A stretch of 64,000 bases of DNA, from assembly GCA_022457155.1 (NCBI GenBank), contig JAJGOT010000308.1, forward strand, positions 672,001 through 736,000, given 5' to 3'. Under the pieces are notes generated by a model. It was not told the origin of the DNA. It did not search any database and saw only the letters and a list, made by a program, of their open reading frames with translations. Below, in pieces: positions 1-64,000 of this stretch (the stretch's first letter is position 1; the number at the start of each line of letters is the position of its first letter). The translations under genes and the position numbers were made by a program. This DNA is from Cladopsammia gracilis (taxonomy: Eukaryota > Cnidaria > Anthozoa > Scleractinia > Dendrophylliidae).

Positions 1-84
1 CATTTGAATTGAACGGAATGTTACTCTCCGAAAAATTAATAGTTTCTTTGTTTTAGAAAACCTCACAAGGTGGAAAATAAGCAT

Positions 85-200
85 GTTATTGACCAGTCCC
101 TCGGCTATTGACCAGGTTATTGACCAGTCCCTCGGCTACGCCCTCGGGTACGCCACGAGGGGAATATATCACAATTATCCCCTCGCTCCTGGTCAATAAC
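85..200. repeat. Short direct and inverted repeat
   Basis: The 23-bp stretch beginning GTTATTGACCAG at 85 is repeated at 116. The 12 bases at 116-127 are the exact inverse of 189-200 (CTGGTCAATAAC), and a CGAGGGG/CCCCTCG pair lies inside, so the segment can fold as a hairpin. It looks like the end of a dispersed repeat. The rest of positions 1-477 shows no gene. Confidence 0.6.
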
Positions 201-477
201 CCTTACTTAAAGCCATCTCGTTAATGCGTTACAACATGAGGTTAACAAAAAAAGAATCTTGATTGGGGGGGGGGGTAAAATCGAATGTTCAATCTTTCCG
301 AAGAGTACATACGTGACAAAGATTTTATGAACAAGGCAATAATGTCATTTTATTCCGCGAGACATTTAGTTATTGAAGCAACGGATGAACAGGGATGAAG
401 TTCACTTTACAGTAGAACAGAAAGTGGAGTCTTGCTAAATAAAGAACCTAAAGGCTACGGTATGAAGGCTTTAAAAT

Positions 478-1010
478 TCATTTGCCGGTGACTGCAGAAG
501 TGGTTAGAACTAGTGGAGGCTCATCAACGGCTTTTGACTGTGAAATGTGTGGTTGTAAGTGAATGTTATAAATAGCATTGTTGTGATCATCTACTGGTGC
601 ATTTGTAGGACATAAATAGGAAATATTCATAGGATAATTTTTTTCTTTTGATTTTACATTAAGAACTCTTCGATTTAAAATGGCAATTTCATGTTTAGTA
701 TGTTTTCCCTTTCTCATGCGATTAAGTAGCTCTGCAAATTTTTTGGCATCGTTTTGTCTCATTATTTCTAAATTCAAACATGGTTGAAACTGGAAAACTT
801 GAATGTCGTGTGTAAAATGTATTGCCTCTAATATGGAAAGCAGCTTTCCCAGTTGGAGCTGTTTTCAAAACTTTAATATCATCTGGATTTTCTCCTGCAA
901 TACTATTGAAATATTTGACTGATGAGTGCTTCATATGGCAGTGATTCAATATTCCAAAACCGACAGAACAAAAGCCAAATCCAAACTCTTGCATAATCAA
1001 GCCGAAAGTT
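478..1010 (-). pseudogene. PIF1-like helicase fragment
   Basis: Two overlapping minus-strand reading frames carry pieces that resemble PIF1-family DNA helicases. One (about 1000 to 722) contains APTGKAAFHIRGNT, the segment after the P-loop in many PIF1-like proteins of animal mobile elements. The other (777 to 478) contains FAELLNRMRKGKHT followed by a HN-containing stretch typical of the middle of the same proteins. The frames are offset, there is no full ATPase core and both ends are missing, so this is a decayed fragment, possibly from a Helitron or a PIF1 retrocopy. The assignment rests on motif memory only. Confidence 0.5.
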
Positions 1011-2407
1011 TTTTAGTTAGCTTAATCGGCAAAATCTTACCTTTCTAACATACTATTACATAATCATGACACCTCAACATTTAATACCCATTTAAAATTG
1101 AAATAACTCTCATAAATCAAACTGTAATAGCAATGATTCAGTATTCCAATGACTACTAAAAAAGGGACATTAACGTTAATTGTGCGCAAAAGTAAATCCA
1201 TTGTATAATGCAATCAAATTACGCCCCTCCACATAATTATGCCGAATCTAATATAAATGAGCAACAACAACATATTTTGCCAGGAGCCATAGTCACCGAA
1301 AGAAACCGTGAGCGTTGGCCCCACGTATGCAAAGCCATATTAAAGTCGTGTTGAGCTATTTTTCGCAGAAATTGCGCCACTATTGACGCAATGAGAGCGC
1401 CGGCACCTACTACCTTACAATATTTGGCGAGAATACTTCGTATTTAGATGCAATCGTTCCAGTTTCTTTGCAATTTGGTTGGACCACATTTACCGGTAGT
1501 ACAACAAGACACAAATATGTGACGAGAGAGGCATGAAAATAGAACGTTTTTTATTTCCAATTTGACAGCCTTGTCTGATAAATGACCACAACTGGCTTCT
1601 CATTGGCTAAAATTAATTGCCGACTCGCTTTCCTGCCTTAACTTTAAGCAACTTTTCACGAGATGTCCAGTTGTCACTCGCTAAGCGACTTCACTTTACT
1701 ATATATTTTAAAACATCGATCATTCATTTATTCCATAGGGCCCGGTCTGTTAAATGTTGTTTGATGTTTAATATTTTTCTTCTAATTTATTCAGATGTGG
1801 ATCGGCTGAAATATCTCTGTTTTCCGTTTTTCGATTAGTGGTACGTCTGTTAGCGTTAAGTGGCAGACCGCTCGATTTCGCGACCAAAAATAGTTTTCCT
1901 TTATTTTTTGCTGGTCAAAAGGCTTTGGTACACATGTTTGAAATACACAATTCTTTTTTTTTTCAAATTCTTTATTTTCGCCCTGCTACAAGCAAGAAAC
2001 GAATTCAGGCCGTCTCGGCCCTTTCGACGGTACTATAAGAAGCAAGGGCTGACAACTGCGTAGAAAAAGTAACGCAACAATGGCATGATTGAGACCAAAA
2101 CGAAAGTTTAAATGCAACTGCGGATAGGTATTTTGCCGTTATTGCGGATCGTCAGCACAGTGTAGCAACAAGTTCGAGTAACTAACCTGACTGAGTTAGC
2201 ACTTTAAAAAATGTCCACTTGGTTTTAAACTTCAGATATGACCCTGTCCACGTGTACCGCTTATGCCATACACAATGAACAAAACAGTTGAGAAAATCAT
2301 GCCACTGTTGCAAAACTATCTGCCAGAGAGAACATGGCCAAACCATGTGAAAAAACTGACGCAACATAACGGATATTTCTACGTAGCGCGCCTCTCAAAA
2401 ACCATCA
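1011..2407. other. No recognisable gene
   Basis: Mixed-composition DNA. Open stretches on both strands are short (under 85 codons) and have no recognisable protein motif. I see nothing that supports a gene here. Confidence 0.5.
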
Positions 2408-2437
2408 ATTTTAGTCTCCCGATCACCGTCAAAACCC

Positions 2438-2512
2438 GGGGGGAGGGGGGGGGGGGGGGGAGGGGGGGTGGGGACTCCCATATGAAAGGGGTGGGGACTC
2501 CCATATGAAAGG
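2438..2512. repeat. G-run and 22-bp tandem duplication
   Basis: A long, nearly pure G run (2438-2468, interrupted by a few A/T) is followed by two tandem copies of a 22-bp unit starting GTGGGGACTCCC (2469 and 2491). The G strand could form quadruplex structure. Long homopolymers are also prone to assembly error. Confidence 0.7.
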
Positions 2513-2614
2513 GGTAGGGATGCTCGTCGTCTCGCTTAGGGGTGTAAATTTCATATCCAAAACATCATCGCCAATATTTGAGTATAGGGGTGCTGCTGAG
2601 GGTCTGAGACCCTG

Positions 2615-2890
2615 ACCCTGTTTAGGACAAAAAAGAAACGAAAATACCTACCCTGTGTAGAACAACACCCCTAGGACACAACTCGTGCGTGGTTATTAAT
2701 CTGAGCTTTAAAAAAATAGTAGACGGATCTGAAACGAAAACGACTTCACCTTCGCATGAATATGCTAATCACGACAAGGGAAGTCACCACAAGCACTACG
2801 TTAACAGGAACCATACCCTGTTTAGGACAGACTCGCGTTAAATTATATACCCTGTTCAGGATAAAAATGCCAAAAACCATACCCTGTCCA
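2615..2890 (+). repeat. Degenerate ACCCTGTTTAGGACA repeat
   Basis: Related copies of ACCCTGTTTAGGACA occur at 2615, about 2650, 2816, 2850 and 2881, irregularly spaced and diverging (TGTGTAGAACA, TGTTCAGGATA, TGTCCAGCGG). This is a dispersed noncoding repeat, not a gene. Confidence 0.55.
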
Positions 2891-3953
2891 GCGGCACGTC
2901 CCCGTATAGGTCATATAAGGGAGTACCCCCCCCCGCGCCGGGTCACGCTCATACAAAGCCTTTGAGCGGACAGCAAACTTTGTCTGAGTCACGCACCCCT
3001 TCTTTCACAAATAAGCTTAACATGTGAGCCATGACATCTTTAACAAATGCATTACTGCATCCTTGACATGACCTCGGTCAAAGTGATTGTTGACATAAAG
3101 ATCATGTTCTATTTCTCATTTAATTAAAATTGAAGTTTTCCAGCCTGTGTCATTCAAAATTGATTATGCTTTTAGCAGCAAATCTTATCACTGAAAGAAC
3201 AATGAACGATAGAAGAAAATCACGTTTCATTAATTGCTCACCTCAAATTCTCTCTTCTCACTCTTCAGGGTGTTATGTTATCACATAAATCATCCTTTTT
3301 GCCCAACAGACTAGAGATCCCAACGGCAGATGTCTACCCTTGGTTATTGGAAACGGTCCCGTCAGCATAATTCGTTGAAATATCAGATTGCAAATGATCA
3401 ATATGATCCAACAAAATTGAGGGAATACTTTCCCAAATTCTGCATGTATTACAAAGCAGAAAGTTTTCCACTAATTTAGGCTGCTCTATCTAGTGTAGAA
3501 ACTCTCTTCTCTGCAGAATCGAGACATCTTTGTTCTCGCGCTTCGCGCTTGTGTCTCGCGCTACGCGCTCACGCCCCAAAACCCGCTTGAGCGCAGCCGA
3601 CCGAGAAGAATGGCTCGTTTTAGGCGTATTTGTCTCATTCAATACAGGCCGTAAAAATCACTTCAGGCCGGATTCTCGCTATGTCATTCCGGCTATAATT
3701 TTTCGTACGGGTTTCACCCTTTTTAATCTATTAATACCAGCTACGAAAAGCGCGTGAAGCATTTCTCATAGACAAAGCAACGACGTTAGAACCACTTGGA
3801 ATCAACAGACGCGACGAACTTCATTAACTTTCTTATCACTAGTCAGTTTAATTTATCACCCATCAAACCCTTCACCAATCATATTCATTGTTTTTGTTAT
3901 TCTTTAGTTTTTCAAAACCACTTGTATAACGGTTTTACAGTTGTAATCATTTA
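2891..3953. other. No recognisable gene
   Basis: No convincing reading frame. A CG-rich patch around 3530-3600 (CGCGCTTCGCGCTTGTG) has a relative at 4420-4500, so both probably belong to a dispersed repeat family. Confidence 0.5.
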
Positions 3954-4007
3954 TAGTGCTAGCCCCTGAAGAAGCTTTGTTTTGCAAAGCGAAATATTGG
4001 GCACTAT
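3954..4007 (+). ncRNA. Degenerate hammerhead-like motif
   Basis: CTGAAGA (3966-3972) is followed by a 6-bp helix (GCTTTG, 3974-3979, with CAAAGC, 3985-3990) and directly by GAAA (3991-3994). The flanks GCCC/GGGC and TAGTGC/GCACTA can pair as an outer stem. This is the order of a hammerhead ribozyme core, but an extra A at 3973 separates the CTGANGA box from stem II, which an active hammerhead should not tolerate. It may be the worn end of a Penelope-like element, whose ends are known to carry hammerheads. Confidence 0.3.
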
Positions 4008-6800
4008 TATATTCCACTTTTATTTTATTTTATTTGCTTCTGCTTCTGTTTTTCTGCCGTAAAGATCAGTTTGCCGTTTTTTTTGCTTCACTTACTATAG
4101 AAATAGGTCAGTGTCTTTTAAAACCTCTTTAAACGCTCACAAGACAATTCACCCTTCACGCTTTCCTCCCACACCGCTATAAACGAATACCCTTTACACA
4201 AACAACCTTTTAATCAATTTATTAGCCTACGCACATCCGAATTTACTTCTCCTACACCACATATTACCTTATCTACTCCCAAATCTCCATAACTTGCGAT
4301 ATAGATCGTGTTTTGATTGGTTATTTCCAAATCACTGCGGTCAGTTAATATTGGTGGGAGTTGGTGGGCGGAAGAGCCAGAACAATGGACTGTCTACAGG
4401 CGCTTATTTTTTTTCCTCCTCTCGTTTCGCACTTCGCGCTCGTGTCGCGCTTCGCGCGAGATGCTTTGCTCGCCCCGCTTGGCTCATAAAGCGCCTGTCA
4501 TGCAGGCTAGGGTCTATTAAGTCACGATTTACTTAATTACACTTTTAAACATGGATCAATCTCTGACACACAACATCAAGGAATTATCCGCCTGCTTTAC
4601 AAGAAGAACGACAGTTAGACTTGAGAAACTGGCAACCAATTTCTATGTTAAACACAGATTATAAAATTTGTACTAAAGTAATCAAACATGCGGGATTCCT
4701 GACCGCAGTATTTTTAAAAACCTTTTTCTGGTCCGGTGTGACGGAAGGTTTTGCCGGTGTCGGACTAAGGAAAGCCTTTAGGGGAATGGGCGCTTGATAA
4801 CGGGGGAAAACTAACTCAAATGGGCAACTCGCTTGCAAAGGAGAGCCGTCTCTCTCGGTAGGTACGGATCAAACCACGAACTGGTACGCAACAGGAAGGC
4901 GATCAAGAAACCTGACTTGCGGTTCCAACAGCGTTTATTCCTGACTTGTGACTTTACGATGTAATCCAACGATGTAATCAAACGATGTAATCCAACTAAC
5001 AATTGCAAACTAGGTTCTTATATACGTAAGGTACAAGTGTTCAACACAAAGGAACACAATGAAAGTGTCAAGCGAAATTCTTTGAGCTCAGCAAAAGTAA
5101 ATTTCCAAATATATTTTTTAACCCAAGTGTCCATTGTTCATAAAACTATTTTTAAAAGTAATCTACATTTGAAAACCCTAAAACAAAGAAGTAGCAGAAA
5201 AGCCAAGTCAGCAAGCGGCTTTTTAAGCACGTAATGGTGTCGTATCAATAGATTTGCAAGGTCGGCAAGTAACTTGTACGGCACGTACTAGCGATGTACC
5301 ATTATCGAGTTATTCACCTACAACAAAAGCTACTAAATTTAACTTCGATGAGTCAGTTAAACTATTCATACTGAAAAAACAAAATGACACCATTACTTGC
5401 CAAGTCGTTGATTAGTTAAATAAAACTGAAAAAACACCGTGAGTGCCGGACAAGACTAATTTAGAACAGTAATAACAACTATTGTGTGTACAGCTTGATA
5501 CGTGAAAAATCAGCTAGACATGATTAACTCTAGGTAAACTATTGTTCAGAAGGTAGTACATTTTAGTATCAATGAAAGCACGACCTGGTACAGTAATTGA
5601 ATGCTTTTCTAAGAGGTTAAAACAATTAAGTTTGATTGGCAAAAACAAAACCCTGTTGACTTTTAGAAGATTAAATTTCGATGAATAGCACAAAAGCTTA
5701 TAATAAAAGCGAATTTCATACTAAGCAAAACCTTTCACAGCTGAATGCGGAGTAAACCAAGCTGAATTGTCCATAGGAACTTTTTAACAGTGAACTCTGA
5801 TAACTCATAACTCTCATATAACAGTGAACTCTCATAACTCTGAGGCGACCGACACAACAGTCATTTGTATTCCCGATTCAACTCCAGACATGTCCTCAAA
5901 AGAACCAGAGACTGTTATCATAATACTGTTACGTTTTTACAACAACGTACAATAATTCACTCACTAGTTTTCTCGTTGTTTATGTTCATATTGGCGCCAG
6001 AACAGCAACCATAACTATAGGAATTATACAAACCTCCGGTCAGGAAATAAAATTGCAGTTTAATACCGATGCCTTGGATTTTATTTATACTTGACCAAAA
6101 ATCCGCAAACATTTCCTTCCAGCAGAAATTTTAGCTGTCTCCGGAACCCGCAAAAATTTCCTCCCGCAAAACAAATTCAGTCGGACAAATCAACAAAACT
6201 ATGACGTCTTTTCCATACTATTGCACAATCAAACCGTAATAGCAATGAATAGAAAAAAACGCAAAGTTCATGCTATTTTGCTCTGCCATACCGCTCATAT
6301 TAAAACACAAACTTTCCTGTCCCATTTAACTTTCTTAAAACGTCTCCATTAGTAAAATACACCGTGAAATTCTCAAACAAGGTTTCCCAAGAAAACGCAT
6401 TTGACCTCTTTTTACCCTTTTAACTTTACGACAAATGATTGAAACTGATAGGTAACGTGAGATATCGAAATTTAAGAAGGACTAATACCTTTGCGGTAAC
6501 ATAATGTGAGATATGACAAGTTCATGACAAGTTCTGACATCCCAATACCCTAGGGAAATTAACAGTAGGCCCGGGGATGCTCCCCAAAAATTTTAGGTGC
6601 AGTATGTGACGCCCTTCTTGAAATCCTAACCGGTTTAACCAACCATATCTTCAATGCCCTAATATAGCTTCTATAAAAAAGAAGGAAGAAACCCCCCCGG
6701 ACAAAAGTCCACAAAATTTTGTTAACAACTTTTGTCCCTTTTTTCGTGACTGACTCCGAAATCTCGCTTAATGCGCATGCGCATTAACGAGATAAAAACA
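4008..6800. other. No recognisable gene; minor repeats
   Basis: No supported gene. A 13-bp unit starting ACGATGTAATC is repeated three times at 4956-4996, and a CG-rich repeat lies at 4420-4500. The remainder is AT-rich unique-looking sequence with short random reading frames only. Confidence 0.5.
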
Positions 6801-6802
6801 AT

Positions 6803-7479
6803 AATATAAGAAATTTAAAAACACCAATTTTAGAAAAAGATTCTATTAACAAAGAGTATGCAGATACTCATTATTTGAAATTAAATTGGATGGAACAACT
6901 CACATGACTGGAGACTTAGATTTACGAAGCAACAAAGTAATTCTCCCTGGAGGGATTGAAATGAATCGAAAATTGATTAGACATATGGACACAGATGTAA
7001 ATAATGATCTTTCTGCCGTCAATATGATCACTTTGAAAAAGTATCATCCTGATGCTCCAGCTCACACGCATGAGGTCCTGAAAGATATTGATCTGAAGGA
7101 GATGTACAATATGGTCCAATCAAAACAACAGTCTTATCATTATTTAGGATCACATTACAACAATTTGGTGAGTTACAGTGATGTAAAATACATTTTTCTT
7201 AGTCGAAAAGAAATGTTTCCAATGGAAAATGGATTAGATATGGGAAATCACACCATTTTCATTGTGAAAGATCCAACAGTTGCCGATCAAGGAGCAAACA
7301 AAAGATATGTAGATGATTCATTAAGTGATGGGAAAATATTGAAAAGAGATTCTTCTGGTGATCACTATAAGAAATCAAATTCTATAAGAAATCTAAATTC
7401 ACCAGAAGACAATTTAGACTCATCCAATAAAGCTTATGTCGATACAGAACACCGCTTGAAATCAAGCGCTTGTGATTAA
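6803..7479 (+). pseudogene. Polinton fibre gene fragment (third copy)
   Basis: The reading frame from about 6886 encodes segments very close to the N-terminal third of the fibre genes at 22658-24340 and 42473-44788: HMTGDLDLR, GGIEMNRKLI, DLSAVNMITLKKYHP and AHTHEV. It also has the pseudo-repeat pattern ending GANKRYVDD. The preceding stretch (6803-6885) continues the homology one frame away, ending INKEYADTHYLKLN, so there is a one-base frameshift near 6886. The C-terminal half is missing and no other Polinton gene lies next to it. It is a remnant of a third related element. Confidence 0.75.
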
Positions 7480-7731
7480 GAATTTGAGAACCATAGGCTG
7501 GGATTCTGCTTTTGGATTCAATGGTTAAGCCAAATATAAAAACATATAGTTTCATTAATTTTTTCCATTTAATATTTTCATCTGATTTTCCATATGATTG
7601 TTCCAACAGAAATTCCCATAAAATTTTGCAAAAGACGTCTATATATATTTTTTCAGATATATAGAAATCATAAATCAGCTTCGCTTGGGTCCATCGCTTG
7701 AAATCGAGCACTTGTGATTCAGAATTTGAGA
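7453..7731. repeat. 37-bp imperfect direct repeat
   Basis: A 37-bp segment beginning CGCTTGAAATC occurs at 7453-7489 and again at 7695-7731 with a few substitutions. The first copy overlaps the end of the fibre fragment, so the fragment was probably cut off by, or fused to, this repeat. Confidence 0.6.
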
Positions 7732-9450
7732 TGCAGTGTTAAAATGTAATTCTTGGAAAAAACAGATGGAAATAATTCTTGGAATCTGCATCTGGAATTT
7801 TGAATTCAACAGTTTTGAAATCTTCACTTGGAAACGATGGATGTGATCACCAAATGACGTAAAACAAAAGATTCAAAAGACACTGAACAATACCCACACC
7901 ACAATACAAAAGCTTACCAACAATGGCTTCCGCAACACCAAGAAACACGTTTTTTTTGGCATCTGACCTTGGGATCTGAGCTTGGAAACCAGTACTAGAT
8001 AAAATGCGCTGGTATTCCAAATCAGTGTAATATTTTTGAAATTACCCAGATTTAAGAAACACAAAATAAAAACTGTGCTGGCAGCCCCAAGTACTATACT
8101 ACTCCCTGAGAAATTCGAAAAAAAAAACCACTATGCTTGTAGAAATTGTAACAACTCGAGTACTTTTCCACGAATGTGAACATCCTACTCACATGTTAGC
8201 CGTAGATATCCTTAAACTTCTCAGTCCAGAATTCCTTGGCAGTTGACCTGGCCAGCATTGACAAAGACTGAACCAGTGGGAATAAACTTTTAGTATAATT
8301 ATCGATATCTGTAAACTGATCAGTCGAGCCTTCTTACTCCTAATATCCAGCTTCAAATAAGTTTAAATACTAACCAAGAATTCAGGAGTTGAAGGAGACA
8401 AACTTCAAATTTTGCATTATTTGGGACAGTTTCGAATTTGTACCGACTCCCCAGGGAGAGATTTTTGTTATTTTTTAATTTTTTTTTCCCCAGGGAGAGA
8501 TATCGGAAGTAAAATTGCACTTGATTTAGCTCTGAATAGCAACCGCATTACTTAGCAACGGGCCAGGATAGTGTAATGGCCTTTAATTACTTGGCCACTG
8601 AACCAACTACGCGGGCAAAGCAGCTTTATTACAGCTTTACGGTGGCTTTCTCTGCGGAGACAGTTTCATCGCATTTTCTGCTATCAGGGTCACCTTGCTT
8701 TACTCCCCAGTCGATCAGCAATGCACGGCCCAAATCTCCATAATGCTAATTTTTAAAAAAATTATTCTCAAAAAATGTGAATGGACCATTCATGCTATTA
8801 ACTGTTCATGAAAGCAGAGAAATTCAATATAACATCCTAAGAGTCTTACACAGTTATAAACTTCTCTAAAAAAATTGGTTTTTAATGCCACTTGCCGTAT
8901 TTTTGGCTCACAACGTTATTTAAAAACGTGATTAGCACATGCACAGCAAAAGCTTGGCACAAACAAATAGTTCAAGCAAAAACGGCTTTATAAAAACTCA
9001 TCGTATCTTCAACATTGGGTAGAGTTGATTGTTGCATTGAATATAGTGTTGTTGTTCTGCCAAATTGCACAAAGTAACATTATTGAGACTTCCACCCTTT
9101 CTTTGAAGAACATTTTAGATTTTGGTTTTGGACATTAAGGGACCTAATAAAGTGTCAGAGGAACTTTTCAACCAATCATATGCTAATTTTTAAGACAAAA
9201 ATACAACTTTAGATTGATGTCTCAAAAACAAGCAGAAGTATGTAAGAATCGTGATTCTACTGTACAGATCTAAGCTTACAAAGGAAAATTATCAAAACTA
9301 CTAATCATCGCAAACATCTTGGACGTGTTAAGAGGATGTTATTCTATACTTTCACCAACAGAAACTGCTTCCAGACCAACGACTACAACAATAAAACCCT
9401 CAACACCACAAGAGCAGGTCAGTGGACTTGAGCATGTACATCTATTGTTT
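7732..9450. other. No recognisable gene
   Basis: No reading frame above about 63 codons and no protein motif that I recognise on either strand. I see no tRNA or rRNA-like structure. Confidence 0.5.
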
Positions 9451-10190
9451 AGCAGCATGCAACATGTAATCATACTGATGACTGCATGGAGCATGTATTG
9501 TTAGCAGCATGCAACATGTAATCATACTGATGACTGCATGGAGCATGTATTGTTTAGCAGCATGCAACATGTAATCATACTGATGACTGCATGGAGCATG
9601 TATTGTTTAGCAGCATGCAACATGTAATCATACTGATGACTGCATGGAGCATGTATTGTTTAGCAGCATGCAACATGTAATCATACTGATGACTGCATGG
9701 AGCATGTATTGTTTAGCAGCATGCAACATGTAATCATACTGATGACTGCATGGAGCATGTATTGTTTAGCAGCATGCAACATGTAATCATACTGATGACT
9801 GCATGGAGCATGTATTGTTTAGCAGCATGCAACATGTAATCATACTGATGACTGCATAGAGCATGTATTGTTTAGCAGCATGCAACATGTTATCATACTG
9901 ATGACTGCATGAAGCATGTATTGTTTAGCAGCATGCAACATGTAATCATACTGATGACTGCATGGAGCATGTATTGTTTAGCAGCATGCAACATGTAATC
10001 ATACTGATGACTGCATGGAGCATGTATTGTTTAGCAGCATGCAACATGTAATCATACTGATGACTGCATAGAGCATGTATTGTTTAGCAGCATGCAACAT
10101 GTTATCATACTGATGACTGCATGAAGCATGTATTGTTTAGCAGCATGCAAAATGTAATCATACTGATCACTGCATGGGGCATGTATTTTT
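9451..10190 (+). repeat. 53-bp minisatellite, about 14 copies
   Basis: Head-to-tail copies of a 53-bp unit (one copy 52 bp) starting AGCAGCATGCAACATG and containing CATACTGATGACTGCAT. Most units are nearly identical. Two variants (CATAGAGC and CATGAAGC with TTATC) recur as a pair, suggesting a higher-order block was duplicated. There are no unique spacers, so this is a tandem repeat and not a CRISPR array. Confidence 0.9.
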
Positions 10191-10968
10191 TAATCCTTTG
10201 ACTCCTGTGTTTCAGCAAAAACCACAATTTATAGCCACAAATGCCATTATCTTTTACTGGCATTTCGTGACAATATGTCAAAACATTGTTTATAGCATGA
10301 ATACTAAGTTTTTCTTCTAACTTTGGTGTTAATTTGTTTAGAATCCTAATTTTGTATTGTTTTTTTTGGGGGGGTGGAATTTTTGCTCTCCTTTTAGGGC
10401 CTGTTCACTTGGAGGTAGGGGACCCTGGGAAGGTGAGGTACCCCGCCTTCGGTGGGGTAACCAAACTCTCCATACAATCTCTCTCTTTTTCTTGATCGTG
10501 TTCACACGAGGCGGGTTGCTGGTCAGCCGGGCCAGGGAACCCGCTTGGCTGGGGTGAGTTTTCTCCATGTGAACGCTGAAGGTGGGGTAACCCGCCTAGT
10601 GGGGTCATGTTCATTTGGGCATTTATCTTTAATATGAATATTCCGCAAAGCCCACCAAAACAACATGGCTACCAGCTGCTACAGGCCTGGCCAGCTTTTC
10701 TGCCGATTTCATCTTTCAAACATCGAGGAAAACAAGAATAGGGTATCATTTTCCGCGAAACTGATCAGTTGCTTGTAGAATTTAGTCTAGACAGGGTTTA
10801 CTGGCAATTGGCATTTACAAATCAGTACATCGGGCAGTATGGCATTTTTACTGACCCCTGTTAACTAATAACTGTGATAGTGAACGAGTTTCTGGAAAAT
10901 AGTGAGTCTGGAATAGGTCTAGGATAGGGTAGGGTTTTTTCTGTGTTTAGTCTAGAATAGAGTTGCAA
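10191..10968. other. No recognisable gene
   Basis: Contains a GC-richer patch (10380-10620) with related PuCCCGCCT/AGGCGGGTT segments in opposite orientations, probably another dispersed repeat. No gene is supported. Confidence 0.45.
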
Positions 10969-10977
10969 AATGCAGCT

Positions 10978-12694
10978 TAGCCTGCGTAGCAAGCGTTCCC
11001 GTACGAACGAATTTTTCCGCATTCTGGCCGCGCGAAAATTGGGGCGAGAGCAAAAAAATCGGCGGACGGGGGTGGGAGTGGGGAGATGAGGGAACGCTTG
11101 CCTGCAAACCCCACGATTTTGAAAAATGCCGTTCGTCCACGAACGGGGCTCCTGATTGGTGTGGTGTGGTCACCTTGAGTGACAGGTTTGACAGGTAGCT
11201 ATCAAATTTTCACGCAAAATATTTTGAGCGTGACTGGAGCTCGGAGAACATGTGAAAGATTTTGAAACGTGTTTGACCGAAGTTTTGTCGGAGCTGTGCG
11301 AAGCGGGGGCTTGCTTTTACTTTGAAAACGGAACAAGAAAGGGCAATGCGCCATCTTTTTAACGGCAACGATTTAATGGCGTATTGCCAACAGGATTCGA
11401 CAAGAGTTTAATTTTTCAGTTGTTTGTTATGATGTGCGGAGTGCGAAGTAAAAGGCAAGGAGGTACAGGCTATTCCAGTATTATTCAGTGTTATTTCTCC
11501 ATTGCAAAGCATAATTCGGGATCCAGTCGAAGAGGTAAATTGTATGGCGATGACAGTGTGCGATTTAAATGAAAAACTGAACTGCTTGGACGATATACAC
11601 AAAGGGAAATTTGGAAGAACGCACGTATTTAATTAGTCAAAGTTACACAAGGATTTCCTCGCTTAAATGTAAAGGCACGGAAAGAAAACAATACGTACCT
11701 TATTCCTCTATTAATAATAGGCCAGGAAATGTTTTTCTTAGACTTGAGTAGACCCGTTGAAAAAAATTATCGTGGTTTAGTTTGACTGTTGTCGTCCATG
11801 CCAGTTTGTAGTGATCGGTAAATTATGCCTATTTTAAATTAGTTGGATCGATACAAAAAAGGCGAGTCAAAAGCCAAATAATACCCAAAAGCCAAATAAT
11901 ACCCAAATCTAGTCATGAAGGTTTAGACTTTCTCAAAAACTTAATTGACTCCAATTGACACCACGATTTCATCCCAAATTTTAAAGTTGAAAGTGATCTA
12001 TTTCGGCGGCTGTTTGTTTATATCGGCGTTGAATTGAAAGTGGCAAGTGTGGGAAGATCTATTTGCATTTGTGGACCGATTCGAGTTATTTTGGTTACAG
12101 CAAAATATAAGATGAAATGAAGCTGAATGATTAGTGCTCCTACCATAGAAAAGTCAGAAAATAGCGAGGAAAGCGAAGATTGATTTTGAACTAAAAATAA
12201 TATAACCGTAAACAAACACAGCAGTACAGTCGCGCGCTGAGTAGTTGAGCTGAGAAGTGTTATCTTTTTATTAGCGGGAATTATTTCACCGGCTCTGTTA
12301 ACCGGTGTTGGATTCAATAAGTCAAAGCAAGCAAATATACGGATATTTCTTCTAATTTAAGTCGGCATTGTGTTGAAATGGCGAGAAGGTTTATTGATTC
12401 CATGAATCTGTGAAGCCGTTTACGAATTCGAAACGTTTTATCCTTTGAAGGAAGTAAAATTCTACATCCGGTAATCTGTAATTGGCTTATTTGTTGACAA
12501 GCTGTCAATCGGCAAATGAAATCAACCGTGACAAATAGGTGGGCGTTTTTCAAAATTGTGGGGTTTGCAGGCAAGCGTTCCCTCATCTCCCCACTCCCAC
12601 CCCCGTCCGCCGATTTTTTTGCTCTCGCCCCAATTTTCGCGCGACCAGAATGCGGAAAAATTCGTTCGTACGGGAACGCTTGCTACGCAGGCTA
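10978..12694. mobile_element. Non-autonomous TIR DNA transposon
   Basis: Two inverted repeats of about 150 bp, 10978-11130 and 12542-12694, start TAGCCTGCGTAGCAAGCG and match almost throughout, including a GGGGTGGGAGTGGGGAGATG-type tract. The flanks carry AATGCAGCT on both sides (10969-10977 and 12695-12703), a 9-bp target-site duplication. That length is usual for Mutator-like and some related superfamilies. The 1.4-kb interior has only short frames without transposase motifs, so the element would need a transposase from elsewhere. The superfamily is inferred from TSD length only. Confidence 0.75.
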
Positions 12695-12799
12695 AATGCA
12701 GCTAAAATGGTTTAGTATAGGTAAAGGGTCTCAGAGTCCCAGCAGCACATCCCCGCCCAAAAATTTGCAGAGTACCCCCCCCCCCCCCAACCCGGGAAC

Positions 12800-13090
12800 C
12801 ATGAATGTTTTAGCAATCTGAATTCTGCTGATAACAGTTAAATTTCTCCACCTTCACAACTTTAGTTTTCCCTTGATTGAATCCAATAATTTTTGCAAAG
12901 TTTAACTTCTGTCGGAGGATATTGTCATAGGTAAAATGCACACCTAAAATTTTCACTGCTTTCTTAACTTTAACTTTCGTTATTTTGAAATCATGTGCAG
13001 GCACTCAGAGTTTAATTACCTAGAAAAAATATTTCTGTTTTGTCATAATTAATGCGAAGGCCCGAGCATTCTCCAAATAAATAAAATTAT
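12800..13090 (-). pseudogene. LINE reverse transcriptase fragment
   Basis: The minus frame around 13004-12860 carries KAVKILGVHFTYDN followed by LNFAKII. This matches the region after the RT palm in L1-type LINEs, where KxLGIxF-type segments follow the catalytic core. It is about 65 codons, truncated on both sides. It probably once joined the other LINE pieces at 13.1-14.9 kb. Confidence 0.5.
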
Positions 13091-13122
13091 TGTTCTATAA
13101 TGTCAAGAACTGAGTTTTCCCA

Positions 13123-13815
13123 GTGACTGATCATCCCTTAGAAACACTGTTAAGTCATCTGCCAATAACTCTAATTACCGGTAAAGATTTCTATGGTCTC
13201 CTAATATCCAATAAGGCGACAGAGTCCAGAGGTTTCATAAAGTTGAAATCAAAATTTTCTGTTGATGATGTGGAAACAAAAAAGGCTTTTTCATTAATAA
13301 AATCTTGTATCCGTGAAACGTTTGTGCAATGTTTTCAGTTCAAAATACTGAATGACGTTTTATTTACAAATTCACGTTTAGCTAAGATAGGTTTAATTCA
13401 AAGTGATCTTTGCACTTTTTGTAACACTTCTCGGGAAACAATTGCACTTTTTGTAACACTTCTCGGGAAACAATTGATCATTTATTTTTTTACTGTGTTC
13501 ACTCGCGTGCATTTTGGGATGAATTTGAATCTTATTGGCTCTATATCCAAAGAACAAAGGAAACTCGAGTTAAAAACTATTTTAATCGGTGTCACAGATA
13601 CTAAATTTCATTTGTTTAATTATTTAATTGTTTTAGGTAAGCTACATTTATGGAACTGTCGTAGAAATAATAGTCTTCCTTTTTTCTCTTCCTATAAAGA
13701 ACTAGTTAAAAGAAAATATAAAACCGAACGTCTCATTGCTGCAAAATATGATAATCTGAAGATGCTTGAGGCTAAGTGGAAACCTGTTTTAAACTGTAAT
13801 TTTCTAACTACATAG
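13123..13815 (+). pseudogene. LINE RT C-terminal region
   Basis: A 230-codon frame resembling the C-terminal end of an L1-type LINE ORF2 protein: FKILNDVLFTNSRL, a DLCTFC pair of cysteines, then LYNYLIVLGKLHLW-like and FKSYKELVKRKYKTER-like blocks. A 32-bp tandem duplication at 13411-13474 shifts the frame inside the cysteine/histidine region, so the normal CxxC...H...C spacing is destroyed. A TG microsatellite and an A-rich stretch (about 13936-13990) follow, compatible with a LINE 3' end. Confidence 0.6.
13411..13474 (+). repeat. 32-bp tandem duplication inside LINE
   Basis: The 32-bp segment starting TGCACTTTTTGTAACAC is present twice without interruption (13411-13442 and 13443-13474). 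As 32 is not a multiple of three it frameshifts the LINE RT tail. Confidence 0.85.
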
Positions 13816-13984
13816 GTGCATACCTAAGAACCAATTGTGGAACAAAGTAGTGCAAGAATCGTATTGTAAGGAAGTATTGTATTGTAAGTAGTAATAGTAT
13901 TGTAAGTAATGTTCGTCTTTGTTTTGTAAGTAGTGTTTTTTTGTGTGTGTGTGTGTGTTGCAATAAAAAAATGTTTACAGTAAA

Positions 13985-14340
13985 AAAAAACTTCTTCCTT
14001 ATCTGCCATTATATTTCCTTGAATATCCTTATTCCCACATATGCTGATAGCTAGTACTTCTAAGGCAATACAAATCAAATACGGGGAGAGCTAGGTCGCC
14101 CTGTCTCATGCCTCTTTGAATTTGGAAAGGCGCAGTAGAAAATCTGTTATTGAGAACACAGCTTGAAGTATTTTTTAAAAAGGTTTGTACCCAGTAAATA
14201 AAGGAGGAACCAAAACTGAAGGCAGATAATGCCATGTACAAAAACGTTCTGTTGACTGAGTCGAAAGCTTTCTGGAAATCAATAGCTATCATTTGTCCGT
14301 TAATTTTGTATATTTCAGTAAACTCTAATATGTCATCGAC
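13985..14340 (-). pseudogene. LINE reverse transcriptase fragment
   Basis: The minus strand reads DILEFTEIYKINGQMIAIDF then KAFDSVNRTFL, the A-motif neighbourhood of LINE RTs, followed by QRGMRQGD (expected RQGDPLSP). A frameshift near 14080 leads to ALEVLAISI and ADKEEV. The conserved order confirms an L1/RTE-type RT core, but it is broken and missing the catalytic FADD. It is convergent with the plus-strand piece at 13123-13815, so an inversion has occurred. Confidence 0.7.
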
Positions 14341-14905
14341 AGTTCGTCAAAAAGGTTCTTCCTTTGACATAAGCATTCTGAGCCACAGGTGGAATTTAAT
14401 TTTCTACAAAATACCTGAACAGCACGACGAAAACTGTACAATGTTAGTTAAGCAAGTTCTCATCAACGAGCTTAAATTGGCTCCATCGGAAGTTGAAACC
14501 CTTGTGTTCTGTGGGGTTCATTGCCTAAGAAAGCGTAGCCGCGGACGTACAAGGCCCATAATAGCTCGTTTCACATGCCGCTCCGATAGAGACAAAGTCT
14601 GGAGGCTACGAAAAAACCTAAAGAATTCTCAAATCAACGTTGGAGAAGGTCTCCCGAAGTGCGTTCACAACCTGAGGAAAAATGTTTTGGTTCCTGTTAT
14701 GAATAAAGCGAGAATAGGCCCAAGAAACAAAGCACACGTAAGCGGTGACAAACTTATCATCAATGGAAAGGCATATTTCCATTACAATATTCCTGCCTGT
14801 TGGCTCCCTGTAGAAGATCAAGAGGACGAACAAAACGAAGAAGAATCTACCTTATACAATGTTACACCTACGATTTTCCAGACGTCTCCCGCAACAGATG
14901 TGTGA
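14330..14905 (+). pseudogene. LINE ORF1-like protein fragment
   Basis: An open frame (192 codons from an ATG at 14330, though open further upstream into antisense RT sequence) with NLIFYKIPEQ, VHCLRKRSRGRTRPIIARF, DRDKVWRLRKNLK and GDKLIINGKAYF. This is the RNA-binding domain pattern seen in ORF1 proteins of L1-like LINEs in invertebrates, with an acidic C-terminus. The N-terminal coiled coil is absent. The frame is intact, but it is flanked by shuffled LINE fragments, so I treat it as a remnant. Confidence 0.5.
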
Positions 14906-15057
14906 GTACAGTTGTACGAGACGAACAGTTAAAAAACTCTTTACTAATTTACTAGATTCCTATTTCATCGACTTAATCATGTTTCGCGGAGTATCCGTTA
15001 GGTTAGTTTATTATATTCCCATAGTACGATGACCGATACGCACACCGTTGTCCAATA

Positions 15058-15266
15058 TTAGTAGAAGATAGTAGAGAGAACTGGCTCAATTCTGTTTCAC
15101 GCTGTTTGGAAGCGTTTCTCATTATGTTGAATGACGGGTGTGGAGAAAAACGTTCGTTTTGGTGAGAAACAGGTTTCTGATCATCTAGGGAAAGGAGCAC
15201 AATGAGAAACGCTTCCAAACAGCGTGAAACAGAATTGAGCCAGTTCTCTCTACTATCTTCTACTAA
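15058..15266. repeat. 66-bp perfect inverted repeat (hairpin)
   Basis: The 66 bases at 15058-15123 are the exact reverse complement of 15201-15266, separated by 77 bases. The arms start TTAGTAGAAGATAG. The right arm overlaps the last codons of the old DNA polymerase gene (stop near 15263), so this lies at the left edge of the recognisable older Polinton. It could be a small foldback element or a rearranged end. Confidence 0.9.
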
Positions 15267-18200
15267 AATTTAGCAGAACTTTTTTCTCCTCTCAACCGCC
15301 AATGCCCCCAAGCGAGAGTGGCCACTCCATCTTCGCACACAAATCGTTTGTCATCATTTGCACTCAACGCAGTCTTGTTCACAGTTTGGGAAAAGAGTTC
15401 ATGCTTCAAACTGCGGATGCATTCCATTTGCCGCATTTGAGGTTTTTGGCTTTCCAGACAGGCAACAAAGTCTTTATGCGAGATTCGCTTTTTCACAACT
15501 TTCTTTTTCACTCCCTTGCATTTCTTTGTTCCCCCATCTCCATGCATTTTGATAGAATATAATTTTGGTTTCAATCCCACAAATTCTTCAATGATTCCAC
15601 CGCAAGCTTCATCTTTCATCAGCCCCATAACTTTCTTGTTTTTCCTCTCCAAAGTTCCATCAACAACGCACGGATGCGTTTCAGAAAATTCAAAAGTGTC
15701 AACATCTCCTGCAATGTCCGCAAACAAATTTTCTGTTTCAATCTCAGAGCAGGGAGTCAGTGTCAGTGAAACACAACTGCGCTTTTTTCCATTTTTTCTT
15801 CACGAACTCATAGTGGAAGTCATAGATCAAAGTCTTTGAAATGTCTAAAATTGCTTGCCCCACAAAAACAGGTTTGTTGAAGAGCATCTTAGTTCGCCGC
15901 ATATGAACTCCAACCAAATTTTCATCAAAGATTGTGAAATGCTCAAAGCTGGATCGGGAAGAGAGTTTCATCAGTTTCCTCTGCGACGACACCAAATGAA
16001 AGTTAATTCTATTTCGATGTTTTCCATTGTTTTCCCGAAGACAGCGTTGTTCATCAGTTTGAAGAAATCTTTCTCGAAAGCGTTTCGGGATGCTTGTCTC
16101 AACGCAATGTTCTTTTGAATGAAAGATGCCAACCATCTTTCTTCCCTGAATTTCACTCCCCTCCAAATTTTCGTCAAGCGGCGCCCAAGATCCAGAGCTT
16201 GCTTCAAGATTTTCCGATGCACAACCATCTTTTCCTTGTCCCCTAAGTTGGGAACCAACTTTTCAACTTTTCCAATCATCTTTCTCTCTGGAAGAGGCGG
16301 CAGGTCATTGAAGAAATCATGCAATTCATCTGGGATTTCCACATCCACTTCCAGCACGCAGCTTTCATTTTCCAAGTTTTTCAATTCTTCTTCGTTCATC
16401 CACTCAAACTCGCCCACAGGGAGAGGATGTGTCATTGCCCAAGCATAGAGGCTATTTTCATCCCAATAAGCAATGAAGGTTGAAGGTTTCTCAGGATCGA
16501 AATCATCTCCCATGAATTTGTTGTTGGCCCTGGACCTTCCGAGTTTCCAGGAAGTCTTCATCCGTCAAATTCTTCACCAAGTTTCCCAAGAGGGCTGCCA
16601 TGAATCTAGCTGAATCCAAGAACCGAATTTCATGCCAAATTTTCACAACTTTCCCTTCGTTTAACCTTGTTCCCAACAGAATCTTTTTGGAGAAGGAGAT
16701 GTATTTTTCTTCGTTGTTGGGGATGCAAGTGATATCTCCTTCAATTTTTCCCAGATTTTTCACGAAAAGATGAGCGTCATAGCCAGTCAGGTTGTGGAAA
16801 AACACAGGGGTGAATTTGGGTTTCCTGAAATTCGGATTGCAACTCTCATGAGCTGCTCCTCGGAATTCTCCGGAAAAGTGGCAGTGATCTCTGACTTTCT
16901 TTTCCCCCAATTGCCATTCTTTTTCACAGATCCAACAAGCAGTTGCAGAATCAAATAACTTTCTCTCTTTCTTCCCAAATTTCATCCGCTTCGGGAATTT
17001 CACTTCTTCCTGAATTCCTTTCACAAACTGCACCAAATCTTCCATGAATCTTTCCCCAACATCCACGGAATCATTTTCTGCTGGAAACAAAACTGGATCT
17101 CGCTTCACAAACGGGGAAACGAGATGGAAAGCGAAAGAACAGGGAATGTGCTTCTGGAATTTCTCTGTGCAACTTTCCTTTGGATTTGACCCTGCAGATG
17201 CAACGGGGAGTTGCCTCGCTTCAAAATCGGCATAGATCACAAATGGAAAAATCATTTTCCTGTTGAAGTTTTTGAATTTTACCACACTCCCCTCTTCCGG
17301 CATAACAATTTTCACAGCTTCAAATTGGGAACAATATGCCACATGTTTCTCCAATCTTTCTTCATTGGGAAAGTGGTTCAAGCATCTCCTGCAGAAAACA
17401 ACTGCACCATTGTGTTTTGACACTTGATTCGACAAAAGACGGCTGAGATTGCGGATCCAGCAGAAGTGAGTTTGCTCGTCTTTCTTCAGCAAGAGGAGGT
17501 CAATCATTTTTCCTTTCACTTCAGAAATTCTCACGGGGAAAACACATCCATCTTCAAACCCAAAAACATTCACAGCCAATCCCAAATTTCTCCGTTCGAA
17601 TTTTGAAATATCATTCAGGGGAGTTGGAAAAGACAAACCACTCCAATCAAATGTTTCTGCCTGTTTTCTCAATTCCCCTGAAATTCTTTCTGCATTTTTC
17701 TCCACTGGCTCTTGTTACACACCATTTAAAACACATTTCATCATCATTCTTCAAGTTCACCACAGCTTTCTTGTTCTCCAATGTGGGAGGAAGTGGAATG
17801 TGAGAACCTCCACCTAATGGTCGGTGCTCGGTGAAGAGAATTGTCAGATCTGTTACTTCCTCGAATCTCCAGTTCGATCCTCTCCTTTGAAAATTCGCAA
17901 GGTTTTCAAGAATTCTTTCAACCATGCGATGGAAGAGATCTTTCCGGTCTGTTCCTTCCAAATTCACTTCCATTTGGGAATGGAAATCAGCCACCTTCTC
18001 AATCACGTCTCCAGTTGCCAAATCCGTGCGACTCATTCGAGAGGAGAGAATGATCTTTGTTTTGGTTCTTTTGTTCCTCTCAAACAAATCAATGACTTTC
18101 CGGCTCGCAGTCTTCAAGAATTCTCTGGGAGAAAAACCTGGTCTGCCGGGAATTCCAAATGATCTCGCAAAACCTCTCAAAGCGGATTCTCTTTTTTCCA

Positions 18201-18603
18201 CAACAAATTCTTCCTTCCGTAATTCAGCAATCTGCTTTTTCAATTTTTCAACCTCGGGATTCGATCTCCTCTGAACATCAATATCATCCGCACTCTCCAG
18301 CCAATTCAACCAATCAGAAACGGTTTCCACATTTTGTTGAATGACTGAAGGAATTCTTCTGGAAGGAAAATCTCTTCTCTCCGGAATTAAAATAGGAACA
18401 TCAATTTTAGGATTTTCGATATCCAGGGGGTTGACTTTTCGTCTTTTCCGAATTTTCGAACGAGCTGCTTTGACATTTCCTTTTTTTCTCGGTCTCTCGG
18501 GTTGCGATTCTTCCCAAAGTTCCATCAATTCAGCTTTGGACATTCAGGAATATCCAACAATTCCTTCTTCACAAGCCCAATTTTTCAATTCTCGTGAATT
18601 CAT
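15263..18603 (-). pseudogene. polB: Protein-primed DNA polymerase B, degraded
   Basis: Family B DNA polymerase of the protein-primed (Polinton/adenovirus/mitochondrial plasmid) type. Recognisable parts: exonuclease motif YADFEA; the cysteine/histidine insert CWICEKEW...RDHCHFSG; HNLTGYDAHLF; polymerase motif A as WDENSLYAW; motif B as KLMNNAVFGKTME; motif C as FTDTDSL. Damage: the frame breaks near 17680, 16530, 16070 and 15735, and roughly 170 residues between the third exonuclease region and motif A are missing at about 16530. The original start is probably ATG 18603, whose reading frame has an in-frame TGA at 18544-18546; around that stop the protein resembles a SAP-like DNA-binding helix pair (GIVGYS then MSKAELMELW). 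Not functional. Confidence 0.85.
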
Positions 18604-18642
18604 TTTAAATGGAGAAAAAATCTTTTTTCCCTATTTAAAATG
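18601..18642. promoter_or_regulatory. Palindromic leader between divergent ATGs
   Basis: The ATG of the old polymerase (18603, minus) and that of the next gene (18640, plus) are only 36 bases apart. Both are preceded by the same TTTAAAATG leader, because the whole segment is an imperfect inverted repeat (CATTTTAAAT...ATTTAAAATG with an A6/T6 core). A shared bidirectional promoter is inferred. Confidence 0.5.
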
Positions 18643-19128
18643 AAGTTTTCAATCCAAGAGGAAGGAAAAGAAAAGCAAATCTTTTTCACATTCAAAGAAG
18701 CCAGTGAACAAACTGGGCTCCCATCTAAAATGATTTTGCGAGTTCTCAAATCGGGCAACATCAAGTATTTCAGAAGAGCCGACCAAAAAGTGTTTTACAT
18801 TCAGGAGGAAGAAGAATCACCATTTATCCAGATTGATGGGGAAGATTTTTTCACTGCAGAGGAAATTCAGGAACGATTTGGATTGTTGCGCACAGTTTTT
18901 TTCAATCAACTCTGCAAGAAAAAAACTCATTTTCTGGATTCAACTGAGAAATCTCACGAAGTCACTTGGGCATCTCCCAGATTGGAGCATTTTATCAACC
19001 TCATGAGAGAGAAGGCTGCGGATGAAAAATTTATGCATGCTCGCGCAAGAAAAGGAATGCCCAAAGTTTACACCAACATTAATGCTGATATGAACAAATG
19101 CGCTGAAGATTTTCAAGCCACGTTTTGA
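18640..19128 (+). CDS. Repeated helix-turn-helix-like protein
   Basis: An intact 162-residue frame. Residues about 19-50 (FTFKEASEQTGLPSKMI then LKSGNIKYFRR) and 66-100 (FFTAEEIQERFGLLRTVFFNQL) look like two helix-turn-helix units of the kind found in NUMOD1 or phage-type DNA-binding repeats, each followed by a short beta hairpin. The same pattern occurs in the broken gene at 21011-22010. There is no counterpart in the intact Polinton. It is divergent from the old DNA polymerase and shares its promoter region, so a regulatory or DNA-modifying accessory role is possible. Family membership is inference only. Confidence 0.5.
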   Translation: MKFSIQEEGKEKQIFFTFKEASEQTGLPSKMILRVLKSGNIKYFRRADQKVFYIQEEEESPFIQIDGEDFFTAEEIQERFGLLRTVFFNQLCKKKTHFLDSTEKSHEVTWASPRLEHFINLMREKAADEKFMHARARKGMPKVYTNINADMNKCAEDFQATF

Positions 19129-19152
19129 ATTTTTTTCTCCATTGGAGAGAAA

Positions 19153-19437
19153 ATGGATAAAATGATTGTCAAAGAAAAACTTTTCACAATCGGAGACAAA
19201 GATTTCTTCTCCATTGAAGAAACAGGAATCCCACTCAAGGAAATGAAAAATCATGCAACTTGGATTCATCCTTAATTTCACAAAGAATGCGGGTTGACCG
19301 ATGAAGATATCGCATGGATGAAAGGGGTTGAAAATGAAAGAAACCTTCAAAAAGCTGTGGATATGGCCACTGGTTTTCTCCCAGTGAAAACGGAAGAGGA
19401 TCACAAGTTCATGGATAAATGGATTTTTGCGTTTTAA
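19153..19437 (+). pseudogene. Small unknown gene with internal stop
   Basis: A 95-codon frame (ATG 19153) interrupted by a single TAA at 19273-19275. It lies 24 bases downstream of the HTH-like gene in the same orientation. The N-terminus (KLFTIGDKDFFSIEETGIP) vaguely echoes the FTAEEI pattern of its neighbour, and the C-terminal half looks helical and charged. I do not recognise the family. Because only one stop breaks it, it was probably a real gene recently. Confidence 0.45.
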
Positions 19438-19463
19438 ATCATTTTTTTATCTCACCCAAGAAA

Positions 19464-20084
19464 ATGAATCCCAAAAAAATTTCCATTCCCGATATCACTC
19501 TCCAAGATCCCGTGTAGCGATCAACTGGAAAGATCACCTATTGCCTGCTCTCATGTTCCCACAATGACCAACGACTACTACTGAAACTTCAAACAAAATT
19601 CAAAATTTTTTCCCACGAAGGAAATTCTTTCTCTTTGGGAATCAATCTCCCCGAAGAAAACATCCCCTTTTTCCATGAATTGGAAACACATCTCAATTCA
19701 GCTGCAATGGAAAAACAGGATGAAGTGAAAAAGCTTGCTCCCTCTTGTGCCAAATTTCGCGAGGGAGATTTCACTCTTAAAAGTGGATAAATCTGAGCAG
19801 GAGAAGATTTATGCAAAGATTTATCCCTCCAAACTCCCCAAGACGGATTTCTCTTGCCGATTTTGGGAGTTAGTTAATGGGAAGAAAAACCTATTCTGAA
19901 ACAGAAAGAACTCATTGGAATTCCACTTCGCGGGCAAGTTGTCTTTTCCATCAAGCACCTTTTCTGCGGAAACGTCAAATCCATCACATCCATTGTGGAC
20001 GAAGTTTTAGTGGAGGAAATGGTTCAAACTGCCTCAGCTTTTGATGAGTATGAGGATAGGGATGAAAACGAAGATGACGCTTAA
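19464..20084 (+). pseudogene. Degraded SSB-like gene
   Basis: Pieces in several frames match, in order, the 248-residue SSB-like protein at 33989-34735: NLPEENIPFFHELE, then YAKIYPSK, then a VKSITSIVDEVLVEE block, and finally a strongly acidic tail (DEYEDRDENEDDA). At least one early stop (near 19512) and two or more frameshifts are present. Orientation is opposite to the polymerase, unlike in the intact element, so the replication genes have been rearranged between the two lineages. Confidence 0.5.
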
Positions 20085-20144
20085 TTTAACATCTTGGATG
20101 TTACGTTAAAATTCAGCTGAAGGTGATTTATTTTTCTTCTCGGA

Positions 20145-20950
20145 ACTTCTCTTCTCTTCTCTTCTCTTCTATTCTCTTCTCTATATTTAGTGGTTGACAA
20201 TATAAACCATTGACAGCTTACAACGTTTATATGGTAATAGAAACGCTGTTTTTTAGGGTAAGTATATGTTTTTTCCCCTAACTTTTTGATTTTGCCAAGT
20301 GTTTTGACTATCTCATCTCTTAATAGGGAGAGAAAAAAACTCCTCCAAAATAAGGGAGTTTCATCTCCAGATTTCATCTCCAGAGAAATTAAAAAAAAAT
20401 TGGAGAAGATTTCATCTCCGGAGAAATAGAATAATTCAGCTCCAGAGAAATTAAAAAAAATTGGAGAAGATTTAATCTCCGGAGAAATAGAATAATTCAT
20501 CTCCAGAGAAATTAAAAAATTGGAGAATATTTAATCGCTAGATTTCAGCTCCAGAGAAATAGAAGATTTAATCTCCAGATTTCAGCTCCGGATTTCATCT
20601 CCGGAGAAATAAAGTAATTCATCTCCAGAGAAATTAAAAAAAAAATTGGAGAATATTTAATCGCCAAAGAAATAGAATAATTCATCTCCAGAGAAATAGA
20701 ATAATTCATCTCCAGAGAAATAAAAAAAATTGGAAAAAATAGATTTCATCTCCAGCGCTAGATTTTGAGGAGTTTTTTCTCCCTAATTAAAATTGAGATA
20801 GCCAAAACACTTAACAAAATCAAAAAGTGAGGGGAAAAAACATATATTTACCCTAAAAATTAACGTTTCTATAACAATATAAATGTAAGCTGTCAATCGT
20901 TTATATTGTTAACCATTAAATATCGAGAAGAGAATAGAAGAGAAGTTTTT
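20145..20950. repeat. 0.8-kb long inverted repeat
   Basis: Arms of about 205 bp (20145-20350 and 20750-20950) are inverted copies at roughly 85% identity by eye. They begin with CTTCTCTTCT-type pyrimidine runs and run through AACATATA(T)TTACCC-like and TTTTGATTTTG segments. The central 400 bp consists of many short copies of TCATCTCCAGAGAAAT and its inverse. It could be a foldback/MITE-type insertion or two old Polinton ends joined head to head. It separates the SSB-like pseudogene from the second HTH-like gene. Confidence 0.75.
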
Positions 20951-21010
20951 CACCAAAAACTCATTCAATTCTGATTGTTTTTTTTTTTTTATTTTTTGCC
21001 ACCTATCAAA

Positions 21011-22010
21011 ATGTGGGTTTTGATAGATGCTTTCTCCAAAGAAAGGCTCAGTGAAAGATTTCCATCACAGGCAGCTCTCGCGAGATTCATGAAGTTATCT
21101 CCCCAAGCTCGCAACAAAGCAATTAAGGAAGGGCGAATTGTGTTCACTTTCCAAGGCCGAGACGCCCAAGTTGTGGAACAAACTCTGGGTAGATATGAAG
21201 TTCGAGAGTCTCCCAGAGGGCCACTTTTGCAAACATTTGAAAACATGTCTGAGATGGCAAAGTGGATTGGAGTGACTCGTCAGGCGATTCATGCTGCCTT
21301 CAATCGATTTTGTGATTGGGACGAGCGTGCTGTTGCAAAAGATGGACGGAAATTCTACCTCTGCCAAACTTTCGATAAAGGCCCTATGTAAATCCTTGGG
21401 CAGAAGATGCAAAACCAACTCCCAAACAAAATCATGCCATCGCAGTCCACATCACTTCCGATTTCTCCGACATGGTTTATCCCAGTGTTGCCGCGGCCAC
21501 AAAGGAATTGGGAATTGATTCCAGAACAATCGCCTCTGCATTGAAAAGTGGGAGAAACAGTTTTACCCGAAGACGTGATGGACGGAAATTCCAAGTGAAA
21601 CAAGTGTCAAAGCCAACTCCATCACCTCTTCCTCCCAAACAAGTTCGCCCACTCCGAAAACCAGGGGAAACGCTGCCACAATCAACTCCGGAGGAACTAG
21701 GCATTGATATGGAAGCGATTTGGCAGCGACTTGTGGCGGCATTTCCTGGTTTCACTCCCGGGAATGAATCTGAGGAGATTGAAGCAGGAGAAGATGATAA
21801 GATTGTTTTCTGTAATATGTATACGGGTGAGTGGTTCATCTACCAAGATGCTTTGAGTTATGCCGAGTTTTTCACGTGTAATAACTATTTTAAATTTCCC
21901 TCTGTGGATGAAGTTCAACGCAATCTCTCCAAAGGGCAATGGACTTTCAAGCGAAACCAACTGCGTTCCGAAAGGAGGAATGGTGACGAGTCACTTTCGT
22001 TAAAAACAAG
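21011..22010 (+). pseudogene. HTH-repeat protein, frameshifted
   Basis: From ATG 21011 the frame encodes three successive units of the same pattern: a Phe/Tyr-Pro-Ser start, AAxxxLGI-like helices and a RRDGRKF-like hairpin (RFPSQAALARFMKL; ENMSEMAKWIGVTRQAIH; VYPSVAAATKELGIDSRTI then RRRDGRKFQV). This strongly recalls NUMOD1-type helix-turn-helix repeats. The frame ends at 21389-21391 (TAA) but continues one frame back through to 22010, so a one-base loss or shift separates the halves. The stop is not preceded by a slippery heptamer. Absent from the intact element. Confidence 0.55.
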
Positions 22011-22014
22011 TGAT

Positions 22015-22527
22015 TCAATCGAATTTCAACTCATACTTTTTCTCAAATTTCTCCAAATCCAGCCCCAAATCAATCACAATTCCATCCACCGCCTCCATTG
22101 CTGGAAGGAATTCACTTCTTTCGAATTTTGCACTCCTCAAGGCAAAACGCAAATCAGTCAATGTTTTCTCGTAGGTTGTGAAAGCAAACTTTGCCATTTC
22201 GATTTTGTTTCCATATTTCTTCATTTCATTCCCTGTTTTGACGACCAATCCTGCACCTGAAATCACTCCCAAAATGATGGGATTCATGGTTGCTGCCCCC
22301 GCGATTGCTCCAGTTGCAACCAGCGCTGACGATGTCATGTTCACCAAAAGATTCATGGGTTTGAAATGGTGATGAGCTCGTTTCAGGCACCAGAATCTTT
22401 TGTGGTAAAATCGGAAGAGTTGCTTGATCTCTTCCAGTTTTTCTTCCCCAATGCATGGGTCAATGTGATTGAAACCAAAGATGCTTTGTTTTCGACTCGC
22501 TTTCATTTTTTTTTGGGAGAAGATCAT
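22015..22527 (-). CDS. Two-TM membrane protein (older copy)
   Basis: An intact 170-residue frame homologous over its length to the protein at 44805-45323. It has a charged N-terminus with FGFNHID, a helical linker (LFRFYHKRFW), two adjacent hydrophobic segments (about residues 62-98, ALVATGAIAGAATMNPIILG then VISGAGLVV) and a C-terminal helix with KFAFTTYEKTLTDLR. The start may be ATG 22527 or the internal Met at 22506. Position after the fibre gene is the same in both elements. The layout of two TM helices followed by a helical domain resembles SLATT-type proteins, but that is only a topological analogy. Confidence 0.7.
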   Translation of the reverse strand: MIFSQKKMKASRKQSIFGFNHIDPCIGEEKLEEIKQLFRFYHKRFWCLKRAHHHFKPMNLLVNMTSSALVATGAIAGAATMNPIILGVISGAGLVVKTGNEMKKYGNKIEMAKFAFTTYEKTLTDLRFALRSAKFERSEFLPAMEAVDGIVIDLGLDLEKFEKKYELKFD

Positions 22528-22657
22528 ATTTCAATCAACATTACAACGCTTGCTGCTAGAATGCTACTTCTCCGTTTCAGGCTAATATGTAAATTCCGCC
22601 ATTTAGGCACAAAGAAATTGAAATGATAAGATATATTAGCGTTTACAGCCTCACTCG

Positions 22658-24340
22658 CTAGACCAGCAACTTGTGCGGTGTTATCTCCTTCTGACACTTG
22701 CACAACTGTGTTTGAAGGAGTGTATGTTTTTTGGGATCAGTCGATTTGACTTGTAAAGTTATCTTTTTGATTGTGAAGTCTACCCCAAAAGCATATGGCG
22801 AGGCAAGATTATATGAGAAAAAAATTTTCTTAGGGTCTTTGACGAAATAATATTCCCCAATAATTAGGGATTTTGAACGGGGAGGGGTGAAATTCAACAA
22901 CTTTTTCCCATTCAAATCCAAGTCAGTCTCCATGACCATCTTCCCTTCCTCAAAAACGAAAGGGGAATCATAAACGCTGCTTTCAACGTCAGGTTGAGAA
23001 CTTGCCACGCCATATATGATCAGATTTGCATCTCCTTCTGGAGTTGATTCGGCAGTTCCCCGCCACTTCAGATCCAGGAAAATAAATTCAGGTGGAGTGA
23101 TCTTCCATTTATGCATATGGATGATGGATCTGGCATAATTCGAAAACTTCTTTGTTGATTGTTGATTGATATTCAAGCTTGTGCTCACGACATTAACACT
23201 AACACCATCCATTGACGCGGGGAAGAATTCAATGCAAATAGTGTATTCTCCCTCTGGGAGTTTGAACATATTGAATCCAAGTCTCCCAGAGTATTCATTA
23301 AAATGATCTTTGGTTATTTTCAAATCGTACGCCTTCTTATTGAAAAGATGCGGCGAATCTGGAAAATCACTGATTGCCGTTACTGTCATATTATGTTCAG
23401 AGCTGGATTCATCGATGTCTTCCATCAGATAGCGGAATGCGTCCTTTGCATGCGAGGTTGACGTGATATGCGATTCATTTACGTATTTTTTGAGCTTCTC
23501 TTCTAATTCTATCGTGTGGACTACCACATTGCTTATCTTGAGATTAAGTTCTCTATCCACATAAGATTTTGGCGTGGGTTGATGCTCCAGAGTTGGCGCT
23601 GCGATATTGTTGATTTGTTGCGAGTTCATATCCAGGTTTCCAGTCATTGTTCCACCTTCCAACGAAAGCTTTTTCGCGGATTGGTCGTCCACATATCTTT
23701 TGTTTGCGCCTTGATCGGCAACTTCGGGATCTTTCACGTTAAAAATGGTGTGATTTCCCATATCCAAAGCCGTCTCCATTGGAAACGTCTCTTTGCGGCT
23801 GAGAAAGACATTCTTGACGTCATTATAAGAAACCAGGTTGTTATAATGCGCTCGCAAATCATGATACGTCTGCTGTTTTGAGTTTTTCACGTTGAAAAGT
23901 TCTTTCAAATCGATATCCTTCATGACTTCATGAGTGTGAGCCGGAGCAGCAGGGTGGAATTTTTTCAGAGTGATCATATTCACCGCTGACAAATCCTGGT
24001 TTTCATCAGTGTCCAGATTTGTGATCAATTTGCGATTCATTTTTATTTCCCCGGGGTTGATGAGGTTTTGCCCCCTGAGATCAAGATCCCCAGTCATATG
24101 TGAGGAACCATCAACCTAAAGTGAATCTGCCCGCAATTGCGTTGCAAGCGTGTCAACTTGATGTTTGGTGATTGCATCCGATTTCCCCGTTCCTTCAGCG
24201 ACATTGGTCATGCGTTTCCTTTGCAGGTCATAATCCCCTGAAGGCGTCAGCTTGAAACCAACGCCTGGCAATCCATCTTTTCCATCTCGGCCCCCTTGGT
24301 AGGTGCTTTTTTCAGAAAGCAGTCCATTTGAATAGCTCAT
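22658..24340 (-). pseudogene. Fibre-like protein, one internal stop
   Basis: Homologue of the 771-residue fibre candidate at 42473-44788. The start MSYSNGLLSE at 24340 is followed by a collagen-like GGRDGKDGLPG, then HMTGDLDLRG, GEIKMNRKLI and DLSAVNMITLKKFHP. Pseudo-repeats of the form LDMNSQQINNIAAPT...SYVD follow, then a globular part with YTICIEFFP and SSVYDSPFVFEEG. A single in-frame TAG at 24116-24118 interrupts it. The frame is otherwise open to 22658, where it ends earlier than the intact homologue. The first 29 bases overlap the end of the ATPase gene. Confidence 0.75.
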
Positions 24341-24888
24341 TTTGAATGCTTTCATCAAAATTTTTGGCAATGAATTTCCTCGGCTTATCTACATACAGGA
24401 AAGAGAACGGATCATGCGTTGCCTTCACATAATCTTCTTTGCTGACTTGTGTCTCCCTGCAGAGAAGGGACACTTCATTGTTGCTTGGGAATTCAAAAAT
24501 GCAAAAATGCGAACAATTCAGGCGGATATCTTTTGGTGTTCCGAAATAACTTTGCGAAAGATAAATCACAGAGCAATTCTTGTGTCTGCCCTGAATGAAA
24601 TGATCAATCAATGGCTTTTGATTCTTTTCGCAAACAAAATCATCGAAAACAACCAGTTTTTGGTTCTCCCCTGACAATGCCGAAACTGGGATGATTTCAT
24701 CTGAGGCTGCTTCCACAACATCGTACCCCGCTTCTTTGCTGATTGGACGAAACGTTTTCAGCAGATGCTGTTATTTGGATTGGTCAAGATTTTTCGCATA
24801 GAGATAAATTTTATTCGATCCGGCATGAACGGGTGAAGTTGTTGGAAATTTGTGATTGGGTCCTGGCAATCATAATTTGGGATCTTCA
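24312..24888 (-). pseudogene. Packaging ATPase lacking Walker A
   Basis: Homologue of the A32/FtsK-HerA-like ATPase at 41817-42455. The start MKIPNYDCQD at 24888 and the Walker B half (KLVVFDDFVCEKNQ, then YLSQSYFGTPKDIRLNC) are clear. Between FMPD and the IYLYAKN-equivalent segment about 25 residues including the whole GPSGSGKT P-loop are deleted, followed by a frameshift and a stop. It cannot bind ATP. The gene lies divergent from the coiled-coil gene, as in the intact element. Confidence 0.8.
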
Positions 24889-24974
24889 TTTTTAAACGAG
24901 AAGATAACAATCTTCTTGATATGAGACAACTTGTGAGACAACTTGTAAGACAACATATTGTTATTCTTAATAAA

Positions 24975-25997
24975 ATGAGTTTATTGAAATGGCAAGAAAT
25001 TGCTAAAAGCAAATCTGCTTTGGGTAAAAAAATTAATTTAGTTCATGATGCCATCAACCAGAAAAAGTTGGGTGAAGAGACAAGTCAAATCGGGTTTGAA
25101 AAAATGTTCAATCCAGTCACATCGAAACTGGATGAGGTGATTGCGTCGAATTTGGGACCACTTCCCCGGAAAAAGCCGAAGGCCTTGAAAGTTGGGAAAG
25201 CCAAACCAGCAGAAATTGATTATCTCCCCGAAGTCGACCCATTTGAAGAAATGGATGTGGGTGGTTTGTTTGATGATGACGTAGCTGTTGAACCACAAGC
25301 AGCTAAACAACTTCCAGAAAGACCACCATCATACGAAAAAGTATTGAAAGAGTTAGAAGGTGAATCACCTGTATATGAAGCGAGCGTTCCTGATTATGGA
25401 GTGGACGAGAAAGAGGAAGAGGAAGAGGAAGAGGAAGAAAAGGGTGAAGAAGACTGGGAAGACACTCAAGAAGACACAGTTAATAACATACTAGATGACA
25501 TGAAATTAATAAATTATGATAAAGCGGACAAAGCCTTAGATGAGTTAGATGTCTCAGAAGCAAAGAAAAAAAATTTTATTGAAGATAAGCTTATAAAGAC
25601 GGTTATAAAGATAAGTGCCCAACTGAACAGTCGCGCCCACTATCTGAATAAAAAACTCAAGAAAGGTAAAATAACTGAAGGCGTAAGGAATGTAGAAATG
25701 CAGACAATAAATGCTAAAAGAAAAGTATTGAAAGACTACAGGAAATATTATAGAGGGAAAGTCAAGTCATTTAAAGGCTCGGGCGTCAGCAGAGCTGGGG
25801 GTGGAACCATCCGATTTTTCCACAACCCAAAAGAACTTCTGAAGAAACTTGAGGTCATCGTTGGCTCCATCAATGCTGGGAACACAAACGTTGGCATCAG
25901 AAATACCGGAGTTGGCATTCTTGATCTTCTCCTGAAAGAGAGAGTCATCAACAGATTCCAGCATGAGAAAATCTATAAAAACTATTTCAAACCATAA
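24975..25997 (+). CDS. Coiled-coil virion protein candidate (older copy)
   Basis: An intact 340-residue frame from ATG 24975, chosen because the N-terminus MSLLKWQEIAKSKSALG matches MSLLKWKELAKQKSELG of the homologue at 40645-41760. Both ends are conserved: LGEETSQIGFEKMF near the N-terminus, and NPKELLKKLEVIVGS...QHEKIYKNYFK at the C-terminus. The middle is acidic and low-complexity, including an E-rich run (about residues 140-155). It abuts the penton gene (ATG 25999) in the same orientation. Function unknown; conserved position beside penton and ATPase suggests a minor capsid, scaffold or vertex protein. Confidence 0.65.
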   Translation: MSLLKWQEIAKSKSALGKKINLVHDAINQKKLGEETSQIGFEKMFNPVTSKLDEVIASNLGPLPRKKPKALKVGKAKPAEIDYLPEVDPFEEMDVGGLFDDDVAVEPQAAKQLPERPPSYEKVLKELEGESPVYEASVPDYGVDEKEEEEEEEEEKGEEDWEDTQEDTVNNILDDMKLINYDKADKALDELDVSEAKKKNFIEDKLIKTVIKISAQLNSRAHYLNKKLKKGKITEGVRNVEMQTINAKRKVLKDYRKYYRGKVKSFKGSGVSRAGGGTIRFFHNPKELLKKLEVIVGSINAGNTNVGIRNTGVGILDLLLKERVINRFQHEKIYKNYFKP

Positions 25998-25998
25998 A

Positions 25999-26530
25999 AT
26001 GGAAATCGAAAGAGAAATTGTCCTGTCATCCTTTTCCGTCAAGACAGGCGGAAACAAACCAGAAAATTTCACAACAAAATTCAATCGACCTATTGTTTTG
26101 GATCCAAATTCCGAATATGTTGTTGGGTTGAATCGAGTCATCAATATGAGTTTTACGTGGTATAACATCAATGCTGACCGCCAGAATCAACTGATCAGGT
26201 TCAGCTCTGACCGTGGGAAAACATTTTCCGATATCGCCTTCCCAGCTGGAGTTTGGGAATATGAGGGGATGAATAACTTTATTCAAAAAGCAACAGTGGT
26301 GAAAGAATCTGGAAAAGCTGACATTTTCCCAATCAATCTTGCTTTCTCTTCCGAAACCTTCAGAGTAACAATCACACTGGCAGAAAATTATCAGCTTGAT
26401 CTCAACCAATCCAATTTCAACGATCTCATTGGTTTTCAGAAAAAGATTCTGAAAGATAAAGTCAACATTGGTCCCAGAGTTCCAAACCTTAGTCAAGATA
26501 CTGATATGTTAAACGTTCATTGTGATCTCA
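25999..26530 (+). pseudogene. Penton-like gene, 5' part (split by insertion)
   Basis: Single jelly-roll minor capsid (penton) protein of the Polinton type. Residues 1-177 align without gaps of note to the 253-residue protein at 39866-40627: EREIVLSSFSVKT, ENFTTKF, YVVGLNRVINMSFTWYN, GPRVPNLSQDTD. The frame enters the inserted element immediately after the target duplication ATCTCA at 26525-26530. The 3' part resumes at 46303. No other damage is visible on this side, so the gene was probably open when the younger element landed. Confidence 0.85.
26525..26530 (+). other. Target-site duplication, left copy
   Basis: ATCTCA immediately before the first base (A of AGTAGTTG) of the intact Polinton; repeated at 46297-46302. 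Six bp is the length expected for the retroviral-type integrase of Polintons. Confidence 0.9.
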
Positions 26531-27266
26531 AGTAGTTGTATAATTGTCCCTTCTAGGGCATATTCCTTGGTACTTTTTTCCCATATTTTTATATTTATTT
26601 CTGAGATCTAAAATTTTTGAAATTTTTCAACCCATAATCCCCGTCATTTTCTTGCGAATCCCTGTCATATTTTTTAGATTTTAAAGGGAGATCAAGACCT
26701 GATTATTTCCGAGATCTTTTTGTATTATTAGCAAAATTTACGAGTAAATTTCAGTTTTTTTAAAGGTAAATAAACATAAATTATACGGCAGATCTTGATT
26801 GTTGGTTCACTTTCTGTTTATTCAAGTGAAATTCAAATCATAGTAATTTTCATCACGTAAATAAAGGGGTTTACTCCATACTCTTTTGTCTTAGTGTAAA
26901 GTTAAACACAACTTTTCCTTAAAATAGTCAAAAGGTCTTTATAACACAGAATTAAAGGGGATATACTTCAAATAAATTAAATAAATGTAATAAATTCAAA
27001 AAAATCAAGAAATATAATAAAATCTTGAAATGCTTTAAATTCTAAAAAATTATGAGCTCGCCCTTCGGGCTCGCGGGATTCGCAAGAAAATGACGGGGAT
27101 TATGGGTTGAAAAATTTCAAAAATTTTAGATCTCAGAAATAAATATAAAAATATGGGAAAAAAAGTACCAAGGAATATGCCCTAGAAGGGACAATTATAC
27201 AACTACTAAGGTGGTGTTGGATGGGAGCGGAAGAAAAAAAATAATTTAAAAAAAAAATTATAATTT
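26531..27266 (+). repeat. Left terminal inverted repeat
   Basis: Matches the reverse complement of 45560-46296 with few differences. It has internal symmetry: the first ~140 bases (AGTAGTTGTATAATTGTCCC onward, 26531-26672) recur inverted at 27070-27207, ending ACAACTACT, so the outer ~677 bp is itself bounded by inverted repeats. The remaining ~59 bp (AAGGTGGTGTTGGATGGGAG onward) belongs to the TIR but not to that unit. A GAGCTCGCCCTTCGGGCTCG hairpin lies at about 27053. No gene is in the TIR. Confidence 0.92.
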
Positions 27267-27276
27267 AAAAAAAATA

Positions 27277-27296
27277 TATTTATATATAATAAAATG
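27277..27296 (+). promoter_or_regulatory. Early-type TATA leader (first gene)
   Basis: TATTTATATATAATAAAATG, ending in the start codon of the first gene. The same motif lies at 27912-27929 before the polymerase and 33972-33991 before the SSB-like gene, with close variants at 32457-32477 and 33245-33262. This conservation between unrelated genes indicates an element-specific promoter. Confidence 0.65.
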
Positions 27297-27827
27297 ATCG
27301 CTACGCAAAAACCAATCGCAAAGAAAAACCAACATCCAAAAAAGATGGATTCAAGAGATATTCTACAAGAAAGATTTCATGCTATTGACTTCTTGTTTGT
27401 AGAAGTTTTGGAAAAATTAAAAAAATCTCTAAATTTAGAAAATAAAAAAGAAAGGAAAATAGCAAAAAAAGAATTGAAAGAAATTATTATAAATATAAAT
27501 TATAAATTGGATCATATTCCAGTTTTGAATTTATATTATAATATGCCTGAAGATATGGAAGATTTAGTAACTTTTGTAATATTTCATTATGCAGGTGAAT
27601 TATTCAAATATTTTATAAATATTGGAGAAGGAAGTATGACAGTTTTTGAAAACTCAAATGGATATCCAACTTGTAATGAGAAAAAAATTGTTAAGAAATT
27701 ATTAAATAAATTTTATAAAAAGATTGTGATAAAAAGTGAAGATCAAGATGAAAATAGAGACCACGATGAAGATTATGGAAATTATTATCTTGATACAGAA
27801 GAAGTATTTGATTATATTTATGGATAA
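27294..27827 (+). CDS. Unknown early protein, acidic C-terminus
   Basis: A 177-residue protein with no family I recognise. A basic N-terminal ~18 residues (KPIAKKNQHPKK) precedes DSRDILQERFHAIDFLF. A lysine-rich helical middle follows (residues ~40-65), and the C-terminal ~35 residues are rich in Asp/Glu and Tyr (EDQDENRDHDEDYGNYY). It is the first gene inside the left TIR, has the early-type leader directly upstream and a hairpin/T-run terminator just after its stop. In position it could correspond to a terminal protein or regulator, but nothing in the sequence proves either. Confidence 0.75.
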   Translation: MIATQKPIAKKNQHPKKMDSRDILQERFHAIDFLFVEVLEKLKKSLNLENKKERKIAKKELKEIIININYKLDHIPVLNLYYNMPEDMEDLVTFVIFHYAGELFKYFINIGEGSMTVFENSNGYPTCNEKKIVKKLLNKFYKKIVIKSEDQDENRDHDEDYGNYYLDTEEVFDYIYG

Positions 27828-27832
27828 ATTTT

Positions 27833-27857
27833 AGCCCCAAAATGGGGCTTTTTTTTA
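27833..27857 (+). terminator. Hairpin plus T-run terminator
   Basis: AGCCCC-AAAAT-GGGGCT (27833-27849) followed by a run of T. The sequence after the T-run (ATGCTGAAATTTATAA) is nearly the same after the hairpin at 33189 and in the tail of the gene ending at 33916, so a common 3' module is used. Confidence 0.7.
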
Positions 27858-27911
27858 TGCTGAAATTTATAACTTTTGCGGAAAAAAAAAATAAATAAAG
27901 TTAAAAAAAAA

Positions 27912-27929
27912 TATTTATATATAATAAAA
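27912..27929 (+). promoter_or_regulatory. Early-type leader of polB
   Basis: TATTTATATATAATAAAA ends five bases before the ATG of the DNA polymerase gene and is identical to the leaders at 27277 and 33972. Confidence 0.65.
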
Positions 27930-27933
27930 AAGG

Positions 27934-30900
27934 ATGTCTTCATCTGATTTAAATAACTTATCATATGATGAACTTATGAAAATAGCAAAAAAGGAAACTA
28001 AAGAAAATAGAAAAATTAAAGAAGAACGAAAGAAACAAAAATTGATTGAATATATTAAAAATAAAAAAGAAGAAAATGATAAATTAAAAAAGAAACCAAT
28101 AAAACTTAAACCTAAATCAAAACCTAAACCAAAGAAAATTAAAACATTTGATGATTATTTTCTTGAATGTATAAAAAATAAAAAGATTCCAAAAGATACT
28201 CCAAAATATTTAAAGAAAGCACTTGAAAGAGCAATGAAAGAATACCACGTTGGAATTAAATTTGAAAAATCTGCTCTTGATAATTTTGCTGAAAAATATG
28301 TAATTGAAGGAAAACCAAAAATCTTTCCTAAAGATTATTTTAAAGAAAAAGCTTCACAATTAAAAGATTTTCTTAGAAATCATAGAAATATTAAAGTTAG
28401 ATTTATATTAGTTTGTTTAATGGAAAGAATGGAGCATGAAGATAAAATTAAAGATAAAGCTTATTTTCATTCTGAAACACATATTAATCTTGAAGGTATA
28501 GATGCTAAAGAGATTTTAACTAAAATAATTCTAGAAATTCTTAGTAAAATTTTAATTTATCAAAGAAATGGTTCAGGTTGGTATTTTAAAGAGATTTTAT
28601 CATTAGAAATTCATACTATAAAATATAAACCTTTGAAAGGATCTTCATATATTAAACTTCCTGGTTTTATTTCAAGTAAAAAAGCTATAATAAATTTAGA
28701 AAATAAAAAAGATAATAAATGTTTCATGTGGTGTATTTTAAGATATTTACATCCACATGAAAAAGATCCTCAAAGAATTTCAAATTTAAAAAAATACAAA
28801 AACGATCTTAATTTTAAAGGTATAGATTTTCCATTTAAATTAACAGATATAAAAAGGTTTGAGAATCAAAACCCGAATCTCCCAGGAATTAATGTTTTTT
28901 CAATTAATGAATATAATAAATTTTATCCTTTAAGAATTAATGACAAAGATTGTAATAATACAATAGATTTATTTCTTTATGAAGACACCGGAAAAACACA
29001 TTATACACTTATTAAAAATTTTTCAAGATTAATCAGTTCACAAGTTAGTAAAAATACTTCAATAAAAAAATATTTTTGTAAAAAATGTTTATCTCATTTT
29101 ACAAAAGAGGATCTCCTAAAGAAACACATTATATTTTGTTCTAATAATGAGACAGCTGCAGTAAAAATGCCTCCTAAAAACTCATTTTTATTTTTTAAAA
29201 ATTATAATAAAAAATTACCTTTACCATTTGTTATTTATGCTGATTTTGAATGTTTTACAAAACCAATGAATAATTGTGAACCGGATCCAAATTATTCTTA
29301 TTCAATGGAATATCAAAAACATGAACCTTGTGGATTTTGTATTTATATTAAATCTTTTGATTTTGATGATAGAGTTGATAGAATATTTAAAATTAATCCA
29401 ATTATTTATACAAAGAAAAAAGAAGATGAAAATATTGCATTAGTTTTTGTAAAAGAATTAAAAAAAATTGCAAAACAAATTAATTTTAGTTTTTATAATT
29501 TCCCACAAATGATGATATTTACAGACTCTGATAAAATAGAGTTTAATAAATCAACAAATTGCCATATTTGTGAAAAACCTTTTATTGAAGGAGACTTTAA
29601 GAATAAAAAAGTTAGAGATCATTGTCATTTTACTGGTAAGTTTAGAGGAGCTGCTCATAATAATTGTAATATTTTTTGTAAAAAACCTAGAGTACTTCCT
29701 GTAATATTTCATAATCTTCAAGGTTATGATTCACATCTTTTTATTAAAGAATTAGCAAAAATGAAAGGAGATTTAACTTTTATTCCTAAAACAGAAGAGA
29801 AATATATATCATTTTCTAAGAAAATTAAAGTAGCTGAATTTATGAGAGAAGATGAAAAAATTACAATTAATTTTGAATTACGTTTTATTGATTCATTTAA
29901 ATTTTTATTAACTTCCCTTTCAGGTCTTGTAAATAATTTGCAACCTGATGATTTTTATTCTATAAAAAGTTATTATGATAAAAATATAGAATTATTAACA
30001 AGAAAAGGAGTATATCCTTATGATTATGTAAATTCTTTAGAAAAATTCAAAGAAACACAATTACCACCAAAAGAAGAATTTTATTCAAAATTAAATGATG
30101 AAGACATAACTGATGAAGACTACACCCATGCACAAAAGGTTTGGTCACAATTTAATTGTAAAACTATTAAAGATTACCATGATTTATATCTTAAAACAGA
30201 TGTATTACTTTTAGCTGATGTGTTTGAAAACTTTCGTAAAACTTGTTTGAAGTATTATAATTTAGATCCAGCTCATTATTATACATCTCCTGGATTAGCT
30301 TGGGATGCATGTCTTAAAGAAACAGAACAAAGACTTGAATTATTACATGATTATGATATGTTAATGATGTTTGATCAAGGAATTAGAGGTGGTATAACTC
30401 ATATATCAAAAAGATATTCAGAAGCAAACAATAAATATATGAAAAATTATAATCCAAATGAAGAATCAAAATTTATTACATATCTTGATGCTAATAATCT
30501 TTATGGTTGGTCAATGATACAAAAACTTCCAACTCATGGTTTTAAATGGATGAAAAATCTTACAAAAGAAAATGTAATTAAAATATTAGAAAAGAAAATT
30601 ACAAATATTGGTTATATTTTTGAAGTGGATCTTAAATATCCAAAAAAACTATGGAAAGAACATAATGATTATCCACTTGCTACAGAAAGATTAAAGTTTG
30701 GAACAGTAGAGAAACTTGTTGGATCTTTTTACCGTAAAAAGAATTATATAATACATTATAGAAATCTTAGACAATGTTTAGAATTAGGACTTGAACTTGA
30801 AAAAGTACACAGAGGAATATCATTTTATCAATCTGAATGGATGAAACCTTATATTGAAAAAAATACAGAATTAAGAAAACAATCTAAAAACTCTTTTGAA

Positions 30901-31680
30901 AAAGATTTTTTTAAATTAATGAATAATTCTGTATTTGGTAAAACAATTGAAAATATAAGAAAAAGACAAAATATACAATTAGTAAATAATAAGAAAAAGG
31001 CTATTAATTTGTCATCAAAACCTAATTTTGATCGATTAACAATATTTGATCAAAAATTAATTGCAGTTCATTTGAAAAAGACAGAAATATATTTTAATAA
31101 ACCTATTTATGTGGGACAAGCTGTTCTTGATTTGTCAAAATTTTATATGTATGATTTTCATTATAATTATATTAGAGAGAAGTATTCCAATAAAGCTGAA
31201 TTATTATTCACAGATACAGATTCATTAATGTATGAAATTCATACAGATGATTTTTATTATGATATAAGAAAAAACATCAAAAAAAAGTTTGATACAAGTG
31301 ATTATCCAGAAAATCATGAATCTGGAATTAAAACTGGAATTAATAAGAAAGTAATAGGAATGTTTAAAGATGAAGCTTGTGGAAAACAAATTACACATTT
31401 TGTTGGTCTAAGACCTAAGCTTTATTCTTTTAAAGTTGAAGACATTGAAGTAAAGAAATGTAAAGGAATTAAGAAAAATGTTATTAAAAGGGAAATAACA
31501 TTTGAAGATTTCAAGAAATGTTTATTCTCAGAAAAAGAAGAAATGAGAACAATGAATATAATAAGAAGTAAAGAACATAAAATTTACTCGATGAAAATGA
31601 ATAAAGTAGCATTATCTGCAAATGACGATAAAAGACTGATTTGTAAAAATAAAATTAATACTTTAGCTTTGAGAAAATAA
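27934..31680 (+). CDS. polB: Protein-primed family B DNA polymerase
   Basis: A 1248-residue polymerase that should replicate the element from its ends with a protein primer. The N-terminal ~400 residues start with lysine-rich helices. Exonuclease motif I is YADFEC (D437, E439). A zinc-binding insert like endonuclease VII/HNH follows (C543-HIC, then RDHCHF). ExoII is HNLQGYDSHLF (D599). The TPR/palm region includes LYLKTDVLLLADVF. Polymerase motif A is YLDANNLYGW (D852), motif B is KLMNNSVFGKT (K994), and motif C is FTDTDSLMYE (D1094, D1096). All catalytic positions are present and the frame is uninterrupted. Length fits Polinton polymerases. The early-type leader precedes it and a co-oriented small gene follows 23 bases after the stop. 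Confidence 0.95.
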   Translation: MSSSDLNNLSYDELMKIAKKETKENRKIKEERKKQKLIEYIKNKKEENDKLKKKPIKLKPKSKPKPKKIKTFDDYFLECIKNKKIPKDTPKYLKKALERAMKEYHVGIKFEKSALDNFAEKYVIEGKPKIFPKDYFKEKASQLKDFLRNHRNIKVRFILVCLMERMEHEDKIKDKAYFHSETHINLEGIDAKEILTKIILEILSKILIYQRNGSGWYFKEILSLEIHTIKYKPLKGSSYIKLPGFISSKKAIINLENKKDNKCFMWCILRYLHPHEKDPQRISNLKKYKNDLNFKGIDFPFKLTDIKRFENQNPNLPGINVFSINEYNKFYPLRINDKDCNNTIDLFLYEDTGKTHYTLIKNFSRLISSQVSKNTSIKKYFCKKCLSHFTKEDLLKKHIIFCSNNETAAVKMPPKNSFLFFKNYNKKLPLPFVIYADFECFTKPMNNCEPDPNYSYSMEYQKHEPCGFCIYIKSFDFDDRVDRIFKINPIIYTKKKEDENIALVFVKELKKIAKQINFSFYNFPQMMIFTDSDKIEFNKSTNCHICEKPFIEGDFKNKKVRDHCHFTGKFRGAAHNNCNIFCKKPRVLPVIFHNLQGYDSHLFIKELAKMKGDLTFIPKTEEKYISFSKKIKVAEFMREDEKITINFELRFIDSFKFLLTSLSGLVNNLQPDDFYSIKSYYDKNIELLTRKGVYPYDYVNSLEKFKETQLPPKEEFYSKLNDEDITDEDYTHAQKVWSQFNCKTIKDYHDLYLKTDVLLLADVFENFRKTCLKYYNLDPAHYYTSPGLAWDACLKETEQRLELLHDYDMLMMFDQGIRGGITHISKRYSEANNKYMKNYNPNEESKFITYLDANNLYGWSMIQKLPTHGFKWMKNLTKENVIKILEKKITNIGYIFEVDLKYPKKLWKEHNDYPLATERLKFGTVEKLVGSFYRKKNYIIHYRNLRQCLELGLELEKVHRGISFYQSEWMKPYIEKNTELRKQSKNSFEKDFFKLMNNSVFGKTIENIRKRQNIQLVNNKKKAINLSSKPNFDRLTIFDQKLIAVHLKKTEIYFNKPIYVGQAVLDLSKFYMYDFHYNYIREKYSNKAELLFTDTDSLMYEIHTDDFYYDIRKNIKKKFDTSDYPENHESGIKTGINKKVIGMFKDEACGKQITHFVGLRPKLYSFKVEDIEVKKCKGIKKNVIKREITFEDFKKCLFSEKEEMRTMNIIRSKEHKIYSMKMNKVALSANDDKRLICKNKINTLALRK

Positions 31681-31703
31681 AAAAAATAATATTATAAAAT
31701 AAA

Positions 31704-31844
31704 ATGATTAATTTCACAAAAAAAGATATTTTATTAATATATTTAAGAAGACTTTTTTTAATAGAAGATTTTGATGAAGAAATTAGATATAAAAGGTATA
31801 AAAGAGAAAATTTAAAAAATTTAAAAAAAAATAAAAGATTATAA
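31704..31844 (+). CDS. Small 46-residue protein, overlaps next gene
   Basis: ATG 31704 opens a 46-codon frame (MINFTKKDILLIYLRRLFLI at the start, basic tail NLKKNKRL). Its stop overlaps the next start codon in the arrangement TAATG (31842-31846). Such an overlap is typical of coupled genes in compact viral genomes. The N-terminal half is amphipathic or hydrophobic. No family is recognised; it could also be a leader controlling the zinc-ribbon gene. Confidence 0.5.
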   Translation: MINFTKKDILLIYLRRLFLIEDFDEEIRYKRYKRENLKNLKKNKRL

Positions 31845-32392
31845 TGTATACAGAAGAAGAGATTAAATTATATTCTTCCATATTAAAATCTTATGAAAAA
31901 AGTAAAATTAAAAAAAAGAAAAAAAGAAATATTCCAATATATGAAAAATGCAAACATGAGAATAAAGAAATTATTGATTATGCTGAAGTTTGTTGTGATT
32001 GTGGTCTTCAAATTCAAAGAATATTAAATTATGATGTTAATATATCTGATTGGGAAAGATGTTGTTATAGAAAAAAATCAGTATACCAAAGAAAGTATTT
32101 TTTTAAGAAAAAGATCAATGAAATACAAAAAACTTTTGATATAAAAAATGATGATATTTCTAAGATAAATGAAATACTTTATAAAATTGATAATGCAAAT
32201 TTAATTAAGAAAGTAAATACACAATTTGAAAGAAAGAGAATCATTAATATCACTTTTATTATAAAAAAGATTTTAATTATTCTTGGATATAGTAATGTTG
32301 ATGAATTATTACCACTAAAACTTTCAGAAGAAACAAAAGCTTTTTATGAAGAATGGTGGGAATTAGTTAAAAAAGAAATTATAATATCATAA
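31844..32392 (+). CDS. Zinc-ribbon transcription factor, VLTF3/TFIIB-like
   Basis: A 182-residue protein with a zinc ribbon formed by C36-x-H38 and C50-xx-C53-G (CDCGLQIQRIL). After a linker comes YQRKYFFKKKINEIQ, which resembles the Y-x-R-x-x-H/F-F block that follows the zinc ribbon in poxvirus-type late transcription factor 3 (VLTF3) proteins of large DNA viruses. The C-terminal part is helical. A role in switching on late virion genes would fit the second promoter class seen here. TFIIB-type origin is the alternative. It starts within the stop codon of the preceding small gene. Confidence 0.55.
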   Translation: MYTEEEIKLYSSILKSYEKSKIKKKKKRNIPIYEKCKHENKEIIDYAEVCCDCGLQIQRILNYDVNISDWERCCYRKKSVYQRKYFFKKKINEIQKTFDIKNDDISKINEILYKIDNANLIKKVNTQFERKRIINITFIIKKILIILGYSNVDELLPLKLSEETKAFYEEWWELVKKEIIIS

Positions 32393-32456
32393 TTTTAATT
32401 AAGTTTTGAAATTAAGTTGTAGCAGAAAAAAAAAATAATAATTTAAAAAAAAATAT

Positions 32457-32477
32457 ATTTATATAAAATAAAAATGA
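32457..32477 (+). promoter_or_regulatory. Early-type leader variant
   Basis: TATTTATATAAAATAAAA followed by the ATG of the first paralogue gene; one-base variant of the leader at 27277. Confidence 0.55.
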
Positions 32478-33181
32478 ATTCTTCACAAAGCAAATCTGTT
32501 AATACGCAATACAAAGCAATTCCTATCACTCTTTTTGGTGTAACATATTTTGATAAAATATTATATGGTAAAATGTTTATGATTGATCTTCATTTTCACA
32601 ATATATATATTAATTATCGAAGATTTTATGAGTTAAGAAAGAGAGAAATTGAAGATAAAATTATATCAGATAATAGTTTAAAAATAAAAGATATATTAAG
32701 ATATTTTAAAAAAAGTCAAAAAAGTAATGAAATAGACAAACAAAAAAGAAAATATTTGAATAGAATAAGAAAAGAAATAAAATATATTAGAAAATATTTA
32801 ATGAAAGAAGAATATAAAAAAAAAGTTTTATATTGTATAGAAGGTGATGATATAAAATTCGGAATTTTAAATTATGAAAAGTTAATAGATTTTACATATT
32901 CTAATTATTTAAGTTTTAGCATAATTAAAAGTATTATGTTAAGACAAAAAAAATATAGAAAATCATTATATCGTGAAGATATTTATAAATGTCAGGGAAA
33001 ACTTTCATTGAGAAAAGATAATAAAGAAATAATTAAAGAAATAAGAAAAATTGTTAAAGATTTTAAAAGTTATTTTAAAGAAAAAGATGTTATTATTCAT
33101 TGGCAAACCGATTATTCTGATTCTGATTCTGATTCTGATAGAGTTAGTGTTAGTGATAGTCAAGTTAATTATATTTATTAA
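32474..33181 (+). CDS. Unknown early protein, paralogue 1
   Basis: A 235-residue protein sharing with the next gene the block TQYKAIPITLFGV.Y.DKIL and the following KMFMIDLHFHNIY. A second conserved region is KYLNRIRKEIKYIRKYLMK. Between and after these the two diverge. The C-terminus here is an acidic repeat of Asp-Ser (DSDSDSDSD) followed by VNYIY. The family is not recognised; the block order suggests a compact N-terminal domain plus a helical one. It has its own leader and a terminator hairpin downstream. Confidence 0.75.
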   Translation: MNSSQSKSVNTQYKAIPITLFGVTYFDKILYGKMFMIDLHFHNIYINYRRFYELRKREIEDKIISDNSLKIKDILRYFKKSQKSNEIDKQKRKYLNRIRKEIKYIRKYLMKEEYKKKVLYCIEGDDIKFGILNYEKLIDFTYSNYLSFSIIKSIMLRQKKYRKSLYREDIYKCQGKLSLRKDNKEIIKEIRKIVKDFKSYFKEKDVIIHWQTDYSDSDSDSDRVSVSDSQVNYIY

Positions 33182-33188
33182 TAATTAT

Positions 33189-33212
33189 ATCCCTTTTTTA
33201 GGGATTTTTTTT
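33189..33212 (+). terminator. Hairpin plus T-run terminator
   Basis: ATCCC-TTTTTTA-GGGAT then a T-run and ATGCCGAAATTTATAA, like the site at 27833. Confidence 0.65.
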
Positions 33213-33259
33213 ATGCCGAAATTTATAATTTTATTTAAAAAAATTTTATTTATAATAAA

Positions 33260-33916
33260 ATGACCACTACGCAATACAAAGCAATTCCAATCACTCTTTT
33301 TGGTGTTAAATATTATGATAAAATATTATATGGTAAAATGTTTATGATTGATTTACATTTTCATAATATTTATAGAAATTATCGAAAATATAAAGAAATA
33401 ATAAAAAAAGAGTATATAGATTCAAATAAATCTGATATGAAAGATTTTGAGAGAGAATATAGAGAAGGTAAAAAAAATCTAAAAATTAAAGAGAAATATT
33501 TGAAAAGAATAAGAAAAGAAATTAATTATATGAAAGAATATTTAATGAAAAAAGAATATTTAAATAAAGTTTTTTATAAATTTGAAGATGAGAGATGTTC
33601 AGATTCTCATTCTCATTCTTCTTTAAAATCTGATGGAGATTTTACATTTTCTTATATAACATATAAAAAAAATTTCAGAATTGTTAATTATAGAGTATTA
33701 TTATTTTTTTTATGTAATAATTTTTTTAATTTTAATGATTATAGAAATTTTTTTATACCAGAAATATATGCAGATTTACCTTTTGATGTATTATATAATG
33801 ATTTGAATATAAGACATTTTATATTTAAAACAAAAGAAGAAGAAATAGAAAAAGAAATTAAAAAAATGATAGAAGAATTTGAATTTTATTTTTTTAGGGA
33901 TTTTTTTTTATACTGA
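33260..33916 (+). CDS. Unknown early protein, paralogue 2
   Basis: A 218-residue paralogue of the gene at 32474. The first ~40 residues are almost identical (TQYKAIPITLFGVKYYDKIL and KMFMIDLHFHNIYRNYRK), and KYLKRIRKEINYMKEYLMKK recurs. The rest is divergent, with a Ser/His-rich insert near residue 115. The tail FRDFFLY is read from what looks like a decayed terminator (TTTTTTTAGGGATTTTTT) and its stop lies in the conserved ACTGAAATTTA downstream motif, so the frame has run through the ancestral 3' module. Tandem duplication with divergence is inferred. Confidence 0.7.
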   Translation: MTTTQYKAIPITLFGVKYYDKILYGKMFMIDLHFHNIYRNYRKYKEIIKKEYIDSNKSDMKDFEREYREGKKNLKIKEKYLKRIRKEINYMKEYLMKKEYLNKVFYKFEDERCSDSHSHSSLKSDGDFTFSYITYKKNFRIVNYRVLLFFLCNNFFNFNDYRNFFIPEIYADLPFDVLYNDLNIRHFIFKTKEEEIEKEIKKMIEEFEFYFFRDFFLY

Positions 33917-33971
33917 AATTTACAATTAAAAAAAAATAAAATTTAAAAAAAATAAAATTTAAAAAAAAAAA

Positions 33972-33991
33972 TATTTATATATAATAAAATG
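33972..33991 (+). promoter_or_regulatory. Early-type leader of SSB-like gene
   Basis: TATTTATATATAATAAAATG, identical to the motif at 27277-27296, ending in the start codon. Confidence 0.65.
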
Positions 33992-34735
33992 CAACTAACA
34001 AGTTTCGAAAACATTTCTAAAGAAAATCTAATTTTTAACGAAGCTAAACAATATAAAGTCAAGAATTCTAAGATGAAATATCATCGTATTAAAATCGAAA
34101 CAACTTATCCTAATGGTTCTAAAGGTCCTCTTATAATTGAAACACCTTTACTTTTTAGTTTTGGTGTATCTGAAAGAAAGAATCAAGAATCACAAGAATT
34201 AGTTGGTTATACTATTCCTATTTGTTTATGGGAAAAAGAAAAAGAACCAACAAAAGAAGAAAAAAAGTTTTTTAAAACATTAGAAAATATCCAACAACTT
34301 TGTTTTAATCATCTTGAAGATACAATTGGTGTTGAAGAATCACAAAATTTATCACAATTATTATATTATAAAAATAAAGAAATTACTGATAAAAAAGGAA
34401 GAACTAAAAAAGTAATTGATGATAGTGTTTCACCAGTTTTATATGCAAAACTTATATATTCAGAAAAATCTAATAAAATTCTATCTTTGTTTAAAACAAA
34501 AGGAAATAAAAATGTTGATCCATTTGAATATCTTAATCAATATTGTAAAGTAAAATTAGCTTTGATAATTGAGAGTATTTATATTTCCAAATTAGTAAAA
34601 TCTATTCAAGTTAAAGTTCATGAAGTTTATGTTAGACCATTGAAACCAAGAGAATCATTATTAATGATTAAAGAAGAAAGTGATGACGAAGTCGATGAAG
34701 AAAATGAAGAAGGTGATTCACAGGATTTGTTTTAA
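33989..34735 (+). CDS. Single-stranded DNA-binding protein candidate
   Basis: A 248-residue protein with a beta-rich N-terminal part (YHRIKIETTYPNGS, then PLIIETPLLFSFGVSERK) and a helical middle (KKFFKTLENIQQLCFNHL). A second beta segment follows (ALIIESIYIS...KVHEVYVRPL). The last ~20 residues are strongly acidic and end in Phe, as in bacterial SSB and T7 gp2.5, where such a tail recruits partners. Proteins with this layout in large DNA viruses are annotated as DNA-binding. The degraded homologue at 19464-20084 also keeps an acidic tail. It has the early-type leader and a strong terminator. Function is inferred from layout and tail. Confidence 0.55.
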   Translation: MQLTSFENISKENLIFNEAKQYKVKNSKMKYHRIKIETTYPNGSKGPLIIETPLLFSFGVSERKNQESQELVGYTIPICLWEKEKEPTKEEKKFFKTLENIQQLCFNHLEDTIGVEESQNLSQLLYYKNKEITDKKGRTKKVIDDSVSPVLYAKLIYSEKSNKILSLFKTKGNKNVDPFEYLNQYCKVKLALIIESIYISKLVKSIQVKVHEVYVRPLKPRESLLMIKEESDDEVDEENEEGDSQDLF

Positions 34736-34751
34736 ACTGAAATAAAGTATT

Positions 34752-34774
34752 AGCCCTTTTTAGGGCTTTTTTTT
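34752..34774 (+). terminator. Hairpin plus T-run terminator
   Basis: AGCCC-TTTTT-AGGGCT followed by eight T, 16 bases after the stop of the SSB-like gene. Confidence 0.7.
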
Positions 34775-34790
34775 ATGTCGCTTGAAACAA

Positions 34791-34817
34791 TTTTTAATAC
34801 TACAATAGTATTAAAAA
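34791..34817. terminator. Bidirectional hairpin between convergent genes
   Basis: TTTTTAATACTA-CAA-TAGTATTAAAAA, a perfect 12-bp palindrome with T-runs on both strands, overlapping the integrase stop codon. It could terminate transcripts arriving from either side. Confidence 0.55.
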
Positions 34818-35779
34818 TCTTTTAAATCACTCAAAGGAATCCACGAATTAAACTTGTCAGGATATCCACTCCATTTAACTAAAGCTAACTTTTTCTTGGT
34901 GTCTCGTTTCAATACTTTCTCAATTCTATATATTTCTTGTTTTGTTTTTTGTAACTCTTTTTCATAAAAAGATCCTTTTACTTCTTCACCTATTAAATCA
35001 ACAATTTTATAGGTGATAGGTTTTGTATTTAATATTTCATTAACCACAAATACTTCCTCTGTCCAGTTAGGAGTATATCCTTTATCAAATACAGGTCTCT
35101 TATATTTTGATATACGAACGAAATCTCCAACTTTAAATTTTATTTTTCCAGGTTTCAAATAAATTAAATCTGAATATAAATTAGCATAAACTTTTTCTTC
35201 GTTTTCTTTTTTACTAGCTTGAATTGGAGTCATTTTAATACTAGAATGTCTTGTTTTATTATAATCATTAACTAATTTATCAAGGATGTTCCAATAAACA
35301 GTATTGTTATTTACACTAAACATCTTAAACATTCTGGTTTTCATTGTTTTATTCCATCTCTCAACAATGCTTGATTTCTCTTCATTCTCTGTATGATATA
35401 ATTTGATTTTATTCTTTTCAAGGACCTTCTTAAAATGTTTACTGATAAATTCAGAACCTTTATCTGTCCAAAGCATTTTTGGTTTACGTTTACTTTTTTT
35501 AAATATATCATCAAATGCTTTACTAACACTTTCAGTCTTTTTGTTTTTCAATGGTTCAATCCATCCATATTTACTAAAAATATCTATTACCATCAGTAAA
35601 TAATTTATTCCTTTATTCCATTTACTAAACTTTTGCATTTCAACCAAATCTGCAGCCCAGATTTCATCAATCCCATTTGATATTACAGTTCTCTTTGAAA
35701 AATTTCTAGTGATTGGTTTATGTAATTCATCGGCTAATTGTTGAGTCCAATCACTATTATTACTCAACGCCGCTTTACG
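34811..35779 (-). CDS. Retroviral-type integrase with chromodomain (-1 frame)
   Basis: An rve-family DDE integrase that would insert the element and make the 6-bp duplication. Counting from codon 35767: catalytic D40 (WAADL), D102 (WTDKGSEF), E136 (SIVERWNK); C-terminal chromodomain about residues 280-315 (VKWSGYPDKFNSWIPLSDL). The frame opens only after a TAA upstream and contains no ATG before the catalytic core; it overlaps the phospholipase gene in the -1 frame. A perfect A AAA AAC slippery site and pseudoknot lie in the overlap, so translation by -1 frameshift from the phospholipase frame is the likeliest route, starting at the codon beginning 35779. No separate leader motif precedes it. 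Confidence 0.9.
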   Translation of the reverse strand, partial: RKAALSNNSDWTQQLADELHKPITRNFSKRTVISNGIDEIWAADLVEMQKFSKWNKGINYLLMVIDIFSKYGWIEPLKNKKTESVSKAFDDIFKKSKRKPKMLWTDKGSEFISKHFKKVLEKNKIKLYHTENEEKSSIVERWNKTMKTRMFKMFSVNNNTVYWNILDKLVNDYNKTRHSSIKMTPIQASKKENEEKVYANLYSDLIYLKPGKIKFKVGDFVRISKYKRPVFDKGYTPNWTEEVFVVNEILNTKPITYKIVDLIGEEVKGSFYEKELQKTKQEIYRIEKVLKRDTKKKLALVKWSGYPDKFNSWIPLSDLKDF

Positions 35780-35785
35780 TTTTTT
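35707..35785 (-). promoter_or_regulatory. -1 frameshift signal with pseudoknot (phospholipase to integrase)
   Basis: On the minus strand the heptamer A AAA AAC (35785-35779) is in phase with the phospholipase codons ACA AAA AAC. A 10-base spacer follows, then stem 1 of 7 bp (GTTGAGT, 35768-35762, with ACTCAAC, 35746-35740). The stem-1 loop contains TAGTGATTGG (35756-35747), which pairs perfectly with CCAATCACTA (35716-35707) to give a 10-bp stem 2. Loops are 5 and 23 bases. The zero-frame stop TGA (35766-35764) lies within stem 1. This has the parts of a retroviral or coronaviral -1 frameshift element; the spacer is slightly long. Confidence 0.8.
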
Positions 35786-36450
35786 GTCTTCTTTGGTAAA
35801 CCCAAACCAAGTTTCTGTTTAGTATTTATAATAAATCTCGCTGTTTGTCCCCATTTCGGTATTTCACCGTATGGAATCAGATCTAAAGATTTAACCATTT
35901 GTCTATCACATTCATTCTTATTTTTTCCCATATCATAACATATATCATGATAAGCAGCAATTTCATCTACTTTATTATATGGTTTAACCATCCATTCTAA
36001 TACTTCACCTGTTTCAGGATCATATCTTAATTGTTCATTCAAAGGGTTATACGGACCCATATACTTGTATTCTCCAGGAGTCCAACCACCTTTTGGTTTT
36101 GGCAATTTTCCAATGAGGCTATGAATATCTACACTACCTCCTTGAAAGTCTAAATCTTTTCTATTTGTTTTATATTTTAATTTTGGTCTTATTTTAGTAC
36201 TTAGTTGATCCATCATATCTGAAGTTGTTTTTTGTAAAAATGGTTTTGCGTGGTCTAAAGCATAATCTAATGCTTTTTTTTGCATGTTTTTATTTCTCAT
36301 TAATTCACTTGCTCCATATCGTCCCATTTCAACTGTTTTTTTACCTAACCAAGGTAAAGCATGAGTTAAACCTGTTAATGCTAATTCGCCAAAGCCTTCT
36401 CCTTCTTGTGTTTTGAGAGGAGATGTTTGTGAAGAAGAAGGCTTTTTTAG
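35764..36450 (-). CDS. Phospholipase A2 (parvovirus/adintovirus type), -1 frame
   Basis: Counting from the internal ATG at 36327, residues 85-134 match the viral phospholipase A2 domain: YMGPYNPL (calcium loop) and the catalytic helix YNKVDEIAAYHDICYD with H127-D128 and D132. In parvoviruses and adintoviruses this domain opens endosomal membranes during entry. Upstream of that ATG the frame stays open with a conserved-looking hydrophobic stretch (ALTGLTHALPWLGKKTVE) back to the slippery site at 36456-36450, so the natural product probably starts in the zinc-ribbon frame (ATG 36599). A QGG-S sequence near residue 63 may be a protease site. The C-terminus is basic. At the 3' end the frame overlaps integrase. 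Confidence 0.85.
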   Translation of the reverse strand, partial: LKKPSSSQTSPLKTQEGEGFGELALTGLTHALPWLGKKTVEMGRYGASELMRNKNMQKKALDYALDHAKPFLQKTTSDMMDQLSTKIRPKLKYKTNRKDLDFQGGSVDIHSLIGKLPKPKGGWTPGEYKYMGPYNPLNEQLRYDPETGEVLEWMVKPYNKVDEIAAYHDICYDMGKNKNECDRQMVKSLDLIPYGEIPKWGQTARFIINTKQKLGLGLPKKTKNVKRR

Positions 36451-36456
36451 TTTCCC
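36391..36456 (-). promoter_or_regulatory. -1 frameshift signal with hairpin (zinc ribbon to phospholipase)
   Basis: The minus strand has G GGA AAC (36456-36450) in phase with the zinc-ribbon codons CAG GGA AAC, immediately followed by its stop TAA (36449-36447). This heptamer is the one known from simian D-type retrovirus gag-pro. A 15-bp stem with one G-U pair follows: AAAGCCTTCTTCTTC (36445-36431) with GAAGGAGAAGGCTTT (36405-36391), loop 25 bases, spacer 4 to 7 bases. A -1 slip enters exactly the open phospholipase frame. Confidence 0.82.
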
Positions 36457-36599
36457 TGTTTCTTAACAAAACGTGTTTTTTTTATTCCACAAGAAGCACA
36501 TTTACAGAAAAACATTAATCTTCCATTTTTTGTTGTTTTATATCCACTAGGTTCTACACAATCAGTTTGTTTTTTTTCTTTCACACAATAAGATTTCAT
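36447..36599 (-). CDS. Small zinc-ribbon protein (DUF5679-like)
   Basis: ATG 36599 encodes 50 residues, MKSYCVKEKK at the start, then TTKNGRLMFFCKCASCGIKK and TRFVKKQGN. Two Cys pairs (C5 and C14 region; C32-x-C34-xx-C37) form a putative zinc ribbon like the DUF5679 proteins of iridoviruses, asfarviruses and other large DNA viruses. The stop is placed directly after a -1 slippery heptamer, so the protein may be made alone or as the N-terminus of a zinc ribbon-phospholipase fusion. The virion-gene leader TATATAATCTTA lies just upstream. Confidence 0.75.
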   Translation of the reverse strand: MKSYCVKEKKQTDCVEPSGYKTTKNGRLMFFCKCASCGIKKTRFVKKQGN

Positions 36600-36606
36600 T
36601 TTATAT

Positions 36607-36618
36607 TAAGATTATATA
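36607..36618 (-). promoter_or_regulatory. Virion-gene leader motif
   Basis: TATATAATCTTA on the minus strand, 8 bases before the zinc-ribbon ATG. Related copies lie before three other virion genes (38132, 39455, 39860). The region is shared with the divergent gene starting at 36636, so it may act in both directions. Confidence 0.6.
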
Positions 36619-36635
36619 AATATAAAATAAAAAAA

Positions 36636-36833
36636 ATGGAAGAAAGTAGATCTGTATTTATACAAAAAGAAATAAAAAACTTAAATGAAATGATAGAATG
36701 CATATTTGATCATATTGTTTATACTAATTTTAATGAAGATAAAAGATTATTAAAGATAATTACTTTAGTTTTGAAAATAAAGAGAAAACTTGGAATATTA
36801 AAAGGATTGATAAAGGGAAGTATATATATTTGA
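36636..36833 (+). CDS. Small 65-residue helical protein
   Basis: From ATG 36636 (preceded by AAATAAAAAAA): MEESRSVFIQKEIKNLNEMI at the start, a lysine-rich amphipathic helix (LLKIITLVLKIKRKLGILKG) and a short hydrophobic end. The ATG further upstream lies in the promoter of the divergent gene, so the shorter start is preferred. It is the only plus-strand gene within the minus-strand virion block, and ends at a bidirectional hairpin. Function unknown. Confidence 0.5.
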   Translation: MEESRSVFIQKEIKNLNEMIECIFDHIVYTNFNEDKRLLKIITLVLKIKRKLGILKGLIKGSIYI

Positions 36834-36834
36834 T

Positions 36835-36863
36835 TTTTTTATAACAATCATTGTTATAAAAAA
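36835..36863. terminator. Bidirectional hairpin between convergent genes
   Basis: TTTTTTATAACAA-TCA-TTGTTATAAAAAA, 13-bp perfect arms with T-runs on both strands. It lies between the stop of the 65-residue gene and that of the protease gene. Confidence 0.6.
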
Positions 36864-36865
36864 GA

Positions 36866-37432
36866 TTATTCAAAGTATTTTTTAATAAATCTTTCATTAA
36901 ACATAGTATCACTTAAACTGAATGGTTTTAATATATCATAAAAATTTTTTTTCATTGACCATTGATGAAGAAAATAAAGACAATAATAACCACAAAGAAC
37001 ACTTTTAATATTTTGATATTGACTTGAGTTGTAAATTATAGGTTTACCATTACTTTTAAATTCTTCAGGATAACCCATTCCAAAACTATCAAAATACCAT
37101 ATAAATTTATTATCATGACTTTTCACACAACAAACCCAATGAGTTCCAACGTTTTCATATGAATCAAGATTTATTATACATGGACTATGATTAATAGACA
37201 TTTTTTCATCTCTTGAATATATACCTTTGAAATTTGGAATTTTTAAATATTTTATCCATTTCATTAAATCAATATTACTTAATGGTTTGTTTATGAATTT
37301 TGGTTTTATAATATTGTTCCGAGAATTGGAATGCTGTTGAATGGACTGTCCTTCCCTAATAAAAGACCTTTTCCTTTTTTCGTAGTTTTTTTTGACTTTT
37401 TTTTTCCCATACCAATAGTATTTTTTCCCCAT
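36866..37432 (-). CDS. PRO: Adenovirus-type cysteine protease
   Basis: C5-family (Ulp1-like) maturation protease. Counting from ATG 37432: H98 (GTHWVCC), D115 (WYFDSFG), Q138/Q140 and C147 (VLCGYYC), the His-Asp-Cys order of adenovirus protease. The domain proper begins near SNIDLMKWI (residue 52). The first ~42 residues overlap the C-terminal coding region of the upstream virion protein in the -1 frame and are Lys-rich, probably not part of the enzyme. There is no virion-gene leader before it. A-rich slippery heptamers (G GGA AAA, A AAA AAA) lie in the overlap, so it may be made by frameshift from the upstream gene, or from the internal ATG. Confidence 0.9.
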   Translation of the reverse strand: MGKKYYWYGKKKVKKNYEKRKRSFIREGQSIQQHSNSRNNIIKPKFINKPLSNIDLMKWIKYLKIPNFKGIYSRDEKMSINHSPCIINLDSYENVGTHWVCCVKSHDNKFIWYFDSFGMGYPEEFKSNGKPIIYNSSQYQNIKSVLCGYYCLYFLHQWSMKKNFYDILKPFSLSDTMFNERFIKKYFE

Positions 37433-38118
37433 TGACCTATAAAAGGTGGGGGTGGTTCATACATTCCTATTCTTGGTGCTCCTTTTCCTTTTGGTCTACC
37501 TACTCTTGGTGCTCCTTTTCCAGTAATTTTTTTAAAAGCTTCAATAGCAAGAGGTATACCAATACTAGCTAGTAATGTACCTAATAATCCACCAGATTGT
37601 TTTTTAGTTGGTTTTATCACTAATTTACCTCCAGATTGAAGAGCGTTTAATATGTCTTGTTTTTGTTTATTTGTAAGTAGATTTTTATTTTCAATGAGTT
37701 TTTTTATTTTATCTTGTGGTATTAAAAAACCACCTATTTGACCATTACCACTTATCTTTTTAACAATTTGACTTGCTCCTTCACTTGCTAAACCAGCAAG
37801 AGCTGATAATCCAAGTGTTTTAGCTAAAGTTGGTGCAAAAGTACGAGCTAATGGAATAATACTACTAAATAAACTTCCACCCTGTCTCATTACTTTTCTA
37901 ATTTGTGTTTTTGATATCTTGATGTCTGTTCCTTTTCCTAATGATTTAGCCTTTTTAATTTTGTTAATTTGATTAGTTGTTAATAGTAATTCATCATTTC
38001 CACTTGTTTGATTATTTTTTAATCTAAATGTTAAAGGAGTGTTTGTTTTATATGCTTTTGCAAGTTTCTTTTTTTGATTGTCAGATAAATTTATTTTGTA
38101 TGGATGATAAGTTGTCAT
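37306..38118 (-). CDS. Membrane-active virion protein, pVI/pX-like
   Basis: A 270-residue basic, Gly-rich protein. The N-terminal third is polar. Hydrophobic or amphipathic helices follow at about 85-115 (IIPLARTFAPTLAKTLGLSA) and 175-195 (LLGTLLASIGIPLAIEAF), each preceded by a Gly-Gly (RQGGSLF, QSGGLLG; also QIGGFLI). The C-terminus is K/G/P-rich and ends DSPFNSIPILGTIL. Gly-Gly sites ahead of amphipathic helices recall the protease-released lytic peptides of adenovirus pVI and pX; its overlap with the protease gene fits. Exact adenoviral consensus (M/I/L-x-G-G) is not met. The name is an analogy. Confidence 0.6.
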   Translation of the reverse strand: MTTYHPYKINLSDNQKKKLAKAYKTNTPLTFRLKNNQTSGNDELLLTTNQINKIKKAKSLGKGTDIKISKTQIRKVMRQGGSLFSSIIPLARTFAPTLAKTLGLSALAGLASEGASQIVKKISGNGQIGGFLIPQDKIKKLIENKNLLTNKQKQDILNALQSGGKLVIKPTKKQSGGLLGTLLASIGIPLAIEAFKKITGKGAPRVGRPKGKGAPRIGMYEPPPPFIGQWGKNTIGMGKKKSKKTTKKGKGLLLGKDSPFNSIPILGTIL

Positions 38119-38131
38119 TTTAATTTTATTA

Positions 38132-38143
38132 TTAGATTATATA
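38132..38143 (-). promoter_or_regulatory. Virion-gene leader motif
   Basis: TATATAATCTAA on the minus strand 14 bases before ATG 38118. Confidence 0.6.
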
Positions 38144-38156
38144 AATTTTTTACATT

Positions 38157-39443
38157 TTATACAATTACTAATTCATTTCCAATTTTATCAATTTTCACCA
38201 TTTCTTCATATAAAACTATAGCATGAACATTAAAGTCAGCAGTTGCATTTCTGCTTAATGTATATCTGAATATTAATTGTTTAGGATCTCTAGTGATTTT
38301 TTCTGCTTGATATGTAAGATTAAAATATATCAAACCATATAGATAATTATAATTAGCTAAATTAAGTTGTGTTCCTGTATTATAATCATTTTTCCTCATT
38401 GCGTATGACATGACATCATTAAATATTCTTACTTTACCTTCACTATCATATTCTGTTTCTGGATAAAATACTCCATTTCCATATTCCAATCTACAGTTTT
38501 GTAAGTGAGAATTATCATCAGCTGCATTCAATTTGTAAGTATTCATAAGATAAGGATTATCTTCAGCTTGATCATTATTAGGTGGGGCTGATCTTTTAAA
38601 ATAAACAAAAATATGTTTTATATTATCAATACTACTTGATATTTGAAAAAATCCTGATGATCGTGTAGGAGCTGATGATTCATACATTTCCCTTAAATAT
38701 TTCCATTTTGTTTCTTTCATGAATGAACTAACAAATTTATCATATAAAGAATCTTTAGGTGTTAATTTTGGTACCCAAAGCAAAAACCTATTAACAACAA
38801 CTCTTCCAGCACCAGTACCATTAGCCATATGAATTAATTCACCATCATTTTGAAGCTCAATATTGAATTGTAATTGCATAGGTACAAGCATCTTATCTTC
38901 AAGTTCTTCAAAGAAAGAAAAACGATTTAATGGTATAATAGTATTAATATCTTTAGAACCACCACTACCATCATTTGCATTCGCTTGAGATTGTATTCGC
39001 CTAGCTTCAAACCCTGAATTAGTATTAGCTGTTGTACCATCAGTATCCAAATACCAGAAACTGTTTTTAGCTACTGATCTGCTATAATCATCAGAATATT
39101 CTAACAAATTTTTAACAAAAGTAACTTTATGTAAATTATTAGTATCATAAATTATTTTACCTGCAGATTTAAGCATGATATGATTAATTAAACTGTGTGC
39201 TCCATTTATAACTGTAATTCTATCAGCTGCAGCATAACCAGCACCATTTGCTAATTTTTGTAACTGAAATTGTACTTCAAAATATGCGTTATACCAATCG
39301 TAAAATGCTGATCTATCATTAATTGTGAATTTATAACCAGTTTTAACTTGGTGTTGATCATTAGCTGGAGTTCTAATCACATCATCTAATTGAAATCTTA
39401 TCATTTCATTTCTTTGTAAATATTCACTTGATCTGAAAGCCAT
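38157..39443 (-). CDS. MCP: Major capsid protein (double jelly-roll candidate)
   Basis: A 428-residue, beta-rich, nearly Lys/Arg-balanced protein starting MAFRSSEYLQRNEMIRFQLD. It lacks TM segments. Features: FTINDRSAFYDWYNAYFEV, INGAHSLINHIML, and the loop-strand blocks LNRFSFFEELEDKMLVPMQL and RFLLWVPKLTPKDSLY. Size, position next to core and penton genes and presence as the most conserved virion gene (very close to the older copy at 46935) fit the Polinton/adintovirus hexon-like capsid protein. I cannot prove the fold without structure prediction. Virion-gene leader at 39455. Confidence 0.75.
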   Translation of the reverse strand: MAFRSSEYLQRNEMIRFQLDDVIRTPANDQHQVKTGYKFTINDRSAFYDWYNAYFEVQFQLQKLANGAGYAAADRITVINGAHSLINHIMLKSAGKIIYDTNNLHKVTFVKNLLEYSDDYSRSVAKNSFWYLDTDGTTANTNSGFEARRIQSQANANDGSGGSKDINTIIPLNRFSFFEELEDKMLVPMQLQFNIELQNDGELIHMANGTGAGRVVVNRFLLWVPKLTPKDSLYDKFVSSFMKETKWKYLREMYESSAPTRSSGFFQISSSIDNIKHIFVYFKRSAPPNNDQAEDNPYLMNTYKLNAADDNSHLQNCRLEYGNGVFYPETEYDSEGKVRIFNDVMSYAMRKNDYNTGTQLNLANYNYLYGLIYFNLTYQAEKITRDPKQLIFRYTLSRNATADFNVHAIVLYEEMVKIDKIGNELVIV

Positions 39444-39454
39444 ATTTTATTTTA

Positions 39455-39466
39455 TAAGATTATATA
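39455..39466 (-). promoter_or_regulatory. Virion-gene leader motif
   Basis: TATATAATCTTA on the minus strand, 12 bases upstream of the capsid gene ATG. Confidence 0.6.
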
Positions 39467-39471
39467 ATTTT

Positions 39472-39849
39472 TTATTTTTTTATTTTTATTCCATTACCAG
39501 ATATTAATCTATTTAATATCATGTCAGTATTTTCTTCTTGTTTTTTAACTGTTTTTGGTGTTGATTGTCTTGTTTTTTTAGGGGTATTTATTCTCATATT
39601 ACCTAATTTTTTCATTATTAAATCACCAGATTTTTCAGAAATCTTTTTACCTAATCTTTCTCCAGTATGAGAAATCCCTGCTTCTAATGCTTTTTTAGCT
39701 ACAGGTTTAGCAAATTTTTTGAAAACAGTTGACAAAACACTTCTCATTGGTTTTAAAATATTATCAACAACCATACCATTACCTTTATGTTTATACATAA
39801 ATTTACCCAATTTTGGATTATAAAAACGAGAAAATTCGTAAGATTTCAT
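39472..39849 (-). CDS. Small basic core/virion protein
   Basis: A 125-residue Lys/Arg-rich protein: MKSYEFSRFYNPKLGKFMYK at the start, then an amphipathic helical part (VLSTVFKKFAKPVAKKALEA, then GERLGKKISEKSGDLIMKKL) and a basic tail. The older copy at 46535 has the same architecture. Position between capsid and penton genes and its composition suggest a DNA-binding core or membrane-active peptide precursor like adenovirus pX or pVII. The leader motif TTAGATTTATAT (plus strand, 39860-39871) lies upstream. Confidence 0.65.
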   Translation of the reverse strand: MKSYEFSRFYNPKLGKFMYKHKGNGMVVDNILKPMRSVLSTVFKKFAKPVAKKALEAGISHTGERLGKKISEKSGDLIMKKLGNMRINTPKKTRQSTPKTVKKQEENTDMILNRLISGNGIKIKK

Positions 39850-39859
39850 TTTTTTATTA

Positions 39860-39871
39860 TTAGATTTATAT
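39860..39871 (-). promoter_or_regulatory. Virion-gene leader motif, variant
   Basis: ATATAAATCTAA on the minus strand, 11 bases before ATG 39849; one substitution away from the other three. It overlaps the stop region of the penton gene, so the core gene has its own start site. Confidence 0.5.
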
Positions 39872-40627
39872 TATTTTTTTCAACAATAATGAAAAAGATG
39901 TATCCGCTCCATTGAGGTCAATTAATCTTCTTTTTCCATCAGTAATATAAATTCTTATACTATTAATAGTATTTTTATTTACTGGATTATAAGTAATTCT
40001 TTTTGGTTCAAGAGTAAAACTAAATGATGGTCTTAAAACAGAAGTGGAAAAACTATAAATAATATCACTATCTTGACCATCTACAAGTGAATCATTAATT
40101 AAATCACAATGTATATTTAAAATATCTGTATCTTGACTTAAATTTGGAACTCTAGGACCCACATTTATTTTATCTTTTATAATTTTCTTATCAAATCCTA
40201 ATAATTCATAAAAATTACTTTGCGTAAAATCCAGTTGATAATTTTCTTTCAATCTTATTGTTACTCTAAAAGTTGTTTCATCAAAAATAATACTAATTGG
40301 ATATTCATCTTCTTTTCCAGATTGTTTTATTACAGTTATATGTTTAATAAATGCATCGATATAAACATAATTCCAAACCCCACCTGGAAAACTGATATCT
40401 TTAAATGTTCTACCATTATCAGAACTGTATCTAATTAATTGATTTTTATAATCAGCATTTATATTAAACCATGTAAAACTCATATTAATAACACGATTAA
40501 GACCAATTACATATTGTGAGTTGTTGTCTAAAACAATTGGTTTACTAAATTTTGTTGTGAAATTTTCAGGTTTGTTACCATTTTCTGTTTTAACAGAATA
40601 TGATGATAATACTATTTCTCTATCCAT
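39866..40627 (-). CDS. Penton-like minor capsid protein
   Basis: A 253-residue beta-rich protein beginning MDREIVLSSYSVKTENG. Conserved with the older split copy: YVIGLNRVINMSFTWFNIN, GPRVPNLSQDTDILNIHCDL, YSFSTSVLRPSFSFTLEP, and a C-terminal IRIYITDGKRRLIDLNG. Length and gene neighbourhood match the single jelly-roll penton of Polintons, which sits at capsid vertices. It is followed by the core gene on the same strand. No virion-type leader is obvious upstream, only an AT-rich stretch. Confidence 0.75.
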   Translation of the reverse strand: MDREIVLSSYSVKTENGNKPENFTTKFSKPIVLDNNSQYVIGLNRVINMSFTWFNINADYKNQLIRYSSDNGRTFKDISFPGGVWNYVYIDAFIKHITVIKQSGKEDEYPISIIFDETTFRVTIRLKENYQLDFTQSNFYELLGFDKKIIKDKINVGPRVPNLSQDTDILNIHCDLINDSLVDGQDSDIIYSFSTSVLRPSFSFTLEPKRITYNPVNKNTINSIRIYITDGKRRLIDLNGADTSFSLLLKKII

Positions 40628-40644
40628 TTTATAATAATAATATA

Positions 40645-41760
40645 TTATTTAAAATAATTTTTATAAATCTTTTCATGTTGAGATTTATTTATTACTTTTG
40701 TTTTCAAAAGGATGTCTAAAATTGCAATTCCAATATTATACATTTCAATATTTGTATTACCAGCTATAATAGAACCTACAATTAATTCAAGTTTTTTAAG
40801 AAGTTCTTTAGGATCATTGTAAAATGTAACATTTCCACCTTTTTTTGTTTTAAGTCCTTTACCAGTTTTTTTTAATTCATCTCTTCTTAGTGTAATAATA
40901 TTACTTTCTAAATCTAGTTTATCTCTTTCTTTTAAATTTTTTGATATTTCTTCTTGTATTTCAGGAGAAAATACTTTATTCATATTTTTTCTTAAAATAT
41001 TTATTTCTTCTTGTCTTTCAGGAGAATTTTCTTTCTTCTTTAATTCTTGTAATTTATTAAAAAATTTTTCTCCTTTTTCAGGAGAATTTTCTTTCATTAT
41101 TTTTTTTAAATCTTTTGTATTTTTAGCTTTTACACTTCCAATGTCAATTACTACTTTATTCCAAGATTCAAGTAATTCTTCTTTTGATTTTTTGCCAATA
41201 TTTTCTTCAGGAATAGGTAAACCATAACTTTTAAATACTTCTTTTTCATTTAAAGCTTTTCTTTGTATTTCTTCTACATATGGTCCAGGATCATATCCTG
41301 GTGGAGGGTCTTTAGGTATTTGTTTTTCTTTTTGTGGAAAAACTTCTTCACCAATATCTTCTGGTATTTGTTTTTCTTCTTCGAGTACAGCAGTTTCATA
41401 AGGTTGTAGTTCATATTCTTCAGCTACAGCAGTTTCATATTCTTTGGGTACAGCAGTTTCATAAGGTTGTATATCCTCACCATAATTAAAAACATCATCA
41501 ATATCATATCCAAAATCATCTTCTAAAAAATCTTCCAAACCTTCATATAAATCTTCTTCTATCTCCTTCTTTTTAGGTTTTTCTTCTTTTTTAGGTTTTT
41601 CTTCTAGTAATTTTGTTATAGGTTTAAACATTTTTTCATAACCTAATTGACTTGTTTCTTCACCTAATTTTTTCTTTGTTATTCTATCATGAACAAAATT
41701 AATTTTATTTCCCAACTCAGATTTTTGTTTAGCAAGTTCTTTCCATTTCAATAAACTCAT
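40645..41760 (-). CDS. Coiled-coil virion protein candidate
   Basis: 371 residues. The N-terminus MSLLKWKELAKQKSELGNKI and the C-terminus (DPKELLKKLELIVGS, then QHEKIYKNYFK) are shared with the older copy at 24975; the middle is low-complexity and acidic. Here the middle contains a Tyr-Glu-Thr-Ala-Val repeat (ETAVPKEYETAVAEEYE, ETAVLEE; four degenerate units, residues about 105-135) and a second series, SPEKGEKF/SPERQEEI/SPEIQEEI (residues about 230-290), pointing to repeat expansion. Divergent from the packaging ATPase. Function unknown; conserved context implies a structural or assembly role. Confidence 0.65.
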   Translation of the reverse strand: MSLLKWKELAKQKSELGNKINFVHDRITKKKLGEETSQLGYEKMFKPITKLLEEKPKKEEKPKKKEIEEDLYEGLEDFLEDDFGYDIDDVFNYGEDIQPYETAVPKEYETAVAEEYELQPYETAVLEEEKQIPEDIGEEVFPQKEKQIPKDPPPGYDPGPYVEEIQRKALNEKEVFKSYGLPIPEENIGKKSKEELLESWNKVVIDIGSVKAKNTKDLKKIMKENSPEKGEKFFNKLQELKKKENSPERQEEINILRKNMNKVFSPEIQEEISKNLKERDKLDLESNIITLRRDELKKTGKGLKTKKGGNVTFYNDPKELLKKLELIVGSIIAGNTNIEMYNIGIAILDILLKTKVINKSQHEKIYKNYFK

Positions 41761-41816
41761 TTTTATTATTATGAGTTTATTATTTTTTTTTTAAATTATC
41801 TATGATTTATAATAAA

Positions 41817-42455
41817 ATGAAAATACCAAACTATGATCTAGATGATGACTTAATTTCTAATTTTAAGCAATTACATGATTTCATGCCAAATCAAAATTTC
41901 AGAATGCTTATTTGTGGTCCTTCAGGTTCTGGAAAAACAAATGTTTTACTAGATATGATTCTTAGGTTATTATATTATGATAAAATATATTTATATGCTA
42001 AAAATTTAGAACAACCAAAATATAAGTATTTATTAAGAAAATTTAAAAAATCAATTAATAAAGAAGCAGGTTATGAAGTTATAGAACCTAGTAATGATGA
42101 AATTTTACCAGTTACTGAATTAACAGATGATAACCAAAAAGTAATCATATTTGATGATTTTGTTTGTGAAAAGAATCAAAAACCACTGATTGATTATTTT
42201 ATTAATGGAAGGCATAAAAATTGTAGTGTTATTTATCTTTCACAAAGTTATTACAAAACTCCAAAAGATATAAGACTAAATTGTTCTCATTTTTGTATTT
42301 ATGAATTTCCAAGTAATAATGAAATTTCTATGATATGTCGTGAAAATAATGTTGATAAAAAGAAATATAGATTAGCTACAAAAGATCCTTATTCTTTTTT
42401 ATATATTGATAAACCAAAGAAAGAAATATTTAAAAATTTTAATGATATTATATAA
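41817..42455 (+). CDS. A32/FtsK-HerA-like DNA packaging ATPase
   Basis: A 212-residue P-loop ATPase that should pump DNA into capsids. Walker A is GPSGSGKT (residues 34-41), Walker B is VIIFDDF (about 109-115). A sensor-like YLSQSYYKTPKDIRLNC follows, typical of the A32 family of Polintons, poxviruses and relatives. The start at 41817 is chosen because MKIPNYD is conserved in the older copy; an in-frame ATG at 41802 would add five residues. It is divergent from the coiled-coil gene with 56 bases between starts. Confidence 0.93.
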   Translation: MKIPNYDLDDDLISNFKQLHDFMPNQNFRMLICGPSGSGKTNVLLDMILRLLYYDKIYLYAKNLEQPKYKYLLRKFKKSINKEAGYEVIEPSNDEILPVTELTDDNQKVIIFDDFVCEKNQKPLIDYFINGRHKNCSVIYLSQSYYKTPKDIRLNCSHFCIYEFPSNNEISMICRENNVDKKKYRLATKDPYSFLYIDKPKKEIFKNFNDII

Positions 42456-42472
42456 ATTATATAATAAAAAAA

Positions 42473-44788
42473 ATGAGTTACTCAAATGGTTTATTATCAG
42501 AATCTAGTATTTATAAAACAACTCAAGTACAACCAGGATTACCAGGTGTTGGTTTTAAATTAACTTCTTCAGGCGATTATGATATACAAAACAAAAAATT
42601 AGTAAATGTGGATAATCCAGTAAATTTAAAGGATGCTATTAATTATGGTACTGCTAAAACACACTTTTTAAACTTAGATGGATCAACTCATATGACTGGT
42701 CATCTTGATTTAGGAGGAAATAATATAATTCGTCCTGGAGGAATTGAAATGAATCGAAAATTAATTACAAATATGGATACAGATGAAAATAATGATTTAT
42801 CAGCTGTAAATATGATTACTTTGAAGAAATATCATCCTAATGTACCTGCACATACTCATGAAGTTACTAAAGATGTAGATTTGAAAGAACTTTTTAATAT
42901 TTTAAATAGTAAACCACAGAATTATAATTTTTTAGACAAAAATCAAAATATTTTAATTTCTTATAGTGATGCAAATAATATTTTCTTAAATCGTTATGAA
43001 GAAAATCCAATGCAAGATCATCTTGATATGAATTATCATGCAATAACTAATGTACAAGCAGCTGGAGAAAATGATGCTTTTCCTTTGAATTATGGGAAAA
43101 GTATTTTTTTAACATTGAATGGAGGTAGATATTATGATGCAAAAAATACAAGAATAATAAATTTAACAACTCCAAGAAGTGATAAAGATGCAGCTAATAA
43201 AGCATATGTTGATGGAAGAATTAGTGGTATTCCTCATACACAAAATATAAGTGCAAATATTGATTTGAAAGAACTTTATAATATTACACAAAGTAAACAA
43301 CAAACTTTTAATTATTTAACACAAAATTATAACAATGTACCTTCTTATAATGATGTGAAGAATATTTTCTTATCACGTAAAGAAGTATCTCCAATGGAAG
43401 CTGATATAGATATCAATAATCATAGAATATTTAATTTATCAACATTACCTACATATGATCATGAAGTAACTAATAAAGAATATGTAGATACTAAATTAAG
43501 TAATCCTGCAGATAAAGATCTAAATATGAATAATAAAAAGATTACTAATTTAGCAATTCCTACATATTATAAACATGCAGCTAATAAACAATATGTAGAT
43601 CAAGAAACTGTAAAAATAAATAATCAAATACATCAATTAGATCTTCATAAATTAAGTAATCCTACAAATATTGATCTAAATATGAATAATAAAAAGATTA
43701 CTAATTTAGCAACTCCAGTTTCAAGTGAAAAAAATTCTGCAGTAAATGTTTCATATTTAGAAAAATATGTAAATGAATCTCATATCTCAGCATCCTCTCA
43801 TCCAAAAGATGAATTCAGATATTTAATGGAGAATGTTAATGAAAGTTCATCAGAAAGTAATATTACTGTAACTGGTATTAATGATTTTGCTAGAAGTCCA
43901 CATATTTTTAACAAAAAAGCTTATGATTTACTTCTTCATATAAATTTTAATCAAAAATATGTTTCCAGAATAAGTTTTAATATGTATAAAATACCAGAAG
44001 GAGAATATACTATATGTATAGAATTTTTTCCTGTTACTATGGATAATGTTAGTGTTAATGCTACTTCATCAAGTTTAAATATTGGTCAACAAACAACAAA
44101 AATTTTTCAAAAAGAAGGATATACTAGATCAATTATTCATATGCATAAATATAAAATTTCCCCACCTGAATATTTTTTTGTTGATTTACATTGTGACGCA
44201 TCAAAAACTACACCATTAGTACAAGCACAAGCTTATTTGATTATTTATGGTGTAAAAAATTATGTTAATGATGTTGAATCAAGTGTTTATGATTCTCCTT
44301 TTATTTTTAAAAATCAGAAAATGGTGATGGAAACAGATATTAATATGAATAATCATGATATTAGTATTAAAAATCCAACAAAAGATGATCAACCTGTTAG
44401 TTTATCTTTTTTGAAATCATTAAGATCTCATTTTTTTATAACTGCTTATTTTAATAAATCAAAATCAAATAACCATCTATTTTTCAATTCAATATCAACT
44501 TCTTTATATATACCATTCAATTGTAAATTGGAATCAATAGATTGTTTCTTTACTGAATTACATGTTTCAAGTCGATATTTTTATATAACATTGAAAGTAT
44601 CTGATAGTAGAAATTCAAAAAGTTTATCTTCAATTAATGGAAATGATTATCAATATTTTAGAGATATCAATTTTCCATTAACTCGAACAAGTCATTTTTG
44701 GATTGCGATTAATAAAAGGGGAACTGATCAAATTGTAAATGTTAACCAAATTACATTTACTCTTGTATTCAGTAAAAGTTTATTATAA
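42473..44788 (+). CDS. Fibre-like receptor-binding protein candidate
   Basis: A 771-residue protein. The start MSYSNGLLSESSIY is followed by GLPGVGFKLTSSGDYD, then repeats of the form LDMNNKKITNLATPxxxxDAANKxYVD in at least five places (examples IINLTTPRSDKDAANKAYVD, KKITNLAIPTY). These are the pseudo-repeats typical of trimeric phage tail fibres and adenovirus-like shafts. Two globular parts follow: one with YTICIEFFP and RSIIHMHKY, the last ~110 residues another beta-rich domain absent from the older copy. This looks like an anchor-shaft-knob attachment protein. It starts 17 bases after the ATPase stop. The role is inferred from the repeats. Confidence 0.65.
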   Translation: MSYSNGLLSESSIYKTTQVQPGLPGVGFKLTSSGDYDIQNKKLVNVDNPVNLKDAINYGTAKTHFLNLDGSTHMTGHLDLGGNNIIRPGGIEMNRKLITNMDTDENNDLSAVNMITLKKYHPNVPAHTHEVTKDVDLKELFNILNSKPQNYNFLDKNQNILISYSDANNIFLNRYEENPMQDHLDMNYHAITNVQAAGENDAFPLNYGKSIFLTLNGGRYYDAKNTRIINLTTPRSDKDAANKAYVDGRISGIPHTQNISANIDLKELYNITQSKQQTFNYLTQNYNNVPSYNDVKNIFLSRKEVSPMEADIDINNHRIFNLSTLPTYDHEVTNKEYVDTKLSNPADKDLNMNNKKITNLAIPTYYKHAANKQYVDQETVKINNQIHQLDLHKLSNPTNIDLNMNNKKITNLATPVSSEKNSAVNVSYLEKYVNESHISASSHPKDEFRYLMENVNESSSESNITVTGINDFARSPHIFNKKAYDLLLHINFNQKYVSRISFNMYKIPEGEYTICIEFFPVTMDNVSVNATSSSLNIGQQTTKIFQKEGYTRSIIHMHKYKISPPEYFFVDLHCDASKTTPLVQAQAYLIIYGVKNYVNDVESSVYDSPFIFKNQKMVMETDINMNNHDISIKNPTKDDQPVSLSFLKSLRSHFFITAYFNKSKSNNHLFFNSISTSLYIPFNCKLESIDCFFTELHVSSRYFYITLKVSDSRNSKSLSSINGNDYQYFRDINFPLTRTSHFWIAINKRGTDQIVNVNQITFTLVFSKSLL

Positions 44789-44804
44789 ACATTATAAATA
44801 AAAA

Positions 44805-45323
44805 ATGTCAATCACAAGAATAAAATCATTAAGACACAAAAAACAAAAAGATATATTCGAATTCAATCATATTGCTTCAACTTTAAATCCTGAGAAAATC
44901 CAACAATTAAAGGATTTATACTCTTTTTATCATAAAAAAACATGGATATATAAAAACAGTCAAAGTAAATATAAAAAAATAAATTATATTATGAATATTT
45001 CGTCTGTGTTACTAGCTTCAGTTGGTGTAATAACAGGTGGAATAACCTTAAACCCTATTATTTTAAGTGTTTTAACTGGAGCTGGAATAATATTAAAAAC
45101 ATATCATGAAATGAAAAATTACAAAGGAAAATTAGATATGGTTAAATTTGGATTTACAACTTATGAAAAAGTATTGACTAATTTACGAACAGCAATGAGA
45201 GGTGGTGAATTCGATTATCAGAAATTTATATCTGATATGAAACTTTTAGATCAAGAAATGATAGAATTAACACCTACTTCATCGAAGATTGAAAAGAAAT
45301 ACATTAAAAAGTTTAAGACGTAA
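44805..45323 (+). CDS. Two-TM membrane protein
   Basis: 172 residues: a basic N-terminus with DIFEFNHIA, the helix LYSFYHKKTWIYKNS, two consecutive hydrophobic segments (about residues 66-100: SSVLLASVGVITGGITLN, then IILSVLTGAGIIL) and a C-terminal helix KFGFTTYEKVLTNLR. Co-oriented with ATPase and fibre genes and last before the right TIR. The topology resembles SLATT two-TM effectors, but conservation next to the fibre in both elements argues for a virion-membrane, fibre-assembly or exit function. Confidence 0.65.
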   Translation: MSITRIKSLRHKKQKDIFEFNHIASTLNPEKIQQLKDLYSFYHKKTWIYKNSQSKYKKINYIMNISSVLLASVGVITGGITLNPIILSVLTGAGIILKTYHEMKNYKGKLDMVKFGFTTYEKVLTNLRTAMRGGEFDYQKFISDMKLLDQEMIELTPTSSKIEKKYIKKFKT

Positions 45324-45471
45324 GAAATTAATTAAAACCAGACTTGTTTTTTTATTTCACGCTGTTATTTTAATTAGATATTTTCATAAACTGAAAGCAG
45401 GTGTTAAAATATTATGAAAATTGTTTTAACTGTGTTTAATATTTTGATGATTTTACACATGAATATTCAAG

Positions 45472-45488
45472 AAGGGGTTTTTTCCCTT
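45472..45488 (+). terminator. Possible hairpin terminator
   Basis: AAGGG-(G)TTTTTT-CCCTT, about 150 bases after the two-TM gene stop. Weaker than the others because the T-run is in the loop. Confidence 0.35.
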
Positions 45489-45508
45489 TAGTTCTTACTA
45501 TAAAATAG

Positions 45509-45562
45509 TTTTTCACAAACTCTTCACAAACTTGTACATGTTTGTGAAGAGTTTGTGAAAAA
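45509..45562. repeat. 23-bp perfect hairpin next to right TIR
   Basis: TTTTTCACAAACTCTTCACA onward (45509-45531) is the exact inverse of 45540-45562 with an 8-base loop (TTGTACAT). Each arm contains CACAAAC twice. It touches the inner end of the right TIR and has no left-end counterpart. It could be a terminator, packaging or replication signal. Confidence 0.75.
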
Positions 45563-46296
45563 TTATAATTTTTTTTTTTAAATTATTTTTTTTCTTCCGC
45601 TCCCATCCAACACCACCTTAGTAGTTATGAAATTGTCCCTTCTAGGGCATATTCCTTGGTACTTTTTTCTCATATTTTTATATTTATTTCTGAGATCTAA
45701 AATTTTTGAAATTTTTCAACCCATAATCCCCGTCATTTTCTTGCGAATCCCGCGAGCCCGAAGGGCGAGCTCATAATTTTTTAGAATTTAAAGCATTTCA
45801 AGATTTTATTATATTTCTTGATTTTTTTTGAATTTATTACATTTATTTAATTTATTTGAAGTATATCCCCTTTAATTCTGTGTTATAAAGACCTTTTGAC
45901 TATTTTAAGGAAAAGTTGTGTTTAACTTTACACTAAGACAAAAGAGTATGGAGTAAACCCCTTTATTTACGTGATGAAAATTACTATGATTTGAATTTCA
46001 CTTGAATAAACAGAAAGTGAACCAACAATCAAGATCTGCCGTATAATTTATGTTTATTTACCTTTAAAAAAACTGAAATTTACTCGTAAATTTTGCTAAT
46101 AATACAAAAAGATCTCGGGAATAATCAGGTCTTGATCTCCCTTTAAAATCTAAAAAATATGACAGGGATTCGCAAGAAAATGACGGGGATTATGGGTTGA
46201 AAAATTTCAAAAATTTTAGATCTCAGAAATAAATATAAAAATATGGGAAAAAAGTACCAAGGAATATGCCCTAGAAGGGACAATTTCATAACTACT
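45560..46296 (-). repeat. Right terminal inverted repeat
   Basis: Inverse of 26531-27266, ending ACTACT at 46296. It keeps the internal symmetry (outer ~140 bases inverted at 45621-45760). A few differences from the left TIR, e.g. TGAAATT for TATAATT near the end and one T-run length change, indicate a recent but not brand-new insertion. Confidence 0.92.
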
Positions 46297-46302
46297 ATCT
46301 CA
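46297..46302 (+). other. Target-site duplication, right copy
   Basis: ATCTCA directly after the last base of the intact element; same as 26525-26530. Confidence 0.9.
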
Positions 46303-46538
46303 CAAGTGATTCGCTTGTTGATGGGGAAGAGAGTGATATCATTTATTCCTTTTCAACATCTGTGCTGAGGCCATCATATAGTTTCACCCTTGAACCCATG
46401 AGAGTAACATATAACCCTGTGAATAAAAACACAATAAGCTCCATTCAGATTTATATCACCGATGGAAAAAGAAAAATTATCAACCTGAATGGAGCTGATA
46501 CAGCATTCTCGCTTATCTTGAAAAAGGTAATAAAATGA
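46303..46538 (+). pseudogene. Penton-like gene, 3' part
   Basis: Continuation of the gene interrupted at 26530: SDSLVDGEESDIIYSF, RPSYSFTLEP, VNKNTISSIQIYITDGKR, ending LKKVIK. The TGA stop (46536-46538) overlaps the ATG of the core gene (ATGA, 46535-46538). The frame is open on both sides of the 19.8-kb insertion. Confidence 0.85.
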
Positions 46539-46928
46539 GAAGTTATGAATTTACTCGTTATTATAACCCCAAATTGGGACGGTTTGTCTTCCGACACAAA
46601 GGAACAGGTGTCATTGTGGATAATATTTTCAAACCAATGAGAGCAGTGGCATCAGCCGTCTTCAAGAAATTCGCGAAACCCATTGCGAAAAAAGCATTAG
46701 AATCAGGAATTTCTCACGCTGGAGATAAACTCGGCAAAAAAGCAGTTGAAAAATCTGGTGATTTGATCATGAAAAAACTTGGAAATATGAGAAGGGGGAA
46801 ACCCTCCTCCAAAAAAACAACCCACTCAGCCCCAACCAACCCCTCCCACCGAAGATACTGCTAATGATATAGTGAGCAGGTTGATCGCTGAACAGGGAGC
46901 GAAGATGCCTCGGAAAAGAAAAAAATAA
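46535..46928 (+). pseudogene. Small basic core protein, frameshifted
   Basis: Homologue of 39472-39849: RSYEFTRYYNPKLGRFVFRH, KKFAKPIAKKALESGISHAG, EKSGDLIMKKLGNMRR. A one-base frameshift near 46795-46815, in a run of C and A, moves it out of frame. The expected C-terminus (DTANDIVSRLI, then MPRKRKK) is still readable in the next frame to 46928. It overlaps the penton stop by four bases. Confidence 0.75.
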
Positions 46929-46934
46929 TCTAAA

Positions 46935-47669
46935 ATGGCTTTTCGATCGAATGAATATCTTCAAAGAAATGAATTGGTGCGCTTCCAGCTGGATGACACA
47001 ATCAGGGCTCCAGCCAATAATCAGCATCAAATGAAAAATGGTTATAAATTCACAATAAATGACAGATCGGCATTCTATGATTGGTATAATGCTTATTTCG
47101 AGGTGCAATTTCAACTCCAGAAAATAGCAGATGGTGCTGGCTATGCACAAGCTGACAGAATCACAGTGATCAATGGCGCTCATTCCCTGATTAAACACCT
47201 CGTGATTAAATCTGCAGGAAAGATCATTTATGATACTGATAATCTTCACAAGGTCTGTTTCGTCAAGAATTTGTTAGAATACTCTGACGACTTCAGCAGA
47301 TCAGTCGCCAAGAACAGCTTCTGGTATTTGGATACGGGGCGTGAAATAGATAATGCTAATGCGAATGATGGATTTGAAGATCGCCGGAAGCTAACTCAAG
47401 CAGTTCAAAACAATGGAAATGGTGGTGCAAAGAACGTCAACACGATCATTCCTCTGAATCGTTTTTCCTTTTTCGAAGAGTTGGAGGATAAGATGTTGGT
47501 TCCCATGCAGCTGCAATTTGAGATAACACTTAATAATGATGGGGAACTCATTCATATGGCAAACGGCGTTGATGCTGGAAGAGTTGTGCTGAATCGATTT
47601 CTGCTTTGGGTGCCAAGACTCACTCCCAAAGATTCACTTTATGACAAATTTGTCAGCTCATTCCTGAGA
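46935..47669 (+). pseudogene. MCP: Major capsid protein, truncated
   Basis: About 245 residues closely matching the N-terminal 57% of the capsid protein at 38157-39443 (MAFRSNEYLQRNELVRFQLD, then NRFSFFEELEDKMLVPMQL, LLWVPRLTPKDSLYDKFVSS). At about 47670 the sequence changes within one codon to the 32-bp minisatellite, which adds a few unrelated residues and a stop at 47697. The downstream half and every gene beyond it are lost. Confidence 0.9.
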
Positions 47670-50374
47670 GTACCCTTAAACGGATCATCATATGGTTGAG
47701 AGTACCCTTATACTGATCATCATATGGTTGAGAGTACCCTTAAACTTAACATCATATGGTTGAGAGTACCCTTAAACGGATCATCATATGGTTGAGAGTA
47801 ACCTTATACTGATCATCATATGGTTGAGAGTAACCTTATACTGATCATCATATGGTTGAGAGTACCTTTAAACTTAACATCATATGGTCGAGAGTACCCT
47901 TAAACGGATCATCATATGGTCGAGAGTACCCTTATACTGATCATCGTATGGTTGAGAGTACCCTTATACTGATCATCATATGGTTGAAAGTACCCTTATA
48001 CTGATCATCGTATGGTTGAGAGTACCCTTAAACTGATCATCATATGATTGAGAATACCCTTATACTGATCATCATATGGTTGAGAGTACCCTTATACTGA
48101 TCATCATTTGATTGAGAGTACCCTTAAACTGATCATCGTATGGCTGAGAGTACCCTTAAACTGATCATCATATGATTGAGAGTACCCTTAAACTAATCAT
48201 TATATGATATGGTTGAGAGTACCCTTAAACTAATCATCATATGGTCGAGAGTACCCTTATACTGACCATCATGTGGTTGAGAGTACCCTTAAACTGATCA
48301 TCATATGATTGAGAGTACCCTTAAACTAATCATCATATGATATGGTTGAGAGTACCCTTAAACTAATCATCATATGGTCGAGAGTACCCTTATACTGACC
48401 ATCATGTGGTCGAGAGTACCCTTAAACTTAACATCATATGGTTGAGAGAACCCTTAAACTAATCATCATATGGTTGAGAGTACCCTTGAACTGATCATCG
48501 TATGGTTGAGAGTACCCTTAAATTGATCACCATATGGTTGAAAGTACCCTTAAACTGATCATCATATGGTTGAGGGTACCCTTAAACTGATCATCATATG
48601 GTTGAGCGTACCCTTAAACTGATCATCATATGGTTGAGGGTACCCTTAAACTGATCATCATATGGTTGAGAGTACCCTTATACTGATCATCATATGGTCG
48701 AGAGTACCCTTAAACTGATCATTATATGATGGAGAGTACCCTTAAACTGATCATCATATGGTTGAGGGTACCCTTAAACTGATCATCATATGGTTGAGAG
48801 TACCCTTATACTGATCATCGTATGGTTGAGAGTACCCTTATACTGATCATCATATGGTTGAGAGTACTTTAAACTGATCATCATATGGTTGAAAGTACCC
48901 TTAAACTGATCATCATATGGTCGAGAGTACCCTTATACTGATCTTCATATGGTTGAGAGTACCCTTATACTGATCATCATTTGATTGAGAGTACCCTTAA
49001 ACTGATCATCGTATGGTTGAGAGTACCCTTAAACGGATCATCATATGGTTGAGAGTACCCTTAAACTGATCATTGTATGGTTGAGTACCCTTAAACTGAT
49101 CATCATATGGTTAAGAGTACCCTTAAACTTAACATCATATGGTGGAGAGTACCCTTAAACTGATCATCATATGGTTGAGAGTACCCTTATACTGATCATC
49201 ATATGGTTGAGAGTACCCTTAAACTGATCATCATATGGTTGAGAGTACCCTTATACTGATCATCATTTGATTGAGAGTACCCTTAAACTGATCATCGTAT
49301 GGTTGAGAGTACCCTTAAACTGATCATCATATGGTTGAGAGTACCCTTATACTGATCATCATATGATTGAGAGTACCCTTATACTGATCATCATTTGATT
49401 GAGAGTACCCTTAAACTGATCATCATATGGTTGAGAGTACCCTTATACTCATCATCATATGGTTGAGAGTACCCTTATACTCATCATCATTTGATTGAGA
49501 GTACCCTTAAACTGATCATCGTATGGCTGAGAGTACCCTTAAACTGATCATCATATGATTGAGAGTACCCTTAAACTAATCATCATATGATATGGTTGAG
49601 AGTACCCTTATACTGATCATCGTATGGTTGAGAGTACCCTTATACTGATCATCATGTGGTTGAGAGTACCCTTAAACTTAACATCATATGGTTGAGAGTA
49701 CCCTTATACTGATCATCATATGGTTGAGAGTACCCTTAAACTGATCATCATATGATTGAGAGTACCCTTAAACTAATCATCATATGATATGGTTGAGAGT
49801 ACCCTTATACTGATCATCGTATGGTTGAGAGTACCCTTATACTGATCATCATGTGGTTGAGAGTACCCTTAAACTTAACATCATATGGTTGAGAGTACCC
49901 TTATACTGATCATCATGTGGTTGAGAGTACCCTTAAACTTAACATCATATGGTTGAGAGTACCCTTAAACTGATCATCATATGGTTGAGAGTACCCTTAT
50001 ACTGATCATCATATGGTTGAGAGTACCCTTAAACTGATCATCATATGGTTAAGAGTACCCTTATACTGATCATCATTTGGTAAAGAGTACCCTTATACTG
50101 ATCATCATGTGGTTGAGAGTACCCTTAAACTTAACATCATATGGTTGAGAGTACCCTTAAACTGATCATCATATGGTTGAGAGTACCCTTAAACTGATCA
50201 TCATATGGTTGAGAGTACCCTTATACTGATCATCATATGGTTGAGAGTACCCTTAAACTGATCATCATATGGTTAAGAGTACCCGTATACTGATCATCAT
50301 TTGGTGGAGAGTACCCTTATACTGATCATCATATGGTTGAGAGTACCTTAAACTGATCATCATATGGTTGAGAG
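47670..50374 (+). repeat. 32-bp minisatellite array 1
   Basis: About 84 head-to-tail copies of a 32-bp unit, typically GAGAGTACCCTTAAACTGAT followed by CATCATATGGTT. Common variants are TTATACTGATC, TTAAACTTAAC, CATCGTATGG and a longer form with TATGATATGG. It interrupts the old capsid gene on the left and abuts an LTR on the right. Repeated multi-unit blocks show secondary duplication. Confidence 0.95.
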
Positions 50375-50664
50375 TGTACTGCTAGCTGCCAAATACCAAG
50401 GTTCCAAATAATGTACACTTTATTCTTCCTGTTATTTATCTCTGTACAAGTTCAAATCTATTCGAAATCTAGTAGAAATATATATGTTTCTGTCAAAAAG
50501 ATTGTCAGGATAACCAAGCACATAAAGTAACGTATACATACCCGTTGGTGTCTCAAATTCCGCGACTAGTAGTCATTTAGTTTTGTCTTACTAATAACAG
50601 ATTGTTACGTCACTTCATAATAATCATGATGATAATTTCAGTGATTTCATGTCATAGCGAAACA
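50375..50664 (-). repeat. BEL/Pao LTR, copy 1
   Basis: A 290-bp sequence TGTACTGCTAGC...GCGAAACA (TG...CA ends), nearly identical to 57846-58135. On the minus strand it is preceded by a purine tract (GAAGGCGGGGAG) as for a 3' LTR. It directly follows the minisatellite. Confidence 0.85.
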
Positions 50665-50752
50665 CTCCCCGCCTTCAAAAGAGTCCATGTTTCAAATTAA
50701 TTCAGGGTTAAAAAATCAAAGAAAAAATTAGATAAGAGTTCATTGAAATAGT

Positions 50753-51127
50753 TCAGGTGTTTGTTTTAATGTCTCCTTTAGGGATCAGGACAATTAACTT
50801 ATTCACTGCTCGTTCAACTGTCACGAATCCTCTACCACTATATTCGGTGACACTTTCTCCCGGTTTTGGATTTTTGTATTGCACATGTACCCTTCTCACT
50901 CTCCCGTCTCCTCCTGGAAATGCCTTCACTACGATCCCAAGTTTCCATTGTCCTCTGATTTGATTGGCGTCTTGAATAAGTACTACATCGCCCTCTCTGA
51001 GATTCCTTTGTGCTGTGTGCCACTTCGGTTGTATAAGTAAACTTGGAAAGTAGTCTCTGGTCCATTTCTTCCAGAAATAATTTACGATGCTTTGGACAAA
51101 TTCAAGTCGCTGACGAGGATTTAAAGC
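50753..51127 (-). pseudogene. BEL/Pao integrase C-terminal fragment
   Basis: Duplicate of 58224-58598: the C-terminal integrase end with RNLREGDVVLIQDANQIRGQ and VHVQYKNPKPGES. It is cut off at about 51127, where the Penelope-like sequence starts (shared bases AGC at the junction). Confidence 0.85.
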
Positions 51128-51172
51128 CAGCTTCTCGATAAACCCTGTGCGGATCTTTTACCTCCACCACAT

Positions 51173-52891
51173 GTGGCACATAATTATGCAGAAATTGAAC
51201 TGACGGAAACACAACAAACTGTGCTGGATAAAGGTTTTCTGTTCAGACCTGCTGTACCTCCCCCATCTTTGGATAAATTCGATAAAGACATCCAACACTT
51301 TAAAGATAAAGTGCGTCTGAATTATCTATTCAAAGATGAACCGGGAGACCCAGAGTTTAACCCTCGCCTTTACGTACGTAAAGACTGGAAACCACCTAAA
51401 GCATCCCCTGAGCTTGAAGAGAAGCTATTTGCTGTGCATAAAGAGTTACGGGAGAACTTTGTTCTAGGCACCAGCCGAACAACTCCTAACATTTCTTTAG
51501 AAGAGCGAGCAGAAATTCTACAACTGAAATCAAGAGAAGATATCAGAATTCTGCCAGCTGATAAAAACCTAGGACCGGTTATTTTACCGACAGACTGGGT
51601 TAGGGATGAAACAAACAAACATCTCTCTAATGTAACTAATTACACTATCTTGGATAAAGAACGATGGCCAGCCATCTATAAAGATATCCTAACCAAACGA
51701 GACACTGTTCTCCGCCCGTTCAACAATTCGTTACCTAGACAGATCAAAGATTTTGTTAAATCTTTAGATTCAGACAACCCGCAACCGGCTAAATTTTATG
51801 TGATCCCTAAAATCCATAAAACACCGACCGCGAGTCACCCTATTACAGCCTCCTGCTCGTACATCACACGATCAATTAGCGTCTTAGCAGATGAACTCAT
51901 TAAAGCTAATGTTATCCTGCCTACAGTCTTTAAAGACTCAGGGGATCTGTTACAAGATTTGGATTTGTTACAAATTCCAAAAGAAGCCTTTTTGTTCACA
52001 ATTGATGTTATTAACTTGTATCCAAGTATTCCCATCAATGATGCATTAATCTCGTTGGATAAAGCCAGAACGTGGAAACTCTCCTGTTACCACTAACTCG
52101 AACAGTTCTTACTAACAACTATGTGGCGACTGAATTCGACGAAACTCATGTGTATCATCAGACCACTGGCCTAGCTATGGGCACACCTCTCGCTGTTACC
52201 TTGGCTATCACATTTATGTGGATTCTAGAGCAACCGCTGCTAGAACTGTACACAACAATTGTTGTATTACAAACGCTTTATTGATGACATATTTGGCATA
52301 TGGACGGATTCCCGCGACGAATTCGACTGCTTCTTTGCTGAACTTAATAGTTTAAACGAACACATTAAGTTTACCTTTACCATCAGTAAAGATAATGTCA
52401 ATTTCTTAGATCTTAGAATTAGCGTGGATCCTATTTCCCGCAATGTAGATTACGAGGTATATCAGAAACCGCTGAATACTTATATCTACATTCCGGCAAA
52501 TTCTTTCCACCCTACTTCTGCCAAGAAATCTTTTATTCTAGGCGAATTAGTGCACTACGCTAGAAATTCTAGTACACAAGCCGCCTATAGCAAAGTAAAA
52601 GAATTATTCTGGCATCGACTACGAAGACAAGGATACAAACGCGATTTTCTCCTCCCTATCTTTCAATCAGTGGAGTACACAAAGTTCCGACTGTCAAAAG
52701 AATGGAACACTGCTTCAAAGAAAGAAAACCGGAAAACAGTGTTTTTCGTGACCACACTGAATTGTGCTCACGCAGGGATCAAACAAACGCTGGCTACGCA
52801 TCTACCACAGTTGTGTCCTATGCTAGCCTTTGAAAACACTGGAACAATCGCGCTTCGGCACCGCAAGCCGAAACTAGCTAAGTTTACCTGA
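51173..52891 (+). pseudogene. Penelope-like reverse transcriptase, copy A
   Basis: RT of the Penelope type. Motifs in order: FYVIPKIHKTPT, TIDVINLYPSIP (motif A, D), GLAMGTPLA, YYKRFIDDIFGIW (catalytic DD) and NFLDLRISV. C-terminal part YIYIPANSFHP, LRRQGYKRDF. Damage: a 104-bp deletion at 52071, and a frame change at about 52260 that splits the RT just before the FIDD box. No GIY-YIG endonuclease domain follows FFVTTLNCAHAGIK and the stop. Not functional. Confidence 0.85.
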
Positions 52892-53058
52892 ATTACTGCG
52901 AACAATTGTTTTGTATTGTTTACTAGGAGCCACATTTTCCCAAGAAAGTTTGCCACTCCTTATTTGCATAACCGCATATTCCCCAGGGTATACATTAGCA
53001 CACGCTCTCATTTTTCCACGATCGAGTATTAATACTGGGTGTATTGTATCGATTCGTT

Positions 53059-53098
53059 ATTACCTGACGAGGCCAACAAGGCCGAAACATGTTGTAAT
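53059..53098 (+). ncRNA. Hammerhead ribozyme, copy A
   Basis: Stem I ATTAC/GTAAT (53059-53063, 53094-53098), core CTGACGA (53064-53070), stem II GGCC-AACAA-GGCC (53071-53083), GAAA (53084-53087), a minimal self-complementary stem III ACATGT and cleavage triplet GTT (cut after 53093). All conserved core bases are present. The tiny stem III implies cleavage as a dimer or in tandem RNA. Hammerheads are known in Penelope-like retroelements. Confidence 0.8.
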
Positions 53099-53204
53099 GT
53101 TATTAAAAAGGTTAAAAAATCAGAGCGTCTCCTGATTCTACACTTTGCTGCACACTGGCCTCTCCACCAAAACAGATTATTATGCCAGAAGCTTGCCAAT
53201 AACC

Positions 53205-54014
53205 ATGTTCCCTGATGTCGATGAACTGCCCGCGCCGGGAATCGAAAGCGAAGAAATGTGGCTAGATGATGAATGAAAAAAAGCCATCAAAGCCAAAATC
53301 GGTCGTCTCCTCACAGAGGAGAACAAACGAACCACTCTAGTTTCGAAGATAATGAATCTCCGTAAACAAAAAGTGGACAATACGGTGCCTTTAAACCTTT
53401 GCCTACTGGAAAGGAAAGGCCCGCCACTCCCTAAAGCAGTCATTGAGCGCCTCGAGGAACAGAAAAAACGTGCTGAGCAAGAAGGACTCACCATCCTCAT
53501 CGACTACCATAAATCGGTTTTGGATACAGCTGATGAATCCATTCTACTCGCACGAAAAGAAGTGAAAAAGTTTATAGACGGGTGGCCGACTTTTTTCACC
53601 TCCAGCATTATGGACTTGGCTGAATTCAAGAATAAATTTATTTATTCTGCCTACCATTTTGCAGCTGACTTCTACTGCAAATCAGTCGCTGCAAGAGCTA
53701 CTAAACAAGCACTCGCCGCTCAAGCAGAAGAGGACAAAAATGCGAAAGCTGCTACTAAAATGGACATACAATTTGAGCCCACTGAAGCCTCAATTCGTTC
53801 ATTGGTAAATACAGCCATATCACAAGCCAACGCGAAAGCTAAAACCAATAATGTGCGTACCAAAACAACAACACATAAAACGCCTTCACGTCGAGCCGTG
53901 GTACCCCCCGGTAAAGTTAAATCAACGAAGAAACCCAAGTCTTCTAAACCTACGCCTAAGAAACCTCCTCAGTCGGGAAACTCCCAGCGCCGAGGCAACG
54001 ACGGCGCAAAATAG
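53205..54014 (+). pseudogene. Penelope-like upstream ORF
   Basis: A 270-codon frame with one in-frame TGA at 53274-53276; the part from 53352 is open. A helical, charged N-terminal half (LTEENKRTTLVSKIMNLRKQ, ERLEEQKKRAEQEG), then an alanine-rich helix and a very basic C-terminus (TKKPKSSKPTPKKPP), suggesting RNA binding. The RT frame begins one frame back two bases after its stop, so in an active copy the two parts may have been joined by -1 shift or by reinitiation. Confidence 0.6.
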
Positions 54015-54016
54015 AC

Positions 54017-55924
54017 TTGCGTTCACCGGAAGAAAAATTAACGAGCCAGCTTCTCGATAAACCCTGTGCGGATCTTTTACCTCCACCACATGTGGCACAT
54101 AATTATGCAGAAATTGAACTGACCAAAACACAACAAACTGTGCTGGATAAAGGTTTTCTGTTCAGACCTGCTGTACCTCCCCCATCTTTGGATAAATTCG
54201 ATAAAGACATCCAACACTTTAAAGATAAAGTGCGTCTGAATTATCTATTCAAAGATGAACCGGGAGACCCAGAGTTTAACCCTCGCCTTTACGTACGTAA
54301 AGACTGGAAACCACCTAAAGCATCCCCTGAGCTTGAAGAGAAGCTATTTGCTGTGCATAAAGAGTTACGGGAGAACTTTGTTCTAGGCACCAGCCGAACA
54401 ACTCCTAACATTTCTTTAGAAGAGCGAGCAGAAATTCTACAACTGAAATCAAGAGAAGATATCAGAATTCTGCCAGCTGATAAAAACCTAGGACCGGTTA
54501 TTTTACCGACAGACTGGGTTAGGGATGAAACAAACAAACATCGCTCTAATGTAACTAATTACACTATCTTGGATAAAGAACGATGGCCAGCTATCTATAA
54601 AGATATCCTAACCAAACGAGACACTGTTCTCCGCCCGTTCAACAATTCGTTACCTAGACAGATCAAAGATTTTGTTAAATCTTTAGATTCAGACAACCCG
54701 CAACCGGCTAAATTTTATGTGATCCCTAAAATCCATAAAACACCGACCGCGAGTCGCCCTATTACAGCCTCCTGCTCGTACATCACACGATCAATTAGCG
54801 TCTTAGCAGATGAACTCATTAAAGCTAATGTTATCCTGCCTACAGTCCTTAAAGACTCAGGGGATCTGCTACAAGATTTGGATTTGTTACAAATTCCAAA
54901 AGAAGCCTTTTTGTTCACAATTGATGTTATCAACTTGATGTTATTAACTTGTATCCAAGTATTCCCATCAATGATGCATTAATCTCGTTGGATAAAGCCA
55001 TTAAACTGTCACGCTCGGGTTTGGATTGTACTCCACAAATCCTTTCTAATAAGGACTTCTACCCACGACCACGAGCCGTGGCAGTCGTTCCTGCATTTAA
55101 GAACGTGGAAACTCTCCTGTTACCACTAACTCGAACAGTTCTTACTAACAACTATGTGGCGACTGAATTCGACGAAACTCATGTGTATCATCAGACCACT
55201 GGCCTAGCTATCGGCACACCTCTCGCTGTTACCTTGGCTATCACATTTATGTGGATTCTAGAGCAACCGCTGCTAGAACTGTACACAACAATTGTTGTAT
55301 TACAAACGCTTTATTGATGACATATTTGGCATATGGACGGATTCCCGCGACGAATTCTACCGCTTCTTTGCTGAACTTAATAGTTTAAACGAACACATTA
55401 AGTTTACCTTTACCATCAGTAAAGATTATGTCAATTTCTTAGATCTTAGAATTAGCGTGGATCCTATTTCCCGCAATGTAGATTACGAGGTATATCAGAA
55501 ACCGCTGAATACTTATATCTACATTCCGGCAAATTCTTTCCACCCTACTTCTGCCAAGAAATCTTTTATTCTAGGCGAATTAGTGCGCTATGCTAGAAAT
55601 TCTAGTACACAAGCCGCCTATAGCAAAGTAAGAGAATTATTCTGGCATCGACTACGAAGACAAGGATACAAACGCGATTTTCTCCTCCCTATCTTTCAAT
55701 CAGTGGAGTACACAAAGTTCCGACTGTCAAAAGAATGGAACACTGCTTCAAAGAAAGAAAACCGGAAAACAGTGTTTTTCGTGACCACACTGAATTGTGC
55801 TCACGCAGGGATCAAACAAACGCTGGCTACGCATCTACCACAGTTGTGTCCTATGCTAGCCTTTAAAAACACTGGAACAATCGCGCTTCGGCACCGCAAG
55901 CCGAAACTAGCTAAGTTTACCTGA
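54017..55924 (+). pseudogene. Penelope-like reverse transcriptase, copy B
   Basis: Same RT as copy A, without the 104-bp deletion (DFYPRPRAVAVVP is present). A 14-bp duplication near 54930 shifts the frame within motif A, right after TIDVINL. The frame break before FIDDIF (about 55293) is the same as in copy A. One G-to-C change alters GLAMGTP to GLAIGTP. Shared and private lesions show that copies A and B descend from an already defective parent or duplicated in place. Confidence 0.85.
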
Positions 55925-56091
55925 ATTACTGCGAACAATTGTTTTGTATTGTTTACTAGGAGCCACATTTTCCCAAGAAAGTTTGCCACTCCTTATTTGC
56001 ATAACCGCATATTCCCCAGGGTATACATTAGCACACGCTCTCATTTTTCCACGATCGAGTATTAATACTGGGTGTATTGTATCGATTTGTT

Positions 56092-56131
56092 ATTACCTGA
56101 CGAGGCCAACAAGTCCGAAACATGTTGTAAT
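56092..56131 (+). ncRNA. Hammerhead ribozyme, copy B
   Basis: Same as 53059-53098 except that the second stem II strand is GTCC instead of GGCC, giving one mismatch in a 4-bp stem. Core CTGACGA and GAAA, stem I and the GTT site are intact. Activity is probably reduced. Confidence 0.7.
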
Positions 56132-56206
56132 GTTATTAAAAAGGTTAAAAAATCAGAGCGTCTCCTGATTCTACACTTTGCTGCACACTGGCCTCTCCAC
56201 CAAAAC

Positions 56207-57845
56207 TAATCATCATATGATATGGTTGAGAGTACCCTTAAACTAATCATCATATGGTCGAGAGTACCCTTATACTGACCATCATGTGGTTGAGAGTACC
56301 CTTAAACTGATCATCGTATGGCTGAGAGTACCCTTAAACTGATCATCATATGATTGAGAGTACACTTAAACTAATCATCATATGATATGGTTGAGAGTAC
56401 CCTTAAACTAATCATCATATGGTCGAGAGTACCCTTATACTGACCATCATGTGGTTGAGAGTACCCTTAAACTTAACATCATATGGTTGAGAGTACCCTT
56501 AAACTGATCATCATATGGTTGAGAGTACCCTTGAACTGATCATCGTATGGTTGAGAGTACCCTTAAATTGATCACCATATGGTTGAAAGTACCCTTAAAC
56601 TGATCATCATATGGTTGAGGGTACCCTTAAACTGATCATCATATGGTTGAGCGTACCCTTAAACTGATCATCATATGGTTGAGGGTACCCTTAAACTGAT
56701 CATCATATGGTTGAGAGTACCCTTAAACTGATCATCATATGGTTGAGAGTACCCTTAAACGTATCATCATATGGTTGAGAGTACCCTTATACTGATCATC
56801 ATATGGTTGAGAGTACCCTTAAACTGATCATCATATGATTGAGAGTACCCTTATACTGATCATCATTTGATTGAGAGTACCCTTAAACTGATCATCATAT
56901 GGTTGAGAGTACCCTTATACTCATCATCATATGGTTGAGAGTACCCTTATACTCATCATCATTTGATTGAGAGTACCCTTAAACTGATCATCGTATGGCT
57001 GAGAGTACCCTTAAACTGATCATCATATGATTGAGAGTACCCTTAAACTAATCATCATATGATATGGTTGAGAGTACCCTTATACTGATCATCGTATGGT
57101 TGAGAGTACCCTTATACTGATCATCATGTGGTTGAGAGTACCCTTAAACTTAACATCATATGGTTGAGAGTACCCTTATACTGATCATCATATGGTTGAG
57201 AGTACCCTTAAACTGATCATCATATGATTGAGAGTACCCTTAAACTAATCATCATATGATATGGTTGAGAGTACCCTTATACTGATCATCGTATGGTTGA
57301 GAGTACCCTTATACTGATCATCATGTGGTTGAGAGTACCCTTAAACTTAACATCATATGGTTGAGAGTACCCTTATACTGATCATCATGTGGTTGAGAGT
57401 ACCCTTAAACTTAACATCATATGGTTGAGAGTACCCTTAAACTGATCATCATATGGTTGAGAGTACCCTTATACTGATCATCATATGGTTGAGAGTACCC
57501 TTAAACTGATCATCATATGGTTAAGAGTACCCTTATACTGATCATCATTTGGTAAAGAGTACCCTTATACTGATCATCATGTGGTTGAGAGTACTCTTAA
57601 ACTTAACATCATATGGTTGAGAGTACCCTTAAACTGATCACATATGGTTGAGAGTACCCTTAAACTGATCATCATATGGTTGAGAGTACCCTTATACTGA
57701 TCATCATATGGTTGAGAGTACCCTTAAACTGATCATCATATGGTTAAGAGTACCCGTATACTGATCATCATTTGGTGGAGAGTACCCTTATACTGATCAT
57801 CATATGGTTGAGAGTACCTTAAACTGATCATCATATGGTTGAGAG
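56207..57845 (+). repeat. 32-bp minisatellite array 2
   Basis: About 51 copies of the same 32-bp unit as 47670-50374, in the same orientation. Long runs of variant units appear in the same order as in array 1 (e.g. the TATGATATGG-GGTCGAGAG-GACCATCATGTGG series), and both arrays end in the same GGTGGAGAG...GTGTACTGC junction with the LTR. This is a large-scale duplication with internal loss. Confidence 0.95.
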
Positions 57846-58135
57846 TGTACTGCTAGCTGCCAAATACCAAGGTTCCAAATAATGTACACTTTATTCCTCC
57901 TGTTATTTATCTCTGTACAAGTTCAAATCTGTTCGAAATCTAGTAGAAATATATATGTTTCTGTCAGAAAGATTGTCAGGATAACCAAGCACATAAAGTA
58001 ACGTATACATACCCGTTGGTGTCTCAAATTCCGCGACTAGTAGTCATTTAGTTTTGTCTTACTAATAACAGATTGTTACGTCACTTCATAATAATCATGA
58101 TGATAATTTCAGTGATTTCATGTCATAGCGAAACA
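57846..58135 (-). repeat. BEL/Pao 3' LTR
   Basis: 290 bp, TG...CA ends, nearly identical to 50375-50664 and to the visible part at 63795. Confidence 0.9.
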
Positions 58136-58223
58136 CTCCCCGCCTTCAAAAGAGTCCATGTTTCAAATTAATTCAGGGTTAAAAAATCAAAGAAAAAATT
58201 AGATAAGAGTTCATTGAAATAGT

Positions 58224-60866
58224 TCAGGTGTTTGTTTTAATGTCTCCTTTAGGGATCAGGACAATTAACTTATTCACTGCTCGTTCAACTGTCACGAATC
58301 CTCTACCACTATATTCGGTGACACTTTCTCCCGGTTTTGGATTTTTGTATTGCACATGTACCCTTCTCACTCTCCCGTCTCCTCCTGGAAATGCCTTCAC
58401 TACGATCCCAAGTTTCCATTGTCCTCTGATTTGATTGGCGTCTTGAATAAGTACTACATCGCCCTCTCTGAGATTCCTTTGTGCTGTGTGCCACTTCGGT
58501 TGTATAAGTAAACTTGGAAAGTAGTCTCTGGTCCATTTCTTCCAGAAATAATTTACGATGCTTTGGACAAATTCAACTCGCTGACGAGGATTTAAAGCGT
58601 CTCTGAATGGTCCACTTGGTACTCTGGATGTTGCTCTTCCTAGTAATAAATCATTGGGACAGAGATATGTTCCATCATCAGGCGAAGTAGGATGTCTTCC
58701 GATTGGATGTTCATTCACAAGGTTCGCTGCTTCAAAGCAAACAGTCTGGAGTTCAGAGAATGTCATAACATGGTCACCAATGGCTGTCGTTATTGCTCGT
58801 TTTACTGATTTCACTAACGCTTCAGAAATTCCGTTTTTTCAAGGTGCGTCCGCCGGGGTAAATTCCCACTGAAAACCTTCCATCACGCCAAATTGCTGGA
58901 GTTCTTCTTGATTCCAATCTTTCACTATATTCGTCAATTCTTCGTTTGCGGCGACTAGTTGAGGGCCGTTATCAGAATACAGTTTAGAGGGGTAACCTCT
59001 TATGGATACAAATCGCCTCAAGACCATTAGAAATTTGTCGGTGCTGTAATCTGCAGCGAGATCTACATGGACTGCGCGTGTACTGAGGCAGTTAAATATT
59101 ACTCCATACGTTTTGCCAATCGTTCTTTTCTTTATCTCGTCTCGAATCTTGAATGGACCAAAGAGATCAATGGCTGTGCAGTACCAAGGAGGAGATGGAC
59201 GTAGTCTCTCAATTGGTAATTTTCCCATTATTTGTTCACTCAGTCGTTTATCCAATTTCTTGCATGTTACGCAGTTGTATCTAATTGATTTCACCATCTT
59301 CAATAGTTTGACGATCCAAAACTTCATGCGTATTTTACTGGATGTAGAAAGTACGCCGTGATGTCCCTTTCTGTGAATATATTCAGCATAAAGACGCGAA
59401 AAGCTATGATCATAAGGTAGAAGTATAACTTCGTTTTTGTTGTGACTCATCTCCATCCATCTTTCACCCCTTCCTCCAACTACGTATATTTCCTTTTCAT
59501 TCTTTCTTGGGCACAGGCGTTTATATTTTCCCCTTTTGATATCTTCATGCATAGTCTTTTGAGCTTCAATTATCCAGAAATGTTCTGCTTTTGCTATATC
59601 GTTTGGTGTCAATAACTTTGCTGCATTCTTGAATGATGATTTCGGTTCCGTTTGGTACATTGCCAATATCCTGGCCATTATTCTTATTAGTTTCCCATAA
59701 TTTGAATACTTGCTAATGTTAATTCTCGATGCCAGTGTGTCTTTTTTGTTTTCAGTGGAGCCCTTAGTAACGATGGATGCCATTCTGACTAGATCCGGAA
59801 GTTGTTTCTTTGTCAATGTTTTGTAAATCGGCCATTCGTTCTCGGGTAATTCAAGGAAACTGGGTCCGTTTTGCCAGATGCTTTCAGAATTTATTTTGAT
59901 CGGCCCTTTGCCGCGAGTAAGCCAGTCTGCAATATTGTATTTGCTTTCTATCCAAAACCAGTCACTGGGGTTTGTGTTCTGCTGTATTTCTCCCACGCGG
60001 GTTGCGGCAAAGGTGTTGAAGCCGTACGATTCCTTCTGTATCATACTGTGCACTATTTGAGAATCCACGACATGATAGCACTTTTGAATCTTGTATCTGC
60101 AGTGTCGTTGTAGAAATGCTTTAAGTCTTGAATTCAGTACAGCTCCACAGAGTTCGATTCTGTCGATTGACATTCCTTTCACTGGTGCGAGTCTATTCTT
60201 TGATATTATAAGTCTGCATTTAAATTGTCCGTCGTTTATTTTCCACCTGATATAGGCACATGCGCCATAAGCGTTGCTAGAACCATCGCTGAATATGATC
60301 AATATCGGCTCCCCTATTGCATTGTCTGGCTTTAAACATCTTTGGAATTTCGCATTGTTCATCTTTAGTAGGTCTTCGCAGAATTGTGTCCAGTCCCTTT
60401 TGTAATTGGTCGGGATCGGGTCGTCCCAGCCTAAATTGCTTTCGATCCCCCAAAGTTGTCTCATTAAAATCTTTGCTCTGACTGTAAATGGTCCCGCCAA
60501 CCCGAGTGGATCGTAAATGCTGTTCACCTGTGACAAAATCATTCTCTTTGTTGTACTGTTTGTATCATCTCGAATACTCGGTCGTCGTTGTTTGATATCA
60601 GATTGTGCATGTATTTTCCTTTTCCCTTTAACCGAGGTCTTTAATTGCACTTTATACTCAAATTCATCTTGTACTGGATTCCAAACAACTCCAAGGACCT
60701 TTTCTATGGTGTTCGACGCGTCGTTTGGTACAGTTAGGGTCCTAGTTTGGTCCGGCGTGCCATCATGAGTGAAAGTCCATTCTTTAATTTTGAAGCTTCC
60801 TTCGCTGAGTAAGTCTTCTATATCCTTCGTAAGCCGTTTCGCGTGTCCTTTATTAGATACACTCTA
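58224..60866 (-). pseudogene. pol: BEL/Pao RNase H and integrase part of pol
   Basis: Continues the gag-pol frame. RT connection (SIYDPLGLAGPFTVRAKILM), RNase H (IIFSDGSSNAYGACAY, SIDRIELCGAVL, VVDSQIVHSMI, IADWLTRG). Integrase zinc finger (HRKGHHG, then CVTCKKL), core AIDLFGPF and YSDNGPQL with the two catalytic Asp, and the Glu in NGISEALVKS. One TGA at 58839-58841 replaces the Trp expected just before KNGISE (TGG to TGA). C-terminal part VHVQYKNPKPGES ends at 58224. Confidence 0.88.
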
Positions 60867-62135
60867 TTATATGTGTGCAGCTTCAGCATACTTGTATTCT
60901 CCCATCTCAGCTGTCTTTCTCAATGCGACCGTGGCGATTGTCCCAGAAGGCTTGTCACCGAATGATACCCTTTGTATTACGTACGTGTCCGGTTGTTTTC
61001 CCGTGTCCATGTCTCTCCACAAAAAGCGATGTGTGTGCTGCTCTAGCGTTTTTGTCTTTACTGTATGATACATTTTCTTTATATCGCCGATCAATGCTAC
61101 TTCATTTTCCCTGAATCTTACGAGTATTCCTAGGAGGTTGTTAAGGAGGTGTGGTCCTTTCGCCCAGTAGTCGTTTAGGGTGTGGCCCATATACCGTGCG
61201 TTGCTGTTGAACACTATTCTCACTGGGGTAGATTTAGAGTCTGGTTTTAAAACCTCGTGATGCGAGATGTAGTGAATCGGTCCTTTGTAGTCCTCCAATT
61301 CCTGTTTGCTGAGTTTTCGTGCGACTTCTCGGTCGATCATATCTTCAATCTGTTTCTGATAGACTTCAGCGTGTCCTGTATTTTTCGCTAATCTCTTTTC
61401 CGTAGACATCAACATCCCCATAGCGGCTCTCCTGTTATTAGGTAATTCTCTTGGGTCCCGGATCCACGGATATTCTGCAATCCACCTTTTCTCTTCTCTG
61501 TTGTACTCCGGCTTGTCTTCGATCAGTCTAAGCTCCTTTTCTTCCTTTATCGTGTAGTCTTTGCTCCCTAATGCGCATTCTCCACACTTACATCCACCAC
61601 AATGGGGTACACATTCGACGCCAAGGTTTTCTATCCTGTAGAAGTCTTCGACTTTGGCAACTGCGGTATTCACCTTTACGTGGCCAAGATTACATTTCGT
61701 AGTCGCCTCTTTGATATAAGGATTCGTTCCGCCTATACATCTCCCGAAGCGATTCTTCAGCAAGAGAAGATGTCCCGAGCTTTGTTCCTTCTGTGGGTGG
61801 TAACCGGCGTATTCGTAACCTATTAATACGTCAGCCGTTCCTGATGGTCGTGATGTGTCTTCCCTTGATATATTCTTAAATAATTGAACCACTCCATCTA
61901 TGTTGACACTCTGTATTTCTGAAGTAATTTTGTCGATGCCGTAGACTTTGAACTGCACTTCTTGTCCCCTTTTATCGATCAATGAAAGTTTGTATCTGTT
62001 AGATGTAATTTTCTCGTGTTCGCCTCCCACTTTGACTACAGTCAGCTCTACTCTCTTTCCTTTCAAACGTTCAGACTGTGCTTTGCTGTTTGTGATAAAA
62101 CAAAGCGACGCTCCGCTGTCCCAAAGGACGTTGGC
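60867..62135 (-). pseudogene. pol: BEL/Pao protease and RT, YVDD deleted
   Basis: After a TGA at 62136-62138 the frame has the aspartic protease motif LWDSGASLCFITN, then DVLIGYEYAGYHP, then RT: GPIHYISHHEVLKPDSKSTP, VRIVFNSNA, LLGILVRFRENEVALIGDIK (motif A with D), FLWRD, RVSFGDKPSGTIATVAL. Right after AEAAHI comes TAG (60867-60869) and then SVSNKGHAKRLTKDIEDLL. The segment that should hold the catalytic YVDD/YMDD between these two blocks is absent, so an in-frame deletion removed the active site. Confidence 0.85.
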
Positions 62136-63776
62136 TCAGCTGTGCTTCGTAGAGATTTTCTGTAATTGCAAAAGACATGAATCTGTCATTGAGTCGTTGC
62201 ATAAGCTCGCTGCTCCGGATGCGTCTTCTGTTGGAGTTTTATCTCGGTGAAGTGTCTTATGGTGCCATCTGGTACAGTCATTTACACCGCATGGTTTCTT
62301 CTTTTTACACTCAAATAATCGGTGACCTCTTCTTAAGCAACACCAACACGCTCCCCTTTCCTTTAACAATCTCATCTTATCTTGGACTGTCTTCGACAGA
62401 TAGAATTTACAGTCATTTGTCCAGTGATCTGCTTCCCTGTGGAACAGACACTTGCTGTTCTGTGGACGACTGTTCGCGCCGGCGTCTTCTGCGTCTTCTG
62501 TGTCTTTACTTTTCCCATTAATTGTTGAATTGCTGTAAAGTCGGAGCTCTGCGGTGTTGTATTCGATTGCTCTTTTCTCGCTGAGGAGGAAGTTTAGTAG
62601 ACTTGGAAACTTGTTGGTTTTATCCACTGTGCTGTTATCTGCGCTCACCAGTTTGGCCCATTCTTTTCTCATTTCGGCAGGCAGCTTTCTTTCAATGATG
62701 CTCACTGAGCTGGTTGTCGTGATTTCTCTCTCTAACCCAAGTCTCTTCAGATCTCTATGTCCGCTCTCTACCGCGTCGACTAGTTCTATGAATTTTCTGC
62801 TCTCTCCTTCTCTGATGGGTCTTATACTTTGAATCGTGTTCATAATGGCGTCTGCGACTTTAGCGGGATCTCCCTACCTCTCATCTAGTCGTTTCCACAT
62901 CTCTTGGATATTGTCGTCAACGCCTCTGATGGTAACTGTTGCCTCCTTCCCGAGACAAGACCGCAGAACGTAGCACGCGCTATCTTTATTCACTGTAGGC
63001 ATCACCTGTTTTTGGAAATCTTGTTTAAACTGCGGATACTGTCGCACTGTTCCGTCGAAAAACGGCATTTTGACCTTTTCCAAGCGCAGGGCAGAGTTTT
63101 GTTCGGCGTTATTTTCGCGCTCTGTCGCGCTGGTAAACCTTCCAATTCTTTCGATTGTTTCGTTGTAACGTGTATGGATTCTTTGAATCCATTCGATTTC
63201 ATCTTCCGCGGCGGCCTCATTTGATATCTCAAGTAATTTGATGTGCGCGCTCTTACAGTCAGCTAGCGCGAGCTCGATATCACTTTTAGTTTTGCGCAAA
63301 GCCATCCCTGCGTTCTCGTCATTCGCTCTTGTTTCAATCACATTTTTAACATGTTTGACAAGTGTCTCAAAGATTGCTTCTGCGGATTTTTTCTTTATAA
63401 TAGTCTGTTGAACTATCCTTTGAAACTCTTCTTCTCGAAGTCTCATCATATGCTGGCGGTTCAATTCTTCCTTTTCTTTCTGTTCAATCAATTGTTTTTC
63501 ATTTTCATGCTTCGTGTATACCGCCGATGCTCCATTATATTCTTCTTGTAGTTCATCGATCCATTTTTCACCTGCCTCGATTTCCTCCTCAGAGAGGTAC
63601 ATTAAATAAATGTCATGCTTACCTTCCACCGTAGACCAGGCTTCGGTAAGTTCTTTAAACTTTGTTCTCAGAATCGCAGTACCTTTATCTTCAGCTATCG
63701 CCTTGAAGAATTCGTTCTTTTTTCTCGTGAATCTTGTCTTCGCGCTTCTACGTATCTTCAGGCCGTCTTCTGCCAT
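62136..63776 (-). pseudogene. gag: BEL/Pao gag
   Basis: Start at ATG 63776, 19 bases inside the LTR boundary. A long charged coiled-coil region is followed by the BEL gag core (LEKVKMPFFDGTVRQYPQFK, CLGKEATVTIRGV, then ERxGDPAKVADAI). A TAG at 62874-62876 replaces the Tyr expected in ERYGDP. Then zinc knuckles (CLFHREADHWTNDC; CWCCLRRGHRLFEC; CGVNDCTRWHH). TGA at 62136 separates it from protease. The frame is the same as pol. Confidence 0.88.
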
Positions 63777-63794
63777 TATACTTCCGATTTCGAA

Positions 63795-64000
63795 TGTACT
63801 GCTAGCTGCCAAATACCAAGGTTCCAAATAATGTACACTTTATTCTTCCTGTTATTTATCTCTGTACAAGTTCAAATCTATTCGAAATCTAGTAGAAATA
63901 TATATGTTTCTGTCAGAAAGATTGTCAGGATAACCAAGCACATAAAGTAACGTATACATACCCGTTGGTGTCTCAAATTCCGCGACTAGTAGTCATTTAG
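63795..64000 (-). repeat. BEL/Pao 5' LTR (partial)
   Basis: First 206 bases (plus-strand order) of the 290-bp LTR, cut by the end of the window. Confidence 0.9.

What the first reader, a model, noticed from the sequence alone, without database searches (positions are those of the whole stretch)
35707..36599. Double -1 frameshift cassette: zinc ribbon to phospholipase A2 to integrase in a Polinton
Three open frames on the minus strand follow each other in successive -1 phases. Each junction has a canonical in-phase slippery heptamer: G GGA AAC (36456-36450) immediately before the zinc-ribbon stop, and A AAA AAC (35785-35779) five codons before the phospholipase stop. Each has a strong downstream structure: a 15-bp hairpin, and a 7-bp + 10-bp pseudoknot. 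Neither downstream frame has a well-placed ATG of its own, nor a virion-gene leader. This is the gag-pro-pol logic of betaretroviruses applied to a DNA element, with integrase as the rarest product. It would let integrase and phospholipase be packaged as minor fusions with a virion or nucleic-acid-binding protein. I know of no description of this in Polintons.
Basis: partly seen in the sequence, partly recalled or inferred. Interest (0 to 1): 0.93.

Follow-up and report, generated by a model that had tools for sequence, protein, structure and literature searches.

The report
Polinton genes joined by two frameshifts
A virus-like DNA transposon appears to make its zinc-binding protein, its lipase and its integrase as one stepwise-extended protein by making the ribosome slip back one base twice, a trick known from retroviruses, and the slip signals are kept in many diverged copies of the element.

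Summary
On the minus strand of an intact 19.8-kb Polinton (26531-46296), a DUF5679 zinc ribbon, a parvovirus-type phospholipase A2 (PLA2) and an rve integrase (INT) follow in successive -1 frames. G GGA AAC and A AAA AAC are in phase; a 15-bp hairpin follows the first, a 7+10-bp H-type pseudoknot the second. It is not one damaged copy: of 90 loci of this family in the same genome, 57 carry the whole arrangement open, and in all 57 the first INT ATG lies beyond the catalytic Asp. Of 22 loci from diverged families, the second -1 step is readable in 19, the first in 15. Junction 1 keeps its place but changes letters; junction 2 keeps its pseudoknot through paired changes. Against: a clade of 10 loci has non-canonical G UCA AAC at junction 1, many copies are damaged, 11 of 120 listed PLA2 homologues begin with an in-frame zinc ribbon, and no expression data exist. 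Best reading: tandem programmed -1 ribosomal frameshifting, gag-pro-pol-like, in a eukaryotic DNA element. I found no description of it in the papers I could search; packaging of the fusions is inference.

The parts
26531..46296 (.). The Polinton element, 19,766 bp, flanked by the 6-bp target-site duplication ATCTCA (26525-26530 and 46297-46302), inserted into an older Polinton
   Evidence: Inverted arms 97-99% complementary; flanks printed; older element's ORFs on both sides
26531..27257 (+). Left terminal inverted repeat
   Evidence: arms I1, I4, I7
45570..46296 (-). Right terminal inverted repeat
   Evidence: arms I1, I4, I7
36447..36599 (-). Zinc-ribbon ORF (50 aa, DUF5679), zero frame, own ATG
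36450..36456 (-). Slippery heptamer 1, G GGA AAC, in phase, directly before the TAA at 36447-36449
   Evidence: same letters in 98 of 111 loci where the junction was located
36391..36445 (-). 15-bp hairpin 4 nt after heptamer 1 (25-nt loop)
35764..36462 (-). Phospholipase A2 frame (-1 to the zinc ribbon); first ATG only at about residue 46; HDxCY motif kept in the 27-row alignment (H in at least 90%, D, C, Y in all)
35779..35785 (-). Slippery heptamer 2, A AAA AAC, in phase near the 3' end of PLA2
35707..35768 (-). H-type pseudoknot: S1 35768-35762 with 35746-35740 (7 bp), S2 35756-35747 with 35716-35707 (10 bp)
34811..35818 (-). Integrase frame (-1 to PLA2): rve core and C-terminal chromodomain; no ATG before the first catalytic Asp

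Best explanation
The three ORFs are one expression unit read by tandem programmed -1 ribosomal frameshifting. Most ribosomes make the 50-aa zinc ribbon and stop at the codon right after G GGA AAC. A fraction, held up by the hairpin, slips back one base and reads on into PLA2, giving zinc ribbon-PLA2. Of these, a fraction slips again at A AAA AAC before the pseudoknot and makes zinc ribbon-PLA2-integrase. Integrase is then the rarest product and always carries the zinc ribbon and PLA2 at its N-terminus. Shown: frames, heptamers, predicted structures, conservation with compensatory change, lack of usable ATGs. Inferred: that ribosomes slip at these sites, at what rates, and that the fusions are virion components.
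For: Same family, 90 loci: zinc ribbon-to-PLA2 step -1 in 79 of 89 measurable; PLA2-to-INT step -1 in 89 of 89 by the first INT match, though in L025 most of INT lies in PLA2's own frame; 57 of 90 open throughout. The hairpin loop varies in length while the stem stays. Diverged families (22 loci of L091-L115; about 0.8 substitutions per site from the window family, about 1.1 among themselves at most, on a FastTree tree of 29 PLA2 stretches): -1 at junction 1 readable in 15 of 22, at junction 2 in 19 of 22 (read by eye). Junction 1 was located in 111 of all 115 loci: GGGAAAC 98, GTCAAAC 10, TTTAAAC 1, AGGAAAC 1, AAAAAAC 1; the next triplet in the heptamer's phase is a stop in 110 of 111 (phase against the zinc ribbon was not checked in that count). 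Stems with different letters follow at the same place, e.g. GCCCTCAC/GTGAGGGC, GCCAGTCA/TGGCTGGC, GCCCTCAC/GTGGGGGC. Junction 2 pseudoknot with letters changed on both sides: GTTGAGT/ACTCAAC + TAGTGATTGG/CCAATCACTA (window); AGATTTTGAGT/GCTCAAAATCT + GACTGG/CCAGTC (L097); GAGCTTTTGAGT/ACTCAAAAGCTC + TGACTGG/CCAGTCA (L106); AGGTTTCGA/TCGAAGCCT + CGGATTGG/CCAATCCG (L108); AGATTTTGAGT/ACTCAAAATCT + GGCTGG/CCAGCC (L098); 28 of 36 unique stretches beat all 60 mononucleotide shuffles. S1 pairs 2, 4, 6 and S2 pairs 2, 3, 6 change on both sides; for S1, 0 of 20,000 re-dealings of the 3' arms pair as well. Heptamer 2 itself is GGGAAAC in L102. Homologues: 26 of 60 zinc ribbons end exactly in GN and 3 in KN; 89 of 120 listed PLA2 tails hold KN or EN; three one-frame PLA2-INT proteins read KKR at the joint, the residues the slip would give. 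[quoted passage not shown]
Against: No RNA, ribosome-profiling, peptide or reporter data. Ten loci (L096, L099, L100, L103, L104, L107, L108, L109, L112, L115) have G TCA AAC at junction 1, not a canonical heptamer; the -1 step is readable in 6 of the 10 (L100, L103, L108, L109, L112, L115), L104 has a stop right after it in the shifted frame, and L096, L099, L107 are damaged. L102's AAAAAAC is out of phase in that copy, which reads zinc ribbon and PLA2 in one frame. L093 has AGGAAAC at junction 1; L106 and L115 have GGAAAAC and AGAAAAC at junction 2; L091 has one A too many there. Junction-1 stems are weak in L108 and L109 (127 and 87 of 200 mononucleotide shuffles as good) and moderate in L097, L099, L100 (33, 28, 13 of 200). 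At junction 2, L092 has no pseudoknot in the scan, L102 and L112 score like shuffles (12 and 14 of 60), and L064, L096, L104, L107, L109 reach only 1-2 of 60. S1 starts 10 nt after the heptamer in the window family, a little long. 33 of 90 same-family loci are not open throughout. Synonymous diversity within the window family is too low (0.022) to test conservation there. S2 was not tested by re-dealing, and many of its outer cells do not pair. Some covarying changes fall on one branch, so events are fewer than cells.
Confidence: 0.92

Rival explanations
1. The frame breaks are mutations or assembly errors in a decaying element, and the heptamers are chance in an AT-rich sequence.
For: In-phase XXXYYYZ heptamers are common here (99 in 5,733 codons); many copies are damaged (33 of 90 not open throughout); poly-A length in the zinc ribbon differs in L004 and L005.
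Against: Both -1 steps recur in dozens of copies and in diverged families with changed heptamers and stems. Two apparent one-frame zinc ribbon-PLA2 joints in this genome (L096, L101) have the zinc ribbon's own last cysteines broken, so there the one-frame state looks like the damage.
Confidence: 0.02
2. Splicing of short introns joins the three frames.
For: GT dinucleotides lie near both junctions, including AAC|GTAAAG at heptamer 2 in the window family.
Against: That GT is absent in the diverged families seen (AACGG, AACGC, AACAG, AACAT). Splicing predicts neither heptamers abutting stops nor compensatory stems. Junction-1 donors were listed for one locus only (L001).
Confidence: 0.03
3. Integrase or PLA2 starts on its own at a non-AUG codon or after re-initiation. 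A TTG (Leu) codon lies just after heptamer 2; the listed integrase homologues begin with M at the matching place in 109 of 120 by a rough pattern, as a bacterial-style gene caller would do with TTG (caller and DNA of those homologues not seen).
For: The TTG is kept in nearly all J2 stretches printed for the window family (TTC in L064) and in several diverged loci.
Against: TTG is part of stem S1 and is TCG in L096, L104, L107, L108 and L109 together with the matching CAA-to-CGA change, so pairing explains its conservation. Re-initiation explains no heptamer, and neither downstream frame has an ATG near its junction in the 57 open loci (INT 57 of 57; PLA2 first ATG at residue 41-46 in the 48 of 57 printed).
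Confidence: 0.03

Closest known systems
Betaretrovirus / deltaretrovirus gag-pro-pol (MMTV, HTLV type; double -1 frameshifting)
   Same: Two successive -1 shifts, canonical heptamers including A AAA AAC, hairpin or pseudoknot stimulators, an rve integrase as part of the last and rarest product (recalled; MMTV gag-pro pseudoknot in passages of PMC5009743).
   Different: A dsDNA transposon/virus; no gag, protease or reverse transcriptase in the unit, instead a zinc ribbon and PLA2.
Polinton/Maverick transposons (adintovirus-like elements)
   Same: TIRs, 6-bp duplication, packaging ATPase, rve integrase with chromodomain, weak protease match. PLA2 stands in the key of a figure comparing virophages, polintons and viruses (legend passage in PMC3671162; which element bears it was not seen).
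   Different: The passages I saw list integrase among the genes and mention no programmed frameshift for it; here it has no usable start and depends on two.
KnotInFrame predictions for adintovirus Penton and Hexon-adenain (PMC11071296; section 16 read)
   Same: -1 frameshifting proposed for a related group of DNA viruses.
   Different: Single, hypothetical shifts in capsid genes, without comparative tests in the section read; not zinc ribbon, PLA2 or integrase.
Parvovirus VP1 unique-region PLA2
   Same: The same lipase family by Pfam (Phospholip_A2_4); there it is important for entry (passage in PMC4061559).
   Different: There it is part of the capsid protein; here it lies between a zinc ribbon and an integrase.

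Membership tests
Programmed -1 ribosomal frameshift signal | In-phase X XXY YYZ heptamer inside the overlap of two frames | tested here: met
   Both junctions in the window. Across loci, by letters, 100 canonical and 11 non-canonical of 111 located at junction 1 (one canonical case, L102, is out of phase)
Programmed -1 ribosomal frameshift signal | Stimulatory hairpin or pseudoknot a few nt downstream | tested here: met
   Predicted only. Spacers mostly 3-7 nt at junction 1 and 5-10 nt at junction 2; weak or absent in a few loci, named in the Against line
Programmed -1 ribosomal frameshift signal | Conservation of site and structure, with compensatory change | tested here: met
Programmed -1 ribosomal frameshift signal | Measured frameshifting | not testable with these tools
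   needs a reporter, ribosome profiling or peptides
Polinton/Maverick | Long TIRs and 6-bp target-site duplication | tested here: met
Polinton/Maverick | rve integrase and packaging ATPase | tested here: met
   rve 4.3e-12; Pox_A32 5.4e-17
Polinton/Maverick | Adenain-like protease | tested here: inconclusive
   ORF 36866-37438: Peptidase_C5 0.018 and Peptidase_C48 0.098, both under their cut-offs
Polinton/Maverick | Protein-primed PolB | tested here: inconclusive
   1250-aa ORF 27928-31677: Pfam gives only Endonuclease_7 1.1e-5; PolB motifs seen by eye (recalled)
Polinton/Maverick | Double jelly-roll MCP and minor capsid protein | tested here: inconclusive
   ORFs 38160-39446 and 39869-40648 have no Pfam hit; no structure was predicted
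Betaretrovirus-type gag-pro-pol | Gag and reverse transcriptase in the frameshift unit | tested here: not met
   the three ORFs match zinc ribbon, PLA2 and integrase families only; it works like one but is not one

The most novel reading that the evidence does not exclude
A lineage of eukaryotic dsDNA transposon-viruses evolved, independently of retroviruses, a gag-pro-pol-like double frameshift that sets the dose of integrase and ties it to a nucleic-acid-binding zinc ribbon and an entry lipase. The rare zinc ribbon-PLA2-integrase fusion is packaged, helps the particle escape the endosome, and brings pre-made integrase to the nucleus with the DNA.
Probability: 0.3. Interest if true: 0.93.

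Novelty: new variant of a known kind. Interest (0 to 1): 0.85.

Why it matters
If confirmed, it extends gag-pro-pol-type double frameshifting to a DNA transposon, suggests that integrase dose is controlled at translation in these Polintons, and explains an integrase without a start next to a stray 50-aa ORF. It also gives a physical link between a lipase of the virion-entry type and integrase, which makes the open question of whether Polintons form infectious particles testable through junction peptides. The diverged families within one genome make a ready set for comparing frameshift signals.

Tried and rejected
Scans of viral contigs with PLA2, INT and alignments of both and of genome contigs with the INT alignment confirmed no relatives. 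Within-family synonymous conservation had too little divergence to say anything. A third overlap, ORF 37306-38136 into the protease frame (-1 step, G GGA AAA in phase by the listing), was looked at and left: the protease frame has an ATG there and no strong structure follows (z -1.45 and -0.40). Splicing was considered and thought unlikely. Genome-wide counts of A5/A6/A7 at junction 2 by pattern did not complete. A search of the own genome with P0014 did not complete either. No structure prediction was run.
Full report
WHAT IS THERE. The window holds an intact Polinton at 26531-46296, with TIRs of about 727 nt (97-99% complementary) and a 6-bp duplication ATCTCA. It sits inside an older, disrupted Polinton whose ORFs appear on both sides. 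On its minus strand, after the protease ORF, lie the three frames of the finding: zinc ribbon 36599-36447 (DUF5679), PLA2 36462-35764 (Phospholip_A2_4) and integrase 35818-34811 (rve + Chromo). Each is -1 to the one before.

SIGNALS IN THE WINDOW. Junction 1 reads CAG GGA AAC TAA: G GGA AAC in phase, stop next, then 4 nt after the heptamer a 15-bp hairpin (-22.6 kcal/mol; 0 of 200 dinucleotide shuffles as good). Junction 2 reads ACA AAA AAC GTA AAG CGG CGT TGA: A AAA AAC in phase, then after 10 nt an H-type pseudoknot of 7 and 10 bp with loops 5/0/23 (0 of 200 mononucleotide shuffles as strong). [quoted passage not shown] Heptamers of the general form are common in this AT-rich element (99 in 5,733 codons), so the motif alone would not carry the claim.

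SAME-FAMILY COPIES. The window's own genome (877.8 Mb, unnamed) gave 151 PLA2 matches with 150 of 2,551 candidates scored, a lower bound. Ninety loci (L001-L090) were examined. Zinc ribbon to PLA2 is -1 in 79 of 89 measurable (7 are +1, 3 are 0; in L004 and L005 the zinc ribbon's poly-A run is one shorter; the others were not traced). PLA2 to INT is -1 in 89 of 89 by the first INT match, but L025 has an extra A at junction 2 and most of its INT lies in PLA2's own frame. By a stricter script 57 of 90 carry ATG-zinc ribbon, GGGAAAC, -1 PLA2, AAAAAAC and -1 INT all open. In 57 of 57 the first INT ATG lies beyond the first catalytic Asp; the first PLA2 ATG is at residue 41-46 in the 48 of 57 that the output shows. 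The hairpin loop varies (10, 16, 18, 22, 25, 28 nt and others) while the stem is kept.

DIVERGED FAMILIES. Twenty-five more loci (L091-L115) were fetched; L094, L095 and L111 belong to the window family, leaving 22. On a FastTree tree of 29 PLA2 stretches they lie up to about 0.8 substitutions per site from the window family and about 1.1 from each other (summed by hand). Read by eye: junction 1 is a -1 step in 15 of 22 (L091, L092, L093, L097, L100, L103, L105, L106, L108, L109, L110, L112, L113, L114, L115). In the other seven the zinc ribbon or the shifted frame is damaged (L096, L098, L099, L101, L104, L107) or the two read in one frame (L102). Junction 2 is a -1 step in 19 of 22; L091 has one A too many, L099 and L112 have deletions. 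Many of the 15 and 19 also carry damage elsewhere (for example a stop in the zinc ribbon of L093, an indel after the shift in L097 and L106, a stop early in INT of L100).

JUNCTION 1 LETTERS. Located in 111 of all 115 loci (not in L059, L066, L072, L111): GGGAAAC 98, GTCAAAC 10, TTTAAAC 1 (L091), AGGAAAC 1 (L093), AAAAAAC 1 (L102, out of phase in that copy). The next triplet in the heptamer's phase is a stop in 110 of 111 (phase against the zinc ribbon not checked there). The stem that follows has different letters in different families but the same place. L108 and L109 have weak stems, L097, L099 and L100 moderate ones by shuffles.

PSEUDOKNOT COVARIATION. For junction 2, 36 unique downstream stretches from 109 loci were scanned; 28 of 36 beat all 60 mononucleotide shuffles. 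The window type GTTGAGT/ACTCAAC + TAGTGATTGG/CCAATCACTA becomes AGATTTTGAGT/GCTCAAAATCT + GACTGG/CCAGTC (L097), AGATTTTGAGT/ACTCAAAATCT + GGCTGG/CCAGCC (L098; the 3' arm of S2 lies 4 nt further 5'), GAGCTTTTGAGT/ACTCAAAAGCTC + TGACTGG/CCAGTCA (L106), AGGTTTCGA/TCGAAGCCT + CGGATTGG/CCAATCCG (L108) and AGATTTTGAG/CTCAAAATCT + CGGCTGG/CCAGCCG (L115). Arms were parsed in 109 of 115 loci (not L083, L095, L099, L100, L106, L112) and gave 15 distinct arm sets; L102 was left out of the test. In the remaining 14, S1 has 121 of 140 cells paired against a mean of 112.1 when the 3' arms are re-dealt, 0 of 20,000 reaching 121; S1 pairs 2, 4, 6 and S2 pairs 2, 3, 6 change on both sides. S2 was not tested by re-dealing. 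In L096, L104, L107, L108 and L109 TTG-CAA becomes TCG-CGA, two amino-acid changes in a conserved stretch that keep the pair. In L096, L104, L107 and L109 the scan, which allows at most 2 nt between the stems, finds S1 with only a short second stem (1-2 of 60 shuffles as good); their arms pair 9 of 10 in S1 and 8 in a row in S2. L092 has no pseudoknot in the scan but a long hairpin; L102 has a comparable one by eye and GGGAAAC in place of AAAAAAC. L102 and L112 score like shuffles, L064 has a broken S1. These are counts of sequences, not of independent events.

HOMOLOGUES ELSEWHERE. PLA2 had 1,528 hits and INT 6,246 among the 8,000 candidates scored (120 of each listed); the zinc ribbon had 60. 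Of the 60 zinc ribbons 26 end in GN and 3 in KN, 12 have GN plus a short tail, 3 run on in the shifted GKL/KKL reading, and 16 fit none of these. Of 120 PLA2 tails 89 hold KN or EN, 24 LN/VN/IN and 7 neither; LN would fit TTA AAC, but DNA was not seen. 11 of 120 PLA2 homologues start with an in-frame zinc ribbon (P0014, P0024, P0026, P0030, P0036, P0044, P0047, P0055, P0070, P0072, P0118); whether each is a true fused gene or a damaged copy is open. Six listed homologues run from PLA2 into INT in one frame (P0064, P0086, P0096, P0170, P0202, P0227), each a single-member cluster. Some homologues are clearly not from this genome (best own match of P0013 81%, of P0047 74%); for the rest the source is unknown and may include it.

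MECHANISM AND ITS LIMITS. The evidence fits tandem programmed -1 frameshifting with products zinc ribbon > zinc ribbon-PLA2 > zinc ribbon-PLA2-integrase. That ribosomes slip here, and at what rates, is inferred. A role in virions is a guess from the PLA2 family and from the logic of Gag-Pro-Pol. The G UCA AAC clade is unexplained: its A-site codon AAC can slip, but the P-site codon UCA re-pairs poorly on GUC. Of its 10 loci the -1 step is readable in 6, and the stem GCCCTCAC/GTGGGGGC is present in 6 (L100, L103, L104, L107, L112, L115). It may shift weakly, as the non-canonical G UUA AAC does (recalled), or may have lost the first shift.

PRIOR WORK. Seven searches of the PMC library (call: listed of found) - 12: 20 of 114; 29: 15 of 184; 30: 20 of 27; 52: 15 of 406; 53: 15 of 21; 54: 20 of 329; 82: 10 of 11 - listed no title or abstract start describing frameshifting between zinc ribbon, PLA2 and integrase in Polintons, or a double frameshift in a eukaryotic DNA transposon. 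Papers below the listed rows were not seen. Passages were seen in PMC11071296 (and its section 16), PMC10120064, PMC8097293, PMC2871265, PMC11071308, PMC3671162, PMC12721341, PMC4061559 and PMC5009743. The nearest is PMC11071296, which suggests single -1 shifts in adintovirus Penton and Hexon-adenain. Subscription papers, Repbase and the original Polinton and adintovirus papers were not seen.

VERDICT. Observation confirmed; interpretation supported with high confidence for the frameshift signals; packaging is open. New variant of a known kind.

Noticed in passing
L096, L099, L100, L103, L104, L107, L108, L109, L112, L115 (junction 1): A group with G TCA AAC instead of a canonical heptamer at junction 1, with a stop triplet next to it and the usual hairpin in about half; L103 sits beside GGGAAAC copies on the tree, so the site may have changed back or recombined.
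   Followed up: partly
window 36866-37456 and 37306-38136 (minus): The protease frame overlaps the preceding ORF by about 150 nt in a -1 step, with G GGA AAA in phase close to the protease ATG; no strong structure follows. Compare the Hexon-adenain fusions suggested in PMC11071296.
   Followed up: partly
P0297 against window 37306-38136: The tail GKGLLLGKxSPFNxIPxxGxIL of the ORF before the protease recurs fused to a zinc ribbon in homologue P0297.
   Followed up: no
window 20000-26530 and 46297-47700: An older Polinton, disrupted by insertion of the intact one inside one of its genes (the EREIVLSS... ORF); no PLA2-INT part of it was seen among the ORFs listed.
   Followed up: partly
window 42446-44785: 780-aa ORF with a Phage_T7_tail-like match (4e-8): a possible fibre protein.
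   Followed up: no
window 27928-31677: The PolB-sized ORF matches Endonuclease_7 (1.1e-5) in Pfam, and no polymerase model at E up to 0.1.
   Followed up: no
window 31841-32392: Cysteine-rich ORF (CCDCG...DWERCCYRKKSVYQRKYFF) that by eye recalls late transcription factors of large DNA viruses (recalled); no Pfam hit.
   Followed up: no
L092, L102 (junction 2): A long hairpin, GCCGCCGAGTA/TACTCGGCGGC in L102 (read by eye), in place of the pseudoknot: perhaps two solutions for the same shift.
   Followed up: partly
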